A stretch of 64,000 bases of DNA from Symbiodinium sp. CCMP2592. Its lineage: Eukaryota > Sar > Dinophyceae > Suessiales > Symbiodiniaceae. Where the stretch lies: positions 1-64,000 of the forward strand of contig CAJNDT010000935.1 in the NCBI GenBank assembly GCA_905221615.1, written 5' to 3'. The notes beneath the pieces are model-generated. The model saw nothing but the letters and a program-made list of their open reading frames with translations, did no database searches and was not told where the DNA came from. Of the stretch, positions 1 through 64,000 are shown piece by piece (within the stretch, counting starts at the first letter, position 1; each line of letters begins with the position of its first letter). A program made the position numbers and the translations under genes.

Positions 1-789
1 AAAACGAGTCGACTCCACTGCTTTCCTGCACTCAACTTACAAGAAGACACCAAGAGAAGACCGAGCACAATGATAACCCGATTACCCAAAAAGTCTATGT
101 TACTTCTCCTTCTTTGCTCTTTGTGTTGTGCAATGGTTCGCAGCGGGGTACAGCACCTGTGCTCCATGTTACACTCCTCTTCTCTTCTCCTTCCGCATCC
201 ATGAAAAAGTTTGACGGCAGATGGGAGAAGGGAATCGAAGGAATGAACTCGGGAAAGGAAAATCCGGGTGGGATCATCTGCTCATCATCTGTTGGCAAAC
301 TGTGTTTGGCCTTTCCATACCCTTGGTCACACTCTTCTCGCTTCTCCTTCATTCGTGCTTCGAGTCTCTGTGTCGAACTATTTGTTTTTCTTCTCCATTA
401 CTGGTAACAAGGAGTCTAAAAAAGAAAGGGGAAGAGGAAACCAGAGTGGGTTCCTCTGCTCCCCTTCGCTTGACACGACTTACATGGGAGGAGGCACACG
501 GAGGGTACCGACTGTAATGAGAAAAGGGAGAAGACAAGTGACAAGCGGAGAGCCAAAAGGTAACCCTCCTCCCCTCTCCGTTTCTCCTGCTTTCCTCTGT
601 GCTCCTCCATTCGTTTGCGTTATGTGTTTCGGTTACCAGAAATGTGTGACATGAAGGAGAACACATAACACGCCTCCTGACGATGATCAGGAGAGGGGAA
701 GCGACAAGGGAAAGTCATCTTGATCCTTTTCCTCATTTGTTTGTGCTCTATAAATCAAAGCCTCTCTGTCCTTCCGTTGCTACACGGCA
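1..789. other. Gene-free leader with weak repeat similarity
   Basis: No convincing gene. The first ~90 bases resemble 1290-1380 (both run from a GTCG.CTCC.CTGCTTT-like start through a GACC/GATCGA.CACA segment), so the window opens inside another diverged copy of the module described at 790-2100. The rest is C/T- and G/A-rich sequence. Short open frames on both strands overlap each other and show no domain or conserved motif. Confidence 0.5.
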
Positions 790-1000
790 AGGGCCGCCAG
801 GTAATCGAAGTAAAGGGCCGTGGGGATAGTCAATGTAGTCATCAACAAGCTTGCTCTTATAATACAAAGTGGAACCATCCTTCCAAGAGGAAACTCCGGC
901 CTTCTTTGGGAAACGAACTACCGGGTGAGGGAGAGATGGCCGTATCCCTTTCAGTACCTTCGTTCTTGCTCTTTTTGCTTCTTCTTCATTTCATCTTTGT

Positions 1001-1226
<226 letters not shown>

Positions 1227-1897
1227 GTGCCTGTCTGTTTCTTGTAAACTAGTGCGAATGGAAGGCGAATGGGCAGAGGAAAGAGATTTCAAAAAAAGTC
1301 GGCTCCGCTGCTTTGCTGCATTGAACTCACACGGGAGATGCAAAAAAGATCGAACACAGTGGCTACTTAAAAGGAGCGATGGGGAAGATGCAATCAGAGT
1401 GGTGGCCATGCCCGCCGTGCAGTTCCGTCACCAACGTTGGCATCAGCAAGCTTGCTCTGACAATACAAAGTGGAACTATCCTTCTAGGACGAAACTCTCC
1501 CCTTCTTTGGGAAACCAATTGCAAAGTGAAGGGGAGATGTGCTGTGCCTCATCGCACCTTCGTTCTTACTTTTGTCGCTCCTTCTTCGTTTCATCTCTCT
1601 CTCTCTCTCTGTCTCTGTCTCTGTTACCTCGATGTTTCTTGTTAACCAGTGCCAATGGAAGGCACCTGGAAAGCGGAAGCCAGATAAGATGTAGTCAAAG
1701 TGGCGGCCAATGGCACCCATACCGTTTCATCAGCAATGTTGACATCAGCAAGCTTGCTCTTATAATACAAAGTGGAACTATCCTTCCAAGAGGAAACTCC
1801 CCCCTTCTTTGAACAGCGAAATACCGGGTGAAGGGGAGATGGCCGTCCCTTTCAATACCTTCGTTCTTGCTTTTTTGTTTCTTCCTCATCACATGGT

Positions 1898-2056
<159 letters not shown>

Positions 2057-2099
2057 TACCTGTCTGTTTGTTAACCAGTGCAAGTGGAAGGCGAATGGA

Positions 2100-3600
2100 G
2101 AAATTGCAACATTCTTGAAATATTGGAAAATCTGAAGTCCAAGGTCCGGAGAATTTTCAACAATTGACATTTTGAAATTGTTGAAATTTTGAATTCCAAA
2201 ATTCAATAATTCAATAATTCAAAACTTTTTTCCCTTTTAAATCACCAGAAATTCAAAAATTTCGAAATGTTGAGAATATTGAAAATTTGCATTCAATATT
2301 TCAAAAATTCAAAATTTTTGAATTTCTATTGATTTAAAGGGGTTTGAATTTTTGAAAAATTGAATTTTGGAATTCAAAAATTTGGAGTTCCAAGGTCCGG
2401 AGAAATTTTCATTTTTTTGAAATATTGAAATTTTAGAAATATTGAATTCAAAAATTCAAGATTTCAAAATTCAAAACTTTTTTCCCTTTTAAATCAATAG
2501 AAATTCAAAAAAATTGAAATTTTGAAAAAATTGAAATGTTGAATTCAAAAATTCAAAAATTTTGAATTTCTATTCATTTAAAAGGGGAAAAAATGAATTT
2601 TTGAATTTTTGAAATTTTGAATTTGGGAATTCAACAATTTGGAGTTCCAAGGTCCGGAGAAATTTCAATTTTCTTGAAATTTTGAATTCAACAATTCAAG
2701 ATTTCAAAAATTCAATACTTTTTTCCCTTTTAAATCAATAGAAATTCAAAAAATTTGAAATATTGAAAATGTTGAAATTTTGAATTCAAAAATTCAAAAA
2801 CTCAATTTTTTTTTGAATTTCTATTGATTTACAATGGATTGAATTTTTGAATTTTTGAAATTTTGAAATTTGGAATTCAAAAATTTGGAGTTCCCAGGTC
2901 CGGAGAAATTTGCAAAATTATTGAAATATTGAAAATATTGAAATGTTGAATTCAAAAATTCAAGATTTCAAAAATTCAAAACTTTTTCCCTTTTAAATCA
3001 ATAGAAATTCAATACTTTCAAAATTTCAAGAAAATTGAAATTTCTCCGGACCTTGGAACTCCAAATTTTTGAATTCCCAAATTCAAATTTTCAAAAATTC
3101 AACAATGCAATTTTTTTCACTTTTAAATGAAAAGAAATTCAAAAATATTGAATTTTTGAACTCAATATTTCAGTATTTTCAATATTTCAAAATGTTTGAA
3201 TATCTATTGATTTAAAAGTGAAAAAAGTTTTGAATTTTTGAAATCTTGAATGTTTGAATTCAATGTTTCAATAATTTTGAAAATTCTCCGGACCTTGGAA
3301 CTCCAAATTTTTGAATTCCAAAATTCAAATTTTCAAAAATTCAAAAATTCAAAAGTGTTTTCCGTTTTTCTTTTTAAATCAATAGAAATTCCAATATTTT
3401 GAATTTTTGTTTTTTTGGATTTGAAATTTTTAAAATTTCAAATTGTTGAATTTCTATTGATTTAAAAGGGAAAAAGTTTTGAATTTTTGAAGTCTTGAAT
3501 TTTTGGAATTCAATATTTCAATAATTTCAATATTTCAATAATTTTGAAAATTATCCGGACCTTGGAACTCCAAATTTTTGAATTTGAAGTTCAATCTGTA
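2100..3600. repeat. AT-rich palindromic array with GGTCCGGA signposts
   Basis: Very AT-rich sequence built from GAATTCAAAAATTC-like words. A GC-rich signpost AAGGTCCGGA occurs in forward orientation at 2141, 2392, 2649 and 2895 (CAGGTCCGGA in the last), and as its reverse complement TCCGGACCTT at 3045, 3287 and 3554. Spacing is about 250 bp. Forward and reverse copies pair symmetrically around position ~2975, so the array is a large imperfect palindrome of tandem ~250 bp units. No coding potential is seen. Confidence 0.85.
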
Positions 3601-3649
3601 CAGACAAGGATACCCGAAAGGCCATCCCCAAATAGACCCTAAAGGTCCT

Positions 3650-3772
3650 ACGTACTTAGGGCTTTAGGGTTTAAGGTCCGTTTAGGGCTTTAGGGTTTAG
3701 GGTCCGTTTAGGGGTTTAGGGTTTAGGGTCCGTGTAGAAGTTTAGGGTTTAGGGTCCGTTCAGGGTTTACCT
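3650..3772 (+). repeat. Tandem ~30 bp repeat of TTTAGGG plus GGTCCG
   Basis: About four imperfect copies of GGGTTTAGGGTCCGTTTAGG-like sequence joining a telomere-type heptamer to a GGTCCG word. The GGTCCG word echoes the signposts of the adjacent palindromic array. Confidence 0.75.
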
Positions 3773-5830
3773 AAACCCCCCAAAAGCAAGTATGACATGG
3801 CCGGAAACTTAAAAAGGGGCGATGATTCTACATACTGGTACTTTTGATTGAGATCCAGGTAGGATTTTAGGAGGGTCTGACGCGGGAGCATAGAACGACT
3901 ATGGCACAGGCAGCCAGCAACAGATGTGGAAGTAGTATGACATGTAGTATTACAACTTGTGACTGCCTAGCTTAATCTCCTCGGTTCCACGTTTTGGCAT
4001 TTTACATGATAGCAGGTCACTCGGCAGCCCAAGCCCTAAACCAGTAGACCCGAAACCCCGAACCGAAAAGCCCGAAAAGCAGAGGATCATCGACCAGAGC
4101 CCGTCAGAACCCCGGTGGAAACGGGGTCTTGGGTTTAGGTTGTTGAAAGGTACGGGCGCGTCGGGTTACGATTTAAGGAGGGACGTAGCGTTCAGGTTTC
4201 TTTGGGGTGTGGGGTGTCTTACACTGGGCGGGTGAGGCGTTGTTTAGGGATTGAACACAGCCTGGACCCACGATAACCAACACAGCTTAGTTCCATGAGA
4301 GGTCCGGAACCCTAAACTCTAAATGCTTCAAACGGAACCTGAACCCGTTGACCCACTATCCGACATGTAAACCCTAGTATAGAATTATTGGGCCCTACGT
4401 ATAAAAGGGGGCATCGGACTTGGAAGGTTTGTGAGAGTTCGGCAATAGGGTTTAGAGGTCAGGGTTTGGGGTGTAGGGCGTAAGAAGTCTTGAGGCGCCC
4501 CTGTAAGAAAGCCCTAAGAAGGTTTGGGGTTTGAAACAGCTGAGTCCGAATAATTTCCAAGATTATTCCTTTGGGTTCCTGAATATAGGTCTACACTATA
4601 TCATCGTAATCCTTCTCCAACATTCTATCAATAAGCTTAAAATCCTAATTATCAGCAAGGAATTGTTGGGTCGACTATGAGGTTTCCTGGGTCTTGACCT
4701 CGGGATTCGCGCTGTCAGTTTAGGGTTTAAGGTTATTATATACGGGTTTGGGGTTAGGGTGTATGGTTTAAGGTTTATAGGGCTAATGATCAGCTTACTT
4801 GTCGGGGCCAAAAATTCTACAAGAAGCTAAACCTCAAACCCTAAACCCTAAACCCTAAGCTACGAAGACGAGCTAGTCGAAGCCTTTCCGGGGGCTCGCA
4901 GCATGATACGCCCACTGCCTACAAGAGCTTCTTTTCAATGTTTGTAAAATTTAGGGTTTAGGGTTTTAGGGCTTAGAACTTCATGTATGCAGTCATATAT
5001 CATGTACACATCTATGCCAGCATGGAGAGTGCGTGTTGAGGGTTCAGGGTTTACAGTTCAGGGCTTACGCCAAGCATCCACGCGAACCTTCAGACTGCAG
5101 CACCAGCTGAGCCGTCAGACAGCTAAACACGAAGATGCAGGATTCGTCAAAATTAGCTGTAAAATGTCAAACTCAAGCCTGCTGGTACCCATTTCTGAAC
5201 CTGCGAGCATCGAAGTACTTGTGCAGGATCACTTGAACCTGATTTCAGAGCTAGAGCTGTTCTTGGGGAATACCGGGTCCCTCTCAACGGTTTCTGAAAA
5301 AGGGAAGCCGGCCCTGTCCTTGCGTTTTAGGGTATCTTCCAGACCCTAAACTTCCTAGATCTCGAACCCTACCCTACACCCGAAACCCTGAGCCACTGTC
5401 GCGCTGCATCTGCTTGCTCGGTGGTAGAAGTGTGCTTAGCAGCGGCTTTGTGACCTTCATTTCACTGGCGCTTCCTTCCTTGCGGCCGGGCAGAGCTTAT
5501 GGCAGAAGGACGGCTTGAGTATCTAGGGTTTAGGGTTTAGAGTCACGCAAACCTGAAAGTGCATGTCAGTTCTGAAGTGGCAGACCAGTTCCACGGGTCT
5601 AATAAGCTACACGACAATAAGGTGCTTTGGGCTTGGCATCACCCGAGTTTAGGCATTAGGTTCGGGTCCATGACTGCTAGTTCTTCTAGACCTTAAACCC
5701 ACAACCAAGACCCGTAAAACATTTTCAAACTCTAAAACCTAAACCGTGTATCCCAAATATGAATACCCTAAAACTTGGCTTCGTCATGGAGGTTTCAGTT
5801 TCGAGGTTTGGCTTGAGTTTAAGCATTTTT
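3773..5830. other. Gene-free stretch with scattered TTTAGGG-like motifs
   Basis: No supported gene. Degenerate telomere-like heptamers appear in both orientations (for example CCCTAAACCCTAAACCCTAA near 4830-4860 and TTTAGGGTTTAGGG near 4950 and 5525). A 120-codon open frame at 4987-5349 (+) has no recognisable motif and runs into the same telomere-like words, so it is not called. Confidence 0.6.
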
Positions 5831-5834
5831 GAGG

Positions 5835-5837
5835 TAT

Positions 5838-5869
<32 letters not shown>

Positions 5870-5907
5870 GCATATATATATACATATATATATATATGTA
5901 TATATAC

Positions 5908-5949
<42 letters not shown>

Positions 5950-5952
5950 CGC
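5835..5952. repeat. (CA)n/(TA)n microsatellite
   Basis: A short ACACACAC run merges into a long TATATA tract with periodic TACATA/TGTATA interruptions. Confidence 0.93.
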
Positions 5953-6266
5953 TATATTTGGGTTCAGAACAAGCAGAATCTATGGGACGTTTGCCGCTCT
6001 TGTAAGAACGTTGCCTTGCAAAGTTTATGTTTGCTTGCTTCTGAGCTCCTACCCAAACCCCACGAAACCAAAATTATGTAACCCCGAAATCCCGAAACGT
6101 ATATATAAACTCTTCCATTCCCCGAAATCTTGAATTATCCAAGGGACGCTTGGGCAATTTACTTCGAAGTGGTTCGAGACTGGTTTTATTTTGCCGGAGG
6201 CTCGGACGTAGACGAAACGGATCTCGAGTGTAGGCAACGCCCTTTCGCCATCGTATGCGTATATGT

Positions 6267-6418
<152 letters not shown>

Positions 6419-7727
6419 CGGCAGGGAGGAGAGAAACATCCACCAACAAACCTCGTAGAAACACTTGAACTTGGCAAAAGTGTCAACCAAGATGAAGACC
6501 TGCATTAACACCTCACACATCCTTTCAACATCTTTCAAAACAACCCAACCCAACGAGCTGAAACAAGACCTTACAGAGCCTATGTTGTGATGAGTATGCG
6601 GCGTCTTCGTTTCTGTTCCACGCAGGACAGAAAGAGCCAACCCTTTCCACATTCAGGCAAGTTGAGGGCTTCCAGACCAGTCAAAGTCAAAAGCATCCTG
6701 AAACCAAGAAACTTACCATGGAGGCTTGAATAGTTAGCAATATTATCCTATCATAGGCGAGTAGCTGTGCAACTATACGAAAAATCTAAAAGCAAGCACT
6801 GTGAAACGTTCAGACTCCTATATTCGAGACCTCTTCATCCTCAACCCAAGTCCTATGATGGGTCCCGGGTCGTGAGAGATGTCCATCCCCAAAGCTTTCA
6901 ATCAAAAAAGCTCGAATCCTATGCCCGAAACCCTGGCTCCTAGGCCCCAACTTAACCCTGAATCCCAAGCCCCTAAACCCTAACCCTGCCCTGCCCTGCC
7001 CTAACCCTGAATCCTTGAACCCTGAATCCCAAGCCCCTACCCACAGGCCCCAAGGGTTTAGGATTTAGGGTTTCGTATTTTGTACAGTTGTACAGTTCTG
7101 CTCTTTGTTTAGGTTCTTGGCCGCGACCCTACAGCAGGGTCGCTTTTCGGCCTAATTGCATGCATGATGGCACAGGATTCCCTTTTGGCCGTGAGTGAGT
7201 GAGTGAGTTTCGTATTCAGGGTTTAGGGTCAAGGTTTAGGGCAAAGTGTTTCGGGTTTAAGGCCACCAGTTTGGGTTCTTTAACATACCCCCAAATCCCA
7301 GAAACCTCCACCCAAACGCTGAACCCAAACCCCCAGATCCTCATGATAAGGACCCCAAAATAGCATACGCTAGCCTTCTGAAGCTCCTATTCATGGGATA
7401 GATATATGCGACCCCAAAAATTCCTATGTATTGTGCAGGGGGATACTCTCCCAAATCATCAGACCGTTTCCTAATTAATATAGAAACATATTACATTCTA
7501 CCATACAGGTACTTGGGACCTTCTGCGATTCATAAAACTTTTTAGGGTTCAATGCGGGGATAGTTTGTACTGATTTCCCCATCGAGTCCCTCTATAGTTA
7601 TTCTGCAGCGTGCGGCATAATGTACCCTAAAGCTCTGTTCTAATAGTTCTGCTCGCAATTATTGAGGCCCTAAAGTACCCGGAGTGGACAACAGCAGTAG
7701 CATAATTGTGAATACTTGTTGAATAAA
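6419..7727. other. Gene-free stretch
   Basis: No supported gene. Holds CCCTAACCCTGCCCTGCCC-type degenerate telomere-like words near 6950-7030 and TTTAGGG-like words near 7060 and 7215. Otherwise nothing recognisable. Confidence 0.5.
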
Positions 7728-7830
7728 GTAGTGGCCTTAATAATTATAAGACTATTTCGGGGGTTTCTTGTTATCATTAGAGTGTATTATACACCGAAAC
7801 GCTATTCTAATTATTGAAGCCCCCATATTA
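7728..7830. mobile_element. MITE-like element, GGGGCCTTAATAATTA family
   Basis: A ~100 bp element with imperfect terminal inverted repeats: GGCCTTAATAATTA at the left and TAATTATTGAAGCCCCCATA at the right. The interior word CTATTTCGGGGGTTTCTTGTTAT recurs in modified form in the copies at 9031, 55178 and 63451. No coding capacity; presumed non-autonomous DNA transposon. Transposase family unknown. Confidence 0.6.
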
Positions 7831-7974
7831 TGTGAAGTTGCTGTCCCTCCAAAGTAAACAAGCAGGCCAGGGATGCCCGACCAGCGCGGAGGCAGGTGTC
7901 CCGCTTTAGTAAGTTTTACACTAAACTGTCACAACCTACTTCAAGTATTGACGCATGCCAAACTTTGCCCGGAC

Positions 7975-8086
7975 TCATATGGGAGTTTCCGAAAATAGGG
8001 GCACCTTATTCTGGGCTCCTCATAATAAGGACCTTACTATTTGGGGTACTATCTTAGAGTCCCCTGTTTTCGGAAGCTCCCATATA
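7975..8086. mobile_element. MITE-like element, TTTCCGAAAATAGGGG family
   Basis: Terminal inverted repeats ATGGGAGTTTCCGAAAATAG and the complementary right end CTGTTTTCGGAAGCTCCCAT bracket ~110 bp. A second full copy lies at 19874-19991. Diverged or truncated copies lie at 34938-35004, about 37608-37702 and 54543-54572. Confidence 0.65.
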
Positions 8087-8893
8087 GCTTATAGGATTTA
8101 TAGCATTTCCAGGAGCTGAGGGCCTCGGTGGACTGGTTTGGGGTTTAAGGGATTCAGAGTTGGAGGGTTTGGGGTGTTATTTGGGTTTAGGGTTCAAAAG
8201 GGTTTAGGCCCGTTTAGTGTTGAGGGTATGGGCCATGGGGTTAACCCGAGCCCTGAGCTTCACATGACGCAGGCAAGCCGAATAGATGCACCTGCACACA
8301 GGCACACAGGCACCTGCGTACTGTAGTAGTTACTACGCCAGTGAGGTACATATCCACATACAGAGACGTACCAGATCTTTGGTACGCATAAATGTGTATA
8401 TGTAGAGGGGGAAACAGCCATGTCTCCTTCCAGTGGTGTTGGTTTATCTCGTGGAAGGGGCATGCGTCTCTTTCTACTGGACGTCCCCCAGAAGTCGAAA
8501 GGCCACCCCCTCTCTGGTGGCTTAGGGCTTGGGGCAAGCACTGATGGTATCGGAATGGTAATTTTCAATGTAGTAGCCCGTATAGAAAATCTCATAGTAT
8601 AGCAACCCTGGTAGCAACCCTGCTAGCCACCCTGGTATAGTCATCCTTACAGATACTCTTCTAATTACTCTCCTACGACTTGTTAGGACAGAGGACACCT
8701 GCAGAAATGCCCTGTGCTGCTCCATCCACACTTGCCTGACACTGAGAGATCCCCAAGTGCAACCTGGATAATTTAGACGGCAGTATTGTCTTGTTTCATC
8801 CTGTCTCACTGCATCCTCCGGGTACACCGAGTCAACACTGTCGCGAAGACCATAGCGGCTGAAGATGAAGATCGCCTTTCAGCACTTCCTTAT
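8087..8893. other. Gene-free stretch
   Basis: TTTAGGG/GGGTTT-rich sequence to about 8240, then unremarkable mixed sequence. Overlapping short open frames on both strands (8138-8827) show no motifs. Confidence 0.45.
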
Positions 8894-8994
8894 AAGGGTC
8901 CATGTACCTACATCGTATATACACCGGCCTTGAAGTAGTCCCTACGTAGGTACCTTGGGGCCGAAGTATATACTATTTGGGCACATGGACCCTT
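8894..8994. mobile_element. Short inverted-repeat element, GGGTCCATGTACC family
   Basis: Ends AGGGTCCATGTACCTACATC and the complementary TTTGGGCACATGGACCCT form a ~100 bp hairpin-capable element. Related copies lie at 61335-61386 and 63723-63817, and one end alone occurs near 17692. Confidence 0.6.
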
Positions 8995-9030
8995 AGGGCT
9001 GAGACTGATTTGCCTCTTTCTGCGGAGGAA

Positions 9031-9137
9031 TAATATAGGGGCTTCAATAAGTACCTATACTATTTCGGGGGTGCTTTGATCTGTTCATAGTACAATGAGC
9101 CCCAAACCCATGTTCTAATTATTAAGGCCCTTATACT
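9031..9137. mobile_element. MITE-like element, GGGGCCTTAATAATTA family
   Basis: Left end TAATATAGGGGCTTCAATAA, right end CTAATTATTAAGGCCCTTAT. Interior CTATACTATTTCGGGGGTGC matches the 7728 and 63451 copies. Confidence 0.62.
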
Positions 9138-9299
9138 ACATCTCGTCGGCGCACACAGCCACCGCAGCACGTGCAACCATCATGCTATTGACAACGGACG
9201 TGAAATTCTAAACTGTACAACACCTGAAGGCTTTCTTGAACGTCTCCAGCTTCCTCGGCCGCCATCCGTTTCGAGTCAGGAGGACACCGTCGCGGCCAG

Positions 9300-10429
9300 C
9301 AGGAATTTTGGGGCTTAGGGCTTACCCTAACCTTATGAAGCTTAAAACCCTAAACCCCTCAAGGTTTTAGGGCTTTGGACGTTTCGTTTCTTTGAGTTTT
9401 GGGGCTTTAGTGTTCTTTTGGGTAATGGATGGAGCTTTGTGGGCCTGGGGTTTAGGGTAGATCTTTGAGGTCTATAAGGGTCCAGTGTTGTTGAGTTTTA
9501 GTGTTTGGAGCTCCAGGGGCTTAGGGGTCGGAGATCTGGGACTTTCGTTAGGGCTTGTAGTTTAGAGTTTCAAGCTTTCGGTTTAAGATTCAGGCTTTAG
9601 GATTCTAGGATTTCGAGTTTTCGGGCTTGGGAGTCTTAGTGTTGTTGGCTTCAGGCCATCGGGTTTAGAAATTTAGGGTTTTCGGGTTTAGGCGGTTTAG
9701 GGTTTCTTCCTGCAAAGTTTTCCTGGAGGCCCAAAACTCTACAAGCAGCAGACTATGGCAGCATGACGATAGGGTTTACTCTTTTCAATCCAACTCAGAT
9801 CCACAGGTTGTTTGCCGCTTGCTTGAGGATTGTAGGGCGTAGGCATGATTTACAAACGGGGCTTACGACGGGGATTGTACAGACTGCGGATTCCTCCTCT
9901 GAAGTTTCCTCTCTCTCTCTTCCACCTGTTCCTCCTTTCAATCTTCCTGTCAAACTGCTTAAAGTCACGAAACCTACGTTCTCACATTTTTTCACAAGTT
10001 CATCATAAACATAGGTAGCTTGCCTGACCTCTTGTACATGTAACCAGGCCACAGCTTTTAGGGTATCTTCAAAGGGCATCGGCACCAAACCAGATAGCCT
10101 CACCCCTAAGCCCTAAAACCCCAAACCCTAAACCCTATAACTCCTAAATCAAATCCAGTAAAAAGTCAGCTGCAACTGTAGGCTTTGAACGTGGCGAAGT
10201 GTTTTGAGCCTTATATGGCCATATGGCGGCCTTATAAATTGGAATGTGGTTTTGGGGCCCATCATACTATAACTAGAATAAGGAACCACCAAAGTAGTAG
10301 GTTGTTATGGAGAATAAGCTGTACAGGGCACGCCTCGGGACTGGATTCCTGCCTAAAGCCCTGCCTGGACCCCAAGAGTACTGTATGTAGAATAATAACG
10401 GCCCTTTATAGATTTTGGCCCATTGTTTA
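9300..10429. other. Gene-free stretch rich in TTTAGGG-like words
   Basis: From 9300 to ~9720 most of the sequence is degenerate GGGTTTAGGG/TTTAGGGC words. From 9720 to 10429 there is mixed sequence with overlapping short open frames on both strands (for example 9763-10008 and 9795-10103) and no recognisable product. Confidence 0.5.
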
Positions 10430-10552
10430 CATACTTTGGTGGTGGTCAAAATTAAGGTCCCTTTTTTTGGGCACCCTAAATTTTAGGTGCCGGATTATAT
10501 TAAGGACCCAAAAAGGGACCATAATGTTGACAACCGCCCATACTTTGGTGGT
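10430..10552. mobile_element. MITE-like element flanked by a 14 bp direct repeat
   Basis: Terminal inverted repeats run GGTGGTCAAAATTAAGGTCC at the left and, complementary, GGACCATAATGTTGACAACC at the right, with a further matching CCCTTTTT inside. The element (about 10441-10535) is bracketed by CATACTTTGGTGGT at 10430-10443 and 10539-10552, which may be a target-site duplication. A related element may lie at 20287-20394. Confidence 0.6.
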
Positions 10553-12418
10553 TTAGGTAAAGCCGAAGCCTGATGGGCATCCAGGTCAAAAGGAGAAAGG
10601 CATGAGGGGAAGCAGTCCCTGCATCAACCGCAAGTAGTATACGATGCCGCCAGTTACCCATACGGCGGATTTCAATCATTTCCACAGTCATCCCCTTACT
10701 TGAGCTTTACATTGAGATTCCTTGTTTAGGGGTTTAGGGTCTAGGCTTAGGTCTTTTGATACTCCGACATGGTTTTGGTCCGATCTTTGCTGTTCTAGCT
10801 GCTTAACGAATGCCGGAGTCTTACAATCATCTTCATGCTTGATGCAACATGTTAGGGCCATGCATGACAACAATACTTCTCGAGTCATTCAAGATAGATG
10901 CTCAAAATTGTCCCTAAACCCTAAACTCTCAGATCGGCAGTCAAATGTGTTGTATGCGCTGACTGAGCCAGAGCCTTGAATCCTGAACAACATCGCGGCC
11001 ACACTCTTGCAGGACAATGGCATACCTGAAGAGTATCCCAAGAGGCGCAAGGGGCGAGGATCGGACGAAGATTCAGTTAGAGGCTTCTGCATAGTATTTG
11101 AATAGTTCATATTCCTGTGTTTTGAAGTTTATGAAATCTTACAAATCAACCAAGCCCGAGAACCCTAAACCTTATACCTCTAGGTTTTAGGGTTGAGGGT
11201 TCAGGGTAAGGGTTTTAGGGTAAAGGCTGTTTTTCAAAGGCTTAGGGTTCTGAATATCGACGGCTTAGGGTTAGGGCTGTGGGTTTAGGGTTTGGGGGCT
11301 TTGGGTGAAGGGCTGGTTTTCAACTAAGGCACTTCAAGAGGAGGCCATCTGGCTTGGAGCAGGTTCAATGTGGATTCGTTTTGCACGGGAGCCTGGGTAG
11401 TTGAAGCGCAAACACTATTTATTCCTTCGGCTTCCTTATTCTGCTTTCAAGATGATGATGCGTATTAAACTATGCCCCAAGACCTTATTCGAACTGTTCA
11501 GGCCCCGTTTCTCAAGCGATTAAAGAAACCCTGGTAGAGCCAGTCCTGTAAAGGAAGCCTGACAGAAGCCCAAGTGTGCCCCTGGATTTCTCAGTTGAAT
11601 ACATATACGTATATATATATATATATTCATATTTATATTATATTATATAGTATGTATGTATGTAGTTGCCGCCCGTGAGACTTCCTACCTGGTGTTTGGG
11701 CTTGGGTTTAAGATTCATACAGGGTTAGGTTTTGTTGGTTTGGGGTTTAGGGTCTCCAATCTAGGATTTAGGATACAGGGATTAGGATTTGGGTAGGGTT
11801 TAGGGTTTAGGACTTTGGTTTGGCGTTTTGGTTGATTTAATTTGGATGCCTCGTTCCAGCCGGGATCAGGCATTGTTCTGGTTAGCATCTGACAGGTTGC
11901 TGGGTGCATCAGGGAGCAGGTTAGCGCGAGTTCTCAATATTAAATGCTGTTGATAGTCAAGGATACTGCATGGAACATGCTGGCATCGATCCCAGTATGT
12001 TCTGAGAGCACAACGAAGGCCAACTCAGAATCGGCATATCTGCCTGAAGCCCTGAAGCCTGAGTAGCAAGCCCTGCGCCCATGTTTCGATTCACGGGTTT
12101 AAACATTACGGATAGAGCTGAAAGATGATACACGCGCCGTAAGCCTGAACTCCTTCCATGGGCGCCATCAGGCCCCTGACAAAAGCGGACAAGGCCCCGC
12201 TGAGGGTTACAGTGTTCTAGCGTGATGCACATGCTCGTGTGGCAATATTCGTTTTGATGTTGCATTCGGAGAGTTCGTGGTCGGATTTGTTATCAGGTCT
12301 ACAGCTGTGTGCAGTCGCTGTGCTAAGTCAGCAGAAATAGCAGCAGCTTGTCATGCTAGAGTTGCTGGTAACTCCGGGTTATGATACCCTGCACATCTGG
12401 TTATGGAGATGTTAGCTT
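10553..12418. other. Gene-free stretch
   Basis: Nothing supported. Contains scattered TTTAGGG-like words (for example 11180-11310 and 11740-11830) and a short AT-rich tract at about 11605-11665. Several overlapping 60-100 codon open frames occur on both strands without motifs. Confidence 0.45.
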
Positions 12419-12502
12419 TTGCTATTACTCGTAGTAGGAGGTGACAGTAGCTCCACCGGAACAACAACTAAAAACTACAACTACAACAACAGCAAGTACC
12501 CT

Positions 12503-12611
12503 CGTACTTCTAGTATTACGAGTAGCAGTAGCAGCAGCAGTAGCAGCAGCAGTAGCAGCAGCAGTAGCAGCAGCAGCAGTAGCAGCAGCAGTAGCAGCAG
12601 CAGCAGGAGTG

Positions 12612-12660
<49 letters not shown>

Positions 12661-12723
12661 CAGGAGTAGTAGTAGTAGTAGTAGTAGTAGCAGTGGTAGC
12701 AGCAGCAGGAGGAGCAGTAGTAG

Positions 12724-12799
<76 letters not shown>

Positions 12800-12836
12800 G
12801 AGCAGCAGCAGCAGCAGTAGCAGCAGTAGTAGTAAT
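12503..12836 (+). repeat. AGC/AGT trinucleotide array
   Basis: A long run of AGTAGC, AGCAGC and AGTAGT triplets with GGTAGT and AGGAGC interruptions. It yields long Ser, Val/Ala and Leu/Thr homopolymer frames on both strands, none of them genes. Confidence 0.93.
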
Positions 12837-12837
12837 G

Positions 12838-13998
12838 TCAACCTCCTATTAATAACCCCCCCCCTCGATTGATTTGGCGCCCGGGGAGGGGGGATTGATT
12901 ATTGAGGGGGGGCTCGGTGCCGTCGTAGTACAGTAGTATAGTATCACAATAGTACAGTAGTACAGTAGTATAGTACAGTACCAGTACAGTAGTAGCACAG
13001 CCTCTGAGTCCAGCTCTTCCGGCGGACAAGGCACGTTCCCTCCTCCTTTGAAAGCCGAAGCTTTCGCAAGCAAGGGCATGGCTGCTAAAGGTAGGTTATT
13101 CCAATCAACGAAACTGCTCCCACAGCTTGCTTCTCTTTTGAATCCAGAGCTTTCCCAATGAAGGGCTTCGCCTGTAAAGCTTGCTGTCCTTTTCAAGGCC
13201 TTTAAAGGCACCACCAAAAGGCCCTCCCCGGCGGGAGTTTATAATTGAGGGGGTGTTTATAATTGCGAAGAACGGCCTTTGTTAGTACTCCATCAGGATG
13301 GATTGATTTTTGGCTCCGGGAATAAGGAATTTTATTAAAGAAGGCATGGTTTCTGAGGCGCTCTAAATCTGCAATTTCGGAGTCCCGTGGCTTTGGAAGC
13401 TAAAGCTTTCCCAATGAAGGGCTTGGCTTCTAAAGCAAAAGGCCCTCCCCGGCGGGAGTTTGTAATTGAGGGTGGTTTATAATTGCGAAGAACGGCCTTT
13501 GTTAGTACTCCATCAGGATGGATTGATTTTTGGCTCCGGGAATAAGGAATTTGATTAAGGAAGGCGTGGTTTCTGAGGCCCTCTAAATCTGAGTAGCTGC
13601 AGTTTCTCTCTCTTTGCAGACCTGAAGCAGTCGTAGTAGTTGCAGTTTCCCTCTTTCTGCAGACCTCAAGCAGTCCTAGTAGCTGCAGTTTCTCTCTCTC
13701 TGCAGACCTCAAGCTCTCGCAGTAGCTGCAGTTTCTCTCCCTCTCTCTCTCTGCAGACCTCAAGCTCTCGCAGTAGCTGCAGTTTCTCTCTCTCTTTCTC
13801 TGCAGACTTCAAGCTCTCGTAGTAGCTGCAGTTTCTCCCTTTCTCTCTCTCTCTCAACCAACACACAACAACACAGAACAAGAAGTATCTAATTTCGGGC
13901 ATTTTGGCCGGCAGGTTTTGCAATTGAGGGGGGTTTATAATTGAGTTCCGGGGGTGGGGTTTTATAATTGAGGGGGTATTTATAAAAAGTGGGTCAAC
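12838..13998 (+). repeat. Duplicated ~1.2 kb block, copy 1
   Basis: Runs from GTCAACCTCCTATTAATAAC through a TTGATTTGGCGCCCGGGGAG segment, an AGTACAGTAGTATAGTA-type region, a CGGCGGACAAGGCACGTT segment, two internal ~225 bp sub-repeats (from 13213 and 13437) and a CTGCAG-rich minisatellite (about 13595-13850), to AAAAAGTGGGTCAACATTAG. It matches 14093-15248 closely. It lacks ~41 bp present in copy 2 at about 14295-14336 and has a longer CTGCAG region. No gene is apparent. Confidence 0.85.
13595..13850 (+). repeat. CTGCAG-containing minisatellite
   Basis: Five or so ~40 bp units of GTAGCTGCAGTTTCTCTCTC plus TGCAGACCTCAAGC. Unit number differs from the matching region at 14890-15090, as expected for a tandem repeat changing copy number. 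Confidence 0.8.
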
Positions 13999-14000
13999 AT

Positions 14001-14060
<60 letters not shown>

Positions 14061-14092
14061 CAGCAGCAGCAGCAGTAGCAGCAGTAGTAGTA
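14001..14092 (+). repeat. AGT/AGC array between the two block copies
   Basis: (AGT)n followed by (AGC)n and AGTAGTAATGTCAACC. It repeats the junction seen at 12780-12845, so the trinucleotide array is part of the duplicated unit. Confidence 0.9.
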
Positions 14093-15245
14093 ATGTCAAC
14101 CTCCTATTAATAACCCCCCCCCTCGATTGATTTGGCGCCCGGGGAGGGGGGATTGATTATTGAGGGGGGGGTCGGTGCCGTCGTAGTACAGTAGTATAGT
14201 ATCACAATAGTACAGTAGTACAGTAGTATAGTACAGTACCAGTACAGTAGTAGCACAGCCTCTGAGTCCAGCTCTTCCGGCGGACAAGGCACGTTTGGTA
14301 AAGTACCAGCAATGAACAATGATCCTGCTGTCCTCTCCCTCCTCCTTTGAAAGCCGAAGCTTTCGCAAGCAAGGGCATGGCTGCTAAAGGTAAGTTATTC
14401 CAATCAACGAAACTGCTCCCACAGCTTGCTTCTCTTTTGAATCCAGAGCTTTCCCAATGAAGGGCTTCGCCTGTAAAGCTTGCTGTCCTTTTCAAGGCCT
14501 TTAAAGGCACCACCAAAAGGCCCTCCCCGGCGGGAGTTTATAATTGAGGGGGTGTTTATAATTGCGAAGAACGGCCTTTGTTAGTACTCCATCAGGATGG
14601 ATTGATTTTTGGCTCCGGGAATAAGGAACTTTATTAAGGAAGGCATGGTTTCTGAGGCCCTCTAAATCTGCGGTTTCGGAGTCCGGTGGCTTTGGAAGCT
14701 AAAGCTTTCCCAATGAAGGGCTTGGCTTCTGAAGCAAAAGGCCCTCCCCGGCGGGAGTTTATAATTGAGGGGGGTTTATAATTGCGAAGAACGGCCTTTG
14801 TTAGTACAACAATCAGGATGGATTGATTTTTGGCTCCGGGAATAAGGAATTTTATTAAGGAAGGCATGGTTTCTGAGGCCCTCTAAATCTGAGTAGCTGC
14901 AGTTTCTCTCTCTTTGCAGACCTGAAGCAGTCGTAGTAGTTGCAGTTTCCCTCTTTCTGCAGACCTCAAGCAGTCCTAGTAGCTGCAGTTTCTCTCTTTC
15001 TGCAGACCTCAAGCTCTCGCAGTAGCTGCAGTTTCCCTCTCTCTGCAGACCTCAAGCTCTCGTAGTAGCTGCAGTTTCTCCCTTTCTCTCTCTCTCTCTT
15101 TCAACCAACACACAACAACACAGAACAAGAAGTATCTAATTTCGGGCATTTTGGCCGGCAGGTTTTGTAATTGAGGGGGGTTTATAATTGAGTTCCGGGG
15201 GTGGGGTTTTATAATTGAGGGGGTATTTATAAAAAGTAGGTCAAC

Positions 15246-15248
<3 letters not shown>
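14093..15248 (+). repeat. Duplicated ~1.2 kb block, copy 2
   Basis: Near-identical to 12838-13998, offset about 1255 bp. It includes the same two internal ~225 bp sub-repeats (from 14515 and 14740). Differences are a 41 bp insertion at about 14295-14336, a shorter CTGCAG minisatellite and scattered substitutions. Confidence 0.85.
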
Positions 15249-15613
<365 letters not shown>

Positions 15614-18094
15614 GTAGCAGCAGCAGCTCTAGTAGTAGCAGTGGTAGTAGAAGCAGTACGAAAACAACAATCGTCGACATCGGCGTAGTACGAGTAGGAA
15701 ACAAGAACGCTCCTGGACAAGCCCTTGAGCCCAGTACTTTGCCCCCGAGCCTCCGTGCCTAAATGTACATCATCCTCCTACCCTGAAGCCCGACGAGGTC
15801 GCCCTTCATGTCAGCAAGCGCTGTGTACCATGTCTATTCTTCACACGCAAGGGCGACGGTTGCCGGCAGGTGGGGGACCAACGGGCAACAGTTGGGGTTT
15901 AGGAGTTTACGATAGCCGGCATTTCCTATCATAAACCGAGGTGCCTAGTTTGGGTCTTGTTGCCCCTGGGGGTCAGATTTGAGGAAAATCAGCACGAAGA
16001 AGGATTGAACACCATGTGACGAGCTCTGCAGGTGTGATCGACAGGCAGAGCCGTTCTTGAGATCAAGATGGGCTTTTGCACAGTAGTGGGAAGTAGGCCT
16101 AAATATTTACCCGTGCTGATTTTTACCGTTTACATGTTTATGGGCTTGCAGAGCTCCTTAGCTACTATGACATACTCTTCAGTTTTCCCGCATGTTTTTG
16201 TGCGTCCCACTATATTTGAGGGTTTTGGAAGTATGTAGGATGCTAATCTTCAAGCCTTCACCCGTCGTCAATCCTATTGTAGGGGCCTCAGCAATGATGT
16301 TCAGCATTCCTGTATTTGTCCGCTAAGTTCACATGTTTATACACTAGAACCCAGAGTAAGCCCTTATTCCCTTATTTAGGGTTCAGGCTCCCGTATAAGC
16401 CCCTTTAAACCAAAAAGGGCACCCTTTTTTACTCCTAGGTTACTCTTAGGTCTAGTACATTGACATACCCAAAAGTTAGAGTCGGATCTTGGGGCCCCTT
16501 TATTACGCCCCATGGCACATGGGGCTGTGGGGTTTTGAACCACAAGTTTGCAGCACAGGCGAATCCAGAATGTTCACAACAGTGTTTGTCGCTTTGAGAG
16601 TTTAGGGTTTAGAACTTCGGCTCCCCTGCTACGGATCTCGGATGTCATGTAACGTGCCACAACCAAACGGGATCCATAGCAGATCGGGCTTCTAATGACC
16701 TTAAATTACGCTGCTGAATAACGCCTTAGTTCTACGGATCTAGAGCGAGAACATGTTGCTATATTACCTTAAGTCCTTCAACAAGATCCCAAGAGACCAT
16801 GAACCCTCCGTGCATTTTGATTGAGTGTGCGACTGGGTTAGGGATGTTTAGGGTTAAATCTTACCCTAAGCCCGAAAATCCCTGCCTCAGGGTGATTCTT
16901 GCACTCATTGCCACTTCTGCAGCGAGCGAGAAGTCAGGACCAGAGTGTTTCTCCTGATCTTATGCTACGGTTTCAGGGTAAAGGTTTTACCTCAACCCCG
17001 CAAAAGCATGTCAAACCAAGGCCCAAGACCGGTGAAAGGCTATTATTCTTCATACTTTTGGTGTCCAGGTAGGTTTAGGTGTTTGCGCCCGAAGCTGGGA
17101 AGGCCCCTCACCTACACCCTGGAACCATCATGACTGGCTTTGCGCTAACCCCTAAAGGATCTTGATGGTTGCTCAAGTGTGTTTTCAGGTCGGGAACCTT
17201 CATGTTGTGATGCTTTCGTGGCGTGCCCCTAAACCCTAAATTCAACAGGTCGTAAGTACCTACCCACGGAGTTGTTTGTTAGGAAGTTAGGACCCTTTGG
17301 GCAGGTTGTCTTGATTCTGTGCCCCTAAACCCTAAAAGCCTAGCCGTGGTTCCCTCTATTCACTGCCAGGCTGCGAGCTAGGGTGCGGGTTTCGGTCGGG
17401 GGTTCAGGCTTCGGGGATCAGGGTTTAGGGATGTTTGGGGCTTATCTTTTAGGGTTTATAGGTTTAGGCTTAGGCTTTAGCTTAGGACTTGTCATAGTGT
17501 TGAGTTCAGGACAAAGTAAACGGACGCAGGCACGTGCTGCTTGGTGGCTTGGGCATCACTCCAGGCCGGAGCTCGTGCAAAGGTACCGACCAGGAGCAAT
17601 AATCTTTTCTCGGTTGTCAGCTTACAGCGTTACAGACTTGAATAAGTACCGATATCTCCCGGTCTAGGGTTCAGGGTTTTTTTGGGGGTGTGGTCCATGT
17701 ACCCAAATCGTATATGCTTTGGCTTTACTCTAGTCCCAATATAGCTACGTTGGTGCTAACGCTTGCGCTATTCGGGGTCCCTCAGGGTTATTCCCTGGAC
17801 CCAGGATCTAGCATTGAGTTACGGTGAGAAAATCCCAAAAGCCTATCCCGTATTAAGGCCCCGAGCATTCGGGAACGCTCGCTGTTGCAACATATTCAGG
17901 AGCATTGCCTGCCAGGATGGAGGGCCGGGAAAATGAGGGTTTAATATAACGACCTTCATCATTCTGCATACTATGGTTCCTGACTATAACGCTAGTATAA
18001 TGATATACCCCAGATCCCTATTCTAGTTATTAATTAAGGCGCCTATATTAATCTTCGAGGCGCACCCTAGGCCCTCCCGTAAAGTTGTGCAAAG
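15614..18094. other. Gene-free stretch with small dispersed repeats
   Basis: No supported gene. Holds a ~110 bp dispersed repeat at 16347-16460, TTTAGGG-like words (for example 17400-17470), one end of the GGTCCATGTACC family near 17692, and a diverged MITE-like right end CTAGTTATTAATTAAGGCGC at about 18025-18050. Short open frames such as 17383-17667 (+) read GGGTTTAGG-type sequence and are not called. Confidence 0.5.
16347..16460 (+). repeat. ~110 bp dispersed repeat, GGCACC/GGTCTAGTAC family
   Basis: Sequence from AGTAAGCCCTTATTCCCTTA through AAAAAGGGCACCCTTTTTTA to GTTACTCTTAGGTCTAGTAC. Diverged copies lie at 34662-34760 and about 36860-36955. Confidence 0.65.
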
Positions 18095-18099
18095 ATGAC

Positions 18100-18192
18100 C
18101 CTAAACCCTGAACTAAACCCTAAACCCTGAACCCTAGACCCTAAACCCTAAACCCTAGACCCTAAACCCTAGACCCTAAACCCTAAACCCTG
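18100..18192 (-). repeat. Interstitial CCCTAAA telomere-like array
   Basis: About a dozen CCCTAAA and CCCTAGA/CCCTGAA variants in near-perfect 7 bp register. It faces the TTTAGGG array at 18290-18420. Confidence 0.88.
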
Positions 18193-18289
18193 GTTCCGCC
18201 GTAGAAGCCGCAAGGACTCGCCGAAATCGCCTTCAGCTCGAGTCTCGCAAAGCTCAGCCACTTCGGTACATCAAGGATTTAAAGAACTA

Positions 18290-18420
18290 TATAGGGTTTA
18301 GGCTTTAGGGTTAATTTAGGGTTTAGGCTTTAGGGTTTATTTTGGGTTTAGGGTTTAGGGTTTATTTAGGGTTTAGGGTTAGGGTGTGTTTAGGGTTTAG
18401 GGTTTATTTAGGGTGTAGGT
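18290..18420 (+). repeat. Interstitial TTTAGGG telomere-like array
   Basis: TTTAGGG units in higher-order groups of the form TTTATTTAGGGTTTAGGG. It lies ~100 bp from the CCCTAAA array and in inverted orientation to it. Confidence 0.88.
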
Positions 18421-19688
18421 AGCCACGGTTAACCTGTTGTGGTTGCTAGTGCAATATGTCTGTTTCCAACTTCTACCCAGCCTGGAGATGGCTGCGAAAA
18501 TGCTGGGCTGAGAAGAGAAGTGGGGCAGGGAAGTTACAGTTACGCATGTCTAGTTTTGATGAAGAAGATGATGACTAGGGTGTTGATGTCGATGTTTGCT
18601 GATGATGCAGCTGACGATGGTGATGGGTGATGTTGCATCGGAGGACGTTCTTTCCACTGCTGCTGCATCAGCTTTTTGTCGATGTCAGTCCCTGGACCCT
18701 TCTAAATGTTAAGAAATCAATGAAACCTAGAGAATTCTCCAAAACCAGATACCCTCCGCGGTAAGAGGCCAACATGACACGGGTCTTTTGGCTAGCACCC
18801 TGAAATAATGGCGTAGGCTGATAAACGCCAAATACGCCAAGGATGCGCTGGCAATGGGGTTGTTAACTAGTCAACCTCTTTATCTAGAGCCCCAACACCC
18901 TCAATCTCCCATCTAGGCACGAAAGCCTAAACCCATACTCTTGTCCCTGAGCCCCAAACCTGAAATCCCAAACATCCTGAAGCCCTGCGCCTGCCAGCGC
19001 CAGATCCTACACCGTGACGCCTAAAGCCCGAAGTCCAAGCGATGGAACAAGCCCTCAAGGAAGTAATATAGGGGTTTGAAAACCAACCGGGCATGACATC
19101 CTCTCGTAGTCCCGGTACAAAAGTTCATGGTCGTGTTTAAGGCGACGACCCAATCGACTGCGAGTTATCTCGAACAAGTTGTATAGGTCTAGGGTTTAGG
19201 GTGTTCGTTCAAGGTGTACTGCTATTGCTTAGGTTCTGCATTCAATTTTTTTGGCTTTCCTCCAATTACCGGCGGGCTCCGAGAGCACGGCGCTTATGCT
19301 TCCCCCCCCACCATTAATAACTGGTGGGGACACCCACAGCCCTTCCTTCCCCCGAGGCCCTAAACCCAAAACCCCCCGCCAAGAGCACCCCCCAAGAATC
19401 CCAAGAACTGCTGCGATTCCATGTTGTCGAAACCAAGAAGCAGACCATGTATTGTAATTTACGTTGAATGCTGCTCTCCGTGATGCCCTCCCACACGGAT
19501 CCTCCGTAAATTGCCAGCTGGGTTTAGGGTTTGGGGTGCACCGCACCGCAGCGGCGCCAATTCACATTCGGACCCAGGGGCCGGATCTGCACCACATCAT
19601 GTAAATTGTAGGAGACTCCTGTGGGGAGCCGTTTTGGAGGGGGCGCCGTGCAAGCAGCTTTCTTTGCTCGAACTTAACCCCAGAGTGT
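18421..19688. other. Gene-free stretch
   Basis: Nothing supported. A GATGATG/GATGTCGATG-rich patch lies at about 18555-18680. Overlapping open frames on both strands at 19229-19546 have no motifs. Confidence 0.45.
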
Positions 19689-19786
19689 TAATATAGGGCC
19701 TCTATAATTACGAATACAGTTTTGAGATGTTTTGAGGGTTCCTCACTATAAATATAGCATAGTGGGCCCTATTAAAGCCCCTACAT
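19689..19786. mobile_element. MITE-like element, GGGGCCTTAATAATTA family
   Basis: Left end TAATATAGGGCCTCTATAAT, right end GCCCTATTAAAGCCCCTACA. Interior GAGGGTTCCTCACTATAA corresponds to the interior of the other copies. Diverged. Confidence 0.5.
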
Positions 19787-19873
19787 CACCAAAGCCATAT
19801 TCCAATTTTCCGGCCCTGACATTATTGGGGACCTTCCATCTGGGTTTTGGATAGGTACTTAGGGCTTTGTGTT

Positions 19874-19991
19874 ATGTGGTAGTTTCCGAAAATAGGGGAC
19901 CATAATTATGGACCCTAAATATAGCAGGATCCTATATTAAGAGGACCCTAAAATAACATAAAGTACCCCTGATTTTCGGAAACTGCCATGT
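19874..19991. mobile_element. MITE-like element, TTTCCGAAAATAGGGG family
   Basis: Left end TAGTTTCCGAAAATAGGGGA and complementary right end CCCTGATTTTCGGAAACTGC, ~118 bp overall. Second full-length copy of the element at 7975-8086. Confidence 0.68.
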
Positions 19992-20286
19992 AGGGTTCAG
20001 AGTTTCAGGGTCAGGGTTGAGGGTTTGGGCATTCGGATCCGGGATTGGTGTTTTAGTTCTCCGGGTTGGCCAGGGTTTAGGCTGGGTTTTGGCTGAGACC
20101 CGGAATCCTTAGGCCCAAATCATAATCGTAAACCCTCATCCCATAAAGGTGGAATCTCGTCGTCCTCTTTCTTCTTTCAGGTCTAAGGTTTTCGGTTTAG
20201 GGCAAGGGCCCATGGATTGCAGGGCTTAGGATTTTGCCACAGGTTTTGTGTGAGTCCCGCCCTTGGCCACGTAGAACTCAGATATC

Positions 20287-20394
20287 ATATGGGGTAGTTG
20301 TTTAAGTAGGGCCCCTTTTGGGTCCCTAGAACAGTACGGCACCCTTGTAGAAAGGATCCTGAAAAGGACCCCACTTTAGTGAACCGCCCATGTG
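20287..20394. mobile_element. Short inverted-repeat element
   Basis: Left ATGGGGTAGTTGTTTAAGTA followed by GGGCCCC, right GGACCCCACTTTAGTGAACC followed by GCCCAT. The ends are complementary with several mismatches. The right end resembles that of the element at 10430-10552. Confidence 0.5.
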
Positions 20395-21124
20395 ACGCCC
20401 GAACCCAGCCCCAGGAAGCTGGGGAAGCCGTTCGTAGCCGGCTGCTTTGAGCAGCCAAGGTTGACCTTCGACCTTTGAGGCGTTTAGGGTTTTTTTGGTT
20501 TAGGGATTGGGGGTTCAGGGTCTACAGTTTAGGGTTTAGGGGGGTTTGGGGTGTAGGGTTGAGGGCTTAGGGGTTATTACCGTGACCTTCAGATGTAATA
20601 CCTTGTTTGATTACCTTAGTTTCTCACTGTAGGATCCTGGCAAGAGCCATGAGCACAAAGAATGCACTGCTTTCTACTAGGGTCTAAGTAAGTGAAGCTT
20701 GGCATGATTTCATTTGCAAGCCAGCAAGATGTTCCATTGTCTAGTCTTCAGGAGCAAGGTCGGGTTCAGAGTTTGCTAATGCTTCTACTGACAGTGTTAG
20801 CAGGGCCTGTGAATTCAACCCTAAACCCTGTGCCTGGCATCGCCACGTGACATCGGGGCGGCTCAGAGCCCCCATACCTCCAGACTCCTAAGGATACGGG
20901 GTTTGGGGTCTAGTAAGGAAGCCGAGGCATTTTTGGACTAGTTTTCCAATCTGTTCAGGCCTTAAGCGAAAGTAAACTGTAGACCTGATGATAGTCTCCT
21001 TCAGCAAGAAGGATCAACAAAAGGAATCGTGGATTTCATGGCCTTGAACACAGCCATTCGTGAATAGCCATCAATTTGATTTTATAGGTTTTCCTCATTA
21101 TGGATAGTTAACTATACTATACTA

Positions 21125-21208
21125 CTATAGGGGCCTAAACAATTACGTTTCCTTGTTATACTGGAAGTATGATGGGCCCCAAAACCTTATTCTTCAGGCC
21201 CCTACATA
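21125..21208. mobile_element. MITE-like element, GGGGCCTTAATAATTA family (short)
   Basis: CTATAGGGGCCTAAACAATT at the left and TATTCTTCAGGCCCCTACAT at the right bracket ~84 bp, with the family's ATGATGGGCCCC interior. Confidence 0.5.
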
Positions 21209-21451
21209 CCTTCCCCAAGCCAAATTCTGGTTCTTCAGCCCCCCCGCCTCGTAGTTTGCACGAGAGCAGCAGGGGCTCCAGTCAAAGCTTTAAAGTTTAA
21301 GGTTGGGTTTAGGGTTTAGGGGTTGGAGCTAGAAAGTTTAGTCTGAAGGCTGATGGGCTTGCAGGGTAGGGTTTCGGATTTCAGAGTTAAGGGCTTTGGG
21401 GCTAGGCTGCCCCCTTCCTGTTCTCAACCTCGAGCCCGACACCCCGAACCG

Positions 21452-21488
21452 CAACCCTAAACCCTAAACCCTAAACCCTAAACCCTAA
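21452..21488 (-). repeat. Short CCCTAAA run
   Basis: Five consecutive perfect or near-perfect CCCTAAA heptamers, one of the cleanest telomere-type runs in the window. Confidence 0.85.
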
Positions 21489-22809
21489 GCAGATGAGGCT
21501 TTGGAGTTTAGGGTTCCCTGTCTTCCCTCTGCGCAGGTAAGCTGAGGGTTTGGAGATGGAGTGAGCTGACCCTCGGTGTAATGCCGAGTTCAGCAGCAAT
21601 AACTTAGTGAATGTGAGGGATCCTTTTGTCTGTGGTATTTGGGTTTTCCATGTTTTGAAATGACAGAAAGCCGCTAAACGGTGCCTCCTCTAATCTCCTG
21701 ATTGTCTTTGCTGACAGGGGCCAAAACTAGTTCTCAGCAGGTGTAACGGGCCTTTAATTAGGCACAGGCTTGATGACTAAAATCGTTGTACTTTCAGGGT
21801 GTAGGCTGCTTTGGCCCGAGAGTGAGTCCTAGGGTTCAGGGTTAAGCGTCCGGGGTTCAGGATTTTTGGAAGTTACATGGATCCTTCTGGAGAGATACCG
21901 ACTACGCTGTCGTCGGTCCTGGAGTACCGGCCTTGATACTTCTTGCCTTCCGGATTTCGTTGGGAACGACTGTAGAATTCACTTCCGGTACTTCCGTTTC
22001 AAAGCAGGGTACTCCGGGTCCCAAACAGAGAGATGGAAGTGGTGTTGGTAGAAAGCTTTTGAGACTTGAGTTGACCTCCACAGGGCAGAACCAGCCGTCT
22101 TCCTGCAAGAGATTGCCGTTTAATGCCGTTGCGAGATGTGAAACTAATAACATCAATATGCTTGCCTGTTGCTTCCCATCGACGTTGCTGAGGCTTAGCG
22201 AACAACGTTGTGGATTTTATTGTGCCGTTTGGCAGGGCTGAGCTTTCGTTTAACGGTTCGTCACAAATCTGCAACCCCATGTTTTGTGTGTCGTCCGCAG
22301 AGAACAATGCTTTCATAGTGCTCCTAAACCTTAAACTCTAGACCGTGGCAACAACGATGCTGGCACAAGCCTCTGTTGGCAAACCATACCCCAGTCTAAC
22401 CATCTTAGGTCGGTCCCGCTTTCGGAAATTGCCAATATTATTTGGTGCTGCTGACTGTAATCATGGTATCATAAACCCCAAGCCCCATTAGAATCATTAA
22501 GGCCGGGCCCCTATATCAGCTGTTCTTTTGTGAAGGCATACTCTTACCTTCGACTTCCTACACTAGTCCCTTGTGTTTCTGTGAGAGGGGCTTGTACCGA
22601 AGATACAGCAGTTCACCCTGAACCCTAAACCGAGTTTCTGCCAAAGAGGTCCCTGAAGTGTCAAATACTTGCCGAGCATCAGATTTCTGAACCGAGAGCA
22701 TCTCAGCTCACCTTCCGTAATCCGGTAAGAGTCTGTTTGTACGGGTTTAGGGCGTTTAGGGTTAAGGATTTAGTTGCATACGTGTAAATACATTGCTTAT
22801 AAATAGAAA

Positions 22810-23360
22810 AAGAAATATATATATATATATATATACATACATATGCAGAGAGAGAGAGTGTGTGTGAGATAGAGTCATGTACATATCTACACCTCAGGCC
22901 GCAAGCCCTGCGCACATATCTTGATTTGTACCTATATCTACATCTCTATATATATATATATATATATATCTCTCTCTCTCTCTCTCTCTCCCGGTCTATT
23001 TCACCTTAGCTATGCTGGGTCAGCTGTATCAATATCAACATATTTCTCTATGGTTATCTGTACCTAAATCTAAACCAGCATCTCTACCGATATCTAAATT
23101 CATGTATGTCTGTGCCCCTAGCTATCTAGCTATCGATCTATCTATTTTTAAGTATATATACATTTACATATATCTGTATCCCTGCCTGCATTTATATCTA
23201 AGTCTGTACCAATAAACCTACATCCGTATATACATATTTCAATCTCTATGAGCATGTCTGTATTCGAAGCTAGGCTTTTATACCGATAAATCTTTTCACA
23301 TATGCATGTAATGTATGCATGCATGCAGGCAGGTATCTGTGTGTTCATGTGTGTACATGC

Positions 23361-23398
<38 letters not shown>

Positions 23399-23407
23399 AT
23401 TATATAC

Positions 23408-23438
<31 letters not shown>

Positions 23439-23645
23439 TCTGTAGATGTATTGATAACATCCAAACCCGTGTGTCTACATATATGATACCACACTTGCTT
23501 ACCCATGCACACGCATGCACACACACACACACACACACGCACGCACACGCACACGCACACGCACACACACACACACACACACACAAACAGACACACACAC
23601 ACACACACACACACAGACACACACACACACACACACGCACACACA
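22810..23645. repeat. Cluster of TA, TC, TATCTA and CA microsatellites
   Basis: TATATA tracts at about 22815-22835, 22950-22970, 23358-23386 and 23413-23440, a TCTCTC run at 22970-22990, degenerate TATCTA/TGTATC words between them, and a CA/CG-interrupted (CA)n tract at 23519-23645. No gene. Tyr-Ile and His-Thr frames are repeat artefacts. Confidence 0.85.
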
Positions 23646-23696
23646 GGCAACATGGAATAGGGTATACGAAGATTCGTGTATACGAAAATGACTTTA

Positions 23697-24325
23697 CCAG
23701 AGGCCCGGCTGCATTAAAACCAGCATTAAACAATAAACTTTAATGCAGCCCGGCCCGTGGAACCAAGAACCAAGATGCCCAGGAGTCTTGAATCCTGAAT
23801 CTTGGTTCCACGGGCACCGGCCGGGCTGCATTAAAATCTGCATTAAAAAATTACACGCGGCCGGTGGAACCAAGAACCAAGATGCCCAGGAGTCTTGAAT
23901 CTTGGATCTTGGTTGCGCGGGCACCGGCCGGGCTGCATCAAAATCTGCATTAGAAAATTAGATTTTAGTGCACCCAAGCCCGTGGAACCAAGAACCAAGA
24001 TGCCCAGGAGTCTTGAATCTTGGATCTTGTTTCCGCAGGCACTGGCTGGGCTGCATTAGAATCTGCATTAAAAAAAATTAAATTTTAATGCACCCAGGCC
24101 CGTGGAACCAAGATTCAGGATTCGAGACTCCTGGGCATCTTGGTCCTTGGATCTTGGTTCCACGGGCCGGGCTGCATTAGAATTTACTTTTTTTGAAGCA
24201 AATTTTAATGCAGCCCGGCCGGTGCCCGTGGAACCAAGATTCAGGATTCAAGACTCCTGGGCATGGGCTGCATGAAACATTAATTTTTTAGTGCTGGTTT
24301 TAATGCAGCCAATCCGCTGGAAACC
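23697..24325. repeat. Hairpin-rich repeat cluster (GGAACCAAGATGCCCAGG)
   Basis: Three forward copies of GTGGAACCAAGAACCAAGAT followed by GCCCAGGAGTCTTGAAT (from about 23756, 23862 and 23983) and two reverse-complement copies (about 24112-24165 and 24230-24268). They alternate with a second word, GGGCTGCATTAAAATCTGCA, and its complement TTTTAATGCAGCCCGG. Many nested hairpins are possible. No ORF is conserved across units. Confidence 0.82.
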
Positions 24326-24529
24326 ATGTAAATATTTACGAAACATAGCGGTTTGCCGTTTTATGTGTCAAATGGCCACTCCTGCAGTGAAGATTAGCGA
24401 ATGGATTGCTGTGCTTGACAGTTTGATCGCATGACAACAAATGTGTGATGACCCAAGCTGCAGCTAGTCAAAATCAAGTGATCTTGAACTTCCAGCTCCA
24501 GTCCTGTCCTTGTGAACAGAAAAATTACT

Positions 24530-26045
24530 ATACAGATAGGTTTAAATATGGAACATCAGTCGGAGCCGAAGATTTGCGAATGTCCAGCTGAGTCATAGCT
24601 TGTTGAGTAACGGGTTCCCATGGTGGACATCAGGAACCTACTTGTAAACAAATGTCCTTCAAAATCCACTATAGAATACCCCTTCATCCCTTCCAGGATT
24701 TCATAGAAAATACTCAGATCGTACCATATAGAGTTTATGAAGTATATACTTTGTATAATATACCTTATGGAATACCCTGTATCTCACGAAACACCTTATA
24801 AAAATCTGTCCTATATATCCACCCTATAGAATATTTTTTATACATTACAGGTTGGGTTCCCCTGTTGATACCCTATAGACTACCCCATAGAATACCTTGT
24901 TTATCTCCTATATACCCTGTATGAGCCTTTTAGAATACCATCTGGAATACTTTACAGCATGTTTGATAAACGCCCTATGCATGATACCCCCCTTATACCT
25001 TATACATGCCCTTGAGAACCCACTTTGGGATACCCGACAAAAACCGTATAGATCAGGGTTTACGTACAGTAAATCAAAAGGAGCCCAAGCTTCTTGCAGC
25101 TTATTGAGCAACGGACATTTATGCTTGTAGAATACCTTACAGAATACCCTTTTTACAAACCGTAAAGAAATTCATGTAGAATACGGTAATGCCTTATGTC
25201 ATGTTCCTATATTCCCTATACACCTTGTACACCCAAGATCGTAGAGTGCCCCCGTTGAATGTGGTTTATGTAGCAGGATTCATCTGAAGGAATTGCGGAA
25301 TATAGGATTTAGAAATTCCGTGAAAATCGATGCTTATCTAGCAAAGGATACATACAGAGAACAGAGTTCTTCTGAAACACATGCTGCACATACCATATAG
25401 AATGCCTTTAAAACTATCTTTTCCACCGATTTACCCTACATACACCTTATATAATACCATCTGTAATACCCTGTGGAATACTTTGAAGAAGAACGCCTAT
25501 ATTTGATACATCCTGTGTACGAGGTATGCCATATGGAATACTTGTGCAGTACCATTTAGATTACCTTTTAGAATCCATTCTAGAAAACCCTAACAGTACC
25601 TTATAGATACGGGTTTTAAATATGGAAAGCCAGCCGGAGCCCAAGATCTGAAAATTTTAATTGAATTGCAGCTTTTGGGTAAGGGATTCCTATGCAGAAA
25701 TCAGGAACCAGGAAAACTATCAACTATCCTTACAACTAGTTTCTAAAACAAAATAAAACACACTCTCCATGCACCTTAATGAACTTCATAAAACATACAT
25801 TATAGAATACCTTCCTACATATAGGCCGCAGAATGCCTTTTGTACCATACTTTATGGAGTACGCTCTAGAATACCTTATTATAGAATGCCCTATAGAATA
25901 CCATCCTTACAGAAGACCGCCTATGGAATATATCTTTTGTATACCCCAAGTATACCTCATAGAAACTCCTCCAGAATACCTTTTACGATACCGTTTACAA
26001 TAGCTCATAGTATACCCTATAGATCACGGCTCAAAAAAGGAACAG
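24530..26045 (+). repeat. Degenerate TAGAATACC satellite with higher-order units
   Basis: TATAGAATACC and close variants recur irregularly over ~1.5 kb (for example near 24897, 25127, 25803, 25866 and 25885). A longer marker (TTTAAATATGGAA..(C/T)CAG.CGGAGCC.AAGAT) occurs at about 24540 and 25615, with shorter relatives near 25045 and 26018, suggesting an older higher-order repeat. Small open frames here are repeat-derived. Confidence 0.65.
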
Positions 26046-26440
26046 GAGGAGCGCGCCGTTAAATAGCGTAGCATACAGAGGACAGTAGACAATACTTCAT
26101 GGTATTGTTTTGGTTCGAACGGTGTGGTGTCGTCGTAGACAGTGAAAACTACGCAGCATATTACAGGTTAGTTCGGAGTGGAGTCGTCACGTCGTCTAGA
26201 CAGTACAAGAAGAGGCTTCGAGGTAGGTCCTGGGGTCGGTGGGTAGCATATATATATATATATATATATATGCGTACATGTATACATATATACACATACA
26301 TACACATCCTCTATGCCTGTATTCCTCTATTTCAATCTCTATCTCTCACCGTATCTATGCCTAAAACCCTATCTGCATCTATGTCTGTACTGGCATCTGT
26401 TCTTCATAAAACAAACATGCATCTACGTACTAAGTTGTTG
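26046..26440. other. Gene-free stretch with a (TA)n tract
   Basis: GTCGTC/GTAGACAGT-type short repeats near 26120-26210, a (TA)n tract at about 26248-26272, then TATCTATG/CATCTATG degenerate words. No gene supported. Confidence 0.5.
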
Positions 26441-26850
26441 CAGCTGAGATGCACGACCGTGCCTGCTGTCCGGGAAGATGACAGGTGAAGCTTGAGACAG
26501 CCATGTTGGAAAGTATTCGGGACTTGCGTGCAACTTTAGAATTATGTTAAGTATGGAAAACGGCTACAATGTCTCCTCGCGGCAACTGTCCACGTGCCAA
26601 TTGGCGGAAGCTGCGACAGCAGTGAATGAGAAATTCTTTGCTGTGCTAGAGGTGCGTCGAGACTTTAAAGCATGAACACCTGAACTCGAAAGCCTATAAC
26701 CCCTCATCTTAAGCTCTGAAACCTTGAACCTTAAGCTCTAAACCTAACATAGAGGAAGCTTCAAGTTTAAAACAGCAGTGGATGACAGTGTAGTTTTGCT
26801 CAACCAGGGCTTCCCAATCCAAAGCTCGCAAATCAGCGTGCAAGACTTGT
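26441..26850 (+). repeat. ~400 bp dispersed repeat, copy 1
   Basis: From GCTGAGATGCACGACCGTGC through GGGAAGATGACAGGTGAAGC and AGTGAATGAGAAATTCTTTG to GCAAATCAGCGTG. Matches 34209-34610 with moderate divergence and small indels. Function unknown; no conserved reading frame seen. Confidence 0.72.
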
Positions 26851-27332
26851 CTACCCCAAACATCTAAGCCTCATACACCATTTAGATTTGTATGATGTTT
26901 GTTTTCAGCGTCACTACGAGTGCTATCGCTGTTGCAAGTCTTGTGTTTCTCCTGCTCCCGTTGTTCCTTGCCGTCCCGTTCCAGTGGGTTGCCGATGACT
27001 TTTCCTTTCCTTCTCTCGCAGCGCTCAGTCTTGAGTAGAACGCCTAGCGTAGGCCCAGCATGCGCATGGTAGGTAGTTGTTATGCGCAAGGCATCTTTCA
27101 GATGCGCAGGGCACCCCGTGCCGACAGCACAAGAGCGAGTGCACCATACACGTCCGGCCCGAAAGCTCAGCAACGCGTATGCTACAGTGGAACAAAAAGC
27201 ATTAAGTCAAGGATCCCTAAAGGCATACGACATGGCAACAAAGTACACTGTACAACTAACGGTTTCTACCGGTGTTCAATGGAATCAGCACTCAGAAAGC
27301 ATGAGATGAAATGAATGAAAAGCCATATCGCA
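26851..27332. other. Probable 3' flank of the LINE
   Basis: No supported gene. The open frames at 27060-27314 (+) and 26871-27173 (-) overlap and have no motifs. On the minus strand this sequence lies directly 3' of the LINE coding remnant and may include its 3' UTR. Confidence 0.4.
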
Positions 27333-28395
27333 TCATGCAGTGCCCCCAATGGCACTCTCCTCGACTCTGCAAAGAAAGACTGCATCACAATCACGAGCAT
27401 AAAGGGTTGTATCACTCAGTTTGACAGGCTTGGCAATCTTACCATTGGTATGTGCATGCCATCCAGTCTTCTTTGAGCTCGCCCAGTAACGAGCACCGAA
27501 AGGATCACCAGGTGCACCGTGCATGACCACAGACATGAGCTGATACGTTATGTTGTAAGTTGCAACACTCTCCGCATGGAAACATGGGACATGAACTGTT
27601 GTAGGTGCTTTGCCCTGGTTGATCAATCGCCACTCACCCGATGTACTGCAGAGCCACCTTGGGGAAACAACACAAAGAATATCGGGAGCCTGGACAAGTG
27701 CACAACGAACCTCATGTGTACGCCATTCTGAGAAAAGTGCACTCATGTCCAGATGGCATGTGTTCCCAAGGATTTCCGCCTGCAAGCAAATCGGTTGCCA
27801 TGTGTCGCCAGCTTGGTTGCAAACGAGCGAGCCATCAGGAGCAGCCGTTCTGGCCTCCCATTGGCCTTGCATGGACTGGGCCGCAGCCTTTGGCAGGATG
27901 TATTGCAGCCAGCCTGTGATGGTGGGTGTTGTCGAGTCCCAGCCTTGAAGCCATGACCGCCACGGCAGTGAAGAGGACAACCTGAACGATGTGCCCATAG
28001 CAAGAAATGACTTAACGGCAGGAGCGAGGCGACCTGTGAGGAAGTCCACATCATATTTGTCAGCACTCAGCACCTGCCATAAGCCAAGCAAGCATGCACA
28101 CCACCATGTAACCATGTCGATCATGTAAACTGAAAGCTGTAGTGAGGATCCCGGCCACCTTTAGCGCCGAAGTGCTGCCGCCATCTTTGCGATGTGCTGG
28201 GCGAGTGGTTGCAAGTTCATGCGCTCGCCGCGGATCCGAACCCCCACCAGACGAAGAGCTGCGCTGCCCGTCAAGTTGCGAAGCAGGTCGTGGGCTTGTT
28301 GTGCTCGAGTGCCCCGCATTGCCACCGACAAAATGAAGGGGAGTGTGTCCCCCGTCACCGTTTCGGTGAGCTTCCTTGTCGAGTGGAAGCGGTGA
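27333..28395 (-). pseudogene. LINE remnant: USP-like cysteine-protease tail, probably inactive
   Basis: Third part, back in the zinc-finger frame and interrupted by an in-frame TAA at 28161-28163; the frame reopens and ends at 27333. The ending YQLMSVVMHGAPGDPFGARY, then W, then aspartate and aromatic residues resembles the C-terminal box of ubiquitin-specific proteases (Y.L..V..H.G....GHY...W). The catalytic His position reads ARY instead of GHY. The region where a catalytic Cys would be expected, just after the stop codon, reads LQLSVYMIDMVTWW with Ser in a possible Cys position. The family call is an inference from short motifs; a different papain-like fold is possible. Confidence 0.4.
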
Positions 28396-29225
28396 ATGAG
28401 TCCTCCTTCCCTGTCAACACCAGCTGCTGCAGGTCGTGCGCAATCTGCACCATCTGAGTGTCTCCGACTGGTGGGCGGGTGGCATCCAGTTCCAATCGGC
28501 GGCTCTCCGCATTCCATTGCTGGAATGTCCAATGAAGCTCTTTCTCTCCCTGCACTTTGACCCACCCCTGGGCCTCCATCTTCTTGATTGTAGTCTCGTC
28601 TTTGGTCATCATGTCGAGGCGGGTGATCCATTCCGCAAGCAGACTTTTGATTAAGGCGACCCGAAGTGAGCTGGTAACCGTCGGCGGGGTTTTGCCCCGT
28701 CCCGTTTTCCAAGCCTGCGCCACCTGCCACAGCGGAGCCAGTAGGCCATGTGACCCGGACTCTAGATGTAACAGGAATTGCTTTTCGGTGCGAATAAGTT
28801 GCAGCTCCTCCTCCTGTTTCAAGGTCAGCCTGCATAAGGCTTCCACCAGCTGTTCCATGTTCGGCCGCGGATGCTTGTGGGGAGCACCCCAGCTGTTGGC
28901 ATCCCAGCCGTTGGCATCCCAGCCGTTGTAGTCCCAGCTGCCCCAGCTGTTGTGTCCCCGGCCTCGTCCGTCGTTGTCGCGGCGTCCGCCCTTGCCTTTG
29001 CCCCCCTTCGGATGCTGCTTGTCCTTGTTCATCTCGGGCTCCTGTCGTGACCTCTTGCCTCGGTTCGGCATGTCCTGGTCCCCCGTTGCCTCCAACTCCG
29101 ATGGGTCCTGAAAGTTCACCGCGCTGATCTTCGCCAGAGCCGGCAGGCAGCCGGCGAACACATCCTGAATCTCGGTGTCCAGCATGCCTGGCCATACAAA
29201 GTTTGAGGGCATACTGCTGAAGAGG
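28395..29225 (-). pseudogene. LINE remnant: basic Lys/Gly/Trp-rich linker region
   Basis: Second readable part, one frame away from the zinc-finger part. It contains KGGKGKGGRRDNDGRGRGHN, then repeats of NGWDANGWDAN and NSWGAP, then a helical, charged region (QEEELQLIRTEKQFLLHLES and onward). The basic stretch probably binds RNA, like the KGKGKG region in the copia Gag of this window. The coherent sequence leaves this frame near 28395 and returns to the original frame. No enzyme motif is recognised. The upstream part of this open frame (to 29428) is a shadow of the zinc-finger region. Confidence 0.55.
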
Positions 29226-30540
29226 AACACAGGTATGTGCGTGATCGGCCTTCTTGATGCCTTTGGCCCCACACAGGGAGCAGGGAATGGTGATCGAGCC
29301 CGTCCACTCTGCACACAAGAGCTGCGCACGAGGTTGCATGTTGCGCCAAAGCTCGCCGTGATGTCTCTGCATGTGTGTTTTGAAGCGCTGCTTGGAAATA
29401 TCTGCAAGACAAACCTGACAAGTGCCACGCAAAGGTTTTATACCCTCCGCGGAAGGGTAAGGGGTACCGGCCAGGTCGGTCACATCGGCGGCCTCGGGTG
29501 GACCTCCATTCACGAGCCAAGTCATGGCCAGCTGAAATAAAGCCGGGCATGTGGCACGATGATCCCTGCCTGCTTGGTCCTTATGTCCACACCATCGGCA
29601 TGTGCCCTTAATGGGCGGGAGGTTGTTCATGCACCACACGCGGACACGACCACTATGCGCCTGCCACTCGTCACGATGCACACGACCATAATGAACCTTC
29701 ATGTAGTTTTCATTGGGGAGCCAGGTTCGGCACAGTGCACACCTCTCGTTGAGCTCGGTCTTGAGGTCCGGGGGCGGTAGCTGATGGAAGACCTCCGGGA
29801 AAACAATTTCATCCTCTAGGACTTTGGCTATCAACGGCGGGTGGACGTCCTCATACTCAGCTTTTGCTGTAGCCTGGCAACGGCCAAGCTCGACATGCCG
29901 CTGTAGCCCCTCCCATAATCGAAATTTGTGCCCGCAATTGATGCATTGCGGGAGGCCGTCCTTGCCGTGAAGCAGCCGGTCAAAACGTTCACCACTCGGT
30001 TTGTCCTCTCCTCGCCTGTGTGCACTGGCACGGTGCTGGCGTAGGGACGCTGCAGTTGGAAAGCATTTGCCACAGTCAGGGCAGGGCAGGTCGGCAGCAG
30101 CACCCGTTGTTGAGTCCGGCTGAACAAAATTCTGGAACTGCTGGAGAATACTTTCCTCATGTGCAAACAGGGCCGGGTCGAGTCTGACATCGTGTGGCGG
30201 GAGTTTGCCTTGGAGCTCGCGGGTCTTTTCCAAGACTCGGACCTGCCTGTGCACAAGTAGCTGCAACGGAGACTCCAGGCCGAGCCCTTCAAGAAATTGG
30301 GCGTCGGGCTCCAGGGTAAGATGGCGTGGGCTTCCCGCGATGGCCCTGAGCTGCTTGACCAATTCGACCCTGATCATGGATGCACTCTTGGCTGTGAGAC
30401 CCGAAGCCGTCAACGCGTAGAAGACTGTTGGCAAGATGTAGGCTTTCCATAGGCGGATCCTTTTATGTAGGGGCCAGGCACGCTTAGAGTGCAGATGTTG
30501 TCGTTGCCGATGACTCAGCTTGAGGGTGGCGATGGGCCTG
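29186..30540 (-). pseudogene. LINE remnant: RT C-terminus and six zinc fingers
   Basis: This is the first readable part of the LINE. The open frame begins at 30782, but LINE-like sequence starts only near 30530; upstream residues are His/Thr/Pro low complexity. The IRLWKAYILPTVFYALTASG segment matches what usually follows the RT domain in LINEs. Six Cys/His motifs follow at frame residues ~234-255 (CPDCGKCF...H....H, a typical C2H2 finger), 280-302, 348-369, 395-412, 455-474 and 501-518, presumably nucleic-acid binding. Near 29185-29225 the coherent sequence leaves this frame and continues in another, indicating a 1 nt indel. The rest of this open frame down to ~28395 is a shadow. Confidence 0.7.
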
Positions 30541-31110
30541 ATTTCAAGTATATGATCCAGCTGCTGTTGGTTGTGGTGGTGACTGTTGCCGGTGTGGTGG
30601 CAGGGGCGGCGTTGGTGCTGGTGCTGGTGCTGTGAGGGTGGTAGGGATGAGGTGGAGATGGCGGGGATGGTGTTGCTTGGGGTGGAGGTGGGGCTGGTCG
30701 GCGTGGTCGTGCTTAGCATCATGAGCAGCAGTATCATCATGGTTGTGATCTGCGCCGTCCATAAGTACATTATCATCATCATAGTACATCGCCATGAGCA
30801 GCTTTTTCAGTCATATCAGTACCCACACCGCCACTGCCATCTCCGTAGTGCCCATCACCCTCATCAATAGTCACTGTCATAGTCATCGTCATCAACTTGA
30901 TCATGTGCACAATCATCATCCCCAACCCGCAAATCTTGTCGAACATTACCGTCATCGAGATCCAGGTCTCCCCGCCATGACCATCTCTACCGTGCTGATC
31001 ATCATGGCCATCATCAGCATCAGCAGCAGAATCATCAACATCATCATAAACACCACCACATTTCCTACCACGACTGTGCGTGTTGTTTTAGAGTCGTTTA
31101 CGCCCTGGGC
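30541..31110. repeat. ATC/CAT-rich degenerate trinucleotide region
   Basis: CATCATCATCATAGTACATC, ATCATCATCAGCAGC and related words, plus GGTGCTGGTGCTGGTGCTG near 30610. A comparable GATGATG-rich patch lies at 35210-35480, in both cases just upstream of the segmental duplication. Confidence 0.7.
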
Positions 31111-31135
31111 CAGGGTAGGAAGAAAAGTGCTTATC

Positions 31136-32520
31136 TCCGACCTACACCCAACATTTCTCACACAGTGCTGTCGCTGCCGACAACGATCCCAGTCGAGCCC
31201 ATGGTCGACGTGTTGCGTGTAAGCCGTCACAGTTTAGAAAGAGCCTGTTCATGACAGGAAACACAGTCTGCGCGATGGGAATATGATTGAGCAGAATATG
31301 ACTAGCTTGAGAAGTTGAAATATAGCACTCGTACAATCACACGACATGATATGATATAGTAATTATATGTACTGCACTTGCATTCCTAGCCCACAAACCA
31401 TGGTTCCTCTTTGAAACCTGTTGTGAAGGCATGTGACGTGGTCCCGTTGGTGTCAATAGCGGATGCCAGAAGCTAGTTACAGGGCAAGATAGTCCTGGTG
31501 GCAGGCTGTGGGGTGATGGCCGAGAGGTGCAAAACTTTCAGTGATTGCGATAAAGAGATCAACTTGGATAATCTAGTTCCTGACCCACATATAGATCACA
31601 TGGAGTAGCATCCCATTATGAATGATTACCCTCAAGGCAGAGCCACGCACTCAAATCTTCATCTTGCCAAAGTGTTACAGGGGTGTCGTATCCGCCTTAT
31701 GCTCTGATTAAGAATAATAAACACACCGGCTCATTCCAACAAACCCCTTCGGTCGTCCTTGTGAATGATGGCCCACTGCATGCCTGCAGGGTTTCTTCGC
31801 CCATGTTTCACTGCGCGACTTCTGTCGCACGATTGGTGGCCCTGTACGGGCACACGGCAGAAGAACGACATAAACCCCCATCGATCTGATGGTGCAGATG
31901 AGGGTTTGGGGTTTAGGGTTCAGGGCATGAGTAGTAAAACATGCTGTTCCTTACGTCTCCCTGTCATAACCACAGTCTATTCTATCATACAGGCCCCAAA
32001 TCAAAACCCTCACAATCTCTGGAAGGAACCATTGGTGGAGACCCTATTCTGTTTATCAAGACCCTTGACCTTAACGAATCCTAAACCTGGCCCCTGTATT
32101 CCCAAAGAGCTCTTCGAGATTCCCTAAGTCCCGCAGCCCCAGCACCTTCTGCGAAGCCGCGGATGTAATTTAGGGCTGAGGGATTAGGGTTTGGCCCTAG
32201 GGCCTTTAAGGTTGCTAAGGCCTGGAGTTTAGGGTTTAGAATTTTTTTCATTTTTAGATGCCCCAGCGAAGTTCCAAGCGTTCTCGGAAGGGGAGTTTCA
32301 TGTCGAGCTGCTCCGAGCGAGCTGCCTGACCCATTTTTCATTTGGCGCTGCTTGTCTTGTCTCGCCCTTGTTGATGCTAGCTGCTATTCTTGTGTTTGGT
32401 GGTGAGCTGTGTGTACTGGTGAAAGTCCAGGTTGGGGGCGCCACACCGTAGGCTGCTGCCTTGATTGTCGTTTTGATCCGCAAAGCCAGGGTGAAACCCA
32501 CCGAGAAGAGCCCGCTGAAG
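31136..32520 (+). repeat. Segmental duplication, copy A
   Basis: Blocks match copy B (35602-36815) in the same order. These are CAACATTTCTCACACAGTGC (31150), CCTGTTGTGAAGGCATGTGA (31418), GTGATGGCCGAGAGGTGCA (31513), the ATTCCAACAAACCCCTTCGG block (31734-31890) and the AGGGGAGTTTCATGTCGAGC block through AAGCCAGGGTGAAACCCAC (32289-32500). Some intervals are diverged or present in only one copy (for example ~31220-31375). No conserved ORF was recognised; it may be an old repeat or a pseudogenised gene. Confidence 0.75.
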
Positions 32521-33230
32521 ATCTTCAGGTTCTCTTTAATGACACCCTAAACCCTAAACCCTGAACCGAAGATCTAGGGTTTAGGATTTCTGGTTCAGGG
32601 CCTAGGTTGTAGGGTTTGGAGCTGAAGGCTTGGGTGACTGAAGTTGAACAAGGTTTACGCGAGCAGTCGGCATTCCCTTCAACCAATGTGGCGGAAAACT
32701 GTGTTGTAGACGCACACATGACTTGCTTTATCGGCGAAATCGGTGAAATGCCTTGGCACCGGTTCCATTATCAAGTGTGTTGTTATAAAGGTCTATACCA
32801 GCGACGAGTCCAAGAGCCCGTTGCAGCAGTGGCAAGTGCAGCCTTAAAGTAACGGCAAATGCATTCCGGGATCATCTCGCGCTTTGAGCTTCAAAGGTGG
32901 CCCTGAAATCCCGACAAGTTTTGGGGTTTATGTTGGGTTCATGCTGTGACTTAACCATGAGATCCCAACAAGTAGATGTCCGTCACTGCAAGCATACGAA
33001 CGAAAGCTCTCCCATCCGATGCCTCCTCCTCAACGACTTTCTAAACCCTCAACTCTGAGCCCTTCATGTCTGAATCCTTAAGCCTTACGCGAAAAAGTCT
33101 TGTTGTCAGAGTCAGAACCAGCCTCCACAGGTTTCAGACCTGGCTTTGTCTTGCTGCATTGGCGTTTAGGCATCAACCCCAAAGCGTCCTAAGTACCTAC
33201 ATATTAGCAAGCAAGGATGGTATACGCGTA
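32521..33230. other. Gene-free stretch
   Basis: TTTAGGG-like words at about 32545-32620, then mixed sequence. The open frame 32616-32852 (+) has no motif and is not called. Confidence 0.45.
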
Positions 33231-33545
33231 GTAGGAGTTATCGGCGAGTTAGTAATATAGGGATTCCGTAGTAAGAGCTACTGGCGAAATGGTATTATCA
33301 TGTATTATAGGGATTCTACAGTAGGACTATTTATCATGGGTTCTATGGCAGGATGTGTTACTATACCGGTGCTATAATAGGATTTTGTTGCAAGGAATAC
33401 TTTACTAGGTATCATTCTTATAGGGGCTCTGTTGTAGGAATTAGTAATTGAGGGATTGTAGAGTACGAATGACTATGATAGGTTCTATAGCAGGAATCAC
33501 GATTATGTTGGGGATTCTATAGTGAGAGCTGAGTGCCATTATGGT
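33230..33545 (+). repeat. Degenerate tandem repeat, GGGATTCTATAGTAGGA
   Basis: About seven irregular copies, 40-60 bp apart, of a word near TATAGGGATTCTACAGTAGG. Each copy is diverged. No gene. Confidence 0.65.
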
Positions 33546-34208
33546 TTGTGTCAGTATCCCTCTTACAGGTACTTCGGACCCTTTGGGCAAGTCAACAAAA
33601 CGACACTGTTGGCGTTCCTCGAGCGGCGGTTGGTGCTACTGTCTTTTATGAATACAGTGGTTTTGTTTTAAGATAGCCAGACAGGGTTTAAAAGCATGGC
33701 TTCTCGAAACCTTCTGACCCTTACTCCTCCAATCTCCAACACTACACCCATACCTGAAGCCCTAGCCCCAAAGCCCTAAACCCCTAAATCCTATGAGCCC
33801 CACCCTAAACCACAGCATTCCTAAAGCAGCTCTCAAGCTACCCCAACCCTGAGCCCCGAAACTGTAAACCCCAACCCCCGAAACCCTATACACCCTTAAC
33901 CCTGAACGCCGAAACCTGAACCCTAAACTTCTAAATGTTCGTGGCATCCTCGCTCCAGCTTGTAGCCGCCTTCCACAGTCTCCTCTGGAAGCCAGGTTTG
34001 GCCGAGGGTATTCTGGGTTCTTGCTAAGGAGTTTGATTTAAGCTAGCATGAAAGGGATCTATAGTGATTCACATGATTCTTTATGGGTAGCTTAAGAGTA
34101 GATCCCTTCAAGAACCTGGTATTTATTGAAACAAACCCGAGGGCTAAGGGTTTAGGGCTTTGGGTATAATTAAAAAACCCAGAGGTTTAGGGTTGCGGGG
34201 TCCCATAG
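33546..34208. other. Gene-free stretch
   Basis: Degenerate CCCTAAACC words dominate about 33765-33935. Nothing else is recognisable. Confidence 0.5.
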
Positions 34209-34610
34209 TGCTGAGATGCACCACCGCGCTGTTCGGGAAGATGACAGGTGAAGCTTGAGACAACCATGTTGGAAAGTACTTAGGCCTGTATGCAGCACTG
34301 GGACTAGAGGTGAAGGTCTAGGTCAAGGCTGCAATGTCTCCTTCGTGGCACCTGTGCACATGCTAACTGCTGGAAACGGCAAGAGCAGTGAATGAGAAAT
34401 CCTTGGCTGTGCTAGGAGTACGACGAGACTTTAAAGCCCCAACTTCTAAATCCAATAGCCTACAACCCATTACCTTAGACCCTGAAGCTCTGAACTCAAC
34501 CCTAACTTGAGCATAGAGGAAGATTCAAGTTGAAGCCAGCAGTGGATTCCCAATCCCACGCCCGGAAGTCAGTGTGACGGACTGTTCAATCCCAAGCCTC
34601 TGATCTAAGC
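34209..34610 (+). repeat. ~400 bp dispersed repeat, copy 2
   Basis: Partner of 26441-26850. Shares GGGAAGATGACAGGTGAAGC, CCATGTTGGAAAGTA, AGTGAATGAGAAATCCTTGG and the CGACGAGACTTTAAAGC segment. Diverged, with small indels. Confidence 0.72.
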
Positions 34611-34661
34611 CTCATGCAAAATCGGCGGCTTTCGATACCATTAATACTCTAGGACAGAGAG

Positions 34662-34760
34662 TAGGCCCCTATTCCCTTTTTTACGGGTTAGGTTCCCCTA
34701 TAACCCCCTTTACACCAATAAGGGCACCATTGTTATTCCTGGGTTACTGTTAGGTCTAGT
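34662..34760 (+). repeat. ~110 bp dispersed repeat, GGCACC/GGTCTAGTAC family
   Basis: AGTAGGCCCCTATTCCCTTT through CAATAAGGGCACCATTG to GTTACTGTTAGGTCTAGTAC. Matches 16347-16460 closely and 36860-36955 more distantly. Confidence 0.65.
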
Positions 34761-34834
34761 ACTGCCCTTGCCTTGAAGCCGGGATCCCACCAAGCTGATT
34801 GGTAGAGTCAAGCCGTTGTTGTGTTGGGGTCCTT

Positions 34835-34937
34835 CGGTTGATGAAATAAAAATCCTGCATTACCCATGACAAGGAATATGCCATAATTCCCATAGTTTAG
34901 GGTCATTAAGGTGATGCAGGATTTACATCATCAACCG
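34835..34937. mobile_element. MITE-like element, GTTGATG...AATCCTGCAT family, copy 1
   Basis: CGGTTGATGAAATAAAAATC then CTGCAT at the left, ATGCAGGATTTACATCATCA then ACCG at the right: near-perfect terminal inverted repeats of ~26 bp around ~50 bp. A second copy lies at 38316-38409. A truncated TTTCCGAAAATAGGGG-family element (34938-35004) abuts it directly. Confidence 0.72.
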
Positions 34938-35004
34938 TTATGATAAGGAACCTACTATTCAGGGTACTATATTGGGGACCCCTATTCTCGGAAACTCCCA
35001 TATG
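34938..35004. mobile_element. Truncated TTTCCGAAAATAGGGG-family element
   Basis: Only the right part is present: ATAAGGAACCTACTATTCAG through GGGTACTATATTGG to TTCTCGGAAACTCCCATAT. It aligns with the right half of 7975-8086. The left half is missing, and the neighbouring GTTGATG element occupies that place. Confidence 0.55.
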
Positions 35005-35601
35005 ATGCTGATGGCTGCAATGACGCTGATGCCGGAGACGAAGCTCAGAGTTGCAATTCTTAATTTCACTCTCATGAAGAACTAGAGGCACCTGGCTGGT
35101 ACGATGAAGGCTTGCAGACTGTGGACTATGATTCATAGGGACCCCTAGGTAAGGCCTATTTAAGGAAGTCCAGTCCCCTACCCCCCCCCAGCGCCCTAAG
35201 GGTCCTTATGAATGATGGTGCTGATGATGTCGATGATGTGAAAGATGGCGGGGACGATGATCATGGTGCGCATGAACATGATTAGGCCTCAGGGTTATGA
35301 GTTTAGGGTTTAGGGTTTAACATGGTCATGACCATGACAGCGACTACGACGAAGATCATGAATGCTTTGGTGATGGCACTAGCGGCATGGGTGCTGATGA
35401 CTGCAATGCTGGGCATGATGATGTACTCTGTAGACGGAGAGGCTGGTGATAGGGTGCAGATCGTATCTGTTGTGATAGTGTGGCTCAGGATGCTAAGCGC
35501 ACTTGTCGTTCTCGTCATGACTTGTCGGACTGGTTTGACTTTTGCTTATCTGTTGTGTCAAACTTGTTGTGCACGCCCTGTGACTCCATAGGGCGAGCCG
35601 T
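35005..35601. other. Gene-free stretch with ATG/GAT-rich patch
   Basis: GATGATG/CATGACCATGA-type words at 35210-35480 with one TTTAGGGTTTAGGGTTT run at about 35302. The 89-codon frame 35322-35591 (+) is Met-rich because of the repeat and is not called. Confidence 0.5.
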
Positions 35602-36815
35602 GTTGGCACTAAGCCCGACATTTCTCACACACTGCCGTCGCCTCCGAGCAAGATCCTGGTCGAGCCAATTTTTCCTGTTTTGCTTTTACCCCGGACCGCA
35701 CTCCCAACGCAAATCCATTCACTATGGTTCTTCTCGGAAACCTGTTGTGAAGACATGTGACCTGGCCACCCCGTTGGTGTCAATATCGATGCCAGAACCT
35801 AGTTAATCACATGGCAGGACGTGCTTGGTGGCATGCTGCGGCGTGATGGCCGAGAGGTGCAGAATTTTCAGTATGTCACAGGGGGGTAGCATGGTCCTTA
35901 TACAAAGTGCCCCGTGTATTAACACGCCGGCTGATTCCAACAAGCGCCTTCGGTTGTCCTTGTGAATGATGGCCTGCTGCATGCCTGCTGGCTTGTTCGC
36001 CAATGTTTCACTGCGCGACTCCGTCGCTTTTGGTGGCGCTGTACGGGTACACTGCAGACCAGCGACATCCAACTCCATTGATCTGATAGTGCCGATGACT
36101 AATACAATTCGGATTCGAAGCTTAAATGTTGAACAATCTACAACACTTTTCCTCAAGGCCTTGAAGTTCCCTATAACAAGTGCAGGATAGTATAGTCCAA
36201 TTTTTGTGACCCCTGTATGAAACTTGTTTAGATAATGCTTATTGTAAGCCGTTCAGGGCCCTTTGCAGGAACATTAGTGCAGATGACTGCTACCAAAGCC
36301 CCTCGTTATTCAGGCTCCCATATACAACCCTTTTAATCGCTGGAGGGTCTTGTATTAAAAATCAGTGCTTCGACTCGAGATTGCCTCAGCCCAGCCGCCC
36401 AAGTTCTTCTACGAAGCAGTGGGTGTGATTTTGTGTTTAGAGTTTAGGGTTTCGGACTTTTCACTTTGAGACATCCCAGGGGTCATTTCCTAGCATCCTC
36501 GCAAGGGGAGTTTCAAGTCGAAAATGTTCCGAGCGAGCTGCCTGACTTATGTTTCATGTGGCGCTGCTTTTGGTACCTAGCCCTTGTTGATGCTAGGGTC
36601 CCCCACCCTGCAATAGTGATTTAATAGGAACATTATGGGGCCCTAGTATAATCCTTATAGTCACTATTACATGGTGGGGGCCCCTTCTAAGCTATTCTTT
36701 TGCTTATTGGCGCATTGTGTCTTGTGGTAAAAGTCAAGGTCCATGGGGTTACTGCCTATGCACGCAGTTGATTGTCGTTTTGACAGCAAAGCCAGGGGGA
36801 AACCCACAGAGCAGA
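35602..36815 (+). repeat. Segmental duplication, copy B
   Basis: Partner of 31136-32520, with the same block order, e.g. CGACATTTCTCACACACTGC (35615), CCTGTTGTGAAGACATGTGA (35742), GTGATGGCCGAGAGGTGCAG (35842), ATTCCAACAAGCGCCTTCGG (35933), AGGGGAGTTTCAAGTCGAAA (36496) and CAAAGCCAGGGGGAAACCCA (36788). It contains a MITE-like insertion at 36596-36686 that copy A lacks. Confidence 0.75.
36593..36689. mobile_element. MITE-like insertion with a paralogous empty site
   Basis: Terminal inverted repeats GGGTCCCCCACCCTGCAATA and, complementary, ACATGGTGGGGGCCCC (each continuing into AGTGA/TCACT) bound a ~91 bp element. It is flanked by CTA on both sides (36593-36595 and 36687-36689). Copy A of the surrounding duplication reads GATGCTAGCTGCTATTCT at 32373-32390 with no element, giving a natural empty site. 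A 2-3 bp TA/CTA duplication would fit a Tc1/mariner- or PIF/Harbinger-type element, but no transposase is present to decide. Confidence 0.72.
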
Positions 36816-38315
36816 GACCAGGCTTCACTGGAACGATTCAAAACTAACCTAGGCTTCCCAGTGGGCCCTTTTTCCTTTTTTGTAGTCCTAAGTTCCATCT
36901 AAAATTACCCAATACCATAAAGGGAGCCCATTTTATTCCTAGGTTGCTAGGCGTCCTAGTAACTTAAACGATATAACGTCGGCCGATTGTAAGTTAGCAC
37001 GTATTCAAGGTAGTGTGGGGTGAGGGGACGGGCATCCTCCGTGGACTTACTTCAAGCCTTGACACAAGTGGATCGGATTGGGTTGAAATCAAGTCACCAT
37101 ACAAAGACTCCTACAGTAGCAAGCCCCCACAAGCCCTAAGCCCCTAATCTCTAAACCGCTAAACGCCAAGCCAACAACTCACTGCCAAACCAATAGTCAT
37201 TCCACTTGCTTAGATTTGAGGAATTACCTTCAGCCTTCAGCATACTTGGTGGAGGGCATCAGGGATCCACAACTTAGAGGTCCGCAACGGTGTTTGGGGT
37301 TTTTCGGGTCTGTAGAGTAGTGCGGGTTTGTTTTAATGCTTGGTTCGATTTCTCTGTTTCACTGAAATCTGGGACTGTCCAGGGAGCCCCTACCACCCTA
37401 TATACGTCAGTAGGCGTCCGTAGTCTGTTCACTTCAGCTAACTCAATTCCTCAAAACCAAAAACTCTCGTGAAACCTTGTGAGCAGTTGACCCAACGCCC
37501 TATCATACATCTAAGGTTAGAAGTATGGACCCCTAATGAATATGGACTCGTAGGCCCTTTTAGTGGATTCTAGGGGCCCTTTGGGGGTACATATAAGGTG
37601 TAAGGGAGTTTCCGGAAATAGGGGACCCTAATATAGTAACCTAAATAGTAAGATTCTGATTATAAGGACCCCTAAAAGAGGTACCCCTAATTTGAAACGC
37701 TGCGTGTCGTCCGCCTCGGCCCGGCTGTACGGGCATGCGGCGAGTGGCTAGTATCTGCAGCAAGCTGGCTAGGTCTTCGGTAAAACAGACTTTTGGTCTC
37801 AGAAACAGACTTTTAACACCAGGAACAGATATTCACGCTCACAAACAAATAAAGGGTTTGAGGGTCTTCGGGTTTAGTGGTTCAGGGGTTTAGGGTTGGG
37901 GGTTTTGGGCCCTAAGATGTAGGGGTCTAAGGGTCGAGGCTTAGGGGGTTCAGGGTTTTGGATTTTAGGGTTTAGGGCTTTAGGGTTTTGGGGTTGAGGG
38001 CTCTAGGGTTTTGGGGACTAGGTTGAGGGCTTTAGGGGTTTTGGGGTTTGGGGCCGTTAGGTTTGCGGGTCTGGGGCTTAGGCTTACGTGCGTTCAGGGT
38101 TTTAGGACTTAAGGTTTAGGGTTCACGGCTTTAGGGTTAGTTAGTTAAGACGAGGTTGCACAAACTGGGTAATGTATTGGGACCAGGGTTTTAGGATAAG
38201 GTTTCAAGTTCTTTCGGTGCATACAGGGGTGTTGTGGTGAGGGCTTGAGGATTTAGGGATTTTTCGGTTTAGGGTACGCTAGTTTTCCTTGCGGCAGCCT
38301 GCATGGTTCAATCTA
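36816..38315. other. Gene-free stretch with repeat relics
   Basis: Diverged GGCACC/GGTCTAGTAC-family copy at ~36860-36955 and TTTCCGAAAATAGGGG-family relic at ~37608-37702 (GGGAGTTTCCGGAAATAGGG intact at the left, right end degraded). A long TTTAGGG/GGGTTTTGGG-rich stretch runs from 37855 to 38290. No gene supported. Confidence 0.55.
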
Positions 38316-38409
38316 CTGTTGATGGACAAAAATCCTGCATGGTCCTAAACTATGGCAACTAGGGAACATTTCTTAATACTGGGCACTGCAGGATTTGGAC
38401 CATCAACCT
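38316..38409. mobile_element. MITE-like element, GTTGATG...AATCCTGCAT family, copy 2
   Basis: TGTTGATGGACAAAAATCCT then GCAT at the left and CTGCAGGATTTGGACCATCA at the right, the same terminal inverted repeats as 34835-34937 with a different interior. Confidence 0.72.
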
Positions 38410-38574
38410 TAGTTAATGAATAGGACAGCTTTCCCCTAATTCCCGAAGCCGTAGACTTTCCAGCCCTAAAACCCTAAGGCTAAAGGCCTTCATGTTTTAA
38501 CCCTAAACCCTAAGGCTCTACGCCCTTACCCCCCATAAACCCTAAAGCCCCTAGGGAAAGGGAGGGGGGGGGGG
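38410..38574. other. Short flank ending in a G tract
   Basis: CCCTAAA-like words at 38463-38545, then GGGAAAGGGA and 11 consecutive G (38564-38574) directly abutting the 5' LTR. Confidence 0.7.
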
Positions 38575-38822
38575 TGAAACCATAAACCTCTAAAGGGGTA
38601 GCTCTAACAGGTACCTAAAGCAATGGCTGCATGCTCATACATATACATTCCGCTGCCCATTGGCTCACAGTGGTTTTACCATATTGAGACAAGACAAGCT
38701 CTCCTTGCGTAGCAAGACAAAACAACTACTGTCCGTGTGCAGGGCGCTGCCCTTTGATCCTTAGGGAATAACTGGTCATACACCTCCTCACAAGGAGTAT
38801 CCCTTGGGGGTGTATCGGCACA
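38575..38822 (+). repeat. 5' LTR
   Basis: 248 bp, beginning TGAAACCATAAACC and ending GTATCGGCACA, so it has the TG...CA termini usual for LTRs. It matches 54193-54440 except at 38618 (A versus C) and 38789 (C versus T). It holds a small hairpin, CAAGGAGTATCCCTTG, near the 3' side. No AATAAA is present. Confidence 0.95.
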
Positions 38823-38828
38823 GTTTTC

Positions 38829-38844
38829 TGGTAGCGGAGCCCGG
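38829..38844 (+). other. Primer-binding site
   Basis: TGGTAGCGGAGCCCGG lies six bases after the 5' LTR. Starting with TGG it complements a tRNA 3' CCA end. The sequence resembles the initiator-Met PBS used by many copia elements (TGGTATCAGAGC) but differs at three or more positions, so the priming tRNA is a guess. Confidence 0.7.
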
Positions 38845-38924
38845 AAAGGGCCGCCCGCCTCACAAAGTCCGCTACAGCGGTCGGCCTCGCCGAACGCTTA
38901 ACCAAGCGGATAAGAGGCAGCACA

Positions 38925-41900
38925 ATGTCGAGCTCGCATAGCGAAGCCGACGGCAGTTCCCAATCCTCCGGGGGATATGAGAACGAAGAGACCTCCCAAG
39001 GTCCAGCTACTTATGTCGCACAGTCATATGCAACATCTGACCGCATGCTTGCATCATTAGGCATAACGCCCAAGATCGCGCCTGCCTATGATGGCACCAC
39101 CTCGTGGTTTGAGTATGAACAGTTGATTGACGACTGGTGCGACATAACAACGCTGGATGACACCAAAAGAGGTCCGTCTCTCAAGACGAGGCTCTCCGGA
39201 TTGGCCGCAGTACAAAAGGAATCACTGAACCGAGAAAGGCTTGCAGCCCCAGATGGAGTAGATTACTTCAAGAAGAAGATGCGTCCATTTTTCGTGAAAG
39301 GAGAACAGTACGTTTTCCTGTGGCGTTTCCTCGGCCTATTCAAGGCATGGAAGGGCAACCAAGACTTTGTGACTTGGATTGCTAAGTTTGAGATCGTGCT
39401 ACAGCGCGTGAAAAACTCATGGATGGATCTCTTACCAGAGATAGCTCTGGAAGATGCCCATCCAGATTTCATGCAGGCTGTGCAGGCAGATCAAACCTTC
39501 TTGCGCCTACAGGATGCAACCGAGAGAGACACATACGCCGCACGTTTCTTCGAAACATGGAACAAGGAACGCCTTGATAATCATCGAAGAGCGTTTCCTC
39601 TAAATGATAATCTCCTAGCTCTCCTCTTCCTAGTGCAGTCCGACCTAAATGAGATGCAACGTGAGAGGTTGGTAACAGCATTGACCAACCAAGGTTACCG
39701 AATTGAGACCTACACGTACCCTGTGGTACGGCAGACCATGTTCGATCAGTTCTCAACGACCAGAACTGGTCTGCAGGATCCCAATATTCGGCACACTTCT
39801 CACAAGAAGGACCGCCATGGAAGGAGAGATCAACGCCGCAAACGCGGAGGTCGAAACTTCCTCATCCTCGATCAGGGTGAATACGACGGAGTCGATGGAT
39901 TCTGGCTCCAAGACGAAGACACCCTTGAGGAAGGCTTTCTTGCCGCCGAGGATGAAGAAGCTGTCTTCTGGACAGTTGACGACCATGAGGCCTTCGTTGC
40001 AAGGAGATTCAAAAAGGGAAGAAGACCAAGAATGCGTCCCGGATCACCGGGAAGAGCAAAGGGTGGCAAGCGAAAAGGACGTGGCCGTTTTAGGTCATAC
40101 CGCGGAAAAGGGAGAGCCAACCAGGCAGAACATGATCCAACTGATTCCAGCTATTTCGGTAAAGGTAAAGGAAAGGAAAAAGGAAAAGGTGGAAAAGGCA
40201 AAGGAAAAGGAAAGGACAAAGGAGATAAAGGAAGCTCCTTCAAGGGTACAAAATCAAAAGGCAAAGGTAAGGATACAGCTAAGTCTGCCTCCTTACAAGG
40301 AGACCAAACTGGATCTCCACAGGCCTATGAGAGTTCCACCGCACCGAGCTGGGATTCATGGTATGAGGACAGTTATTATACTGACTCCAGTTGGAATTAT
40401 GCCGCTTATGACGATCAAACGTCTTATACATACTATGCATCACAAGCCTCACGAAGAAAGACACGGAAAAAGAAGAGAAGAAATCAAGCAGGATCATCAG
40501 GTAGAGGCACAGATCCGAGCGCGCACCAAGAACCCGTGTACAACTCATCAGTGAGTTACGTGCCCCAGGTCTTTGAACCATCCGAGGGGCAAGGTGTGGA
40601 GACTGCAACAGCAGTGTTTCCGTTGCAGCACACCGTCCTATCTGCTCTCACAGAGCGGATCAATCTTGATAAGAGCCCTACCTTTGTCATACTTGACTCT
40701 GGTTGTACTAGGGCTATGGGTTCCCGCTATGCGGTGAACAGGCTTATCAAGGCCGTGAAGCAACATGCCCCAGGCATGATTGATTTCACTTTTTCACCTT
40801 CGAACACGAAGTTTTCTTTTGCAGATAGTGAAACAGCTCTTATCAAGGAGCGTGTAACTCTATGGTTTAACACAACTCCAAGAAGAGATACAACCATAGA
40901 AGTTTTGGATCAGGGAAGAGTCCCCATTTTGTTTTCCATCGAACAGATGAGGAATTTAAGAATGACCCTCGAGTGTAGCCCAACAGCTGACCTAGCAACG
41001 TGTGAAGCTTTCGGTTTGTATAAAACCCCTCTTCCGATTAGTACCAATAACCATTTGGTATTGGACCTTCTAGGCTTTACTTCCACCAGGAAGTACCTTC
41101 CTAAGTCAGGTACGTCGTTCAGTGCGACGGAGACTGCTCTAGGAGCCAATAAGCCTTATGTTAGGATACCGGAAGGTCGCTGTCCAGCCTGTGCCGGACA
41201 GAAAAAGGCTCACACGTACCTCAAGGGTTGTGACAAAGCACCTGAGGGAGCAGCTGATCCACCACCGAAGAGGATTTCAGGGAAAAAGAAGCCTCTTCCA
41301 TCTGATCCGGCAGAATCATCTGCCAAGAAACTTGATCCACCAGAATCATCTGGAGATGTTCCTGAGCCTTCCGGACCATCGGAACCATCATCAGGTTCTA
41401 GGGACAAACCTGCAGAATCCTCTGCATCACATGAACCTCCAGAAGAAGAAAGACTTGAGGTTCCACCTGCGAAGATAAAGACTCCAAAGGGTCTTAAAAA
41501 CCTTCTGAAGAAATCCCGCAAATATGCGGTTAAATCTCCTGTTGAAGAGAAGTCTAAGGTCCCAGGAGCTGATGACGGGACGGAGGTAAGACCACTTGAG
41601 TCAAGAGAATACCCGGCTCCTGGTACAGACTCACCTACAGGTGAAGAGATTGTCGCAGAACCATCGCCATCTCTTCCCATTGCTCTTCGCAGGATTCATG
41701 AGAAGCTTAAGGACCCTGTAGAACTCTATAAGCTTCACCTCAAGCACCGTCATATGAGTACGGATCAGTTCAAGCGACGCACAAAAGCCTTACAGATCCC
41801 AAAGGAGATCTACGAGCTATATGACCAACTGGTCAAAAAGTGTTCAGCCTGCCAGGAACATGTGAGAGCTCCTTCGAGAGCGAAGATTTCTGGTTTAAGA

Positions 41901-44900
41901 TCAGAGACTTTCGGTGATCTCACCTTCGTAGATCACGGTGAGCTTCCAATTCCCGGCAAGGATAGTCGCTTAGTATTTCTTATTCTCTATGATGGAGCAA
42001 CAAACTTGTTGACTGCCGAAGTAGTCCAGGATAAAGAAGAACATACTACAATGTCGATTATGAATGACTACTTTGAGAAATTTCAGATCAACCCAAAGGT
42101 TGTAGTTGGAGATCAAGCATTCATGACTCCAAAAATGGAGGCTTATTACAATCGGCAGAATATCAAGCCTGTGGCAACAGGACCTGGAACACCATGGCCC
42201 AACAGGGCCGAAGCTGCTGTAAGATTGCTGAAGCATCAGATTAAGCTCATACTTCAGATCCTGAAGGATGGTGACCCGCAGTATAACGGAATCACCATGA
42301 AGTATGGCAACCTCGTTCGCCAAGCATGTTTGGCAAGAAACTCTTCGATTACCTACGGAGGAGTTACTCCTTTAGAAATGGCCTTTGGAAGGCGTCCTCG
42401 AGATGTTATAACACCAGAGAACGCTGATCCCAATCAGTTGACAGGTAATCCAACTGATACGGAAGTCACTGCGAGAGCCATTAAGGAGCTTGCCAACAGG
42501 GCTTACCAAGAGGCACGCCAATCTGATGATCTGCGTAGAGATCTTGCAGCCAGACTGTCAATGACCCAAGGACCTTTCTCTTTGGGAGATAAGGTTTTCT
42601 ACTGGTCAGAAGATAAGTCTAAGATTGGATCCACTGGGTCCAAACATGGATCTTGGCTAAAAGGTAAGGTGATCTCCGAACTCGGAGGATCCATGGTAGG
42701 TGTGGATCTTGGAACACGCATCGTCCGTGTCAATATCTCAAAACTGAGGAAAAACTATGACATAACATCTGATGTGGAGATTCCTCTCGCGCCTGATGAG
42801 GAAACTCTGACGTCAGAAGGTTCTGACCACGCAAGTTGCATGGTCACCTTCGATGCTTCCCTGCAGTCGACAGACCTAACGATTCCACATCAAGAGTGTC
42901 ACTGGCAGGTCACCAGCACTGGGAAGATTGACTTCCTAGAACTCTACGGCGGATCTCCCCGCATGAGTCACAAAGCTGCCCTGTCAGGTCTTCGAGTAGG
43001 TCAGCCAGTCGATTTGCGTAGCGGTCTAGATCTTGAGCAACCGCAAGGTCGCTCCAATCTTCTTAGGATCATCAAGGAACAAGAACCTACTATTATTGTT
43101 ATGTCACCGGACCATTCTCAGTGGTCTAGCTGGTACTCACAGTGGAAGAAAGGCTCTGCCAAGAGACTTTCTGTTTTAAAATTCTGTGAATCGGTCGCAG
43201 ACCACCAAATGAAGCTCGGACGTTACTTTGTTCTTGAGAACCCATACTACAGCAGGCTCTGGTCTTCACCAGAAGCAAAACGCCTGTTTTCTAATCATAA
43301 GATCAGCTATGAGGTCTGTAACCTACAGGCCTATGGCATGAAAGATCCAACAGGATACTATGAATCGAAATCCTCGATTTTTATGCACAACTTGCCACCG
43401 CAAGTTTTAATTCCTCTCCAGAGGCATTCTGCCAAAACGAAATCTCCAACATCTCCACCAGGAGACGAAAAGGGTATTCAAGGCTACGGTCTTAAGACGA
43501 AACTCGCACAAGTGTATCCTTATGAATTCTGTGAGACCTTTGCCTCGTGTTTGGCAAGATTCCTGAAACGAGATGCGTATGCATCTCATCTGTCTTTAGT
43601 CACAGACATACTAGAATACTCTGGAGATGAATGCCTCCAGGGACTTTCGGAACTTCTTGATCAGGAGTATTCACTTTTGACAACAAATCCTCTCAAGGAT
43701 TCAAAACTCCTGCAAGATCCGAAAATCAGATCACTTGTTGCTAGAGTAAATTCTTTATCGAGTAAAACTGAATTACCATTGCATCATTCCAAACCATCAC
43801 CGTCCCTTGATGCCTTGGTGTCAGACATTACTCGCCTTAGATCAAGACTCTTACCAGGGTCTGGTTTCGAACAGTGTACTCTATACAGAGGTACATTTGG
43901 AACAGTTAAAGCACTCACCAAGCACTGTGTAACTGATGGCGTTCTTGTCTTCTGGAACAAGAAGAAGCCCAATTCGACTATGACGTGTTGCTTGCCGCAC
44001 CAGGTTTCCTGGAACAAAGTACACCCATCAACCTTCTCGGGGGTGCTATTCCAGATGACAGGCGGCAAGACTTCACCGTCCGTGCGAACACCGCCGGATG
44101 TAATCATGTCGGACGAAGAGGTTTCGCCGTCAGACCCGTCGGAACCAATGAGCACTAATCGCTCACGGATCACATCTGACGATGTTTCTATGCCGGAACC
44201 AGATCAGCCGATGCCTCCCGGCACGCCGCCGTCGCGTCCTCCTCCTCCCATACCTCCACCGCGACTACCGGCCGTTTCCTCCGATGAGCCCGTGGCTCCT
44301 GCTCGGGCTAAGCCTCGCGTGCATCCGCCTCCTCGCGTTCCGTCTCCTCGGCGTCTGGGGGGTGATGTGTCGCCAAGGTCTTCATCGGAAAGGAAAGTTT
44401 CGCCGCACAAACAGAAATCACCTTCACAGGTGCCGACACCAAAACCTAAACCGAAGGCACATCCACAGGGACCCATTCTTCCGTTACAACAAGATGAAGA
44501 AGACACTGAAGAAGAACTGGTCCCAGACGACCCCGGACAACCGTCCGCTCCTCCTCACACTTCTGGTTCACCAGAACCGGAGAGCGATGCCGAGTCAGAA
44601 AACACAAGGTATTACTCTGATGAGGAAGGTGACTTGGTCGTAGATGAGAAGGACTGGGTCCTTCTCACAGAAGAACAGAAACTGTGTAGTAACACAGGTT
44701 CTTTCTCCATGCCTCGGTACATGCATGGCGGACCCGTAGACATCAGAGAGGTAACATCAAGAGTGAGGTCAGACCGAACACGGTATAAACCCACTAAAAG
44801 GTTTCGATCTGACATCCGTGAAGAGTATGATCTTCTCACGGAAGAGGACAAGGCCTTATCTCTAAGTTCCCCCAGGAACTCAGTGAACTTAACCCAAAAG

Positions 44901-46169
44901 GCACAGCGGAAGGAGGCAACCGCCAAGGAAAAGCGTGAGATGAAGAAACAGTTTGATGAAGCGAAAGCAGCAGAATATCAGAGCTGGCTAGACAATGATG
45001 TCTTTGAGCTCGTCGATACACGGAAACTCGGAAACATCCGAAATTATGTCACTGGTCGATGGGTCCTGACTCTAAAAAGAGACAAGGACGGAAACTTCCT
45101 TAAGTGCAAGGCCCGATGGGTCCTGAGAGGTTTCCAGGATCGACAGAAGGACATTCAGCAAACTGATAGTCCTGCTGCGAGTCGCCCAGGTTTCCGCTTA
45201 GCGATTCAACTAGCAGCTAACAAGCTGTGGAATCTGACACACATCGACTTAAAGACTGCTTTCCTGCAGGGTGAAGCCTATGATGAGTCGAGAGACATAA
45301 TCTGTCAGATTCCTCCTGAAGCAGGTTATCCTTCCTACATTGCAGCGAGGATGAAGAAACCCGCTTATGGACTTAACGATGCACCTCGAAGATGGTGGAA
45401 CATCGTTGATAAGGCACTCCTGTCTTATGGCCTGGTGCCAACCCGTGCGGATCGCTGTACATATGTTCTGTATGGTAAGAAGTCTGCAACAGCAGATGCT
45501 GAGCTCAAGAAGTCTCAGCCAAAGACCATGGAATCAGCGATTGACTATCTCCTAGATCCCATAGCAGGCAACAATGCCAAGGGTAGACAGGTACATGGAG
45601 TAGTCTGTTTGCATGTAGATGACCTGTGCATGGCCGGTGATGACACCTTTCGTAAGGCCGTGATTGAATCGATCAAAAAGGAATTTGCAGTAGGTTCTGA
45701 AGACACGAATGATATCATGTTTGTAGGACAGAGATTAGTCTGGAAGGATGCTACAGCATCAGTGCCAGCACATATCTCAGTAAATCAGAACCTAGCTGTT
45801 GAAGCTCTAGAAGAAATTGTTTTTGACAAGAAGCTCAACAATGAGCAACAATGCACACCACAGCAGCACACTGCTTATAGAAGTGTTTTAGGACAGATCA
45901 ACTGGCTACAAAGCCGGACTCAAGCTCACATCTGTTATCGCTTCAGTAGGTGTGCGAGCAAGGCTGCCAAGCCTACTATCGGTGATATTCGAGAATTGAA
46001 CAAACTTGTTAGGATTTTGAAGTCTACCGAAGTAGAATTGCGTTTTTGGCCGCTGAAGGAAATCTCAGAATCCTCGGTTACCCTGATGCTTCCTACAGGA
46101 ACAATGATGACAAATCATCTCAGAGAGCACATGTTATTTTCCTTGCTGAAGATCGAAATCCAAAGCTAA
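38925..46169 (+). CDS. Copia Gag-Pol polyprotein with methyltransferase-like insert
   Basis: ATG at 38925, 102 bp after the LTR, opens a 2414-codon frame. Domains in order: Gag-like region (residues ~40-300); Lys/Gly-rich KGKGKG RNA-binding stretch (~362-460) instead of a classical zinc knuckle; aspartic protease with ILDSGCTRAMGS, Asp591; a variant C-x2-C-x6-H-x5-C motif (753-769); Ser/Pro-rich linker; integrase zinc motif (His938/941/943, Cys973/976) and core with Asp1003, Asp1063, Glu1096; a Rossmann/cytosine-methyltransferase-like segment (~1334-1500); Pro-rich linker (~1725-1850); copia reverse transcriptase with DLKTAFLQG (Asp2108), YGLNDAPRRWW and HVDDL (Asp2232/2233). Domain order is diagnostic of Ty1/copia. 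The last ~35 codons (from ~46057) are out of frame relative to RNase H, so this product would lack RNase H. Nested open frames in other phases (e.g. 39703-40554) are shadows. Confidence 0.93.
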   Translation: MSSSHSEADGSSQSSGGYENEETSQGPATYVAQSYATSDRMLASLGITPKIAPAYDGTTSWFEYEQLIDDWCDITTLDDTKRGPSLKTRLSGLAAVQKESLNRERLAAPDGVDYFKKKMRPFFVKGEQYVFLWRFLGLFKAWKGNQDFVTWIAKFEIVLQRVKNSWMDLLPEIALEDAHPDFMQAVQADQTFLRLQDATERDTYAARFFETWNKERLDNHRRAFPLNDNLLALLFLVQSDLNEMQRERLVTALTNQGYRIETYTYPVVRQTMFDQFSTTRTGLQDPNIRHTSHKKDRHGRRDQRRKRGGRNFLILDQGEYDGVDGFWLQDEDTLEEGFLAAEDEEAVFWTVDDHEAFVARRFKKGRRPRMRPGSPGRAKGGKRKGRGRFRSYRGKGRANQAEHDPTDSSYFGKGKGKEKGKGGKGKGKGKDKGDKGSSFKGTKSKGKGKDTAKSASLQGDQTGSPQAYESSTAPSWDSWYEDSYYTDSSWNYAAYDDQTSYTYYASQASRRKTRKKKRRNQAGSSGRGTDPSAHQEPVYNSSVSYVPQVFEPSEGQGVETATAVFPLQHTVLSALTERINLDKSPTFVILDSGCTRAMGSRYAVNRLIKAVKQHAPGMIDFTFSPSNTKFSFADSETALIKERVTLWFNTTPRRDTTIEVLDQGRVPILFSIEQMRNLRMTLECSPTADLATCEAFGLYKTPLPISTNNHLVLDLLGFTSTRKYLPKSGTSFSATETALGANKPYVRIPEGRCPACAGQKKAHTYLKGCDKAPEGAADPPPKRISGKKKPLPSDPAESSAKKLDPPESSGDVPEPSGPSEPSSGSRDKPAESSASHEPPEEERLEVPPAKIKTPKGLKNLLKKSRKYAVKSPVEEKSKVPGADDGTEVRPLESREYPAPGTDSPTGEEIVAEPSPSLPIALRRIHEKLKDPVELYKLHLKHRHMSTDQFKRRTKALQIPKEIYELYDQLVKKCSACQEHVRAPSRAKISGLRSETFGDLTFVDHGELPIPGKDSRLVFLILYDGATNLLTAEVVQDKEEHTTMSIMNDYFEKFQINPKVVVGDQAFMTPKMEAYYNRQNIKPVATGPGTPWPNRAEAAVRLLKHQIKLILQILKDGDPQYNGITMKYGNLVRQACLARNSSITYGGVTPLEMAFGRRPRDVITPENADPNQLTGNPTDTEVTARAIKELANRAYQEARQSDDLRRDLAARLSMTQGPFSLGDKVFYWSEDKSKIGSTGSKHGSWLKGKVISELGGSMVGVDLGTRIVRVNISKLRKNYDITSDVEIPLAPDEETLTSEGSDHASCMVTFDASLQSTDLTIPHQECHWQVTSTGKIDFLELYGGSPRMSHKAALSGLRVGQPVDLRSGLDLEQPQGRSNLLRIIKEQEPTIIVMSPDHSQWSSWYSQWKKGSAKRLSVLKFCESVADHQMKLGRYFVLENPYYSRLWSSPEAKRLFSNHKISYEVCNLQAYGMKDPTGYYESKSSIFMHNLPPQVLIPLQRHSAKTKSPTSPPGDEKGIQGYGLKTKLAQVYPYEFCETFASCLARFLKRDAYASHLSLVTDILEYSGDECLQGLSELLDQEYSLLTTNPLKDSKLLQDPKIRSLVARVNSLSSKTELPLHHSKPSPSLDALVSDITRLRSRLLPGSGFEQCTLYRGTFGTVKALTKHCVTDGVLVFWNKKKPNSTMTCCLPHQVSWNKVHPSTFSGVLFQMTGGKTSPSVRTPPDVIMSDEEVSPSDPSEPMSTNRSRITSDDVSMPEPDQPMPPGTPPSRPPPPIPPPRLPAVSSDEPVAPARAKPRVHPPPRVPSPRRLGGDVSPRSSSERKVSPHKQKSPSQVPTPKPKPKAHPQGPILPLQQDEEDTEEELVPDDPGQPSAPPHTSGSPEPESDAESENTRYYSDEEGDLVVDEKDWVLLTEEQKLCSNTGSFSMPRYMHGGPVDIREVTSRVRSDRTRYKPTKRFRSDIREEYDLLTEEDKALSLSSPRNSVNLTQKAQRKEATAKEKREMKKQFDEAKAAEYQSWLDNDVFELVDTRKLGNIRNYVTGRWVLTLKRDKDGNFLKCKARWVLRGFQDRQKDIQQTDSPAASRPGFRLAIQLAANKLWNLTHIDLKTAFLQGEAYDESRDIICQIPPEAGYPSYIAARMKKPAYGLNDAPRRWWNIVDKALLSYGLVPTRADRCTYVLYGKKSATADAELKKSQPKTMESAIDYLLDPIAGNNAKGRQVHGVVCLHVDDLCMAGDDTFRKAVIESIKKEFAVGSEDTNDIMFVGQRLVWKDATASVPAHISVNQNLAVEALEEIVFDKKLNNEQQCTPQQHTAYRSVLGQINWLQSRTQAHICYRFSRCASKAAKPTIGDIRELNKLVRILKSTEVELRFWPLKEISESSVTLMLPTGTMMTNHLREHMLFSLLKIEIQS
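42918..43430 (+). other. Methyltransferase-like domain within the polyprotein
   Basis: Residues ~1334-1500 of the Gag-Pol frame. FLELYGGSPRMS (from ~1337) fits the SAM-binding motif I of cytosine-C5 methyltransferases (DLFAG.GG.S). SPDHSQWSSW (Pro1395, Asp1396) lies where the motif IV PC catalytic loop would be. ENPYYSRLW (Glu1438) corresponds to the ENV motif VI. The catalytic Cys of PC is replaced by Asp-His, so this copy is unlikely to methylate cytosine by the usual mechanism. Cytosine methyltransferases are known to have been captured by some eukaryotic retrotransposons, including in dinoflagellates. Another Rossmann-fold methyltransferase is possible. Confidence 0.5.
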
Positions 46170-46798
46170 AGGGAATGAAACAATCAGCAGCAGCTGCTTC
46201 TTCCAAGAAGAACGATTTCTCTGAATCCTCTATTAAGGAAACATCCTCGAGAGGTAGCCTGGTGGATTATGAGTCTCACAAGATTACGACAACCACAATG
46301 TCCACAACAGTGGCAGAGCTTAACGCACTGATGCGTTGCTTTGGTACCTGCCTGTTCCTCAAGGGACTTTGGGCAGATCTCTCATCAGAGACCGTACCTA
46401 TACATATCAGAACAGATGCGAACAATCTTGTGACAACAGCAGGCACGACACACCTTCCAGAGCAAAAGGAAACTCACCATCTTATACAGATGCTTCGTAA
46501 GGAATCCAACTCTGGATCATTAGATGACCTAGCTCATGTAAGCTCGAAGTACTGCCTAGCTGATGCATTAACAAAGCATTCGGCACAACCTGATGAGCTT
46601 ATCAAGGCTCTCGAAACAGGAAACTTACCAGAAACAGACATTCATCCACCCTTCCGTGAACTTCTTCAACATAAAGCTTTCACTGTTCGGTGGATCATAG
46701 ACAACCTTAGGAATGCCGCTACAGCGGTAGCCTTCCTTGGAATTGATGTCTCAACAGAGATTTACCGATTATTTTACTGCCAAGGAACATGGTGGTAG
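46046..46798 (+). CDS. RNase H domain of copia Pol, in a shifted frame
   Basis: Continuation of Pol in the -1 frame relative to 38925-46169. The real join lies near 46055-46062, where RFWPLK in the first frame meets GNLRILGYPDASYRN in the second. The sequence then shows copia RNase H features: an early Asp in GYPDASYRN, SSRGSLVDYESHKITTT, STTVAELNAL with the catalytic Glu, HIRTDANNL with a catalytic Asp, and the final YCLADALTKH. It ends at TAG 46796-46798. No canonical X-XXY-YYZ slippery site is present, so a one-base deletion (a GG run at 46058-46059 is the likely place) or an assembly error is more likely than programmed frameshifting. Confidence 0.85.
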   Translation: MAAEGNLRILGYPDASYRNNDDKSSQRAHVIFLAEDRNPKLKGMKQSAAAASSKKNDFSESSIKETSSRGSLVDYESHKITTTTMSTTVAELNALMRCFGTCLFLKGLWADLSSETVPIHIRTDANNLVTTAGTTHLPEQKETHHLIQMLRKESNSGSLDDLAHVSSKYCLADALTKHSAQPDELIKALETGNLPETDIHPPFRELLQHKAFTVRWIIDNLRNAATAVAFLGIDVSTEIYRLFYCQGTWW

Positions 46799-47021
46799 TC
46801 TTGTTTGCTGGTAGCACAACCATGTGCTGGATTTTCTATTTAGACTGTTTTCGTCTAAAAGAAAATTTGTGTCTGCAGGCTGCGTTTTCATCAAGATCGG
46901 ACATGTTCATGAGAACTATATGTTCTGTATCATCCGCAGCCGCTTTCAGCCTCGAGCCTCACAGCAATCAGCTTTTTGAGCTAACCAAGCATTCCTGATC
47001 CTGTTTGGTCATCGTGCCGTA
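46799..47021. other. Spacer between Pol and the second coding region
   Basis: 223 bp without a gene. It contains the 20 bp purine-rich motif at 46856-46875 followed directly by GTCTGCAGGCTG, which also looks like a possible 3' splice acceptor (CAG|G). No second promoter can be recognised. Confidence 0.5.
46856..46875 (+). promoter_or_regulatory. Internal polypurine-type motif
   Basis: TAAAAGAAAATTTGTGTCTG, differing at a single base from TAAAAGAAAATTAGTGTCTG at 54171-54190 just before the 3' LTR. Its position right after the end of Pol is where a normal copia element would have its polypurine tract. Confidence 0.55.
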
Positions 47022-47855
47022 ATGAGCACACGATCAAACTTCCGTAGCCGTGATGGACACGCCCTACCCAGGGCAGTACAGGCGTACCATGAGCGACATC
47101 CACACATGGATAGCTCTTACCCCGAGTCTCGTCGGGAAGCATCACGTCGACACACCGAACACGGTGGACATCGATTTCACAAACGTGAGAAAAATAACGA
47201 GCCTCCATACATTTACATGGGTCACCAACAGGTGTTCAATCCGCGTCCAAGAGATCTTGCTGACCTGATCTTACGATGTGGCCATGCGAGTCGAGCAAGG
47301 CTCACTCCAATCTCCAGACATGGAGTCAGGCTCTACGAAGGAGTCCTTCAAGGACCATGGGACAACAGTCCCCTTTTATACTGGGATAACAACGTGGGTA
47401 ATCACGCTCGTGATCCACGCCAGTTTTGTACGATGCTTGCACATCACCTTCAGACTGGCCTCCCACAGGAGGTAAAACAATGTGTGAGTCTTGATGCATC
47501 TGGAGAATATGACTATTCCTCCTCAGTGCCAAGACTGGTAGAGGTAACAGGTCTCTCACCAGAGATGTGCTTCCACATTCTTTCCAAGACCAACAGAGTC
47601 GGAAGGTGGTTGGCACACTCAACAAGACACCTTCAGAACCAGCGCCAGATCTCTTTTCTGGCCAACACAATTATCTTCTGGACATGTCCAAGTTGGCCGA
47701 TGCAGAGCTCGCACAGTATACACCACAAGAGATCGCGCTTGGTGTCCTCCTTAACACTAAGTCCAGGTTCGTGGTCACTATGGTTTATAACCAAGATGGC
47801 AAGGCCGAAACAACAGATGCCGCCGTTACCATCCCACCGGATGCAAATGTGCTGA
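47022..47855 (+). CDS. Second coding region, N-terminal part (Tpt1/KptA-like start)
   Basis: ATG at 47022. The meaningful part runs to about 47590-47625, where coherent sequence moves to the -1 frame (47567-53884). The N-terminal ~60 residues are Arg/His-rich. Near residue 130, FCTMLAHHLQTGLPQEVKQC, followed by a SLDASGEYDYSSSVPRLVEV stretch, is reminiscent of the N-terminal part of RNA 2'-phosphotransferase (Tpt1/KptA: LS..LRH....L.LD..G.V.V..LL). This resemblance is weak alone but is supported by what follows in the next frame. The remainder of this open frame after ~47625 is probably a shadow. Confidence 0.5.
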   Translation: MSTRSNFRSRDGHALPRAVQAYHERHPHMDSSYPESRREASRRHTEHGGHRFHKREKNNEPPYIYMGHQQVFNPRPRDLADLILRCGHASRARLTPISRHGVRLYEGVLQGPWDNSPLLYWDNNVGNHARDPRQFCTMLAHHLQTGLPQEVKQCVSLDASGEYDYSSSVPRLVEVTGLSPEMCFHILSKTNRVGRWLAHSTRHLQNQRQISFLANTIIFWTCPSWPMQSSHSIHHKRSRLVSSLTLSPGSWSLWFITKMARPKQQMPPLPSHRMQMC

Positions 47856-50800
47856 CCATGACCAAACTTTTCCTCTCGGCAGTGGGAGGACACGGTTCAC
47901 GACGAACTCTACCAAGAGCTGAAGAACCAGATCCTGAAGAAGAGAGGCCAAGGTCACACATGACCATCTCAGACTTCATGGCAACGGGGAGCAATCCTGT
48001 GCAGTCCCATGCACAGCGTCTCTCCACTAACGCGCCAAGGCCCGTAGGCATGGAAGATTTTGTTCGACAGAACAACCCTTGTTACATCATGCATGCCACG
48101 GACTTACAGGCATTATCCTCAATCCTGAGGCATGGTCTGGTACCATCAAACCTCCTATCGCAGGTGGTTACCTCACCAGGTCTTCAAGCTCTCGTGAATG
48201 AAAACAGTCGTTCCAACAGGGACACTGTTCAGTTTTCAACGCTAAACCTGGCGAATCCTAATCCGACTTTGCTGCGTGCCAACAAGGCACTGCTTCTAGT
48301 ATTCGACGCAAATAACGTAGTGAACGAAGTCACAAACATGTGGCAGTCGCAAGCAGGGATGTTTGCTACACCAGAGGTAGTGCATGCCCGTACTCTTAGC
48401 GCCGTATTTGCACCCTCTGAAACACTCTGGGTATCATCGCAATACGATGAGCTCAAGAGCATCGGACCATGGTGGGCAGACCACTGCTCCGAACAGATGC
48501 CGTCAGCGACTTACGAGTCGAAGAAATGGTGCTCAAATTACGGCCAAGAGATCGAATCGACACTTCGCAAGATGTCAAGGCGAAATCTGCCTCCAGAGCC
48601 TCCCAAGGCTAGATCTTCTCACAAGAAGTCTTTCTCTCTGCCAAATACAGAGACTGACACAGCTCCAAACCTGGAGCAAACCGCTTCTGCAGGTGAAGTA
48701 CCTCCGAAAACGGAGACTACTGCAAAGGAGATCCATCCGAGATCCAAGCTCGCCCGGCAGGCCGAGGCCGACAAGGATCCGGACAGTCTTATGGGACAGC
48801 TCTGGAACTCCGACGGCACCAGAAGCGCCACTGAAGTTCTTCAGATAACGACAGGTCACAAACCTCCAGAACCTGTCCAGGATACTTCTGCCAACGTAGT
48901 TCCTCCCAAGGAAGAATCTTCTGGAACAGAGACGGAACCTGAGGAACCAGATCCTAACCAGGATTGTGACGAAGAATCAGACGTTGAGTCGGCATCAAGC
49001 GAAAAGAGCGAGAAGAGCGAAAAGAGCTCAAAATCTTCGTCATCCTCAGAACTCCGAGTTGATGTTAATCCGTCTCACAAGACGAACTCTGCACCTGCAG
49101 CGTCAGAGGAGAAGAAAGAATCTCCCACGGAAGAGATCACAGAGAAACTTGAGAAGGTCAAACTTGACCAACCAAGGCCTGAAACAGAATATGTTCAGAG
49201 CTCAGACGAAGAGCCAAGAAAACCAAAATCTCCTAAAAAGGAGAAGGAAAAATTCCTAGTTCTCTTCGATCCTGAAACAGAAACCTATTATCGAGTCAAC
49301 AGAAGCAAGCTCAACCTCGAATACGAGGAGCCTGCTGATGAGGAAGACCTCGTAAGAGAACATGAGCGCATCAGCGCTCGAATTCGAGAAAATACCAAGC
49401 ACCGAATCTCGAAGTCACCGTCTAACCCGGCTATGCAACAGGAAATGCAAGAGAGAATCTGGGTTAGTCGATGGAATCGAAAAATCCGAAGTCCACTCAT
49501 GATCAAAGATTCTGAGGCTCCTGACGAAGAGGAGTGGGACAGACCCAGAGAGTCGGCATCTTCCTCCTCTGCACCTCCTAACAAGGAGAGATTTGTAGGA
49601 GTACGCAGGACAGCCATGAGCCTTAACCAAAGGATACGAATGTTGCCTCGACCAGACAATCCTCTCTGCGATCTTTGCAAACAGCCTACAGGCTATTTTT
49701 GCTATTCCTGTGGAACGATTGTATGTGCAGATTGTCGACTTACCCCACAGGGTAAACAACGGATGTGCGAGTGCGTCTTGCCAATCGATTGCCTTGAGAC
49801 CTCCAAAGTGAGAGCAGGAATGACCTCAGAAGAGCGTCAGTTTTTATACGAGGCCATCCTCACACATGAGGACGTAGATTTGGCAGTCCAGAAAATCAAC
49901 ATGTATTGCGAACACGCAAGAAGTCTGTTCGAAAAGGACCATCCAGGCGTTGATCCATGCAGCCTTGATGATATTAGGAACAATCCTCCGAATACGTATG
50001 ACAGCTCCACAGAGGCTCCAACCCTGGAGGAATATAAGAGCATTAACAAGAGTCACATCAATATCAAGGACTCTAGAACAAGCCACCCGGCTTCTTTTCT
50101 CTCTCTTACTGGCTACGAAGACAAACTGGTGCTCGACGCACATTACGAGATAGTTCGCAATAGGATGGCCGGTGTTAACGAGAAGAGAGAATACATTGAA
50201 GGCTCAAACCCAGACAGCGTATCGCTAAACCTAGTGGTATTCAACTGGGGAAATATGGATCGAGCGCCGGTGCCCGCAGGGAATCCCAAAAAGAAGCTCA
50301 AACCTGAGAAGGGATTCGATTATCACCCTCTTATTGACATGTGCTTCAACAATTCAGCTCATATTACCCTCGTACTCGAGGCAGGAGCACTTGCGTCAGA
50401 GTATTCGATCGCAACCATGCGACAACATGAATACAGGGGGATGCTAATCCATTCTCCTCCCAAGGAGCCTGAGGCACCCTCAATGTATATTGGAGTCAAG
50501 GGTGACCCAACAACAGACATCGCTCTCGTCCACCACTTTTACCGTCATCGAACAATGAAGCCTAAGAATGGTGGTCCCAAGAAGCGACTGTGGGCATGCC
50601 ACGGTGCGGTATGCCGCCTCACCTTTGGGTACCACAGTACCATACCAGAGGCAAAAGAATGGGTCCACCCATATTCTGGCCAAAGGATGACGAGAGACGA
50701 GTTCATGCAGATTATCGGATATGACCCACTCAAGGGCAAAAATCCTGACAAGGATGGACCCACTGATGGCTCTTACCTCTCACCAGAGGCGTGCCTGACA

Positions 50801-53800
50801 CTGTCGAACCTCGACCCCTCGCCGATTCTCTGTGAATGGAACGGCCATGTCGAGGGTGATGAGCCACCAGAGGAAGACTTTGAGTCATACGCAGAGATCT
50901 TCTCACAAGAAGCATCGAACGATCTTGACGAGATGTGGTGTACAAAAGGGCCTTACAAGGTCATCACCATCGCGATCGTCCATTTCAACTCGTTCATGAC
51001 TCATAAGGAAGAACAGAGACGCGAACTGGTGAACGCGTTCCTCAACGAGGTTCTCCCTTTTAAACCGGATGTAATAGCGGGAGATCTCAATAATATTGCG
51101 TCGAGGCTCACCTTAAAAGGTGGAGACGTTCACCCGCGAAACAGTTTGTTTTCTCTATACCTGGAGAAGAAACTTGCAGCATTCAACAAAATAGCAGGAA
51201 GGCACTCACAAGTGCGACATCTTTGCTTGAACAACTCCGACCAGCACAGACTGGCACGTGCAGATCGTCTACCGGCGGACCCGGCGAAGAAAGTTGCTGA
51301 CCTTGACTGTATCAACAGTTATATCCTTGACTGGAGTAAAACGCCGCACACGGCGTCACCTAGTCCAAGAGAGGTCACACCTGCCGCCGAAAGAACATAC
51401 TGGGAGCGAATCTCAGATATGTGGCAGGACACGAACAACAACAGGGATATTGATATCCGTCTGTTTGTCTCAGTCAAGCAGTACTATTCAACTTTTTCTA
51501 ACCTTGACCTATGGTTGAGTCCCTCTGACAAAGATTGGCACAGCCCTTTGGGCTTCACGATACAACCAATCCTTACAAAAGGGAAACACAACCGGTCAGA
51601 TGCCCAGGTCCAAAAGATCGCTGACAAGCGAAAGGCTTACAAGCAGCGTAATGCTGAATACTGGGGTTACAACGATTCATTCGTTTACTCATCCGGCAAC
51701 AGCTGGTACGACAAATCGCAACCATCAGGTAGCCATCACAGATATGGAAGATTCTGGGAGTGGCCACAGCCTGAACGTCCCAGCGAGCCTGAAGGTCCTC
51801 CTCCAAGAAGGAACCAGGAATCATCGTCCTCTTCACAACAAGATCTACCAAGATCAAGGTCCAGGCCTCAAAGAACCAATATTGTTGACAAGCTCAACAT
51901 GTCTTTGGAAGAGCTGGATGGACTAGAAGAAGAACCGTCACCAACAAAAAGTGACATCGAAGAACACGAAAGAGAAACATCAAACTTGATGTCCGCTCAA
52001 GAGGACGAATGCTCCGAGCGCGCCAAGGCACTCAGAACAGCTGCTACAGCAGCGGGGTTGTCGGGCTGGTTCGGACACCGCAACCGAGGTGGAGCGAACG
52101 CAGAGTCTACCAAGACTGATGAAACTTCACTTCCAAACTCACTAACCAGTGAGCAGGACTTCTCCGTCTTCAGCATCGCGTGGAATGTGTTCCTGCTGCT
52201 AATGGGCTTACACTGGATGTGGAAGCAGATTACCAGGCCTCCTATCAGATGTATGGAGCGCCAACAACCAAAATCAAAAGCAGCAGCGAACCAAAGAGTT
52301 CCATTCCTCGAACCCGAGGATGAACCGCAGACGCGTGAACCTTTAGGACCCAACAGGGTCAATTCCGGAGAAACAACTGATCTGCGACCTATCTGGCATA
52401 CTTCCCGAAGCGAAGTCTACCATCTCTCAGACAGCTGTTACCAGCTCAAGCAAGCAAGAGATGTTTGCAAGAAGGTGCTGTGTAAAAACTGCCTCCATGC
52501 AGTACAAGTTGCGGAGATTCGCAGGAACGATCCTTTCCAAAGAGGTGATACACGACCACGTGGCACCGAAAGAGACATTGAGCGCTTCCAGACCTACGAT
52601 GATGCAAGTAACACTCCTCACATGACACAATTATTCAAGGATGCCTTGCATGCACAAATGGCCGAAGAAGCCATGCAGATTACCTATACATCGATCCCCA
52701 AGGGATCCTCGGCAAAGGCCAGAGGTACATCTGCACTCTCAAGTGCCGCATCGTCATCAGCGCCCAAGGCAATGCCACCAGGGCCTAACAAGGCAAACAT
52801 ATCACCTCCACCTAAGAGTCCTCCGCCAAAGGCGAAAGGAACAGTACCTTCTGATCCTCCAAGACCAAAAGGTCCTACCAGAAGAGGAGGTCAAAATCGG
52901 CGCATTCAACGAAAGGCAGCTAGAGAAGCCCACAACAGTGGACTCTGCACCTATGCAGACGCTGCACTTGACGAAGCCAATCAAGGCCAGGCAATTAACG
53001 TTACGTGCCGAAACATAGTAGCAAGACACGTCAGCTCTATCGATGCAACGGTAGAAGCAGCCGGCCAGTTTACACAACGCGTGCTACAGCACGTAGAAAC
53101 ATATGATGAAGAGGAACCGTGGAGCACGGAGTTCCTACCAGTCGTGGAAGTCCTATTCAGGAACTTAAGCGGCGACGAAACAACTGTCATACATGACAAT
53201 CAAACGGTAACTATGCCTCTTGCGAAATACACAGACCTCCTCAGAATCGCACAAGCATTGCGAGGCTCTATCCAGAGAGACAAGGAGGAAAGAAAGGAAC
53301 ATCTTGACACCATCCAAGATACTCTATCCAGAGTGGAAATCCTTCTAACAGCACTGAAGGACTCAAGGACAGTCTTTAACCAATTGGTCCATTCCTCACT
53401 AGAGATAGAGCGAAGAAATAACAATCTCAAAAATGTCCTCGAGACACTCTTTGACGACCAAAGCTCTGAGGAAGACCAGTCAGAATCTGACAATGAAGAA
53501 GTCCTAACTCCTTCTGCACCACAGTACTGGAATAGCCTTTATGCCCACGCCTTATCTCCTTCAGGAGATGAAAGTGAAAGATCATGGGCGTCCTCAGACG
53601 GACAGCTTGAAAGAAGAAGGGCTGAACGGGCAAAGGCTAAGCAGCCGCAACCGGCAAAAGCCAAGGCAACTCCAGCCAGCTCACAAGCTGCTCCAAAGGC
53701 CGAGCCAAAGGCGATAACATCCAACCATGGATATGATACTGCAGACGCCGCCTTCACCAGGGCGGAGAACAGATTACTCGGAATCTTTTCAAGTTCCGAA

Positions 53801-53884
53801 GAAGACCACTCAGACCCGGATGAGCCACATCCGAACGTCTACGCTCGAGCCTATGATCCAAACCTGGATCCGAATCTGAGATAA
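47567..53884 (+). CDS. Second giant ORF: Tpt1-like, Cys-rich, EEP-like, membrane segment
   Basis: 2105-codon frame; the biological start is probably the ATG at 47022 in another frame. Recognisable parts: TKSRFVV, then NPCYIMHATDLQALSSILRH followed by GL (~169-191), RDTVQFST (~218), KALLLVFDANNV and AGMFATPEVVHARTLSAVF (~263-281), together resembling the C-terminal half of Tpt1/KptA; acidic Ser/Glu/Lys-rich linker (~330-690); eight-cysteine module Cys701-736 (C-x2-C-x7-C-x2-C-x4-C-x2-C-x10-C-x1-C); EEP-like region (~885-1255) with Glu938, His1139 and a GDLNN motif (Asp1173, Asn1175); transmembrane helix ~1530-1552; HTSRSEVYHLSDSC plus CKNC (Cys1624, Cys1639, Cys1642); Pro/Lys-rich stretch; coiled coil ~1890-1965. 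Not a normal copia gene. The domain names are motif-level inferences, and the usual Tpt1 RANQGHS motif was not found. Confidence 0.72.
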   Translation: MLPHSFQDQQSRKVVGTLNKTPSEPAPDLFSGQHNYLLDMSKLADAELAQYTPQEIALGVLLNTKSRFVVTMVYNQDGKAETTDAAVTIPPDANVLTMTKLFLSAVGGHGSRRTLPRAEEPDPEEERPRSHMTISDFMATGSNPVQSHAQRLSTNAPRPVGMEDFVRQNNPCYIMHATDLQALSSILRHGLVPSNLLSQVVTSPGLQALVNENSRSNRDTVQFSTLNLANPNPTLLRANKALLLVFDANNVVNEVTNMWQSQAGMFATPEVVHARTLSAVFAPSETLWVSSQYDELKSIGPWWADHCSEQMPSATYESKKWCSNYGQEIESTLRKMSRRNLPPEPPKARSSHKKSFSLPNTETDTAPNLEQTASAGEVPPKTETTAKEIHPRSKLARQAEADKDPDSLMGQLWNSDGTRSATEVLQITTGHKPPEPVQDTSANVVPPKEESSGTETEPEEPDPNQDCDEESDVESASSEKSEKSEKSSKSSSSSELRVDVNPSHKTNSAPAASEEKKESPTEEITEKLEKVKLDQPRPETEYVQSSDEEPRKPKSPKKEKEKFLVLFDPETETYYRVNRSKLNLEYEEPADEEDLVREHERISARIRENTKHRISKSPSNPAMQQEMQERIWVSRWNRKIRSPLMIKDSEAPDEEEWDRPRESASSSSAPPNKERFVGVRRTAMSLNQRIRMLPRPDNPLCDLCKQPTGYFCYSCGTIVCADCRLTPQGKQRMCECVLPIDCLETSKVRAGMTSEERQFLYEAILTHEDVDLAVQKINMYCEHARSLFEKDHPGVDPCSLDDIRNNPPNTYDSSTEAPTLEEYKSINKSHINIKDSRTSHPASFLSLTGYEDKLVLDAHYEIVRNRMAGVNEKREYIEGSNPDSVSLNLVVFNWGNMDRAPVPAGNPKKKLKPEKGFDYHPLIDMCFNNSAHITLVLEAGALASEYSIATMRQHEYRGMLIHSPPKEPEAPSMYIGVKGDPTTDIALVHHFYRHRTMKPKNGGPKKRLWACHGAVCRLTFGYHSTIPEAKEWVHPYSGQRMTRDEFMQIIGYDPLKGKNPDKDGPTDGSYLSPEACLTLSNLDPSPILCEWNGHVEGDEPPEEDFESYAEIFSQEASNDLDEMWCTKGPYKVITIAIVHFNSFMTHKEEQRRELVNAFLNEVLPFKPDVIAGDLNNIASRLTLKGGDVHPRNSLFSLYLEKKLAAFNKIAGRHSQVRHLCLNNSDQHRLARADRLPADPAKKVADLDCINSYILDWSKTPHTASPSPREVTPAAERTYWERISDMWQDTNNNRDIDIRLFVSVKQYYSTFSNLDLWLSPSDKDWHSPLGFTIQPILTKGKHNRSDAQVQKIADKRKAYKQRNAEYWGYNDSFVYSSGNSWYDKSQPSGSHHRYGRFWEWPQPERPSEPEGPPPRRNQESSSSSQQDLPRSRSRPQRTNIVDKLNMSLEELDGLEEEPSPTKSDIEEHERETSNLMSAQEDECSERAKALRTAATAAGLSGWFGHRNRGGANAESTKTDETSLPNSLTSEQDFSVFSIAWNVFLLLMGLHWMWKQITRPPIRCMERQQPKSKAAANQRVPFLEPEDEPQTREPLGPNRVNSGETTDLRPIWHTSRSEVYHLSDSCYQLKQARDVCKKVLCKNCLHAVQVAEIRRNDPFQRGDTRPRGTERDIERFQTYDDASNTPHMTQLFKDALHAQMAEEAMQITYTSIPKGSSAKARGTSALSSAASSSAPKAMPPGPNKANISPPPKSPPPKAKGTVPSDPPRPKGPTRRGGQNRRIQRKAAREAHNSGLCTYADAALDEANQGQAINVTCRNIVARHVSSIDATVEAAGQFTQRVLQHVETYDEEEPWSTEFLPVVEVLFRNLSGDETTVIHDNQTVTMPLAKYTDLLRIAQALRGSIQRDKEERKEHLDTIQDTLSRVEILLTALKDSRTVFNQLVHSSLEIERRNNNLKNVLETLFDDQSSEEDQSESDNEEVLTPSAPQYWNSLYAHALSPSGDESERSWASSDGQLERRRAERAKAKQPQPAKAKATPASSQAAPKAEPKAITSNHGYDTADAAFTRAENRLLGIFSSSEEDHSDPDEPHPNVYARAYDPNLDPNLR

Positions 53885-54170
53885 GAAAATTCTCAGAGTT
53901 TCACAACAGTGACTCACAAAGCTCTAACAAGAGCAAGGTGAAAGGCTGCATAATTCGATGTAGAAAACATCACCAGACATGATCTTGTACAGATGATCTC
54001 TCTGACCAACATGCATGAGTGTGTGTGCAAAATGAGTGGAGTGTCCTCAGCAGTGTACTTCAGTGCTATACCTAGCATAAATAATATGCTGTTTTTATCA
54101 TGAGTCCAAACTCCGCAACTGTGACAGTGGGCATAATAGTATATGTGTGAATGTGCGGCCATGCTTCCGG
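53885..54170. other. 3' untranslated region of the second ORF
   Basis: From the TAA of the second ORF to the purine-rich motif. No gene. Contains an AATAATATG stretch near 54081 but no clear polyadenylation signal. Confidence 0.5.
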
Positions 54171-54190
54171 TAAAAGAAAATTAGTGTCTG
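54171..54190 (+). promoter_or_regulatory. Polypurine tract candidate before the 3' LTR
   Basis: TAAAAGAAAATTAGTGTCTG, ending two bases before the LTR start TGAAAC. The purine run AAAAGAAAA is 12 bases from the LTR, not adjacent as in most elements, so its role as plus-strand primer is uncertain. Confidence 0.5.
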
Positions 54191-54192
54191 TT

Positions 54193-54440
54193 TGAAACCA
54201 TAAACCTCTAAAGGGGTAGCTCTAACAGGTACCTACAGCAATGGCTGCATGCTCATACATATACATTCCGCTGCCCATTGGCTCACAGTGGTTTTACCAT
54301 ATTGAGACAAGACAAGCTCTCCTTGCGTAGCAAGACAAAACAACTACTGTCCGTGTGCAGGGCGCTGCCCTTTGATCCTTAGGGAATAACTGGTCATACA
54401 CCTCCTTACAAGGAGTATCCCTTGGGGGTGTATCGGCACA
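54193..54440 (+). repeat. 3' LTR
   Basis: 248 bp, TGAAACC...GGCACA, identical to the 5' LTR except at 54236 and 54407. Followed directly by GGGGG. Confidence 0.95.
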
Positions 54441-54500
54441 GGGGGAGGGGGGGGGGGGAGGGGGGGGGGGGAGGGGGGAGGGGGGAGGGGGGGGTGGGGA
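54441..54500 (+). repeat. G-rich tract at the insertion site
   Basis: Long G runs broken by single A residues (GGGGGAGGGG pattern), ending GGGGTGGGG. Together with the 11-G run before the 5' LTR this is the tract into which the retrotransposon inserted. Potential G-quadruplex sequence. Confidence 0.85.
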
Positions 54501-56060
54501 ATAGAGGAATTTGTAGGAACCTCTGACCGCTTCGGCCGGGGCCGAGGCGAATTTTTCGGAAACTCCCATATAGTAGGTATATGAGGATCCCGGTCAATCT
54601 TAGGTTATATGGTAAATCCTTGAAGGAAGAACCCATCCTCCGCACGTTTGAGACCTGGCTTTGTATGACCTCGCTGGACTGTCAAGAGAACAGAACACGC
54701 TGCTGGCACACCTCGAGCTGCTGTTCGTGCTACCGACTTTATCTATGTAGAAACGGTATACAGGCAGACAGGTAGACAAAAAGATAGACAGACCGACCGA
54801 GTAGAAGGATTCACGGCCTCGAACCTTCTCAACCCTACTCCTGAAACCGCAAGCACTACACCCAAAGCGCCCAACGCGAAACCCCTATGTAAACCATAAG
54901 CGTCCTGAGTCTAACCTAGAACCCCCCAACTACCCTTTGTTGTAGCCCCAATTGGGAAATATTAGAGCCCTTTAAAGGGTACTTGGGGGTCCTGGAAAAC
55001 CCGACCCTTCCTAAAACTACACTAAAGTTTCAGCTCGGGGCCGTACGACCTCGCTTTCTCAGCTGGCTCCGCCGTCGGGGAAGTCTCCTCTCCAAGTCTC
55101 TATGGGTACTGTAGGGCCTTAAAAACTAGAACAGGGTCCCTTTATGTCCCTTTAAAGGGGTCTATAATAAGGATTTACTATAGAGGCCTTAATAAATACC
55201 TACACTATGTTGGGGGTTCCTTATTATCAATATATATGTGTAGGTTCCCATATTATGGCCATATAGAATACATCTAGCATAGCATAGCGTGGTTCGATGC
55301 AGTAATAGAACCTCCTCAACAGTACATGTCATTTAGCCCACTTCATGGTGGTACATGATACTCATATTACATGATGCAGCACTACGAGACACTATCCCAC
55401 GCAATGTTAATAGTTGGGCTGATATTGCGCGACATTGCCATACGTCGTACAACACAATCTACGGTAGTTTTAGTACCAGCATAACACAGTGGAGCAATAT
55501 GTTGTCATTAAAACCCGATACGGTATGATACTGTATACCATAGTAGACGTACCTTAACCTGATGCAACAGAATATCATGGTTCACAGCACATAGTTCCCT
55601 TTAGCAAGACAAACCAGATTGAGTGATTGAGCTTCCTGAGATAGGAACAAAACACAAACACAATACCTTACACACAAACACACGTTGTCAAAGTGCAACA
55701 AGATGAGATGAGCATTACTATATCATACGCTGATATTCGATGTCATGCTAAATATTTCGCAGGCTATACTACTGTGTAGTATAATTTAGCGAAGCGGAAA
55801 CAACAAACTACATTTTCAATGTAGTATACTATAATACACTGTTCTGTAGTGTGCTTTTCCATGCCAAACAGCGAGATGTGATGTCAAGCTGCACTATAGC
55901 ATAGCACCGTACAGCATGCCAACTTACAGTATAGCTGCTAAAGTACAATTTTACACTATAACTGCTACAGTATCATGCAGTCGAGTTTTCCGTAAGGAAG
56001 AGAGTGTAGTTCTGAGAGCATAACAGACTACACATGAACATGTTGAACATCGTGTCATAT
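54501..56060. other. Gene-free stretch, AT-rich degenerate repeats
   Basis: The right end of a TTTCCGAAAATAGGGG-family element lies at 54548-54572. A diverged GGGGCCTTAATAATTA-family element starts at about 55178. From 55260 to 56060 there is sequence rich in CATAGCATA/TAGTATACTA-type words without clear periodicity. No gene. Confidence 0.5.
55178..55262. mobile_element. Diverged GGGGCCTTAATAATTA-family element
   Basis: Left end CTATAGAGGCCTTAATAAAT and interior TGGGGGTTCCTTATTATCAA match the family. The right end is eroded (CCCATATTATGGCCATATA), so boundaries are approximate. Confidence 0.42.
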
Positions 56061-57219
56061 GGCAAGTACAAGCCAATATGACGTGTCAGTACCTCTTATA
56101 CCCCGACATTATGGACTACATTATGCTGTATTCTATTCGACTGTACTGCTTGGTGTCATGCTGCATGTTTCCGTTTCTGCATTATCTGGTCTCATTTTGT
56201 TACCTCACCATATCAAAATCTTTAGCCGTCGTTGCATTTATGATGGTTGCGGCATCCTTATCTCTGACCCTTTCTCTTGGCACTTTAGATATCTGTCTAT
56301 CTCTATGCCTAGGACCCAGATGTATCGTTACTCTTTGTGCTATCACTCTGCAATTACATCTTGTTCCTTTCGGATGATATACTGCATTGTATCTTGTTAT
56401 GTTCTACAAGTATATCACACTTACTTCACATCACATCATACTATGTACTACTTGTATGACAGAGTAGCCTACTGGCCTACTGGCCTAAAACCCTAGCCCC
56501 GAAACCGTGCTCTCATCTCCGACTGGTTCTAGGTTTAGGGCGTGGGGTTTAGGGTTTCGGGTATCGGCGTTTCGGGTTTGGGGTTTTGGGTTAATTTAGA
56601 GATTTTGGCCAACATCTCCAAAATCCGAACCCATACATTCCAAAGCTCAGACTCGGACATGTGAAAGCCCTGAATCCTACACTTCTACCCTAGTTAAAAC
56701 CTTATCCCATGGTTTAGCGGTTTTTCGGATTTTGGGTTTTAGGGATCTACTCTTGAGGACCCCCCCGAATGGTCAGAATCCTCCTGTCCAGCTTCGGCAA
56801 TGGGCGCGCGCACGGATTGCAGCGTGGTTTTTTCTACAGCTCCGAAAAGACACGCCTGCGATTTTGGGGTTCTTGTTAATGGGTTTACTTCAAGTTGCCA
56901 TAATAAGGAAACCATGTTGTTGCGGTAGATTTCTATCATAGCAACTTAACTTAAAGTCTTTAACAATAACCCAGCTTTCCGAGCCGATGCCCGAAATCCC
57001 TTAATTAATCCGGAAACTTGGCCCAAATCCTAAACCGAAGCCCCACGAAAAACCCGATTCCACACCCTACAGTAGCTATTTTAGAGTTTAGGGCTCTTGC
57101 ACCAAGACCGGACCGCAAGGGTGCAGAAGGATTCCATATGCTATCAGTCTCTAAAGGTCTAAAACTTACAGAATATTTGTCTGGGTTCTACCAGTGTTCT
57201 ATAGGGGTGGGATATACGT

Positions 57220-57225
<6 letters not shown>
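56061..57225. other. Gene-free stretch
   Basis: The open frame 56059-56496 (+) is Tyr/Ser/Leu-rich with no motif, embedded in the AT-rich repeat region, and is not called. Degenerate GGGTTTAGGG words lie at 56520-56600. Confidence 0.45.
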
Positions 57226-57250
<25 letters not shown>

Positions 57251-57435
57251 CATTTATGTACGCATGTACATCTTTCTGTGATGACCATTTGCGTGTACAT
57301 GCTAAGCCACCGTCCGTTTGGAACAAGTTCCAACACAAAACATCGCAAAACCTTATGTGTGGAAACACAGGGGCCCCACAGTGTTCCTTTCTGTATATGT
57401 ACGTATATATATATATATATATATATATATGGTCG
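57226..57435. repeat. (TA)n tracts
   Basis: TATATA tracts at about 57232-57252 and 57403-57431. The second runs straight into GGTCGCCCCCCCCGCTGACA, which recurs inverted at 59672-59712. Confidence 0.8.
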
Positions 57436-57477
57436 CCCCCCCCGCTGACAGACCATGCCCTTCCAACTCACACGTAG
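57436..57477. repeat. GACAGACCATG junction repeat
   Basis: CGCTGACAGACCATGCCCTT next to a (TA)n tract. The reverse complement AAGGCCATGGTCTGTCAACG stands at 59676-59696 next to another TA tract. Confidence 0.55.
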
Positions 57478-57935
57478 CGCGTGGTCTGTCATGGGGGAGG
57501 GGGCACTCAGCCCTCAAAAACTCAATTCCAAAATTTTCAAAATTCTCTCCCCCAATTTTCCGGATTTCCGAAATTTCCCAAATTTCCAAAATATCCAAAG
57601 TTTCCAAAAATTCCAAAATTTCCAAAAATTGTAAATTTTCCAAAATTTCTAATATTTGCCAAAAAGAATTTTGAAATTGACCAATTTTCCAAAGTTTCCC
57701 AAAAGTCCGCACTTATGTTTTGAAAAAACCCTGTCCAGTAGGTCGGGCCGTTTTGGAAATTTTGGAAATTGTGGAAATTTTGGGATTTTTCTAATTTTTT
57801 GAATTTTTGTAAATTTTGGAACTTTGGAAATTTTTGAAATTTCGGAAACTTTGGAAATTTTGGAATTTCTGGACCTCTTGGAATTGATTCTGAGGAAGGC
57901 TGATTGTGACCCATCCGATGACAGACCATGCACTA
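57478..57935. repeat. Palindromic TTTCCAAA element
   Basis: The left half is built from TTTCCAAAATTTCC words, the right half from their complement TTTTGGAAATTTTGG, centred near 57710. The ends pair as well: GCGTGGTCTGTCATGGGGGA at the left and TCCGATGACAGACCATGCAC at the right, with CTCAGCC/GGCTGA words further in. The element could form one ~450 bp imperfect hairpin. Overlapping open frames are Phe/Lys/Ile/Ser-rich artefacts. Confidence 0.78.
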
Positions 57936-59480
57936 CGACTTACTTGCAAAGGCAAGGGCTGTCAATACTCATGCCCATATTTAGACGAATATCTCTCTAT
58001 TTATCTATCTATCGATATATACATGTATGTGTTGATTCCCCTACATATAGTATTGCCATTGCTAATACTGACTTTGATCATTTGTTGAATGCTCAAGCTA
58101 ATACCAGCATTACTACTGATATCACACTTCTATAAAGCCTAGTACGAATATGCATAACACAAATACTAATATTGATTTATATTGCTCGCAGTACTCCTAC
58201 GCATATCAATAATCATATTCATATTGGAATAGTGTATATTTCTTCCAATACTAACACACACCTGTATGTAGTAATGTACATAAATATGCAAACCACTATT
58301 TTAACATACAAATCCTTTAACTCACTCATGTATTCAACTGTTAGCATTTTCACGTGATCAAGAGTAATACTAATGCAAACATTCTTGCGAATGCAGACCA
58401 TCAATAATATTATAGTACTAATGCTATCACTACTGCTAATACTTAACACAATATTTATACTTACATCAATATTTACATAGCTATTGATACTCCTACGAAT
58501 ACAAATACGTAAACTCTTGTGCGTTAACAATAGTGCTATCACCAACACTAATCCGGACTTTGATAATCTGCTGAATATTCAAGAATGCCACTAGTATTAC
58601 CAGCATGAACACTCATAGTATGGCTAATACGAGTATAGCTAGTCTTAATTCTAATAATATTGACATTAATACTCCTACGGATACCAATAGTATATTCATA
58701 TTGATATGAAAACTAATATCATTACTGATAGACACCTGCATATACTAATGTACATAGAATGCATGCCACTATCTTAAGATACAGATATATACATTAGTGC
58801 ATTCATGTATAATGCTTTGGCATAGGCATATACCCATATACCAATGTAACAATATACTTCTCGTTGTTGTATGAACATACTATACTAATATGTGAGTATA
58901 CTAATATACGACTACTGCAATATGCAAGAATACCGACATGACAAGTTCGTATACGAATATGCCAACATACTGATATACTTAAACATGATTAGACAATACA
59001 TGAATATAGTACACATACTAGTATACTAATATGCTAACGTACGAATATGTTGGTATGTTAATATACTAGTAAACTAATACACCAATATACTCGTGTATTC
59101 ATGCACCAGTTGTACTAACATGTAAAGTATACTAGTATACAAGTATGCAAATATTTTACTGTTCGAATACATTCATGTGTTGATATACTAATCTGCTAAT
59201 ATACGAGACTATCAATATACTAACATATCAAAACTACCTAGTTCTAGTATTGATACTATAATACTAGCACTTCTGCGAATATAAGCTGCTATTAAACCCA
59301 GCATTAAGACTGATACTGATACTACTCGTCGCAGTGGTGCTGTATTATTGACATTGACACGTACTGGCACTAGCGCTAACTCTAACACGAACATGAGCAC
59401 TAACACTAATTTATAGTTGGCAATATTGATATGTATACTTACAGCAAACAATAGTGCTAATATTAACAATAATACTCACC
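57936..59480. repeat. AT-rich degenerate ACTAATAC/TATACTAATA region
   Basis: Short TATCTATC runs near 57990-58010, then ~1.4 kb dominated by words such as ACTAATACTAAT, ATACTAATATAC and CGAATATGC at irregular spacing. It reads like an old, decayed simple repeat. No gene supported. Confidence 0.6.
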
Positions 59481-59671
59481 CTAATACCGATACCACCACA
59501 AAACTAGTACGTAACTCATGTGCCACACGTCTGGTGCATGCGTCCTCAGTACATGGCATGTCAAAGTATACGTTGTATATCTACTTAAAGGTCTTACTTT
59601 ACAGATTATCGCCGGGTGTGGTGTGTTTAGATACAATATCTCAGCCGAGTCACCTGCCAAGAGTACAGTGT

Positions 59672-59768
59672 CACAAGGCCATGGTCTGTCAACGGGGGGG
59701 GGGGGCGAGCATATACATATATATATATATATATATATACATATGTATATATACATATGTATATATAC

Positions 59769-59807
<39 letters not shown>

Positions 59808-59866
59808 TATGTATACATATGTATGTATGCAAGTATGTATGTATGTGTGTATATATATATATAGGG
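59672..59866. repeat. CATGGTCTGTCA-G tract-(TA)n composite
   Basis: GGCCATGGTCTGTCAACG, 12 or so G, GCGAGCATATACA, then ~155 bp of TATA with periodic TACATATGTATA blocks. It is the inverted counterpart of the arrangement at 57403-57465. Confidence 0.75.
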
Positions 59867-61334
59867 GGATCATATCTACAAGGGCCTTTTTGCTGGTTTC
59901 GCAAGGATCCATATTGCGATTGATAAGAGCTTTAGAGCGGTGCCTCGCCTTAGTATTTCCATGCCTCGCCCTAGGGCTCTGAGGACTCATACTTTCAGGC
60001 TTTCCTGTCTAAAGACCACAACTTCTGGGGCTTGTGAGCTATCTTGAGCCCCATGGTCAGGGTATAGATTTATGGCCCCAGGGTTTGAGGATTTCGGGTT
60101 TTGCGGGTAGATTTATGGTTTTAGGGCTCAGGGTATAGGTCCATCAGGACCCGAATACTCTTCCGATTATTAATCTCGCCTGCACCCTGAGTCGCAAGCT
60201 TGCCCTTATCCCGAATCTGAATCCGCAAATTTCAATGCTAAGCTGTCAGTTCAATACTCAACCAAATCCCGGACCCTGCGCCCTTATTCAAGTTCATAGC
60301 CTTGAAAAGCACGATATCGGAAACCCTGCAGAAACTTTAGCTCGCAAAGGGATTTCAAGCTCTTTGCAAGGACAACTTGACATACACTGCTGAACATCGG
60401 GTGTACCAGACACACTAAATCGCCTAAACCCTGAGCCCTGGACACCCGAACTCCCAAAAAACCGAGACCACTTATAACAAACAAGAACGACGAAACCTAA
60501 ACCCCTAAACACCAAGCCCGTCAGCGAGTTTAGGCGCCGACATAATTGCCAACAGTATTTTGGTGTGCCTTAATTATTGAGGCCCCATATATAAAACCCT
60601 GGTAAAGGCCTTGTAGGTTTCTCGGAACCCCTATCTACTTATTAAGGCCCCTACATGGATGGGGTCGGCTACAGGTTTGGTGGCAACGATCTCCCAAGCT
60701 GGTCGCTCAGCGCCGGCTGCCGCACGGCCTTTCAAACGTCGAGCCACTTTAGGCGGCTCGGAGTTAGGGGTTTAGGGTTTGGGTGTTTGGGGGCTTGGGG
60801 TCTGGGGTTAAGGGGTTGGGGTTTGGGGGGTTTAGTGTTGTAGTGGCTTGGGGCTTTGGGAGTTTTTCTTGCGATTCAGATACAACTTCGCGTCCCCATG
60901 ACAAGAATGCCCTGGTTTAAAGTTTAGTTTGGGGTCATACGTTTATGGTATAGGTTGACCCGAACCCTATACACCCCAAGCCCTCAAAACCCTAAATCCC
61001 GAAAATCCTAAACCCCAAGCCCTTGACAAAGCCCCGAAGCCCTAAACCCCAAGACTCTAAGCCCCACAGTCGGAACCCTATAAACCACCAAACCCTAAAA
61101 CTCTAGATCCCAACAATTCTAGACTCCTAAGCACTAAAACACCCAAACCGAAACCCTATGTGGAGAACGACCCGCTTGGAGGCCCACGAACTGCCAAGAG
61201 AGCAGTGCCAGCGCTTGTGGTGGTTCCAGTGGAGAGTTCCATGGAGGTTGCGAGGGTTTAGGGTTGAGAGTTTAGGGTTCAGGGTTTTAGGGTTTAGGAT
61301 GGGTGTAAGTGTAAGGCTAAGGTGACCTCATACT
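59867..61334. other. Gene-free stretch
   Basis: Possible diverged GGGGCCTTAATAATTA-family sequence at about 60548-60656 (ending TATTAAGGCCCCTACATG). Strongly telomere-like GGGTTTAGGG/CCCTAAACC words at 60770-61310. No gene. Confidence 0.5.
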
Positions 61335-61386
61335 GAGGGTCCATGCGCCCCAAGTACCCAAATACTGTTTGTGTACATGGACCCTC
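61335..61386. mobile_element. Short GGGTCCATG-family inverted repeat
   Basis: GAGGGTCCATGCGCCCCAAG and GTTTGTGTACATGGACCCTC pair to form a compact ~52 bp hairpin of the family seen at 8894-8994. Confidence 0.5.
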
Positions 61387-62307
61387 GGGAGAAGGGTTTA
61401 GGATAGGCCGTAGGGTGCCACAGGTATTTGGGTTTAGTACGGTCGGGGTTTGGGATTAGGGTATTCATGGTGTAATGTTCTGGGTGTGGGCTTTCAGGTT
61501 TAGGGTATTTAGGGTGCCAGGTCTTGGGTGTAGGCAACAGATCATACAGTTTGGAACATCGGCACATGTCGTCAGTTGTTCTTCAGTATTGGGATCGGTC
61601 CATCAAAGAGGCCCTTCACGAGATGGAGCTTCCCTCCAGGCCACAAACCTGAAGCCTACATCCTAAGTTCGGATCTTGGCTCATCCCCTAGTCATAGTCC
61701 CTCCTTTGTCTTTGAGTTTTTGGGTTCAGGATCAAGTTGTTCTGCTACACGGCTGAATCTTTCAACAAACAGCAGTTCTTGACCCTAAGTGTGAGTCATA
61801 GTGTGCAAGATACTTGTCTTACCCAGCAAGATGTTGGCGACAACAGTGATAAGACTGCGGACCCGCAACCACCAAAACAGCAGTCTTAATATGATGTTGA
61901 GAAGTAATACCGACAAGAATATCAACACCAAGTATCCTCCCTAATGTTGAGAAAAGGCGGAAATGTTCGCATTCGGCTCAGCTGCCCTGACCGCCCCCAA
62001 ACCCTACAACCGCTTGGTTAAGAACGTGCCAGGTACAGATCCGCAGTTCAAGATTTTTTCGGAGATCGTACTAGGCGCGCATGTATTACAGGGCAGGGCT
62101 CTTTAGGGCTCCTGATTACCGTCATACATATTCTACGATATACCCCAACCCTAAACCCTAAAGCCTTAAACCCCAGCCTTAACCTGTAAGGCCTCTATAA
62201 CGGAGCGGGGTCCTGTCCTTAGTGGTGTTGTTATGCCCGCGACTAGGAAAAGGAGCCAGAGCGTGGGGCCCTTGCATGCGCGTGTGAAGTGAGGCTCAAC
62301 AGCAGAA
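61387..62307. other. Gene-free stretch
   Basis: TTTAGGG-like words at about 61395-61530 and near 62150. Otherwise nothing recognisable. Short frames at 61475-61782 are not called. Confidence 0.45.
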
Positions 62308-62414
62308 TACTATAGGGGCCTGAATATTAGAAAAGGGTTTTGAGACTCATTATGCTGTATTTCCCATAAGGAACCCCCCAAAATAGTATTGGTTATTATT
62401 TTGGCCCCTATATT
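62308..62414. mobile_element. MITE-like element, GGGGCCTTAATAATTA family
   Basis: ACTATAGGGGCCTGAATATT at the left, TTATTATTTTGGCCCCTATA at the right. The interior is inverted relative to other copies (AAGGAACCCCCCAAAATAGT). Confidence 0.6.
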
Positions 62415-62886
62415 AATTGACAATCTATCTCGCTAGATGGTCCCCTCCACAGTTTCATGAAAACTCTCCGTAGATTTTCTTCCGATACTCAGACTTTTGT
62501 TGCCCGAAACCCCAACAACCCCAATAACCCCTAACCCTAAACCCCAACAACCCCCAAACCGTAAAGCCATGAGGTTCCAAAAGGCCCTAATCCTTCGGAG
62601 GCCTCGAAAGGTGGGATGAAGGTAGGTGGGATATTCCCAAATAAGAGTCCTTACCCTAATGCTCCTCAGAGGGTCTTGGGCTTTCTGGGGAAGGGTTTCG
62701 GCTTTGGGGGCTAGGGTTTGGGATCTCACTACAATTAGCCTTAGGGTATATAAGGGATGCTTAATCGTACCTACCTCCATCCCACCTTTTGGGGCCTCCG
62801 AAACCTTCAGCCCTAAGGTCCTGAAGCCTAAAGCTCCAGCCCTAAGGGTGTTACCTAGACCCTTAAAACCTACGCTTTCTAGGGAT
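62415..62886. other. Gene-free stretch with a long-range inverted pair
   Basis: CGGAGGCCTCGAAAGGTGGG then ATGAAGGTAGGT near 62595, and ACCTACCTCCATCCCACCTT then TTGGGGCCTCCG near 62770, are complementary. This suggests a ~210 bp inverted-repeat element at about 62595-62802. No gene supported; open frames on both strands are shadows of the palindrome. Confidence 0.5.
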
Positions 62887-63016
62887 CCTTATTATGATTA
62901 TGGGTAGGGTATTCAGTTTAAGGTAACCTACCCTTCAAATTATCCTTATTATGATTATGGGTAGGCTATTGAGTTTAAGGTAACCTACCCTTCAAATTGT
63001 CCTTATTATGAGTCCG
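62887..63016 (+). repeat. 57 bp tandem repeat with internal hairpin
   Basis: Two near-identical 57 bp units (62887-62943 and 62944-63000) beginning CCTTATTATGATTATGGGTA, and the start of a third at 63001. Each unit contains GGGTAGG and CCTACCC arms ~18 bp apart, able to form a hairpin. Confidence 0.85.
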
Positions 63017-63450
63017 TAAAATGGGTTGGTTATTGGAGGTTAAGGTAAGACGGCAGCAGCCGGTCCTGCAGACTGTATAAATCCTAGACCGTAAACCGTG
63101 TCTACGTAGATCTTTCACGCAGGGTCTCAAAGGAAGGTCTTATGGGGCATGGCGATTTTAACGGGGTCTTATGGATAAAATATGTTTATACTAATGCAGG
63201 TAGTCTTCTCTGGTGGATGACCCAGAGTCCCAAAAGAAGAAAGGAGCGTTCATGCAAAGCCTGCCTGTATGGTAGCACTGCGACACTAGGCCCTTCTGAT
63301 GCCCAAGCCCCATCGCGCTGGCTACGGCCTAGACGTAGCCAGATGCCGGTCGTGTGTCTAAAACAGGGCCCTTAATAATCAGAATAAGGTTCCTTTAAAG
63401 AGTTCCTTGAAACAGATACTATAAGGGTTCTATAATTACAAGATTTAGGG
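63017..63450. other. Gene-free stretch
   Basis: Mixed sequence. The 77-codon frame 63142-63375 (+) has no recognisable motif and is not called. Confidence 0.45.
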
Positions 63451-63556
63451 TTGTAGGGGCCTTAATGATTACCTATACTGTTTTGGGGGTTCCTTATTAT
63501 AAGTACAGTATAACGGGCCCCCAACCTCTATTCTAATTATCAAGGCCCCTATATAG
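63451..63556. mobile_element. MITE-like element, GGGGCCTTAATAATTA family (best copy)
   Basis: TGTAGGGGCCTTAATGATTA at the left and CTAATTATCAAGGCCCCTAT at the right, ~106 bp. The interior ACTGTTTTGGGGGTTCCTTA then TTATAAGTACAGTATAACGG serves as the family reference in this window. Confidence 0.65.
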
Positions 63557-63722
63557 TAGACTCTTGATGAGTGAATTACTTTCTTTCTAGAGCCCTGTGA
63601 AACCCTGAATTTTAGGGTTAAGGTCTGCAACCCTACATTCACCTCTGCACAGGACTAGAGGAGTCGTGCCGATTTGTGCTGAACACCTGTTACTGGCGAG
63701 ACTAGTAAGGCTCTCACCCAAA
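63557..63722. other. Short gene-free stretch
   Basis: Nothing recognisable. Confidence 0.4.
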
Positions 63723-63817
63723 GGCTCCATGTACCCATATAGTATATACATGGCCGTAAAGTACCTTTATCGAGATCCCTTTAAGGCCTAAGTATCTACT
63801 ATAAAGGTACATGGAGC
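63723..63817. mobile_element. Short GGGTCCATG-family inverted-repeat element
   Basis: GGCTCCATGTACCCATATAG at the left and TACTATAAAGGTACATGGAG then C at the right, ~95 bp, with AGTATATAC near the left end as in 8894-8994. Confidence 0.55.
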
Positions 63818-64000
63818 ATTTGGGTAAAGAACCTTCAAACCCAAAGCCAGGGATTTTAGTTCAAGCCCTGAAAACGTCAACAGAGTCCTAAACACAGCTC
63901 CGTACGAGGACTTTTCAGAAGAACACCCCGAAATCCCGAAGAGAGCCGCGTAGAGCGCAAACTGCTCTTCTAGAGCCTGTAGCGTTTAGAGTTTCGGGTT

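Follow-up and report, generated by a model that had tools for sequence, protein, structure and literature searches.

We identified a copia-type LTR retrotransposon, spanning positions 38575–54441 of a 64,000-nt window of DNA from the dinoflagellate Symbiodinium sp. CCMP2592, which carries between Pol and the 3' LTR a second coding region (ORF2) for an accessory protein of more than 2000 residues, in no part of which does a Pfam family score above its cut-off. ORF2 is almost certainly a genuine, conserved part of a copia element family in Symbiodinium, and two of its regions resemble, in profile comparisons, the RNA 2'-phosphotransferase Tpt1/KptA and the EEP nucleases.

Structure of the element

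All features described here lie on the forward (+) strand of the window. The 5' LTR (38575–38823; TGAAACC...CACA(G), within a G-rich tract) and the 3' LTR (54193–54441) form a repeat pair with 2 differences in 249 bp. Runs of G flank the element on both sides, and a target-site duplication is indistinguishable from them. Sequence inspection places a likely primer binding site, TGGTAGCGGAGC, at 38829–38840, and we take this putative site to resemble the complement of initiator tRNA-Met. A half-tRNA primer, reportedly the kind used by Drosophila copia, is not favoured, as the TGGTA that follows the 5' LTR fits the 3' end of a full tRNA. A polypurine-like tract (54171–54190) directly precedes the 3' LTR, and an internal copy of these 20 nt with one mismatch is found at 46856–46875; when the element was resampled 200 times under a Markov model, no match with at most one mismatch arose. 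The internal copy is possibly a central polypurine tract, a splice acceptor or the relic of a join. Four strings tested as spliced-leader relics were all absent from the window.

The Gag-Pol ORF (38925–46169) contains an integrase-like region from about 41925, with the reverse transcriptase domain RVT_2 downstream. In a Pfam scan RVT_2 was found at residues 2054–2213 of the translation of window positions 38835–46166 (E 7.6e-17; 62.2 bits against a cut-off of 31.6), and the rve domain upstream of it was weak and below the cut-off (E 0.0025; 18.5 bits). The LTR pair, RVT_2 and the weak upstream rve, in copia order, bear out the copia identity proposed in a first-pass annotation of this DNA. Pol of the window copy is divided between two frames, and its last part (46013–46798), presumed from position only to be RNase H, had no match in the Pfam scan. 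Searching PDB sequences with a methyltransferase-like segment of Pol yielded only matches judged to be chance.

ORF2 occupies two overlapping frames

The same annotation described about 6.9 kb of further coding sequence as a single ORF at 47022–53884. The coding sequence is there, between Pol and the 3' LTR, but it is split between two overlapping frames. Frame A starts with the ATG at 47022 (47022–47855; beginning MSTRSNF) and is matched by relatives as far as about 47.66 kb; the bulk of the protein is encoded in frame B (47513–53884; 2123 aa from stop to stop). Because the models of five related proteins (P0002, P0003, P0004, P0010 and P0011) cross the A/B junction unbroken, the window copy, or its assembly, appears to be frameshifted near 47.65 kb. 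Across 47648–53881 frame B has no stop in 2078 codons, while the two remaining sense frames contain 55 and 120; this is more than chance would give, and relatives conserve the coding region.

Codon usage in frame B correlates with that of Gag-Pol at 0.82, against 0.73–0.76 otherwise. We dropped this measure as coding evidence, since frame A and the last part of Pol go the opposite way: the coding frame of the former (0.75) is beaten by the reverse complement (0.81), and the open frame of the latter is the lowest of those compared (0.60 against 0.67–0.73). Four alignments from ORF2, searched against PDB sequences, returned either no match or matches judged to be chance. Two related models, P0002 and P0011, extend further upstream in frame (MSKRKLASACL-LLLALTC...; Kyte-Doolittle values 2.0 and 2.3), with a sequence that resembles a signal peptide. 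In the leader of the window copy, a coded signal peptide is ruled out by stop codons and changes of frame.

ORF2 is conserved among Symbiodinium elements

Three scans recovered 11 ORF2-related proteins (4 of 3182 candidates, 4 of 7994 scored and 3 of 7577), the four named ones all from Symbiodinium, which fits a dinoflagellate element. No ORF2 relative turned up in viral and prokaryotic contigs, in scans that each relied on between two and six short peptide patterns and reach close relatives only. In P0004, also from Symbiodinium sp. CCMP2592, integrase/Pol is joined to ORF2 in the order seen in the window, and P0008, from S. microadriaticum, reads ORF2–Gag–Pol–ORF2, with 69% identity to the window over its ORF2 stretch and 78% over its Pol stretch. 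The 11 relatives, and the linkage of Pol and ORF2 in these two, argue against an unrelated insertion in one copy.

Over 1677 alignment positions P0002 is 56% identical to the ORF2 of the window. Its model diverges before the final ~490 residues, to which, in another lineage, only short pieces of P0008 match. The parts best conserved relative to P0002 are the EEP-like region (74% and 67%) and a hydrophobic segment (80%), followed by the KptA-like NAD lobe (62%), a cysteine cluster (61%) and a candidate RNA lobe (49%); three spacers show 44%, 49% and 50%. Stretches of ORF2 without enzyme resemblance match the conservation of the NAD lobe (59%, 62%, 63% and 64%). Residues of catalytic type are retained in every relative that covers them cleanly.

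A KptA-like NAD lobe

We consider it highly probable, from profile comparison, that ORF2 contains a KptA-type NAD lobe, as a distant homologue. The region (48068–48442; motifs HAT, NRD and LRANK; putative ART fold by homology) aligned with KptA in hhalign at E 2.5e-6, with a reported probability of 88.7% and a score of 48.1. None of 200 shuffles reached this score (maximum 27.3), the reversed control gave 17.4 and wrong pairs scored at chance. H105, T107, R125 and R143 of E. coli KptA align with H, T, R and R, and hmmsearch agrees; in a realigned hhalign variant R125 falls before an insertion and off the conserved Arg. The best Pfam family for the region is Tpt1/KptA itself (PF01885; E 0.001), at 19.6 bits against a cut-off of 26. 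As a calibrator, the certain integrase region of the same element reaches only 18.5 bits. ORF2 shares with E. coli KptA and CthTpt1 the NAD-lobe order of HxT, the R of RxxVxLS and the R before the next strand, followed by the DA strand and the final strand. It differs in a 22-residue insertion before the Arg, in a long spacer between the lobes, in reading HAT where KptA has HGT (G to A), and in setting: Tpt1/KptA proteins have about 180 residues, and here the similarity sits in a retroelement protein of more than 2000.

The first-pass proposal of a Tpt1/KptA domain is supported for the NAD lobe, below the Pfam cut-off, and is weak for the RNA lobe. In Tpt1 the RNA lobe is a winged helix with the Arg-His...Arg of the essential tetrad (PMC6333775). 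A candidate winged-helix-like segment lies at 47622–47842, with TRH in frame A and NTKSRF in frame B, each motif being present in 6 of 13 sequences scanned and the others judged not to cover the site. By eye, the upstream RH...R spacing is 47 residues in ORF2 and 48 in E. coli KptA. The best placement puts R, H and R on the triad, with a score reached by 1 of 200 shuffles and 2 of 15 decoys, and the R-H-R triad is also present in one of 15 decoy windows; for a longer version, 14 of 150 shuffles score as high. This lobe was not detected by hhalign, and a winged-helix RNA lobe of Tpt1 in ORF2 is weakly supported.

An EEP-like region

An EEP fold is somewhat favoured for 50213–51637, judging by motifs and profile tests. 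From the N side the motifs are NWGN (50243), LVLEA (50369) and VHFNS (50978), and towards the C side GDLNN (51080), DLDCIN (51299) and DKDWHSP (51527). Profile comparison scored 39.6, against a maximum of 28.8 in 200 shuffles, and with larger alignments 33.2, against 25.3 in 150 shuffles; the hhalign probability dropped from 52% to 22% with the larger alignments. In a separate segment test the VH/N - helix - GD(F/L/M)N core of ORF2 had a score that none of 60 shuffles reached. The profile test places the N half (NWGN, LEA) elsewhere, with a score that 4 of 60 shuffles reach, and places the C end on DKDWHNP, but with a score reached by 16 of 60. The N-terminal Asn and Glu and the SDHxP counterparts were assigned by eye, and the canonical SDH reads DWH. 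For the EEP superfamily (PF03372), ORF2 had neither a Pfam family match nor a PDB sequence match. Of the nuclease-like region proposed initially, only the VH...GDLN segment is moderately supported, and database matches are absent. AlphaFold models of the KptA-like region (5-row alignment; pLDDT 36.9) and the EEP-like region (6-row alignment; pLDDT 30.3) were unusable because there were too few relatives.

Further segments of ORF2

Several smaller features named in the first-pass annotation could be located. The eight-cysteine module is seen as four pairs (CxxC-CxxC-CxxC-CxC; 49667–49792), B-box-like and below the Pfam cut-off for zf-B_box (E 2.4e-4; 21.7 bits against 24.1). The presumed membrane helix corresponds to a hydrophobic segment (52160–52237) of borderline status, its Kyte-Doolittle value of 1.56 being just below the usual 1.6 (1.32 in P0005); at this segment, residues 1546–1580 are identical to P0002 in 28 of 35 positions. 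The second Cys/His motif (YHLSDSC...CKNC) lies at 52418–52492, the P0002 model departing just before it. Coiled-coil-like heptads are seen at 53198–53407, with 11 of 16 a/d positions hydrophobic by a simple count; the score is the same whether the stretch begins at residue 1833 or 1840.

Relation to known systems

In our literature search we did not find the domain content of ORF2 on an LTR element; the arrangement itself is already known from plants, where the aORF-3S/ENV-like ORFs also lie in sense between pol and the 3' LTR (PMC7264820). Some of these plant ORFs have a membrane segment and are described as ENV-like, in an account that, as far as consulted, mentions no KptA or EEP content (PMC7264820). 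KptA occurs in jumbo phages and, among positive-strand RNA viruses, in the polyproteins of a small number, and the Beihai picorna-like virus and the Botrylloides leachii nidovirus resemble the present case in having a KptA-type domain inside the polyprotein of a replicating RNA element (PMC9503650). The Symbiodinium element differs from these in its host lineage, in being an LTR retrotransposon and in the EEP-like segment alongside; the term 'retrotransposon' does not occur in the main text of that report (PMC9503650). Enzyme-capturing retroelements of the same host genus are the LINE and DIRS elements with DNA methyltransferases, which differ from ours in element class and enzyme, the Copia elements of Symbiodinium being described there as free of any DNMT domain (PMC5890265). 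Acquisition of a domain for RNA modification by LTR elements is likewise seen in orchid Ty3/Gypsy elements with an m6A RNA demethylase domain, which differ in being Gypsy elements, in plants, and in carrying another enzyme (PMC9289625).

Possible function of ORF2

Our preferred reading is that ORF2 yields a large accessory polyprotein acting on RNA ends, comparable to the KptA domains of some RNA-virus polyproteins, a proposal that, taken whole and with its mechanism, we hold tentatively and at rather less than even confidence. The one hydrophobic segment would perhaps tether the polyprotein; the Tpt1-like domain may draw on NAD to take off or cap 2'-phosphates, whether terminal or internal; and the EEP-like domain may hydrolyse end phosphates or trim the RNA end, as does the EEP-domain protein ANGEL2, which hydrolyses 2',3'-cyclic phosphates (PMC9525292). 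The element RNA or its tRNA primer could thereby stay usable after cleavage by host RNases. A fuller version of this idea, unlikely as a whole, is a retroelement-encoded, membrane-tethered RNA-end-healing polyprotein that combines a Tpt1-type NAD-dependent 2'-phosphotransferase with a zinc module and an EEP phosphodiesterase/phosphatase, is encoded as a second ORF behind the internal polypurine-tract copy and restores the ends of template or tRNA primer after cleavage by host RNases; it would be a retroelement counterpart of the RNA repair of phages and a few RNA viruses. RNA repair usually needs an RNA ligase or a 2H domain, and Pfam scans of the element contained neither. The roles first suggested for the element, at a replication site, on RNA ends or against a host defence, are speculation. 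Were both domains active, retroelements would join phages and RNA viruses as RNA-end-repair parasites; one could then also test whether retrotransposition is limited by RNase attack on the template or primer, and what Tpt1 enzymes do apart from fungal-type tRNA splicing.

ORF2 could instead be an Env-like or structural accessory protein whose enzyme-like folds are kept as non-catalytic binding scaffolds, a reading we regard as rather unlikely. It gains from the position shared with the plant ENV-like genes, which in some cases include a transmembrane segment (PMC7264820), as well as from the membrane segment and coiled coil of ORF2, the strongly hydrophobic, signal-peptide-like extension of P0002 and P0011, the non-canonical HAT and DWH, and the non-enzyme stretches conserved like the NAD lobe. 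However, catalytic-type residues are retained wherever relatives cover them cleanly, and in the window copy the reading frame of this extension is interrupted. That the protein is a counter-defence effector, its KptA-like lobe ADP-ribosylating host proteins or nucleic acids and its EEP-like region degrading a nucleic acid or a nucleotide signal used in defence, seems to us distinctly unlikely. Most viral ARTs evolve fast and have been suggested to act in conflicts (PMC9503650), and the restriction of the four named relatives to one genus, with none in the limited viral and prokaryotic scans, is what arms-race genes predict; yet the closest profile tested, KptA, which was the sole ART family compared, is that of an RNA-directed ART.

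An EEP domain directed at DNA, an AP-endonuclease-type nickase as in LINEs serving integration or cDNA processing, is improbable. The matching EEP profile does include E. coli exonuclease III, and Exo_endo_phos in the Symbiodinium DNMT retrotransposons offers a possible source (PMC5890265), but an integrase-like region is already present in the element, and EEP enzymes in general share the matched segment, which is silent on DNA versus RNA. We give an equally low probability to ORF2 being a conserved copia accessory gene whose two enzyme resemblances are due to chance or too distant to inform function. This would agree with the lack of a Pfam family above cut-off and of a PDB sequence match in ORF2, and with the failed AlphaFold models; against it, all shuffles scored below the real profile pairs, an advantage that wrong pairs lacked.

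A copia element with a second coding region

The LTR retrotransposon extends over 38575-54441 of the window. Its LTRs, 249 bp each, begin with TGAAACC and end with CACA(G), and the insertion looks young, because they differ at only 2 of 249 bp. G runs lie on both flanks, making any target-site duplication unreadable; the element may favour such G-rich tracts (38560-38574 and 54442-54499) as insertion sites, or a G-run may have affected the assembly. After the 5' LTR lies a likely primer site, TGGTAGCGGAGC, presumably matching the initiator tRNA. Gag-Pol (38925-46169) contains an RVT_2 match (Pfam, E 7.6e-17) with a weak integrase-core match upstream of it (Pfam, E 0.0025), which gives the copia order, and reading-frame analysis carries the end of Pol, in another frame, to 46798.

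ORF2, the extra coding region between Pol and the 3' LTR, opens with the ATG at 47022 (MSTRSNF); from ~47.65 kb to 53884 it is read in a different frame, frame B, which has no stops in 2078 codons (47648-53881), as against 55 and 120 in the other two sense frames. The first-pass annotation had placed a single ORF at 47022..53884; the long open coding region to 53884 stands, divided between two frames that switch at ~47.65 kb. Protein models of five related proteins (P0002, P0003, P0004, P0010, P0011) read through this site, indicating that the window copy is frameshifted or that the assembly is in error there. In all, the young-looking element (LTRs 2/249 bp) has two frame changes, at 46013-46169 and about 47650; decay, assembly error or a programmed shift are possible causes in Pol and ORF2.

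ORF2 as a family trait

Three protein searches returned 11 relatives (4 of 3182 candidates, 4 of 7994 scored and 3 of 7577); none turned up in viral or prokaryotic contigs, which were scanned with a limited set of patterns. Source organisms are available for four of the 11: Symbiodinium sp. CCMP2592 (P0001, P0004), Symbiodinium sp. KB8 (P0006) and S. microadriaticum (P0008). In P0004, 9 of the 14 aligned pieces reach at least 95% against the window, and integrase, Pol and ORF2 follow one another as they do there; P0008 runs from ORF2 through Gag and Pol to ORF2 again, as two neighbouring elements annotated as one gene would. Among the relatives with ORF2, P0004 and P0008 show it joined to Pol in other family members, and the alternative of an insertion in a single copy is excluded. 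P0004 bears the name BSL3 and a Metallophos domain (PF00149), apparently because its model extends into a host phosphatase.

P0002, a 1900-residue model with three contigs listed, is 56% identical to the window over 1677 alignment positions and diverges ~490 residues ahead of the ORF2 end. Over these last ~490 residues another lineage is represented by short P0008 pieces only, and the near-identical copies P0001 and P0004 have models partly in another frame. We consider it very probable that ORF2 is a genuine conserved part of the element, and go no higher because its last ~490 residues are little backed by another lineage.

A KptA-like region

PTS_2-RNA (PF01885) was the top Pfam family at 47648-48622, with E 0.001 and 19.6 bits, under the cut-off of 26; on the same scale, the certain integrase region reached 18.5 bits with rve (cut-off 32.6). 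We compared the element alignment with one of E. coli KptA and nine other KptA proteins (eight plasmid, one phage G). The profiles matched from HAT to the last strand (probability 88.7%, E 2.5e-6), with a score of 48.1 against a maximum of 27.3 in column shuffles (0/200) and 17.4 reversed, and wrong-pair controls stood at chance (110/200 and 165/200 shuffles equally high). The Tpt1/KptA resemblance originally proposed is accordingly supported for the NAD lobe, at a Pfam score below the cut-off.

E. coli KptA H105, T107, R125 and R143 align with H, T, R and R of the element, and G106 with A; hmmsearch and unrealigned hhalign concur on R125, which realigned hhalign sets before an insertion. The final Arg of the tetrad is probably kept, as are His and Thr of the HGT motif; candidates for the other three tetrad residues, TRH and the Arg of NTxSRF, lie upstream. 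Of 13 sequences (the 11 relatives and two window frames), 6 have TRH, 6 NTxSRF, 6 HAT, 4 NRD and 5 LRAxK; by our reading of the alignments, the remainder do not cover the place or diverge there, P0010 and P0011 at NRD.

Unguided placement of a KptA RNA-lobe profile fell on TRH...SRF, with the triad positions R, H and R, a score equalled by 1/200 shuffles and 2/15 decoy windows. A longer RNA-lobe profile was not significant (14/150 shuffles as high) and hhalign did not detect the lobe, whose presence is likely but unproven. A possible further winged-helix-like repeat, weaker than this one, was noted by eye immediately upstream.

An EEP-like region and other parts of ORF2

Further along, NWGN, LEA, VHFNS, GDLNN, DLDCIN and DxDWHxP occur by eye in an order that we take to follow the EEP scheme (6, 7, 7, 6, 5 and 3 of the 13 sequences). 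P0003 diverges at DxDWHxP; the remaining sequences, as we read the alignments, either fail to reach across that position or skip it. Sequence searches gave no Pfam family and no PDB match, and hhalign gave probability 52% and E 1.4e-4 against eight bacterial EEP proteins (0/200 shuffles), and 22% and 9.5e-4 against 12 with a larger element alignment (0/150). The signal is confined to the VH-helix-GDLN segment (also 0/60 shuffles in profile placement); the C-terminal profile lands on DKDWHNP at chance level (16/60), and the N-terminal half is placed away from NWGN/LEA. Because that segment is the sole signal, the nuclease-like domain first suggested has moderate support, as an EEP-like region.

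The predicted eight-cysteine module is present as four Cys pairs (one Cys missing in P0002), which Pfam's B-box family matches slightly below its cut-off (E 2.4e-4). Where a membrane helix had been proposed there is a hydrophobic segment of borderline Kyte-Doolittle value (1.56; 1.32 in P0005), and the further Cys/His motif and coiled coil-type heptads were both seen downstream.

Ahead of MSTRSN, P0002 (residues 1-76) and P0011 (residues 1-72) carry an in-frame extension that includes a strongly hydrophobic segment resembling a signal peptide (2.0 and 2.3); the corresponding DNA is recognisable in the window at 46833-47021, where stops and frame changes break it. A 20-nt tract two bases before the 3' LTR (54171-54190) has a near-copy with one mismatch between Pol and ORF2 (46856-46875), a match absent from 200 Markov resamples of the element (0/200). 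The internal tract looks conserved, because the SKRKLASA encoded at the matching place in P0002 and P0011 is close to SKRKFVSA in one window frame. Possible explanations are a central polypurine tract, a splice acceptor (CAG comes after it) or a scar left where ORF2 was joined to the old element end.

Possible functions

Our best reading is that ORF2 would be an accessory polyprotein processing RNA ends; we infer every step beyond a conserved ORF with these resemblances. The KptA-like domain would remove 2'-phosphates with NAD, as KptA does, and the EEP-like domain would act on RNA end phosphates, on the model of ANGEL2, an EEP-domain enzyme described in PMC9525292 as taking off phosphates that are 2',3'-cyclic or terminal. 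KptA is also present in jumbo phages and within the polyproteins of a small number of positive-strand RNA viruses; a role proposed for it there is to deal with RNA cleaved by host or viral RNases (PMC9503650).

Alternatively, ORF2 might be an ENV-like scaffold or an ADP-ribosylating counter-defence factor, the EEP-like domain might be a DNA nickase, or the enzyme resemblances might be uninformative. Identity to P0002 is 74% and 67% in the EEP-like region, 80% in the hydrophobic segment, 62% in the NAD lobe, 61% in the cysteine cluster and 49% in the candidate RNA lobe, against 44%, 49% and 50% in spacers and 59%, 59%, 62%, 63% and 64% in stretches without enzyme resemblance, so that the EEP-like region and hydrophobic segment stand out and the NAD lobe does not.

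Sense ORFs at the position of ORF2 are already known from plant LTR elements (PMC7264820), as is enzyme capture by retroelements from Symbiodinium LINE and DIRS elements (PMC5890265). The accessory domains named in the excerpt of PMC6338049 (chromodomains, DnaQ-like exonuclease, RNA helicases) differ from the KptA-like and EEP-like content of ORF2, and among the matches listed from open-licence PubMed Central literature no LTR element had a KptA-like or EEP-like accessory protein.

Other features of the window

Between integrase and RT, the Pol segment at 42933-43347 (FLELYGGSPRMS...RYFVLENPYYSRLW...LQAYGMKD) shows by eye a resemblance to a C5 DNA methyltransferase in degenerate form, with no convincing Pfam or PDB match; Symbiodinium Copia lack DNMT according to PMC5890265. 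On the minus strand, an 873-aa ORF (28161-30782) matches the Pfam C2H2 zinc finger slightly below its cut-off (E 1.3e-4). Positions 2001-4000 are AT-rich (G+C 28%), and 57200-59900 contains long, AT-rich simple repeats.
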